Shown: positions 1 through 22,571 of the stretch, piece after piece | Numbering within the stretch: position 1 is the first letter of the stretch | Layout of the letters: every line of letters begins with the position of its first letter | Virus record (IMG/VR): IMGVR_UViG_3300021165_002245 | Span: 1 to 22,571 of that record | Source of the DNA: a virus | DNA length: 22,571 nt | Direction: 5' to 3' (one strand) | Program-made: the position numbers and the translations under genes | The notes under the pieces: generated by a model | Told to the model about the DNA's origin: nothing | The model's database searches: none | Seen by the model: the letters and a program-made list of their open reading frames with translations, nothing else

Positions 1-38
1 AGTTCCTGGAGGACTTCATTGCCGACTATGCCGCCTGA
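1..38 (+). CDS. C-terminal end of an unidentified protein (partial)
   Basis: The window opens inside a reading frame whose last residues read FLEDFIADYAA followed by TGA at 36-38. Only eleven full codons are visible, so no family can be named. The GC-rich third positions match the small genes that follow, and a GC-rich hairpin lies 14 bases after the stop, which supports a real gene end. It could also be a chance frame. Confidence 0.5.
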   Translation, partial: FLEDFIADYAA

Positions 39-52
39 GGCACTGGCACACT

Positions 53-72
53 GGGGGTCACCACCGACCCCC
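53..72 (+). terminator. GC-rich hairpin after the partial gene
   Basis: GGGGGTC (53-59) pairs perfectly with GACCCCC (66-72) around a 6-base loop, giving a 7-bp stem. There is no clean T-run after it, so it is a possible weak terminator or mRNA 3'-end structure rather than a classical intrinsic terminator. Its place directly after a stop codon, and the similar hairpins near 679-708, 914-927 and 1218-1236, support a 3'-end role. Confidence 0.45.
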
Positions 73-112
73 TGACCCCTTACACTTAACAAGTCAACCA
101 CAAACGAACCCA

Positions 113-268
113 ATGCGCTACAACCCCGCAACCGATCGCGCTCTGAGCATTGATGAGATCGCTGCACAATGTAAGGCAGCAATCATGAAAGCATCTGAAC
201 CTGAACTTTCCTATGATGAGATTCTGACCTTCTACCGTTGGGAGGATGATGTACTGATCGCTGCCTGA
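113..268 (+). CDS. Small protein, 51 residues, unknown function
   Basis: This open frame encodes 51 residues beginning MRYNPATDRALSIDEI and ending DDVLIAA. It is acidic, probably helical, and has no signal peptide or membrane segment. The ATG follows an A/C-rich leader (CAACCACAAACGAACCCA) with no Shine-Dalgarno; a weak -10-like TACACT lies at 81-86. Codon use is GC-rich like its neighbours. Small genes of this kind are common in cyanophage accessory regions, but I do not recognise the family. The next gene starts 22 bases downstream. Confidence 0.6.
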   Translation: MRYNPATDRALSIDEIAAQCKAAIMKASEPELSYDEILTFYRWEDDVLIAA

Positions 269-290
269 TTCCACCCTCATTCTTGACATT

Positions 291-431
291 ATGATCCGCT
301 ACGAAGTTCGTTATCAGACTCCCTACAATCAGTGTGAGTGGAGGTCACAATGGTTCCGCACTTATGAGGAAGCAATGCGAATGGTTGAGTTCTATCTTTC
401 CTGTGGATCTCCTGCACATTTAGCACCCTGA
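291..431 (+). CDS. Small protein, 46 residues, unknown function
   Basis: The frame encodes 46 residues starting MIRYEVRYQTPYNQCEWRSQ. The pattern is a beta strand followed by a short helix (roughly residues 22-35, FRTYEEAMRMVEFY) and a C-terminal CGSPAHLAP, and it looks like a tiny folded domain. No catalytic motif or membrane segment is visible. The start is the first ATG after the previous stop. Its TGA (429-431) shares one base with the ATG of the next small frame, which suggests translational coupling if that frame is real. Family not recognised. Confidence 0.55.
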   Translation: MIRYEVRYQTPYNQCEWRSQWFRTYEEAMRMVEFYLSCGSPAHLAP

Positions 432-517
432 TGATACTTCGCCTTTTCAATTTCACTCTTTACCCCTTCAACCGTAAGGTGGTAATTTTTAAAGTTCTTT
501 CCCCCAAATTTAACTGA
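431..517 (+). CDS. Possible very small protein, 28 residues
   Basis: The ATG at 431 overlaps the stop of the preceding gene (TGATG) and opens a 28-residue frame beginning MILRLFNFTLYPFNRK. It is basic and hydrophobic and could be a short membrane-associated peptide. Local DNA is more AT-rich than the rest of the block. The main support is the TGATG arrangement. It could be spacer: the frame is short and I recognise no relative. Confidence 0.3.
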   Translation: MILRLFNFTLYPFNRKVVIFKVLSPKFN

Positions 518-523
518 TTTCCA

Positions 524-661
524 ATGACTCAATCGCTTGCTCTTTCTCTGCTCCGTCAAGGTAACAATGGTGATCAAATCCTGCAGATTCTTGACTCTAT
601 CGTAAACGACAATCGGCAGGGCACTGTGACCGATACCGATGGCACCCCGCTGGTCTGGTGA
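524..661 (+). CDS. Small conserved-type cyanophage protein, 45 residues
   Basis: The frame encodes 45 residues starting MTQSLALSLLRQGNNGDQIL and continuing QILDSIVNDN. The N-terminal half looks like two short amphipathic helices around a G-N-N-G turn. Proteins opening with this pattern of Ser-Leu-x-Leu-Ser-Leu-Leu, then Gly-x-x-Gly, then I-L-x-I-L-D are, as far as I recall, found among hypothetical proteins of Synechococcus and its phages; no function is known to me. The only in-frame ATG nearby is at 524. A G/C-rich hairpin lies just after the stop. Confidence 0.6.
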   Translation: MTQSLALSLLRQGNNGDQILQILDSIVNDNRQGTVTDTDGTPLVW

Positions 662-678
662 CAATCTGACCACTGTCC

Positions 679-708
679 ACCCCCTGCCCGCTTCCGCTGG
701 TGGGGGGT
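679..708 (+). terminator. Possible G-run/C-run hairpin between small genes
   Basis: ACCCCC (679-684) can pair with GGGGGT (703-708) around an 18-base loop, downstream of the stop at 661. An alternative pairing CCACC/GGTGG uses almost the same bases. No T-run follows. It is weaker than the hairpin at 53-72 and is listed because of its matching place after a gene. Confidence 0.25.
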
Positions 709-740
709 CTATCATAAGGGAACCGAAGCAAACCGAACCG

Positions 741-923
741 ATGACTGCCACCCCCTGGAACCCTGAGACCCTGACCACCGTGACCCTGCCCGAAGGGACC
801 TGGGGAACCGTCCGCACCGCTCTGCTCTGCCTCTCCGCCGATGAGAGTCTGAAGGGCAACCACAAGGACGCTGCCCATTGGTTGAGCGCCTACAACGACC
901 TTAAGGTGGCGCTGGGGATGTGA
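741..923 (+). CDS. Small protein, 60 residues, unknown function
   Basis: The frame encodes 60 residues starting MTATPWNPETLTTVTLPEGT. A short extended N-terminus is followed by two predicted helices (about residues 20-34, and 41-57 with HWLSAYNDLKVAL). The GC-rich codon use is strong. The open frame extends upstream to 639, but that extension overlaps the preceding gene and its hairpin. The ATG at 741 sits directly after an A/C-rich leader (AAGCAAACCGAACCG) like that of two other genes here, so I choose it. A short GGGG/CCCC hairpin (914-927) spans the stop codon. Family not recognised; it may be a small phage regulatory or host-interaction protein, without evidence. Confidence 0.6.
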   Translation: MTATPWNPETLTTVTLPEGTWGTVRTALLCLSADESLKGNHKDAAHWLSAYNDLKVALGM

Positions 924-937
924 CCCCGCCCCGTTCG

Positions 938-946
938 TGCTACAAT
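938..946 (+). promoter_or_regulatory. Possible extended -10 promoter
   Basis: TGCTACAAT (TGC at 938-940, TACAAT at 941-946) fits an extended -10 element, 24 bases before the ATG at 970. No matching -35 hexamer is visible about 17 bases upstream. It would give the gene at 970 a short A/C-rich leader. Confidence 0.35.
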
Positions 947-969
947 TCTCTCAGTTCACAACCACACCG

Positions 970-1191
970 ATGACCACCCCCACCGTGATGACCGCTGCTG
1001 ATCTGAACGCTGCCATTGCCTCAGGTGCCCTGACCTTTCGCCGCCTGCCCACTGCTCATGGCACTGCCGCGAACCGTTGGACAGATCGGATCAAAGGCGG
1101 ATCCTCCCGCGTTCGGACCCACGGCGGCGCCGCTGGCAGCAGGGGCACCAGCATGAGCACCAAGGCATCTGCCCTTGCCGACGTGCGCTGA
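970..1191 (+). CDS. Small protein, 73 residues, possibly with degenerate C-terminus
   Basis: The ATG at 970 (MTTPTVMTAADLNAAIASGALTF...) follows a possible extended -10 and an A/C-rich leader. The first 37 residues look ordinary, with a helix at about 8-17. The last 35 are rich in Gly, Arg, Ser and Ala with no clear secondary structure, which may mean a linker-like tail or an old frameshift. An overlapping frame (1077-1295) is even less protein-like. The frame stays open upstream to 937, but the leader makes 970 the better start. Family not recognised. Confidence 0.5.
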   Translation: MTTPTVMTAADLNAAIASGALTFRRLPTAHGTAANRWTDRIKGGSSRVRTHGGAAGSRGTSMSTKASALADVR

Positions 1192-1217
1192 GGCAGTGCG
1201 TTCGTGCAGCGGCAGTT

Positions 1218-1236
1218 GGGGGGTTATGCGCCCCCC
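1218..1236 (+). terminator. G6/C6 hairpin at the end of the GC-rich block
   Basis: GGGGGG (1218-1223) pairs with CCCCCC (1231-1236) around the 7-base loop TTATGCG, 27 bases after the stop at 1191. It is followed by TTAA, not a long T-run. It probably marks the 3' end of the small-gene transcript. Confidence 0.45.
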
Positions 1237-1241
1237 TTAAG

Positions 1242-1251
1242 CGCGATCGCG
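1242..1251. repeat. HIP1-like palindrome CGCGATCGCG
   Basis: The octamer GCGATCGC (1243-1250) is the HIP1 sequence, which is highly over-represented in many cyanobacterial genomes; here it is embedded in a 10-bp perfect palindrome. One copy is weak support for cyanobacterial origin or host-adapted composition. Confidence 0.6.
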
Positions 1252-1392
1252 TTATGCCCCCGTATATAAAAACCCCCACCTCCCTTAATCTATAAAGTGT
1301 TACGGAAGCGATCGATATTTAACACTGAAAACAAAAAAATCCGGAATATAAAAATACTATATAAAAGAAAAAAAGTTTATAGTTGGGTTAAA

Positions 1393-1563
1393 ATGCAAAA
1401 AAATTCCGGAGAAAATTTTGGCACGATAGAGGTCGATCCATTATCAGGAGAGTATCATATCATTATTCCAGAATGGATCATTAATGACTATGAATGGTAT
1501 GAGGGCACAAGAGTTAATATTGAAACTGATGTAAAATCTTTGATTATTTCTGAGATTGATTAA
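1393..1563 (+). CDS. Small AbrB/SpoVT-like swapped-hairpin protein
   Basis: The frame encodes 56 residues: MQKNSGENFGTIEVDPLSGE, then IIIPEWIINDYEWYEGTRVN and a closing strand IETDVKSLIISEID. The order of a beta strand, a turn ending in I-I-P, a short helix, a W-Y-E-G-T turn and two strands is the layout of AbrB/SpoVT swapped-hairpin domains, which usually act as DNA-binding dimers or antitoxins. Similar short proteins occur, as I recall, in cyanophages. I choose the ATG at 1393 because the upstream GTG extension is low-complexity. The stop lies two bases before the -35 box of the next promoter, so a regulatory link is possible but unproven. No toxin partner is visible. Confidence 0.55.
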   Translation: MQKNSGENFGTIEVDPLSGEYHIIIPEWIINDYEWYEGTRVNIETDVKSLIISEID

Positions 1564-1565
1564 TC

Positions 1566-1594
1566 TTGACATTCCATACATAATACTGTATGAT
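1566..1594 (+). promoter_or_regulatory. Consensus sigma70 promoter
   Basis: TTGACA (1566-1571) and TATGAT (1589-1594) are separated by exactly 17 bases. The -35 box is perfect and the -10 has one mismatch to TATAAT. A start site near 1600 would give a leader of about 15 bases before the ATG at 1617. This is the strongest host-type promoter in the window. Confidence 0.75.
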
Positions 1595-1616
1595 ACTGAA
1601 GTAATTACACTTTCTT

Positions 1617-2372
1617 ATGGCTAAAGGATTTACTGTAAAAGCAAACGCACCTGTTGCTGCAAAAGAACCTGAATGGGATTACGATAAAGCAAGGGAAATG
1701 GTAAAGGGTAAGGCAATTGTATTTTGCCTTCCTGGAAGAGGAGTTTCTTATACCTATCTCAAAAACTTTGTCCAACTGTGTTTTGATCTTGTTCAGTCAG
1801 GTGCAAGTATTCAAATTTCTCAAGATTATAGTTCAATGGTGAACTTTGCACGATGCAAATGTCTTGGTGCAAATGTTCTTCGTGGACCAGATCAACTTCC
1901 TTGGGATGGTAAACTTCATTATGATTGGCAACTGTGGATTGATAGTGATATTGTCTTCAATACGGAAAAGTTTTGGCAACTTGTTCTGATGGAAAAAGAC
2001 ATTGCTGCTGGATGGTATTGCACCGAAGATGGACAAACGACATCTGTTGCACATTGGTTAGATGAGGATGATTTCCGTGGTAATGGTGGAGTTATGAATC
2101 ATGAAACCATTGAAAGCATTTCAAAGCGTCGTAAACCATTTACAGTTGACTATACTGGTTTTGGATGGCTTCTGATTAAGAATGGAGTTTTTGAACATTC
2201 TGAAATGAAGTATCCTTGGTTTGCACCCAAGATGCAAGTCTTTGAATCTGGTGAGGTTCAAGATATGTGTGGAGAAGACGTATCATTCTGTTTGGATGCA
2301 AAAGAAGCAGGCTTTGAAATTTGGTGTGATCCTCGTATTAGAGTCGGTCACGAAAAAACAAGAATTATTTGA
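1617..2372 (+). CDS. Putative glycosyltransferase, GT-A-like (cyanophage type)
   Basis: The protein has 251 residues. After a 25-residue leader it shows a Rossmann-like strand (KAIVFCLPGRGVSY, about 32-45), a strand SIQISQ (64-69), and then W-I-D-S-D (107-111), which resembles the metal-binding D-x-D of GT-A glycosyltransferases. Near the C-terminus G-E-D (219-221) and G-H-E-K (244-247) match the acidic and His positions often found after the acceptor site in these folds. Most likely it transfers a sugar to a phage or host molecule in the cytoplasm; donor and acceptor cannot be told. A consensus sigma70 promoter lies just upstream. Its TGA overlaps the next ATG (TGATG), so it heads a compact operon. 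Catalytic activity is inferred from the motif pattern only. Confidence 0.65.
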   Translation: MAKGFTVKANAPVAAKEPEWDYDKAREMVKGKAIVFCLPGRGVSYTYLKNFVQLCFDLVQSGASIQISQDYSSMVNFARCKCLGANVLRGPDQLPWDGKLHYDWQLWIDSDIVFNTEKFWQLVLMEKDIAAGWYCTEDGQTTSVAHWLDEDDFRGNGGVMNHETIESISKRRKPFTVDYTGFGWLLIKNGVFEHSEMKYPWFAPKMQVFESGEVQDMCGEDVSFCLDAKEAGFEIWCDPRIRVGHEKTRII

Positions 2373-2566
2373 TGTCTAACCAACACTATAATATTCTCTG
2401 TAAGGGAAGAAGAATTTATTCATCTCTTACAAAAGAAGAATATTTCCAAATTATGGAGGATCTGTCAATTGAGTATTATCAGACAGGTTCTCCACTTCCT
2501 GAAGATCTTGAAACTGAAATTTTAGTGGAGAATAATGTATGGCAACAAAAGCAAAAGGTGGTCTGA
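2372..2566 (+). CDS. Small cyanophage protein, 64 residues
   Basis: The ATG at 2372 overlaps the previous stop (TGATG); a TTG three bases earlier is also in frame but less likely. The protein reads MSNQHYNILCKGRRIYSSLT, then EEYFQIMEDLSIEYYQTGSP and an acidic tail. It appears to be two short strands and one long amphipathic helix. I recall the core pattern E-E-Y-F-x-x-M-E-D-L-S-I-E-Y-Y from hypothetical proteins of T4-like cyanophages; function unknown. The last 28 bases overlap the next gene in another frame, so expression is probably coupled. Confidence 0.7.
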   Translation: MSNQHYNILCKGRRIYSSLTKEEYFQIMEDLSIEYYQTGSPLPEDLETEILVENNVWQQKQKVV

Positions 2567-2694
2567 ATAAGAATAGTTCTTATATTCCTGGTTCGCCTAA
2601 AAAGTCTCGTCAAGGAGATGGTATGGGAACTAAATACTCTGCGTCTTCTCGTAATGGAGCGCGGAAGAAATATAGAGGGCAAGGTAAAGGATAA
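2539..2694 (+). CDS. Small basic protein, 51 residues, overlapping its neighbour
   Basis: An ATG at 2539, inside the preceding gene, opens a 51-residue frame rich in Lys, Arg, Gly and Ser: it begins MATKAKGGLNKNSSYIPGSP, has KKSRQ at 21-25, and ends ARKKYRGQGKG. It is strongly basic, without membrane segments, and probably disordered, which would suit a nucleic-acid or virion-associated peptide. Proteins with this N-K-N-S-S-Y ... P-G-S-P-K-K-S-R pattern occur, as I recall, in T4-like cyanophages. It overlaps 28 bases with the upstream gene and ends 3 bases before the next ATG. Confidence 0.65.
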   Translation: MATKAKGGLNKNSSYIPGSPKKSRQGDGMGTKYSASSRNGARKKYRGQGKG

Positions 2695-2697
2695 TTT

Positions 2698-3336
2698 ATG
2701 GCATACTTAAACCATAGTTTACCAGATTGGTCTTGTTACATCCGTAACGAGTTTCTTTTTAATCATAAGAAAGGACATGGTGAAGTTACAAAATGCGACG
2801 TTCATTGTGTTGCAAGTATCGAAAAAAGAGTTCCTCTTTTTGAGGCATTTCTTGAAAACGGCGTGAATTGGACTCGACGTCCTCTTCACGCTTTTTGCTG
2901 GAAACCAGATGCTCAAATTGAACCTTTAGAAGACATTATGTATTGGGATTGTTTTTCACCATACATTGATGTGCAAAAACGATCTCGTCTTGCTGGATTA
3001 AATGCAGAATTGATTCGACCAGATGGAAAAAAAGTTGTAGGAATGTATATGTTTACGTTAGATTGGTCTTGGGAGAATAAAGGTATACCAGATTTAAATT
3101 TTTCAGAAACACCAGAACATAAATGTGCTCATTTATTCAAGGTAGAAAATGGAAACTACTACGCTTATCCAAATAATCGGATTATTTGGTATGATAACGC
3201 ATGGACTTTTAACAGAATTCAAAACAATCCTGGTTATGAGATAGATTTAACCACATATTCTGTCGAAAATAAGAGAAAAATAGAAACTTCAGATTATTAT
3301 ATGTACGAAATTACTGATTTAGAGAAAAATAAATAA
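2698..3336 (+). CDS. Conserved-type cyanophage protein, 212 residues, unknown function
   Basis: The protein begins MAYLNHSLPDWSCYIRNEFL and has no signal peptide or membrane segment. It is rich in aromatic residues (Trp, Tyr, Phe) and has Cys and His in the first half (KCDVHCVAS, HAFCW), which could bind metal, though no standard zinc motif is formed. The second half has N-N-R-I-I-W-Y-D-N-A-W-T-F, probably a beta hairpin. I recall similar proteins in T4-like cyanophages without a named function. It starts 3 bases after the previous gene, so it is in the same operon as the glycosyltransferase. Two hairpins follow its stop. It does not look like gp53, which I would expect near gp25. Confidence 0.7.
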   Translation: MAYLNHSLPDWSCYIRNEFLFNHKKGHGEVTKCDVHCVASIEKRVPLFEAFLENGVNWTRRPLHAFCWKPDAQIEPLEDIMYWDCFSPYIDVQKRSRLAGLNAELIRPDGKKVVGMYMFTLDWSWENKGIPDLNFSETPEHKCAHLFKVENGNYYAYPNNRIIWYDNAWTFNRIQNNPGYEIDLTTYSVENKRKIETSDYYMYEITDLEKNK

Positions 3337-3349
3337 TTTTTTGCCCAAA

Positions 3350-3371
3350 TTAAGGGATAGAAACCCCTTAA
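3350..3371 (+). terminator. Hairpin after the 212-residue gene
   Basis: TTAAGGG (3350-3356) pairs with CCCTTAA (3365-3371) around an 8-base loop. The stem is 7 bp, is followed by AAAAG rather than a T-run, and lies 14 bases after the stop at 3336. It is likely a transcript-end or processing structure for the upstream operon. Confidence 0.4.
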
Positions 3372-3374
3372 AAA

Positions 3375-3399
3375 GTTCTAATTTCCATTATTTTAGAAC
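3375..3399 (+). promoter_or_regulatory. Second hairpin, directly upstream of the start codon at 3406
   Basis: GTTCTAA (3375-3381) pairs with TTAGAAC (3393-3399) around an 11-base loop. The stem ends 6 bases before the ATG, so if formed in the mRNA it would occupy the ribosome-binding region. It may be a translational control element or an operator; a weak terminator is also possible. Confidence 0.35.
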
Positions 3400-3405
3400 A
3401 AATCT

Positions 3406-3657
3406 ATGGCAACTCATCCAAATCCAGATCGAGATCAAGATTTTATGTATCAAACATGGGGTACAACCCATCTTGTAACTGATTATAATACTCCAAACAC
3501 TCCTAAAAAGGTGATTCAGGAGATTATGCACGATGATATTGGGTATAAAAAACATCATTTAAAGGAACAATCTGAAATTCACTCTAGAATTCGCAATGAT
3601 GAAGACTATGATGATTGGGAATATGGCACAGAACCAAATTACGGAGTGAAGCTATAA
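3406..3657 (+). CDS. Small acidic hydrophilic protein, 83 residues
   Basis: The protein begins MATHPNPDRDQDFMYQTWGT and is highly polar and acidic with His-rich patches (KKHHLKEQSEIHSR) and an acidic stretch (NDEDYDDWEY). It has no membrane segment or signal peptide and may be partly disordered. It lies directly before gp25, and its last two codons and stop overlap the late promoter for gp25 (3652-3660). That place suggests a structural or assembly role, but I do not recognise the family. The start follows the hairpin at 3375-3399 and no good Shine-Dalgarno is visible. Confidence 0.65.
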   Translation: MATHPNPDRDQDFMYQTWGTTHLVTDYNTPNTPKKVIQEIMHDDIGYKKHHLKEQSEIHSRIRNDEDYDDWEYGTEPNYGVKL

Positions 3658-3660
3658 ATA
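3652..3660 (+). promoter_or_regulatory. T4-type late promoter for gp25-gp6
   Basis: CTATAAATA (3652-3660) matches the T4-like late promoter box TATAAATA exactly and lies 24 bases before the gp25 ATG at 3685. In T4 such boxes are read by the phage late sigma factor gp55 with the sliding clamp; cyanophages use a closely similar motif. Confidence 0.75.
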
Positions 3661-3684
3661 CAAATACATAAAATTATCTCATAA

Positions 3685-4086
3685 ATGGCAGTTCAGAGGA
3701 TATCTAGAGGATTCAAAGACATTAGTCTTTCATTTGATATGCATCCTGTGACAAAAGATATCCTCGTTCTTAAAAATGAGGATGCAGTTAAGAGATCGAT
3801 TCGAAATATTATTCAAACTTTACCATACGAAAGATTTTTTAATCCTCTTTTTGGTTCTGATATTAGAACTAGTTTGTTTGATTTTATCGATTTTGGAACA
3901 GCATCAATTCTTGAGCAACAACTTATTGTTGCAATTCAAAATTTTGAATCAAGAGTCAGAGATACAAAAATTGAAGTTACACCTAGACCTGATTTGAATT
4001 CATTTGAGATTATTATTTCTTATACAATTGTTGGTCAAGAAGTACCTCCACAACAATTTACATATATCCTAGAGGCAACCAGGTAA
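3685..4086 (+). CDS. 25: Baseplate wedge protein gp25
   Basis: The protein has 133 residues, against 132 in T4 gp25. Residues 34-48 (AVKRSIRNIIQTLPY) and the P-Y-E-R-F-F-N-P-L-F-G-S box at 47-58 are the signature of the GPW/gp25 family, followed by the helix-strand core and a C-terminal strand (FEIIISYTIVGQEVPPQQFTY). In T4 gp25 is part of the inner baseplate and primes sheath assembly on the wedge; in this phage it should connect gp6 to the sheath. It has a T4-type late promoter and lies 6 bases before gp6. No Shine-Dalgarno is evident (TCATAA precedes ATG). I am confident of the family from the motif and the gene order. Confidence 0.92.
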   Translation: MAVQRISRGFKDISLSFDMHPVTKDILVLKNEDAVKRSIRNIIQTLPYERFFNPLFGSDIRTSLFDFIDFGTASILEQQLIVAIQNFESRVRDTKIEVTPRPDLNSFEIIISYTIVGQEVPPQQFTYILEATR

Positions 4087-4092
4087 TATAAA

Positions 4093-5955
4093 ATGCCTTT
4101 TACAAAGTTTACAAATCTAGATTTTGATCAGATTAAAACCTCAATCAAAGATTATCTTCGTGCAAATTCAACTTTCACGGACTTTGATTTTGAAGGATCT
4201 AATTTTTCTGTCTTAATTGACACATTAGCATATAATACTTATATTACAGCATTTAACTCAAATATGATTGTGAACGAATCCTTTTTGGATTCGGCAACTT
4301 TAAGAGAAAATGTTGTTTCTTTAGCGAGAAATGTTGGTTATGTTCCTAGATCTAAAACTTGTGCGAAAGCTGTTGTATCATTTTCAATTCAGACAGCAAA
4401 TCAGTCTGGTCAACTGACCTTAAAAGCAGGTCTTGTTTGTGTTGGTGCTGTCGATAATACAACATATACATTCTCAGTTCCAGAAGATGTCACAGTTAAT
4501 ATTAATGGTGGTGTTGCATCTTTTAGTAATTTAGAAATCTATCAAGGTGTATATCTCACAAAGTCTTTTTCTGTAGATAATTCATATAATCAAAGATTCA
4601 TACTAGACAACGCAGATATTGATACAGCAACTATTGTTGTAAAAGTCGGAACCCGTGAGTATCAAAAAGTTGATAATATTTTAAAAGTAAATAAAGATTC
4701 TGAAATTTATTTACTCCAAGAAGTTCAAGATGAAAAATATGAAATTTTATTTGGAGATGGAATTATTGGCAAAAAACTGACCAATGGAGAATCTATTTCG
4801 ATCAGTTATTTGACAACTCAAGGTAAAGATGGTAATGGTCCATCTTTATTTTCATATTCTGGAACGACTGTTGATAGTAATGGACTTTTTGTAAATCCAT
4901 CTAGTTCTGTTTCCGTCACAACAGTAACCCGTGCTGCTGGTGGTGGAGATATTGAAACAATTGAATCAATCAAGTATTTTGCACCAAGACTCTATTCTTC
5001 ACAGTATCGTGCCGTGACTGCAAGAGACTACGAAGCGATTATTCAATTAATATATCCAAATACAGAATCTGTTTCTGTTGTAGGTGGAGAAGAACTGGAT
5101 CCACCCCAATTTGGAAAAGTTTTAATCAGCATCAAACCTAAAAATTCAACTTCAATATCTGACTTTGTAAAAACTCAAATCTTAAATGATCTAAAAAAAT
5201 ATGCAATTTCGGGAATCAATCAAGAAATAATTGATCTAAAACTTTTATATGTTGAAACTGAAAGTGATGTTTACTATGATTCTTCAAAAGTTACTAATGT
5301 CACTGAACTAAAGAGTAAGGTTAGTTCTTCAATCAATACTTACTCCAAATCTATCGATCTGAATAAATTTGGTGGAAGATTTAGATATAGTAAACTTCTT
5401 CAAATTATTGATAATGTTGATACTAGTATTACATCAAATATTACTAGAGTCAGAATGAGAAGAAATATGAATTGTATTTTAAATGATTTTTCACAATATG
5501 AAATATGTTTTGGAAATCAATTTCATAAAATTTTAGGTGGATATAATATTAAGAGCACAGGATTTAGATTAGCAGATGATCCAGAAACAGTTTATTTTAC
5601 TGATGTTGCATCCGAAGATAGTGATATTGGAATATTGTCTATTGTTAAACCAACCTTGGATCCTAATACATTTGAAATTGTTAAAAAATCAATTGGAACA
5701 GTTAATTATGCAAAGGGTGAAATAATTGTCAGCACAATAAAGATTGTTTCTACTGAATTGGATGATGGTGTTATTGAAATACAAGCATATCCAGAATCGA
5801 ATGATGTCATAGGTTTGCAGGACTTGTATTTGATTTATGATACCACAAAAAGCACTATAAATATGGTTAAAGATACTATATCTTCTGGAGAGCAGATTTC
5901 GGGAGTTAACTTCCCAGTAAGGTCTAGTTATTCAAACGGAAAATTAACGAGGTAG
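4093..5955 (+). CDS. 6: Baseplate wedge protein gp6
   Basis: The protein has 620 residues, against 660 in T4 gp6. The N-terminus carries the gp6/baseplate-J pattern: the block from about 1 to 60 with S-N-F-S-V-L-I-D-T-L-A-Y-N-T-Y (36-50), then R-E-N-V-V-S-L-A-R-N-V-G-Y-V-P-R-S (71-87). Further in are F-G-D-G-I-I-G-K-K-L (220-229) and T-A-R-D-Y-E-A-I-I near 310, both typical of the family. In T4, gp6 dimers form the ring that holds the wedges together. An AGG-containing Shine-Dalgarno-like sequence lies upstream of the ATG. The C-terminal coding region contains the late promoter for the next gene. The middle (about 330-480) is less conserved to my eye. Confidence 0.93.
   Translation: MPFTKFTNLDFDQIKTSIKDYLRANSTFTDFDFEGSNFSVLIDTLAYNTYITAFNSNMIVNESFLDSATLRENVVSLARNVGYVPRSKTCAKAVVSFSIQTANQSGQLTLKAGLVCVGAVDNTTYTFSVPEDVTVNINGGVASFSNLEIYQGVYLTKSFSVDNSYNQRFILDNADIDTATIVVKVGTREYQKVDNILKVNKDSEIYLLQEVQDEKYEILFGDGIIGKKLTNGESISISYLTTQGKDGNGPSLFSYSGTTVDSNGLFVNPSSSVSVTTVTRAAGGGDIETIESIKYFAPRLYSSQYRAVTARDYEAIIQLIYPNTESVSVVGGEELDPPQFGKVLISIKPKNSTSISDFVKTQILNDLKKYAISGINQEIIDLKLLYVETESDVYYDSSKVTNVTELKSKVSSSINTYSKSIDLNKFGGRFRYSKLLQIIDNVDTSITSNITRVRMRRNMNCILNDFSQYEICFGNQFHKILGGYNIKSTGFRLADDPETVYFTDVASEDSDIGILSIVKPTLDPNTFEIVKKSIGTVNYAKGEIIVSTIKIVSTELDDGVIEIQAYPESNDVIGLQDLYLIYDTTKSTINMVKDTISSGEQISGVNFPVRSSYSNGKLTR
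5855..5863 (+). promoter_or_regulatory. T4-type late promoter inside the end of gp6
   Basis: CTATAAATA (5855-5863) is an exact late-promoter box within the gp6 coding sequence, 102 bases before the ATG of the giant gene at 5966. It would allow that gene to be transcribed separately. Chance occurrence in AT-rich DNA is possible. Confidence 0.55.
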
Positions 5956-5965
5956 TGATAAAAAT

Positions 5966-8900
5966 ATGATCACAACTGGTTTTGACGCTAGAGTCAAGGT
6001 ACAACAAATAATTGAGAATCAGTTACCAGAATTTTTGCTGTCAGAATCACCAAAGTCTGCAGAATTTTTAAAGCAATATTATATTTCACAGGAATATCAA
6101 GGTGGTCCCATTGATATTGCAGAAAATTTAGATCAATATTTAAGTTTAGATAATTTAACACCAGAAGTAATCTCAGGTGTCACCTCGACTACAAGTGGCG
6201 TCTCCACAACGGCAACAACAATTTTAGTTGATTCGACGAAAGGATTTCCTAAAACATATGGTTTATTTAAAATTGATGATGAAATTGTCACTTATACTGG
6301 TATAACAACAAATACGTTCACTGGATGTATTCGTGGATTTAGCGGTATAACTTCATACAGAAATCAGATTAATCCAGAAGAACTTGTTTTTTCAACTTCT
6401 TCCGCCAGTTCTCATAATAATGGATCTAGAGTATACAACTTAAGTTCTTTATTTTTAAAAGAGTTTTACAAAAAACTTAAATATCTTCTTGCTCCTGGAT
6501 TTGAAGATGTTGAGTTTGTTCAAAATTTAGATGTTAATAATTTTGTTAAGCAGATTCGTAATTTTTATGAAGGGAAAGGAACAGACGACTCATTCAGAAT
6601 TTTATTTAATGTTTTATATGGTGTTACTCCAAAAATTATTAATCTTGAAGACTTCTTATTCAAATCTTCCGATGCCGAATTTATAAGAAGAGAAGTATTA
6701 GTTACTGAAAGAATTGAAGGCAACCCAAACAAACTTGTTGGGCAGGTAATTAGAACTGCAGATGATAGTGCAGCTGGTCCAGTTTCAGAAGTTGAGATTA
6801 TTACTAGGGGAAATAAAACTTTTTATAAACTACAATTGTTCTCTGGATTTAGTGAGAAAAGCCTAATTGAAGGAACTTTTGAAATTACACCTAAAACTAA
6901 AGTAACAGATACTGTTTCAATAGGGTCTTCAGTTATTACAGTTGATAGTACAATTGGATTTTCGGAATCAGGAACTTTGATTTCAGGATCTAATACAAAT
7001 ATCAAATACACAAACAAAAGTGTTAACCAATTTTTTGGATGTTCTGGCATAACAAATGCAATCGCAATATCTGACAATATTAGGTCTGATAAGATTGTTT
7101 ATGGATATGAAGATGGTGATACATCTAAAATTGTTAAATTAAGAATAACTGGTATTCTTTCTGATATTGATAGTAAAGATAAATTTACTCTATTATTAGA
7201 CAAAGATCAATTGTCTGTAAAAAATCTTGGAGAAAAAATATTTAACAATAACAAAAATTATAAAGAATTTTTCTTTAATACTTGGATTTATAATACTAGA
7301 TCAAGATATGAAATTAAGTCTTTTTCAAATAACCAAGTTACTTTATACGAAAATGCAGACAAATCAAGTTTGAAAATTGGTGATAATGTAGATATTTTAA
7401 ACTCTAATTCTGAAAATATTGTTGTATCAGATGCTCTAGTTTCAGATATTAATTCAAATTTAGTTGTCCTTAATAAAAACATTACTAATATAAATCCCAA
7501 TACAAAATTAAGTATAAGAAGAAAATATAATTATGCAACAACAAGTTTACCGTCAAATATAGAACTAACTTCGTCTAAAATTTTATCTAATATTCAAAAT
7601 ACCTATAATGAAAATGATGAATACGCTTACATAGCTTCAAACTCTTTACCAGATTATTCAATAACTAAAAAAATATTTGCATCAACAATAAACATTACTC
7701 CATCCTCAATTTTAAGTGACATTTATAGAGGTTACAATCCATTAACAAATTTATATTCAATTTTAACATTTGATGATGATGTTTCTTTTATAACTGGAGA
7801 TGCTGTTGTTTATACAGGAACAAACACTGAAATTTTAGGATTAAAATTTGGAACAACTTATTATGTTGAAGTTTTAAAAATTGGAACAAGAACTAATCAA
7901 ATAAAATTATATAACTCTAGGTCCTTTATTGCTACACAAAACTCTGTTGAGTTTAGTCAAAATGGAGATACTGCTACACACACATTCACACTATTACAAC
8001 ACTATAATAAAACTATTTTTTCAAAAAAATCTTTATCTAAAATTCCCCTGATTCCTAACATAGAATCTGGCACTGATCAACCAACAGAAGTTGGACCAAT
8101 TGGAACAATGATCAATGGTGTTGAGATTATTAATTATAAAAGTAATGATAAAATTTACTATGGTCCGTTAGAGAAAATTAAAGTATACAATGGTGGTACA
8201 GATTATGATGTTATCAATCCACCATTGATAACAGCGTCAAATACTGGCATTGGAACAACAGCACTAGTTCAAGCAGTTGTAAGAGGATCCGTAAAAGAAG
8301 TATTGGTAGACCCTCAAGATTTCAGTGTAAATAGAGTGCTGTCAGTAACTATTACCGGTGGTAATGGTTTTGGGGCCAAATTACAACCAGTTCTCACTAA
8401 GGTTTATAGAGAAATTGACTTTAACGCAACTCAAGTAGGTGTAGCTGCAACTGGTGGCATTGATGTCTCTGAAGAAACAATTACTTTCTTTAAAAGGCAT
8501 AACTTAATAGATGGTGAAAAAATAGTTTATAATACAAATGGCAATCAACCATTAGGAATTGGATCTTTCAAAGGATCTAATACGGACCAAGGAGATTATT
8601 TAATAAGTGGTGCAATATATTATCCAAAAATTATTAATCCAAGATCAGTATATCTTTACAAAACAGAGGTTGATTATCTTTCTGGAATAAACACGGTTGG
8701 GTTTACAACAATAAACACAGGTGGAACTCACAAATTTAGATTATATCAGTCATCTGATGTTGTATCCGAAATTAAAGTTGTTGATCCAGGTAGTGGATAT
8801 GAAAATAGAAAATTAAGAGTTTTACCATCTGGAATTTCAACGTCTTCTAGCATTGTCACTTTTGATGGACATGGATTTAAAAATGGAGACCTAGTTCATT

Positions 8901-11900
8901 ATAATTATGAAACAAATGGAATATCTGGGTTATCCACAACAAATCAGTATTATGTTTTGAAAGTTAATGATTCTCAATTTAAATTATCTGATGCTGGTTC
9001 TGTAACAGTTGGTGCAGCAACAACTAATTTCACCAAACAAAATTTTGTAAACTTTAAATCAACCGGAGTTGGATATCAAATATTTTACTATCCTGAAATT
9101 AGATTAAACATCAACGCAGAAATATTAGGTGTTGGTAACACCATAACAGCGACTCCATTAATTAGGGGTGAAATAATTGATGCGTATTTGTATAATAATG
9201 GCACTGACTATGGATCTAAAATTTTAAATTTCCACAAAAAACCATTTTTAAATATTAAAACTGGCACTGGCGCTCAGTTAAAAGCAATTATTAAAGATGG
9301 AAAAATTATAAATGTCGAGGTTCAAAATGGAGGTAAATTTTATAATGCAGCACCAGATTTGATTATATCGGGTGATGGTATTGCCGCCAAATTGAGAGCT
9401 GTAGTAGAAAATGGAAGAATTACTGACGTCATTATTATCAATCAAGGAACAAATTACACTAGTACAAAAACTTCTATCATAGTACGTTCACCTGGTCGTA
9501 ATTGCGTATTAGATTCCTCAGTTAGAAGTTTAACTGTTAATAACTTATCTCGTTTTTCAGATGAAATTTTAGTCGAATATGGTGATAACTTGTCGTATGG
9601 AATAGTAGGATATTCTACAGATAGGGAAGGTAAATCATTCTTAGATCCGGTAGAAGTTGGACAACACTCAAAAGTTATAGGATGGGCATATGATGGAAAT
9701 CCAATATACGGACCATTTGCGTTTTCTGACCCACAAAATGTAAACTCTAGTGTTATTTCATTAAAAACTGGATATGTTGCATCATTAAATAATTCATATA
9801 ATAGACCTATTCATGATAATTTTCCACTAGGATTTTTTGTGGAAGATTATAAATTTAATGGTTCTGGAGATTTAGATATTCATAATGGTAGATATTCCAA
9901 AACACCAGAATTCCCAAATGGGATTTATGCATATTTTGTTGGAGTTTCCACAGACAGCACAACCTCAAAGTTAATTCCACAATTTCCATATTTTATAGGA
10001 AATACTTATAGATCTAATGTAATAAAAAATAATGTTGATCAGAATTTTAACTTCAATGGTTCAAAACTTATTAGAAATACATTTCCATATCGAGTAAATC
10101 AAGAGTATTCTAAAAATGATTTTATTGTAGAGTCTAGTAAAGAAATAAATCAGGTTACAATTGTTGAATCTATATCAAAGGGATCAGTAGATTCATTCTC
10201 AATTGTTAATCCTGGAGAGGATTATGAAGTTGGTAATGCATTGATATTTGAAAATGAAGAAACTGGTGGTGGAGGAGCTATAGTTGAAGTTTCTGAATTA
10301 GATGGTAAAAATATATCAAATATTCAAACAACATATGATACTTTTGAAAATTCTGTAGTTACCTGGGAATCTCAAGATGCAATAAGAGTTCATACTGGAA
10401 GATATCATACATTAGCAAATCAAGATCTAATTCAAATATCTGGAGTTTCAACTTTTATTGATGGTTTGACTGATTCACATATTATTGGCGTTACTTCAGA
10501 ATCTACATCTTTAGTAGATCATATTCCCCCCAATGTTGGGGTCATTACAGATATTTACGTATCTTCTATAGGTCCATTAGTTGGATCTGGAACAACTATT
10601 GGTATTGGAACAGAAATTGCATCAATTTTGAATATATTTGATAATGAAAATATTATTAGAATTGAAAGAAGTTCTGTTGGAACAGCACATTCAATTTCTA
10701 GTATTGTCAATTATTATTCAGATTCTTTTTCTATTCCATTAAAATCTGAATATTTTAACTCTTCCAGCAATTATAAGATATTCTTTAATCCAGTTCAATC
10801 CGTTGGTGTTGGAATTAACACCGGTGTTGAGACATTAATTAACTATTATATTGGGAAAAGTCCTAAAACTATATCTATCCAGACACAAAGTATTTACATT
10901 CCAAATCATCAATTCAAAACTAACCAAAGAGTTTTATTAACAAAACCAAGTTCTGGAAACAGACTTTCTGTTTCAAATACTTCTGGTGGGACAACTTTCG
11001 ATTTGCCAGAAACAAGTAATTCTCAATATGTTTATGTCATTAATAAATCAAAAGATTTTATTGGTATTGTAACTCAAGTTGGATTAACTACAACATCTCA
11101 AGGTTTATTCTTTAATACAAATGGATCAGATGATTATCGTTATAAAATAGAATCTATCCCATCACAAATAACTGCTACTTCAAGAAGAATCAAATCTAAG
11201 GTTTCAATTTCAACAGTTCACGGACTGCAAAATGGAGATATTATTGATCTAACATTGAATCCGAAACTATCAGTTGGTATTGGCAACTCATCATCTGTAA
11301 AAATTAAATTTGATGATGTAAATAAAAAGATGTTAGTTAATCCTGTAGGATTTACTTCATATACAATTGATACATCAAATAACCAAATTTATATTGAAAA
11401 TCATGGATATAAAACTGGTCAAAAGGTTTTTTATAGATCATCTGATGTTATTGCGAGTGGTCTAACAACAGGTGGATATTATATCTTTAGAGTTGATGAT
11501 AATAATATCAAATTGTCTGAGAACTATTTTGACTCTGTTTCAAATCCTCCAACAACAGTTAGTATTGCAAGCACCGGTGGTTCTGGACATGAAATAAGTT
11601 TATTAAATCCTCAAATTTTAGTAACCAAAGATAATAATTTAGTTTTTAATATTTCAGATTCTTCTCTGGAAAATTATAAATTTAAAATTTACTACGACCA
11701 ATCACTTTCAAATGAATTTGTTTCTGTTGGATCTACAACAACATTTTCTGTTGAACGTAGTGGTATTATAGGAATTTCTCCAACAGCTTCAGTGACTATT
11801 AGATATAATAAACTTTTACCAACAAAATTATACTATTCTTTGGAGAAAAATGGAGAATCAGTAATCCCAGATAGTACAGTAAACAATTATTCTGAAATTT

Positions 11901-14900
11901 TATATAGAGATAGTTTATATAATGGCAAATATAAGGTTTTTGGAGTTGGATCTACTGACTTCTCAATAACTTTGAATGACATTCCTGAAAAATTATCTTA
12001 CACACCATCAGATTTATCATATTTAAAATATACAACAACTTCTTCATCTGCATCTGGACCTATTGGCAAATTAAGTATTGTAAGTGGAGGATCTAACTAT
12101 ACTAAATTACCAAGAGTTATAGGTATTGCAACTGGAACTGCAAATAGTTTAGGATCAAATGCTATTATTAGATCTAAAACTAATACAATAGGAAAACTTA
12201 ACGATTTTAGGATAATAAATGAGGGATTTGATTATTCTGCAGATAAGACTTTAAGTCCACAAACAGATGTTCCCAAATATATTGAAATTGAAAGTTCTGA
12301 AAAAATAACAAAGGTAGATGTTCTCAGCGGCGGCAAAAATTATACTTCAGAACCTTCTTTAATTGTTGTTAATGAATATACTAATAAAAAGGTTGATAGT
12401 GGTATTTTAAAAGCCAATTTTAAAGGAAATACTATTATTTCTGTTGATGTTATTGAAGAACCCAAAGGCTTATCAAATGTTGATCATAGAATATATTCAA
12501 TTAATAATAGCAATGGCGTTCAAGTGGAAAGAGTGCTGTCATATTCAAATGGAGTTGTTAGATGTGAATTAAGCACTCCCCCAATTGATGGATTTATAAT
12601 TCCCCCATTCCAAGAAAATGATTTAATATTTGTTGAGGGAATTCAAAAGCAAAGTTTTACTGATGCATTGGGAAATATAACATCCCCAGGAACGGGATTT
12701 AATTCTGCAGATAATGGATATAATTTCTTTACAGTTGTTAATTACATCAATTCAAATCCTGCAATTTTAGATTATTATATTGGAGAATATACCGAAAACG
12801 CAGGTACTCCAGTAACAATTCCAACTTCATTCACTTCTATTGTCAAATCTCAAAATTATCCATCTTTTAAAATATCTAAGACACCTAGTCTGTTTTACCT
12901 AAATGAAAAATTAACTGTAAATGGAGTATTAAGTGATTTGTCTGTTGTTACATCGGACAAAAACTTTATAAAAGTAACTGGTGATACTTCCCTATCGCCA
13001 AATCATGTAATTAAAGGTGTAGAATCTGGAAATTTTGCAACAGTTAATAATACTATTTCTTATGATAGTAAATTTATTATTAACTATTCTAATAAAAAAT
13101 CTTTTGGATGGGACAATCAAAGCGGTCAACTAAACTATGACTTACAAGTTTTGGCAAATAATGATTATTATCAAAATCTTTCATATACTATAAAGAGTCC
13201 CATAGAATTTGAAGATTTAAGGGATTCTGTAAATAAATTAGTTCATCCATCAGGAATGAAAAATTTTGCCGATACTGTACTACAGTCAAAGGCAACGGTT
13301 TCTATTGGGGTAACGCAATCACTTAATCCTATTTTAGATTTTATTTCTGAAAAAAGAGTAGATACGATCAATAATTTTGATTTAGCTTTGGATTACAATC
13401 CAACATCATCTTCTTCAGATAATATTATCCTAAAAACTAAAAGATTAGCAGATTACATTGAGTGTAGAACAAATAGAGTTTTACAAATAGATGATATTAG
13501 TAATAAATTCTCTAGTGCAGAATTTAATAAGTTGACTTTTACAGAAACTGTAGAATATCCAGTTACAGATTTTTATTCTAAGTTCCTAGTTCAAGTTTCT
13601 GATGAGCAAAAACAAAGCACTCAATTAAGTGAAATTGTAATTTTAAATAATTACAATAATACATATACTCTGAATAAAATAGATTTATTCACTGATGAAA
13701 AAATTGGTGATTTTTCAGGATCTTTTGCAGACACTGGAGATGTAATTCTCAGATTTGATCCTGTAGATCCCAACACAACTAATTACAATCTAAAAGTTTA
13801 CAGGCATTCGTTCAGTCCAAATCCTCTGAATATAGGAATTGGATATACTGACATTGGATTTATCCGTCTTTCATCCAAAACAGAAAATGTTGGTCCAGCG
13901 TCTGGAACTGGAATATTGGGAGTTAGCACTTCAGTTTTCCAATCATTAATATATCAATATAATACAGTATATGCTTTTGCTCATGTTTTAGATACTCAAA
14001 CAAATGAGCAAAATTATTTTGAAGTTGCAGCATACCATGATGGGCAAAATTCTTATATTTCTGAATATTATTTTGACACTAAAAACTTTGCAAGTGGTAT
14101 ATCTGGTGGATTTATCGGAACTTTTGGGGTTAACGTAAGTAATGGGATTTTAAATCTAACATTTAAAAATGAAACTAGTAATAATGACATTAGAGTCAAA
14201 GTTAAAACTGTAGGAATAGGATCAACTTCTATAGGAATTGGAACATATCGTTACTTAGTAAGTGGTCAACCTGAGGGTTCGGAAAGAACTGCAAAATTAG
14301 AATCTACTTATGTAACTACTTCTGGAATTACTACAAACATTCTAAAATATGATAGTCTTATTGGATCAACAATTAAGTCAATAATTAAAGTTGGCATTGG
14401 ATCAACTGTTTCAATTCATAATCTTTATATTGTTTCAGATCAAACACGTGTTAACATTAGTCAAGCACCATTCTTAAGTGCAAAAAATAATAATGGAATT
14501 GGCACATTTTCTGCTACGGTAAATGGTACAGATGTAATAGTCAAGTTTCATCCAGATTCTGAATACTCATCAAGTAATATTGTTATCCAATCTTATAATG
14601 AGTTTATATATTCAGATGTTGATGAGTTTAATGTTCCTGATAATTATACATATGGAACTTCAATTGAGGCAATAACCAATGCTTTTTACGGATCCATTAA
14701 TGAATTTGGAAAAGACAAGTTAGATTTTGATCTAAATTATAATAGAATTCCAATTTTTGAAAAAACTTTTAATCCATCAGACTCTTCAAAACTTAATCAA
14801 TCTACTGGAGTCTTTTCAATTACAGACCATTTCTTTGAAACTGGAGAGGAATTAATATACACACCATCATCAACATTACTTGGTGTAGCAGCTTCTTCTG

Positions 14901-17900
14901 TTGGTATTGGAACTACCATTGTCAGTGGTCAATCATTTAATGGTGATGTAATAATTGGATTATCTACAATTACTGGAATTGGAGTTTCAACTGGTTTAAC
15001 TATTGGACATATAGTTTTAGGAAAATTTGTTCCATCATCTACTACCTTAACTGGTATTCAAACAAGTTATACTTATTTTATTGGAGATGTTGTTTCGACT
15101 GGATCTTCAGTTATAACTGGCATTGCCAACACATCAATATTGAGAGTTGGATCTGGAATTTACTCTGGAAGTAATACTTCTTTAGGATCTCCATTAGGAA
15201 CAATTTATTCGATTGGAATTAATTCTATTACAGCATCTCAATCTATAACCGCAGGTTCTGCAAGAACTTATTATTCAACAGATTCTAATTGGTCGGTAAC
15301 CCTATCTAATGTTTCTACTGGAACGACATTTAGAGAAACTTATGCAACGGGTATCAGTACTGATATATGCCCAACAAAAGTTTATGCAATTAGGTTATCT
15401 AAAGATACATTTAAGATAACAGGAACTGCTGGTGGAAGTGGTGTAGGATTTACTTTTACAAACATTGGATCAGGTAATCTTCATAAACTTGAAATGAAGA
15501 AAAAACTTGAAAAATCTTTAATTACAATTGATGGTGTAACCCAGTATCCGTTGATGTTTACTCCATTAAATTATACTCTGCAAAATAATAATCCCACAAT
15601 TGGAGTTGGAGTTACATTTTTATCTCTTTCAGGTATTTCATCTATTAAGCCACGAGATATTCTAAACATAGGGACCGAATTTTTAAATGTAGTAAACGTT
15701 GGTTTAGCGACCACCGCATTAGGTCCTATTACAGGAATAGGGTCGATACCAGTTGTTGAAGTTAAACGAGGTTTTGTTGGATCTTCAGCAACAACTTTAA
15801 CAAATGGTTCTATAGTTAGATTATATAGAGGTGCTTACAACATTGTAGGTAACAAAATTTACTTTGCTGAAGCGCCAGATGGTAGAGGTAATAATGATAG
15901 ATTGAATTCAAGTAATTTATCTTTACCCAAATCTAGTTTTAGTGGTAGAATTTATTTACGTAGAGATTATGATCTTAATAAAATATACGATGACATATCA
16001 GATGGTTTTACAGGTTTAGGTAGAACCTTTACAGTGTATAAAGAGGGTGAAAATACAACTGGTTTAGAAGCAGGTAGTAATCTTGTCTTCATAAATGATG
16101 TCTTCCAGACACCAGATACTTCAAATAACACTGGAAATAACTATACTTTTGTAGAAACATCTTCCGCAGGAATTTCCAGTGTAAGTTTTACTGGAGTTAC
16201 TCGTCCAAGTTCAACTGATATTATTATTGTTGACTCGGATATAAATCAAAACCAATTGCCAAGAGGCGGAGTAGTTATTTCTGTTGCATCTACTGGAGGA
16301 CTTGGTTATGCTCCACTTGTAGGGGCAGCAGTTACTGCGATAGTAAGTGGTGGTGTAATAACTGGAATAACCACTGGTCTAGAGGGAGGATCTTTTGGAT
16401 CTGGGTATTATGGAAATGTATCAATTGGAGTTACAGATCCCCTCCACGTTGGATCTGCAGCAACAATCACAGCATCTGTCGGTGCTGGGGGAACTTTATC
16501 ATTTAATATAGTTAGCGGTGGAACAGGATATATAAGTCCAGTTTTCCAAATTAATTCTCCTTCATATGAAAACCTACCTGTGGTAGGTGTTTCTAGACTT
16601 GGTGTTGGAAATACCACTGTTGTTGGAGTTGGATTGTCTATAACGTTTGAGGTTGGTCCTAACTCCACTGTGGGTATTGGTTCAACTTACTTTAGAATTT
16701 CTTCTTATGAATTTAAGAAGAGAGGATATGCTTATCAAATTGGCGATGTATTTAAACCAGTTGGATTGGTTACTGCTAGTGGATTATCCAATCCATTGGA
16801 AGAAATTAAATTTACAGTCACTGAAGTTTTTAATGATTCATTTGCATCATGGCAATTAGGAGAATTTGATTACATTGATAGTATTAAAAACTTACAAAAT
16901 GGTGTAAGAACTAGATTCCCTCTTTATAAGAATAGTCAACTTTTGAGTTTCCAAAGAAATCTTGGAAGTGTTGAATCACTTCTCATAGATTTCAAATCTA
17001 TCTTGTTAATATATGTGAATGGTGTTATGCAGGAACCAAATGTTTCTTATGACTTTACTGGAGGAACAACTTTTAGTTTTAAAGAAGCTCCAAAAGCAGA
17101 AGATAAAGTTGATATATTTTTCTATAGAGGAACTCGTAATATAGACAGTGTAGAAGTTAATGTTAATGAAACTGTAAAAGTTGGTGACACTCTACAAATC
17201 AATAAAAATGATCAGATACCTGCAACAGTTGGTCAAGAACAAAGGTTGGTTTCTGAAATATTATCTGCAGACCTTGTGGAAACTGGAATTTATCTTGGAG
17301 ATGGTATTGATGCAACAAATTATAAACCAGTGGACTGGTTAAGACAAAAGAGAGACTTGATTATCGACGAAAATCCAGAATATAAAATTAGAGATTCTAT
17401 TGAGGGGATGATATTCCCAACATCAAAAGTTATAAAGAACCTTGGTCAAACAGATACTGAAATTTTCTTAGATGATGCTCAATTTTTCAATTACGAAGAA
17501 AATGAATCTTCAATTGAAATTTCGAAATTCTCTGGTCTTTTAGTTAATTCTGGGAATGATCCAGTATCTGCAGCGTTTACTGCTAATGTTTCAACTGCAG
17601 GGACAATATCTTCAATAACTATTACTGATGGTGGATCTGGATATACACCAAACTCCACAATAACTTTAAAAATATCAGAACCAATTGGTGGAATTGGCAC
17701 TGTTTTCAAATCTGAAGTTAAAAATAGACCAGGTATTTTGGGCATAGGTTCCGACATTATTGTTGGAATTGATACATCTTTAGTTAAAATTGGTCAATCC
17801 TTAAAAGCGATACCTAACATTTTAGATACAACATTTACAGTAAGTGGAATTTCTTCTGGAAGTGGCGGATCAGTTCTACTTAATAAATCTGCATTTAATG

Positions 17901-18613
17901 CAACATCTCTAACAAAAGCATTTAATTTTGGTAGATATCAAAATCAATCTAGAGCGACAGCAACAGCTAGTGTTTCTTCCGCAGGAATTGTAACACTAAC
18001 TTCGATTGCACTATCTGGAGCTGGATATACTTCAACAACTCCACCGCTTGTAATATCACCGCTTCCAGATCTTTCTTACGAGTTAATAACTAACATTCAA
18101 TTTATTCAAGGATTTAGTGGCATAATAACAGGCATATCAACAAATACAGGTATAGGGGGAAATCCATTAGCATTGACTTTCTATGTTGCATACGATTCTT
18201 CGTCAGCAATCAATGACTTGATCGTGGGATATCCAATATATGTTTCTGAAACAACTGTTGGTCATGGTGCAACTTCTATAGATGGTGGAGATACTGCCAC
18301 TGTTGGCATTGGATCAACATTTTTAGACAACATTTACTACATACACTCAATATCAAGAGATAACTTGGTAGGTATCATAACTACGAATATACTTTCAACT
18401 ACAAATGTAAGTGGAGTTCATACTATGCCAAATTATTTCTCTGGAAGATTTTCTTGGGGAAGACTCAGTGGTTTTACTAGATCTAATAATCCAATATCAA
18501 TAGCTGTTACTGGATTTACAGTGAGTCCCGGTCTTTCAACTTTTGCAACGATGCAAAGACGTGAATATGGTCTTAGAGATAGTGGTGCAATACGAAAAGA
18601 CCTGGGTGCATAA
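5966..18613 (+). CDS. Giant baseplate protein in the gp7 position (4215 residues)
   Basis: One uninterrupted frame of 4215 residues lies between gp6 and gp8, where T4 has gp7 (1032 residues). The N-terminus (about 1-265, with F-Y-E-G-K-G-T-D-D-S-F-R-I-L-F near 200-215) resembles the wedge-initiator part of cyanophage gp7-type proteins. A YHYH-type domain follows at about 1205-1325 (IGWAYDGNPIYGPF at 1238-1251). The rest is mostly beta-rich, Ser/Thr/Gly/Asn-rich sequence with many V-G-I-G-S/T turns and recurring modules: G-G-x-x-Y (13 copies, about 743-4018), H-G-x-x-x-G-D (about 845-2955) and N-G-V-x-Q-like (about 3188, 3376, 3682). The C-terminus (Q-R-R-E-Y-G-L-R-D-S-G near the end) is typical of the family. 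It probably forms the wedge plus an extended arm or fibre. A GAGGT Shine-Dalgarno lies 12 bases upstream. No frameshift is seen. Assignment to gp7 rests on position and the N-terminus. Confidence 0.82.
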   Translation: MITTGFDARVKVQQIIENQLPEFLLSESPKSAEFLKQYYISQEYQGGPIDIAENLDQYLSLDNLTPEVISGVTSTTSGVSTTATTILVDSTKGFPKTYGLFKIDDEIVTYTGITTNTFTGCIRGFSGITSYRNQINPEELVFSTSSASSHNNGSRVYNLSSLFLKEFYKKLKYLLAPGFEDVEFVQNLDVNNFVKQIRNFYEGKGTDDSFRILFNVLYGVTPKIINLEDFLFKSSDAEFIRREVLVTERIEGNPNKLVGQVIRTADDSAAGPVSEVEIITRGNKTFYKLQLFSGFSEKSLIEGTFEITPKTKVTDTVSIGSSVITVDSTIGFSESGTLISGSNTNIKYTNKSVNQFFGCSGITNAIAISDNIRSDKIVYGYEDGDTSKIVKLRITGILSDIDSKDKFTLLLDKDQLSVKNLGEKIFNNNKNYKEFFFNTWIYNTRSRYEIKSFSNNQVTLYENADKSSLKIGDNVDILNSNSENIVVSDALVSDINSNLVVLNKNITNINPNTKLSIRRKYNYATTSLPSNIELTSSKILSNIQNTYNENDEYAYIASNSLPDYSITKKIFASTINITPSSILSDIYRGYNPLTNLYSILTFDDDVSFITGDAVVYTGTNTEILGLKFGTTYYVEVLKIGTRTNQIKLYNSRSFIATQNSVEFSQNGDTATHTFTLLQHYNKTIFSKKSLSKIPLIPNIESGTDQPTEVGPIGTMINGVEIINYKSNDKIYYGPLEKIKVYNGGTDYDVINPPLITASNTGIGTTALVQAVVRGSVKEVLVDPQDFSVNRVLSVTITGGNGFGAKLQPVLTKVYREIDFNATQVGVAATGGIDVSEETITFFKRHNLIDGEKIVYNTNGNQPLGIGSFKGSNTDQGDYLISGAIYYPKIINPRSVYLYKTEVDYLSGINTVGFTTINTGGTHKFRLYQSSDVVSEIKVVDPGSGYENRKLRVLPSGISTSSSIVTFDGHGFKNGDLVHYNYETNGISGLSTTNQYYVLKVNDSQFKLSDAGSVTVGAATTNFTKQNFVNFKSTGVGYQIFYYPEIRLNINAEILGVGNTITATPLIRGEIIDAYLYNNGTDYGSKILNFHKKPFLNIKTGTGAQLKAIIKDGKIINVEVQNGGKFYNAAPDLIISGDGIAAKLRAVVENGRITDVIIINQGTNYTSTKTSIIVRSPGRNCVLDSSVRSLTVNNLSRFSDEILVEYGDNLSYGIVGYSTDREGKSFLDPVEVGQHSKVIGWAYDGNPIYGPFAFSDPQNVNSSVISLKTGYVASLNNSYNRPIHDNFPLGFFVEDYKFNGSGDLDIHNGRYSKTPEFPNGIYAYFVGVSTDSTTSKLIPQFPYFIGNTYRSNVIKNNVDQNFNFNGSKLIRNTFPYRVNQEYSKNDFIVESSKEINQVTIVESISKGSVDSFSIVNPGEDYEVGNALIFENEETGGGGAIVEVSELDGKNISNIQTTYDTFENSVVTWESQDAIRVHTGRYHTLANQDLIQISGVSTFIDGLTDSHIIGVTSESTSLVDHIPPNVGVITDIYVSSIGPLVGSGTTIGIGTEIASILNIFDNENIIRIERSSVGTAHSISSIVNYYSDSFSIPLKSEYFNSSSNYKIFFNPVQSVGVGINTGVETLINYYIGKSPKTISIQTQSIYIPNHQFKTNQRVLLTKPSSGNRLSVSNTSGGTTFDLPETSNSQYVYVINKSKDFIGIVTQVGLTTTSQGLFFNTNGSDDYRYKIESIPSQITATSRRIKSKVSISTVHGLQNGDIIDLTLNPKLSVGIGNSSSVKIKFDDVNKKMLVNPVGFTSYTIDTSNNQIYIENHGYKTGQKVFYRSSDVIASGLTTGGYYIFRVDDNNIKLSENYFDSVSNPPTTVSIASTGGSGHEISLLNPQILVTKDNNLVFNISDSSLENYKFKIYYDQSLSNEFVSVGSTTTFSVERSGIIGISPTASVTIRYNKLLPTKLYYSLEKNGESVIPDSTVNNYSEILYRDSLYNGKYKVFGVGSTDFSITLNDIPEKLSYTPSDLSYLKYTTTSSSASGPIGKLSIVSGGSNYTKLPRVIGIATGTANSLGSNAIIRSKTNTIGKLNDFRIINEGFDYSADKTLSPQTDVPKYIEIESSEKITKVDVLSGGKNYTSEPSLIVVNEYTNKKVDSGILKANFKGNTIISVDVIEEPKGLSNVDHRIYSINNSNGVQVERVLSYSNGVVRCELSTPPIDGFIIPPFQENDLIFVEGIQKQSFTDALGNITSPGTGFNSADNGYNFFTVVNYINSNPAILDYYIGEYTENAGTPVTIPTSFTSIVKSQNYPSFKISKTPSLFYLNEKLTVNGVLSDLSVVTSDKNFIKVTGDTSLSPNHVIKGVESGNFATVNNTISYDSKFIINYSNKKSFGWDNQSGQLNYDLQVLANNDYYQNLSYTIKSPIEFEDLRDSVNKLVHPSGMKNFADTVLQSKATVSIGVTQSLNPILDFISEKRVDTINNFDLALDYNPTSSSSDNIILKTKRLADYIECRTNRVLQIDDISNKFSSAEFNKLTFTETVEYPVTDFYSKFLVQVSDEQKQSTQLSEIVILNNYNNTYTLNKIDLFTDEKIGDFSGSFADTGDVILRFDPVDPNTTNYNLKVYRHSFSPNPLNIGIGYTDIGFIRLSSKTENVGPASGTGILGVSTSVFQSLIYQYNTVYAFAHVLDTQTNEQNYFEVAAYHDGQNSYISEYYFDTKNFASGISGGFIGTFGVNVSNGILNLTFKNETSNNDIRVKVKTVGIGSTSIGIGTYRYLVSGQPEGSERTAKLESTYVTTSGITTNILKYDSLIGSTIKSIIKVGIGSTVSIHNLYIVSDQTRVNISQAPFLSAKNNNGIGTFSATVNGTDVIVKFHPDSEYSSSNIVIQSYNEFIYSDVDEFNVPDNYTYGTSIEAITNAFYGSINEFGKDKLDFDLNYNRIPIFEKTFNPSDSSKLNQSTGVFSITDHFFETGEELIYTPSSTLLGVAASSVGIGTTIVSGQSFNGDVIIGLSTITGIGVSTGLTIGHIVLGKFVPSSTTLTGIQTSYTYFIGDVVSTGSSVITGIANTSILRVGSGIYSGSNTSLGSPLGTIYSIGINSITASQSITAGSARTYYSTDSNWSVTLSNVSTGTTFRETYATGISTDICPTKVYAIRLSKDTFKITGTAGGSGVGFTFTNIGSGNLHKLEMKKKLEKSLITIDGVTQYPLMFTPLNYTLQNNNPTIGVGVTFLSLSGISSIKPRDILNIGTEFLNVVNVGLATTALGPITGIGSIPVVEVKRGFVGSSATTLTNGSIVRLYRGAYNIVGNKIYFAEAPDGRGNNDRLNSSNLSLPKSSFSGRIYLRRDYDLNKIYDDISDGFTGLGRTFTVYKEGENTTGLEAGSNLVFINDVFQTPDTSNNTGNNYTFVETSSAGISSVSFTGVTRPSSTDIIIVDSDINQNQLPRGGVVISVASTGGLGYAPLVGAAVTAIVSGGVITGITTGLEGGSFGSGYYGNVSIGVTDPLHVGSAATITASVGAGGTLSFNIVSGGTGYISPVFQINSPSYENLPVVGVSRLGVGNTTVVGVGLSITFEVGPNSTVGIGSTYFRISSYEFKKRGYAYQIGDVFKPVGLVTASGLSNPLEEIKFTVTEVFNDSFASWQLGEFDYIDSIKNLQNGVRTRFPLYKNSQLLSFQRNLGSVESLLIDFKSILLIYVNGVMQEPNVSYDFTGGTTFSFKEAPKAEDKVDIFFYRGTRNIDSVEVNVNETVKVGDTLQINKNDQIPATVGQEQRLVSEILSADLVETGIYLGDGIDATNYKPVDWLRQKRDLIIDENPEYKIRDSIEGMIFPTSKVIKNLGQTDTEIFLDDAQFFNYEENESSIEISKFSGLLVNSGNDPVSAAFTANVSTAGTISSITITDGGSGYTPNSTITLKISEPIGGIGTVFKSEVKNRPGILGIGSDIIVGIDTSLVKIGQSLKAIPNILDTTFTVSGISSGSGGSVLLNKSAFNATSLTKAFNFGRYQNQSRATATASVSSAGIVTLTSIALSGAGYTSTTPPLVISPLPDLSYELITNIQFIQGFSGIITGISTNTGIGGNPLALTFYVAYDSSSAINDLIVGYPIYVSETTVGHGATSIDGGDTATVGIGSTFLDNIYYIHSISRDNLVGIITTNILSTTNVSGVHTMPNYFSGRFSWGRLSGFTRSNNPISIAVTGFTVSPGLSTFATMQRREYGLRDSGAIRKDLGA
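8162..9500 (+). repeat. Cluster of G-G-x-x-Y beta modules in the giant protein
   Basis: Within the giant gene, motifs of type hydrophobic-x-hydrophobic-x-x-G-G/S/T-x-x-Y occur at residues about 743, 942, 1079, 1122, 1161 (and further at 1417, 2041, 2087, 2122, 3444, 3518, 3889, 4018). Copies in the densest stretch, 1079-1161, are spaced 39-43 residues apart, each followed by a strand and a G-T-G-A-x-x-x-A-x-V type strand. Repeats are at protein level; the DNA is diverged. Confidence 0.7.
8485..8995 (+). repeat. H-G-x-x-x-G-D beta modules
   Basis: Two copies of a second module (residues about 845-925 and 969-1020) share His-(Gly/Asn)-Phe/Leu, then Gly-Asp/Glu-x-Val/Ile, Tyr, then Y-Y-V or Y-Y-P, and a closing F-K-L or V-Y-L strand. 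Further copies with His at 1648, 1752, 1813 and 2955 lie later in the same gene. The module is about 80 residues in its complete form. Confidence 0.65.
9578..9958 (+). other. YHYH-type domain within the giant protein
   Basis: Residues about 1205-1330 contain IGWAYDGNPIYGPF (1238-1251) and, later, N-G-R-Y-S-K-T-P-E-F-P-N-G-I-Y-A-Y-F, which is the cyanophage version of the YHYH domain signature. The canonical YHYH tetrapeptide itself is replaced by I-Y-A-Y. The role of this domain is unknown. Confidence 0.75.
17150..17182 (+). repeat. 33-bp exact repeat, copy 1 (in the giant gene)
   Basis: These 33 bases are identical to 20558-20590 in the DUF4815-type gene. They encode VEVNVNETVKV (residues 3729-3739) in the same frame as in the second copy. 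Flanking bases differ on both sides. Confidence 0.9.
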
Positions 18614-18615
18614 GT

Positions 18616-18623
18616 TATAAATA
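18616..18623 (+). promoter_or_regulatory. T4-type late promoter for gp8
   Basis: TATAAATA (18616-18623) lies in the 28-base gap between the giant gene and gp8, 18 bases before the ATG at 18642. The base before it is T rather than C. It matches the box before gp25. Confidence 0.72.
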
Positions 18624-18641
18624 TAGAAAAAAGCTAATAAT

Positions 18642-20198
18642 ATGGCTGCAATTGTAACCGATCAATTTAGGATATTAAACGCGAGTAATTTTGTAGACTC
18701 TGTTAGTGATTCTAATAATTCTTATTATGTATTTTTAAGTTTACCAAACCCATCATCTGTTGGATTTGGTAGATCTGATAATTGGGATAATAATATCCCA
18801 GCACCTATCGATAATTTGAATTATTTGTCTCATGTAAAAGACACTATGATTTTTGGTAAAAAAATCACTAGTAACGATGTGAGAAGATTAATAAAAAGAG
18901 TTGATTGGAAGCAAGGTACAATCTATGAAATGTATCGCCATGATTATAGCGTATCAAATCCATCTCCCCAAACAAATTCTACTAGATTATATGATGCAAA
19001 CTATTATGTTTTAAATAGTGATTATAGAGTTTACATTTGTGTCGATAATGGAGCATCTATAACAAATACTCTAGGAAATTTTTCTCAAGATGAACCAACT
19101 TTTGTAGATTTAGAACCATCTAGAGCTGGAGAAAGCGGTGACGGATATATCTGGAAATACTTATTTACAGTTTCTCCTAGCGACATTATCAAATTTGATT
19201 CTATTGAATATATTCCAGTTCCAAATAATTGGACGACAACAACAAATTCTCAAATTCAATCCATTAGAGAGAATGGAGACTCTTTAATTAATGAAAATCA
19301 AATCAAAAAGATATATGTTCAAAATCAAGGAGCAGGGTATAATACAACAGATGCGGAGTTAGATGTATTGGGGGATGGTGAAGGGGGGAAAGTCGTTGTT
19401 AATGTAGTTGGTGGTAAGATTGAAAGTGCTACTGTTTCTTCTGGCGGAAAAAATTATTCATATGGAAGAGTAGATTTATCATCTATTAATAGTGGAGCAA
19501 CTCAATTTGCAGAATTAGTTCCAATTATACCACCATCAAGAGGACATGGATATGACTTATATACGGAATTAGGAACTGATAAAGTTTTAATTTATTCTCG
19601 TTTTGATGACTCAACTAAAGATTTTCCTTTAGATACAAGATTTGCTCAAATTGGAATAATTAAAAATCCAACCAGAATAGGATCTGCAAGTTCTATTTTT
19701 TCAGAGAGTCAATTTTCTAATTTAGGGGCATTAAAGTTAACTGGAGTTTCAAATCCATCAGATGCTACTCCGGGTATTAGAGTTTACCAAACTATTACCG
19801 GTGTTGGAACTGCAACTGGATACATTGCATCTTTTGATACGGAAACTAGAGTTTTAAAATATTTCCAAGATAGATCGTTATATTATAACGTAATATCTAA
19901 TGATCAAAAAGATTCCAGAAACATAATTAGTGAGGCAACAAAAATTGATTTTAGTATTAGTGGTGGAACGATAACTTCCTCTAATAATTTTAGTGGTGCT
20001 ATTGATTCTACCTTTACTGGAATTACAACATCAGTAACTTCAACAAAAAGAGTTAATTTGGCAACAGAATTTACAAATGGGGTTGCAAATCCAGAGATAA
20101 ATAAAGGATCGGGGGAGATAATTTATCTTGATAATAGACCTCGTGTTTCTAGAAACCCCAGACAAAAAGAGGATATTAAAATCATACTGGAATTCTAA
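18642..20198 (+). CDS. 8: Baseplate wedge protein gp8, with extra module
   Basis: The protein has 518 residues, against 334 in T4 gp8. The N-terminal half (MAAIVTDQFRILNASNFVDS, then Y-Y-V-F-L-S-L near 28-34, V-D-W-K-Q-G-T-I-Y-E-M-Y-R-H-D-Y near 88-103, Y-V-L-N-S-D-Y-R-V-Y-I-C-V-D-N-G near 123-138, and D-G-Y-I-W-K-Y-L-F near 166-175) and the C-terminus (Y-L-D-N-R-P-R-V-S-R-N-P-R-Q-K-E-D-I-K-I-I-L-E-F) are the gp8 signature. In T4, gp8 dimers bind gp6, gp7 and gp10 in the wedge. Residues about 222-285 hold two G-G-x-x-Y-type motifs (G-A-G-Y at 230-233, G-G-K-N-Y at 268-272) like those of the giant neighbour; this insertion helps explain the greater length. It has its own late promoter and ends 2 bases before the next ATG. 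Confidence 0.92.
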   Translation: MAAIVTDQFRILNASNFVDSVSDSNNSYYVFLSLPNPSSVGFGRSDNWDNNIPAPIDNLNYLSHVKDTMIFGKKITSNDVRRLIKRVDWKQGTIYEMYRHDYSVSNPSPQTNSTRLYDANYYVLNSDYRVYICVDNGASITNTLGNFSQDEPTFVDLEPSRAGESGDGYIWKYLFTVSPSDIIKFDSIEYIPVPNNWTTTTNSQIQSIRENGDSLINENQIKKIYVQNQGAGYNTTDAELDVLGDGEGGKVVVNVVGGKIESATVSSGGKNYSYGRVDLSSINSGATQFAELVPIIPPSRGHGYDLYTELGTDKVLIYSRFDDSTKDFPLDTRFAQIGIIKNPTRIGSASSIFSESQFSNLGALKLTGVSNPSDATPGIRVYQTITGVGTATGYIASFDTETRVLKYFQDRSLYYNVISNDQKDSRNIISEATKIDFSISGGTITSSNNFSGAIDSTFTGITTSVTSTKRVNLATEFTNGVANPEINKGSGEIIYLDNRPRVSRNPRQKEDIKIILEF

Positions 20199-20200
20199 AA

Positions 20201-22571
20201 ATGTCACAAAAAACAAATCTTAACGTACTACCATATTTTGATGATTTTGATCCAAATAAAAACTTTTATCGTGTCCTCTTTAAACCAGGATTTCCAGTTC
20301 AATCTAGGGAGTTAACAACTCTACAATCAATACTACAAAACCAAATTCAATCATTTGGTAGCCATATTTTTAAAGATGGATCTGTAGTAGTTCCAGGAAA
20401 TGTTACATATAATTCAAAATATTATGCGGTTAAAATCAATCCCACTCACGTTGGATTAAGCGTTGGTTTATATTTAAATCAACTAGTAGGAAAAAGAATA
20501 CGAGGACAAAGTTCTCAATTATCGGCAATTGTTCAAAATGTATTAACAAATACAGAAGTAGAAGTTAATGTTAATGAAACTGTAAAAGTTTCTGAAACCG
20601 GTGATTACACTCTTTATGTAAAATACACCTCATCAGATTCAGATTTTGAAATCACCCAATTTAGAGATGGTGAAACTCTAATTTTAGAAGAATCAATAAC
20701 TTATGGAAATACAACTATAGCATCAGGTAATACTTTTGCAACGTTGATTAATTTAAATGCGTCTTTAATAGGTTCTTCAGTTTCAATTTCAAAAGGGGTT
20801 TACTTTATTAGAGGACATTTTGTCAATGTTCAAGATAACACTTTAATTTTAGATCAATATACAAATACTCCATCATACAGAGTTGGTCTCTTTGTTGATG
20901 AAACTCTAGTTGATGCTAAAGAAGATAATAGTTTATATGATAATGCTTCTGGGTTTTCAAATTATGCAGCCCCTGGTGCAGATAGATTAAAAATTAGCGC
21001 AACCCTTACTAAAAAAAGATTAACAGATACTGATGATAAAAACTTTGTTGAAATTTTAAGGGTTAAAGATGGAGTTGTAAAAAAAATACAAGATTCTAAC
21101 ACATATTCTCTGATAAAAGAATATTTTGCAAAACGTACATATGAAGAATCTGGAAATTATTCTGTTGATCCATTTAGCGTTGATATTTCAGATTCACTGA
21201 ATGATCGTGTAAACTCTGATGGAGTTTTTTATTCAACGCAAAAGACTGAACAAGGAAATAACCCATCGGAAAGTCTTTTAGCAGTAAAAGTCTCTCCAGG
21301 AAAAGCATACGTTAGAGGATTTGATGTTGAAAAATCTTCTACAACTATAATTGATCTAGAAAAATCAAGAGATACTGCAACTGTTTCAAGTTCTTCAATC
21401 CCATTTGAAATGGGAAATCTATTAAAAGTAAGTAATGTAAGTGGAACTCCAGCTATTGGGATCGATAATAATTTTTCAATATTACTGAATAGTAGAAGAA
21501 AAGATTCTACGATTGTTGGTGCAGGAGTTACAATTGGAACAGCAAGAGTTTATTCATTTGGAGTTAGTGACGCTCCATATGCAAATTCAGGAACTTCCTG
21601 GGATCTATATCTTTATGATATACAAACCTATACAACTTTAACTTTAAATCAAAGTTTATCATCAATACAGTGTCCAGAAACTTCATATATTAAAGGTTTA
21701 AATAGTGGAGCATCTGGATATGTTATAGGATCTCCTTTTGGATCAAAAATAAATATTCAACAAACTTCAGGATCTTTCAGTGTTGGAGAACCAATATCAA
21801 TTAATGGAAAGACTGAACATTCTAGAGCAGTTTCTGAAATAAAAATATATGGCGCTCAAGACATAAAATCAGTATATCAAGATAAAAATGTAGCAGGACT
21901 AACAACTTCATTTATTGCAGATACAGTTCTCCAAAGTAGAACTGCATTAAACTTTAGTTCTACAGATACATTATCAATTAGTGCAGGAGTCGCTACTTGT
22001 GCTGGAAAAAACTTTGTAGGTGTAAAAACTGATACGATTATTAGATATCAAAGAACCGGATTTACAACTGAAACTTATAACAGAGTTTCTTCAGTTTCTT
22101 CTGATGGTCTTACAATGACCTTGGTAGGGGTTGCTACAGTGGCTGGAATTTGCGATGGACAACTTCCAACATCTTCAGTATCTGCAACATTCTCTTTAGG
22201 TGTTCCTAGCATTCAAAATGAAGAAAGAGCGTTTTTATATGCAAAATTAAATTCAAAAAATATATCTGATGTAAATCTAGCATCTTCAGATCTTACTGTA
22301 AATAGACAGGTTACAAAATCAACAAGTAATGTTGGTAGTGTTTCGATTACACTATCAGATGTTGGGATTACAAGTGCATTTTTTGAACCATATGATTCTG
22401 AAAGATATTCAGTTTTCTATGAAGATGGCACTATAGACCAACTAACTGCAGATAAAGTAGGATTATCAGCAAATTCAACGACTTTAGATATAACTGGACT
22501 AAGAACTAGCCAATCAAACGTAAAGATCAATGTAACGGTTAGAAAAAATTCTATTAAAAATAAACAAAAAA
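20201..22571 (+). CDS. DUF4815-type virion structural protein (partial, 3' end missing)
   Basis: An ATG at 20201 opens a frame that runs off the window without a stop (790 full codons). The N-terminus (MSQKTNLNVLPYFDDFDPNK, then N-F-Y-R-V-L-F-K-P-G-F-P-V-Q-S-R-E-L-T-T-L-Q and F-G-S-H-I-F-K-D-G-S-V-V near 50-63) is the signature of the DUF4815 family, common after gp8 in T4-like cyanophages. The body continues with Y-F-A-K-R-T-Y-E-E-S-G-N-Y-S-V near 308-322 and V-S-P-G-K-A-Y-V-R-G-F-D-V-E-K near 363-378, also family-typical. It is probably a baseplate peripheral or fibre-attachment protein in the place of T4 gp9/gp10; this is inferred from position. It holds the second copy of the 33-bp repeat. 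It starts 2 bases after the gp8 stop, so it is cotranscribed. Confidence 0.87.
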   Translation, partial: MSQKTNLNVLPYFDDFDPNKNFYRVLFKPGFPVQSRELTTLQSILQNQIQSFGSHIFKDGSVVVPGNVTYNSKYYAVKINPTHVGLSVGLYLNQLVGKRIRGQSSQLSAIVQNVLTNTEVEVNVNETVKVSETGDYTLYVKYTSSDSDFEITQFRDGETLILEESITYGNTTIASGNTFATLINLNASLIGSSVSISKGVYFIRGHFVNVQDNTLILDQYTNTPSYRVGLFVDETLVDAKEDNSLYDNASGFSNYAAPGADRLKISATLTKKRLTDTDDKNFVEILRVKDGVVKKIQDSNTYSLIKEYFAKRTYEESGNYSVDPFSVDISDSLNDRVNSDGVFYSTQKTEQGNNPSESLLAVKVSPGKAYVRGFDVEKSSTTIIDLEKSRDTATVSSSSIPFEMGNLLKVSNVSGTPAIGIDNNFSILLNSRRKDSTIVGAGVTIGTARVYSFGVSDAPYANSGTSWDLYLYDIQTYTTLTLNQSLSSIQCPETSYIKGLNSGASGYVIGSPFGSKINIQQTSGSFSVGEPISINGKTEHSRAVSEIKIYGAQDIKSVYQDKNVAGLTTSFIADTVLQSRTALNFSSTDTLSISAGVATCAGKNFVGVKTDTIIRYQRTGFTTETYNRVSSVSSDGLTMTLVGVATVAGICDGQLPTSSVSATFSLGVPSIQNEERAFLYAKLNSKNISDVNLASSDLTVNRQVTKSTSNVGSVSITLSDVGITSAFFEPYDSERYSVFYEDGTIDQLTADKVGLSANSTTLDITGLRTSQSNVKINVTVRKNSIKNKQK
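20558..20590 (+). repeat. 33-bp exact repeat, copy 2 (in the DUF4815-type gene)
   Basis: Identical to 17150-17182 over 33 bases and in the same reading frame, giving VEVNVNETVKV at residues 120-130. The surrounding protein context is different (before a Y-T-L-Y-V-K-Y strand here). Confidence 0.9.

Follow-up and report, generated by a model that had tools for sequence, protein, structure and literature searches.

The 4215-residue protein in the gp7 slot of an uncultured cyanophage relative: a family member of ordinary size with a predicted gp7 core

What occupies the baseplate wedge when a single open reading frame of 12.6 kb lies where T4-like phages keep gene 7? The frame is found in IMG/VR record IMGVR_UViG_3300021165_002245, analysed here as the complete record of 22571 bp (the window), whose nearest sequenced relatives are cyanophages, S-SRM01 being the best. 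An earlier note, made from the sequence alone, had described one stop-free frame between gp6 and gp8 with consistent codon use and had read its product as a T4 wedge protein extended by more than 3000 residues of beta-rich modules. The coordinates and neighbours of the frame were found exactly as described there:

3685-4086, + strand: gp25-like baseplate wedge protein or sheath initiator (phrog_261, E 5e-50; PF04965 above its cut-off)
4093-5955, + strand: gp6-like baseplate wedge protein (phrog_219, E 5e-205; PF21379 above its cut-off)
5966-18613, + strand: giant gp7-type baseplate wedge protein, 4215 aa (single ORF; phrog_2885; same-sized relatives)
18642-20198, + strand: gp8-like baseplate wedge protein (phrog_438, E 3e-156; PF09215)
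20201-22570, + strand: VrlC-type structural protein (DUF4815), truncated by the record end (phrog_358, E 4e-213; PF16075; position as in relatives)

The giant frame starts with ATG and runs uninterrupted for 4215 codons (the end coordinate takes in the stop), with a purine-rich GAGGTAG ~10 nt upstream of the start. Given the local base composition (0.081 stops per codon), log10 P for an open frame of 4215 codons arising by chance is about -155. Codon use is indeed consistent: GC3 stays at 0.12-0.17 throughout the frame and equals that of gp6 (0.17) and gp8 (0.16). DNA repeats within the gene amounted to weak, chance-like matches, and the order gp25-gp6-giant ORF-gp8-VrlC is shared with the isolates. 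At the other end of the window, positions 1-1300 have a GC content of ~53%, compared with 31% elsewhere, and all their ORFs are short; patches of this region are matched in other viral contigs and in cyanophages, which marks it as phage DNA rather than a chimeric join. At 2698-3336, a 212-aa ORF matches phrog_3704 (named ferredoxin), and relatives carry at this place, just 5' of gp25, genes annotated PurM, ferredoxin or 2OG-Fe(II) oxygenase.

Is the giant a homologue of gp7? When window residues 1-580 were combined with 84 viral relatives into a profile, residues 182-307 aligned to positions 702-822 of the T4 gp7 family (hhalign, Prob 95.7, E 1e-8), in line with the earlier assignment of gp7 homology to the protein in the gp7 slot. 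A smaller earlier profile scored Prob 89, versus at most 0.3 for 20 column-shuffled controls and 0.2 for the reversed alignment, and with T4 gp7 as the query phrog_2885 was matched in that register too (E 1.3e-4). The two families are bridged by gp92 of Sinorhizobium phage phiM7, a 1006-aa protein encoded between gp6 and gp8 with VrlC after gp8, since it matches both: its residues 4-202 aligned with T4 gp7 638-827 (E 2e-7) and its residues 65-179 with window residues 164-282 (hhalign, Prob 98.5, E 3e-15). The N-terminal region divides as follows:

5966-6151, + strand: residues 1-62, N-terminal helices, a proposed part of the gp7 core bundle placed by position from the phiM7 gp92-T4 alignment
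6161-6439, + strand: residues 66-158, small beta domain between core helices, resembling phage tail protein domains (VIA-align)
6440-6643, + strand: residues 159-226, helices with an FY..KGT..S..ILF..LYG motif, core common to T4 gp7 (hhalign)
6677-7165, + strand: residues 238-400, fold resembling gp7 domain V (Foldseek and VIA-align)

An AlphaFold2 model of residues 1-580 (mean pLDDT 75) pointed the same way. Its best Foldseek match was T4 gp7 in the solved baseplate (5iv5_BJ, E 1.2e-3), and VIA-align placed model residues 238-400 on T4 gp7 763-844, which corresponds to Pfam Gp7_5th (766-861), domain V, with Z 8.9 and an rmsd of 2.6 over 81 residues, unrelated rows reaching Z 9-10. The agreement between the sequence and fold registers argues for gp7 homology, each fold score being modest by itself. 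The small beta domain (66-158) superposed on residues 478-559 of JBD30 baseplate chain 8rk3_b (Z 10.5, rmsd 1.7, 75 residues). Within residues 1-62 the model has helices at 5-19, 29-44 and 51-59, of low confidence (pLDDT ~42-60). The helix of the Gp7_helical bundle (T4 643-689) is covered by the T4-phiM7 alignment; its direct match to window residues 14-36, where the model is poor, was not significant (Prob 0.1). A search of the whole giant against PDB sequences returned no match. Thus, from profiles and predicted structure, residues ~160-400 are homologous, though remotely, to T4 gp7 ~700-845.

A pelagimyophage study came to the opposite view, that T4 gp7 is absent from pelagimyophages and cyanophages and that VrlC stands in its stead (PMC7029224). 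The giant could then be an unrelated structural or tail-fibre-like protein lodged in the slot, with VrlC in the role of gp7; the bulk of the giant is without a T4 counterpart, and its repeated units (below) are common to other phage structural PHROGs. We consider this unlikely given that residues 160-400 match T4 gp7 in both profile and fold with clean controls, that phiM7 has its bridging gp7 as well as VrlC beside gp8, and that VrlC matched neither T4 gp7 nor gp10.

How is the remainder of the protein related to gp7? A second element lies far downstream of the core:

13100-13288, + strand: residues 2379-2441, candidate second gp7 element, LN..Q....DYYQ.LSY.IKS...LVHPSG (hhalign)

This segment aligned with phiM7 gp92 928-989, near the C terminus of that protein (Prob 95.8, E 8e-9), and more weakly, through window residues 2407-2437, with T4 gp7 864-894 (Prob 52.6, E 1.4e-4); 30 shuffled controls reached at most Prob 9.4 and E 3e-3. 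Every aligned cyanophage gp7 has it, even those of Syn19 and P-SSM4. T4 gp7 has the shared core in its C-terminal third and the window protein at its N terminus, and no counterpart of T4 gp7 residues 1-635 or of domain VI was detected in the window by full-length profile comparison. In T4, the 864-894 element comes within a few tens of residues after domain V. Thus, on the simplest reading of these alignments, the T4 side of which is a weak match, the giant would be a gp7 core that has gained an insertion of ~2000 residues at that point and an extension of ~1770 at its end. The earlier picture of T4 gp7 extended by more than 3000 residues holds for the amount gained and fails as a simple extension, because the core is N-terminal, T4 1-635 went undetected and the second element follows ~2000 residues on. 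We tentatively propose a split gp7, in which the core would be assembled from residues 1-400 and 2379-2441, with a looped arm of ~2000 residues anchored at both ends and a second arm of ~1770 residues, so that covalent scaffold loops would replace the peripheral baseplate proteins of T4; we hold this arrangement to be somewhat less probable than its alternatives taken together.

Relatives vary chiefly through insertions at fixed places, foremost near residue 3470:

16367-16405, + strand: residues ~3468-3480, insertion hot spot (blastp breaks)
17684-17995, + strand: residues ~3907-4010, poorly conserved linker or insert before the conserved C-terminal 200 residues (blastp coverage drops to 8/29 sequences)

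Relatives are longer by ~100 to ~1150 residues at the hot spot; the window has no insert there and represents the short form. The inserts of P-SSM2, S-T4, Sf-CH5 and the relative L287 (~600 to ~1150 residues) match tail-fibre PHROGs, and a Pfam search of the inserts found a sub-threshold E1_FCCH alone. Residues 2985-3128 are also poorly conserved. Low-confidence linkers, along with the poorly conserved stretches 2985-3128 and 3907-4010, offer candidate cut sites, and the giant might accordingly be cleaved during assembly into several mature pieces, leaving no 4215-residue chain in the virion. T4 gp7, which is present in six copies and forms with gp8 the platform for gp6, is one chain (PMC3004832), and we regard such processing as improbable.

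What are the regions outside the core made of? Structure models cover residues 1-580 and 690-1480. The second of these (mean pLDDT 80) is nearly all strand, so that the beta-rich make-up expected by the earlier note is supported within the modelled parts. Two kinds of feature could be placed:

8153-17707, + strand: ten dispersed glycine-tyrosine beta units of ~38 aa (HMM from cyanophage units)
9638-9952, + strand: residues 1225-1329, C-terminal half of a YHYH domain (PF14240)

Each ~38-aa unit is a hydrophobic strand followed by NGGxxY; the units start at residues 730, 930, 1110, 1149, 1403, 2028, 2074, 2112, 3506 and 3876 (span 730-3914). Their HMM gave 10 matches in the window, 0 in T4 gp7 and 0 in 20 shuffles. 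A loose Gly-Tyr motif counted 17 times did not exceed the shuffle maximum of 21, whereas a stricter motif and the HMM did beat shuffles. A fold search with residues 690-1480 found no match to the whole model; small barrel domains within it (~813-928 and ~947-1043) show similarity (Z 6-8) to the barrels of E1 FCCH and endosialidase, a common arrangement. In relative L287 (L033, L034), ~230-250 residues are added before the YHYH segment, near window residue ~1015, another point of insertion within the arm.

The PF14240 match is strong (E 2e-24, 86.9 bits against a cut-off of 25) and, for YHYH domains of jumbo phages, a hydrolase role has been predicted (PMC7824862). By the same token the segment might be a tail-associated, metal-dependent hydrolase attacking the cell envelope. 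The match, however, is confined to positions 83-184 of the 193 in the model, its C-terminal half. Aligned with 14 sequences of cellular or MAG origin, the window and six isolate gp7s lacked the histidines of the EYHHH signature, the proposed metal site; a further His, that of LDxHNGR, gives way to Y in S-SRM01 and Syn19, by F in S-SCSM1 and by N in Syn1. Since EYHHH is missing and another His is variable, a hydrolase role is very unlikely for the giant gp7.

Is a protein of 4215 residues exceptional at this place? The profile of phrog_2885 ('baseplate wedge subunit', 4179 positions) scored 3615 bits to the giant, the best stretch being residues 3-2988, and tblastn with residues 1-2978 matched 465 phage records, of which 91 aligned with 80% or more of that query. 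The gp7 and gp8 starts, placed from match coordinates in 36 related metagenomic contigs, lie 3865-5577 codons apart (median 4156); the 4225 codons of the window exceed 61% of these spacings. All 17 contigs that were fetched have one stop-free frame of 3860-5573 codons. In isolates with a single annotated gene in the slot, the products measure 3274-7312 residues (Syn1 3274, S-8S55 3891, S-SRM01 3895, S-SCSM1 4120, S-SM2 4156, ACG-2014f 4225, S-CAM7 4314, MED4-213 4458, S-T4 4749, Sf-CH5 4878, P-SSM2 5195, S-SM1 6180, Syn19 6483, P-SSM4 7312). Because similarly huge homologues occur in nearly all relatives, 4215 residues is an ordinary size. The earlier note had placed the novelty in size and composition, adding that the protein would be ordinary if all homologues had about 4000 residues, and as to size the length comparison found just such homologues: 3860-5573 codons is usual among close relatives, with up to 7312 residues in isolates. 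The giant is thus typical of a family already known, and its size is normal for its lineage.

An artefact in which two or more genes were fused through misassembly or the loss of a stop, the failure that the earlier note had foreseen, can be set aside as scarcely credible: the gp7-slot gene of S-SKS1 (HQ633071, 8001-20385) is split over three frames, so that errors in this gene do occur, but the window frame is collinear over its full length in blastp with single long frames in 17/17 independent contigs and 13 isolates, and its GC3 is constant. In S-SKS1 the pieces overlap briefly (8001-10122, 10055-14858, 14845-18184, 18168-20385), and these breaks are probably sequencing errors in that record, as relatives hold intact copies. 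Syn1, S-SCSM1 and S-SM1 have additional structural genes (gp9-like, tail fibre, oxygenase) between the gp7-slot gene and gp8; the window has none. Two records assigned to 'Gammaproteobacteria' MAGs (L264 and L265) have ORFs (at least 2140 and at least 1447 codons) whose YHYH segment is of the gp7 type and shares 49% identity with that of the window, and are probably cyanophage contigs binned into bacterial MAGs.

What does the giant do in the baseplate? The S-SM1 protein T4-GC969, detected in virions by mass spectrometry (PMC3037559), is the product of the gp7-slot gene of that phage, and ORF122 of S-CREM2 (1937 aa), in the same slot, yielded 91 unique virion peptides (PMC10665884). Peptides from the same slot in both virions indicate that such proteins are virion components. 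We estimate at about 80% the probability that the giant is the gp7-type wedge scaffold of a T4-like cyanophage (Kyanoviridae), with its core and second element in the wedge and with beta-rich outer arms. By homology, the gp7 core in residues 1 to ~400, comprising helical bundle, trifurcation helices and domain V, would link the two gp6 chains within each wedge, and the second element at 2379-2441 would continue this core or fold back onto it. The ~2000 residues between core and second element and the ~1770 beyond may form the outer arms, which would stand in for the N-terminal part of T4 gp7 itself, and probably for gp10 and gp11 too, and may bear sites for host contact or fibre attachment. 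The outer arms most likely make up the baseplate periphery and, by analogy with Vibrio phage XM1, would be built from loop and C-terminal parts. We infer six copies per virion, and the arm geometry and binding function are likewise proposed on these comparisons.

Thus, the giant wedge protein known from cyanophage isolates is also encoded by this uncultured virus, and the question of size is settled. What is added is a map of where the gp7 core and second element show homology; it amends the simple-extension picture as well as the published absence: contrary to PMC7029224, there is evidence for a gp7 homologue in cyanophages, and its two conserved pieces are located. For structural work on the baseplate of these abundant marine phages, the map marks the predicted wedge-core residues and the site near ~3470 where fibre-like modules are swapped.

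How does the protein compare with known systems? T4 gp7 (1032 aa; phrog_964; Pfam Gp7_helical, Gp7_5th and Gp7_6th) likewise lies between gp6 and gp8, and its ~700-845 core corresponds to window residues ~160-400, whereas the window protein has ~3800 additional residues of different make-up. phiM7 gp92 shares the slot, the N-terminal core, a C-terminal YYQ element and the succession of gp8 and VrlC; ~750 residues separate its two elements, compared with ~2000 in the window, and it is without the C-terminal extension. YHYH proteins (PF14240) share the C-terminal half, with the motifs HS..IGWAYDGNPIYGP and GDLD.HNGR..TPE.P.G.YAYF, and differ in having the N-terminal half that bears the signature histidines. 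The closest counterparts are the cyanophage gp7-slot giants of phrog_2885, among them those of S-SRM01, ACG-2014f and P-SSM2, which resemble the window protein in slot, size, partial YHYH domain and conserved C-terminal 200 residues and are collinear with it at 36-46% identity across residues 1-2984. Window residues 3129-4213 are collinear with S-SRM01 as well, 2985-3128 and 3907-4010 being extra in the window; from these giants the window protein, which is without an insert at ~3470, differs in indels only. Finally, gp17 of Vibrio phage XM1 (242 aa), a minimal gp7 orthologue, forms a core bundle with two gp16 (gp6-type) chains while its loop and C terminus hold the tail spikes (PMC10457771). 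From that published description, the likeness to the window protein would be one of working mode, a core bundle in the wedge from which loop and tail hold the receptor-binding spikes.
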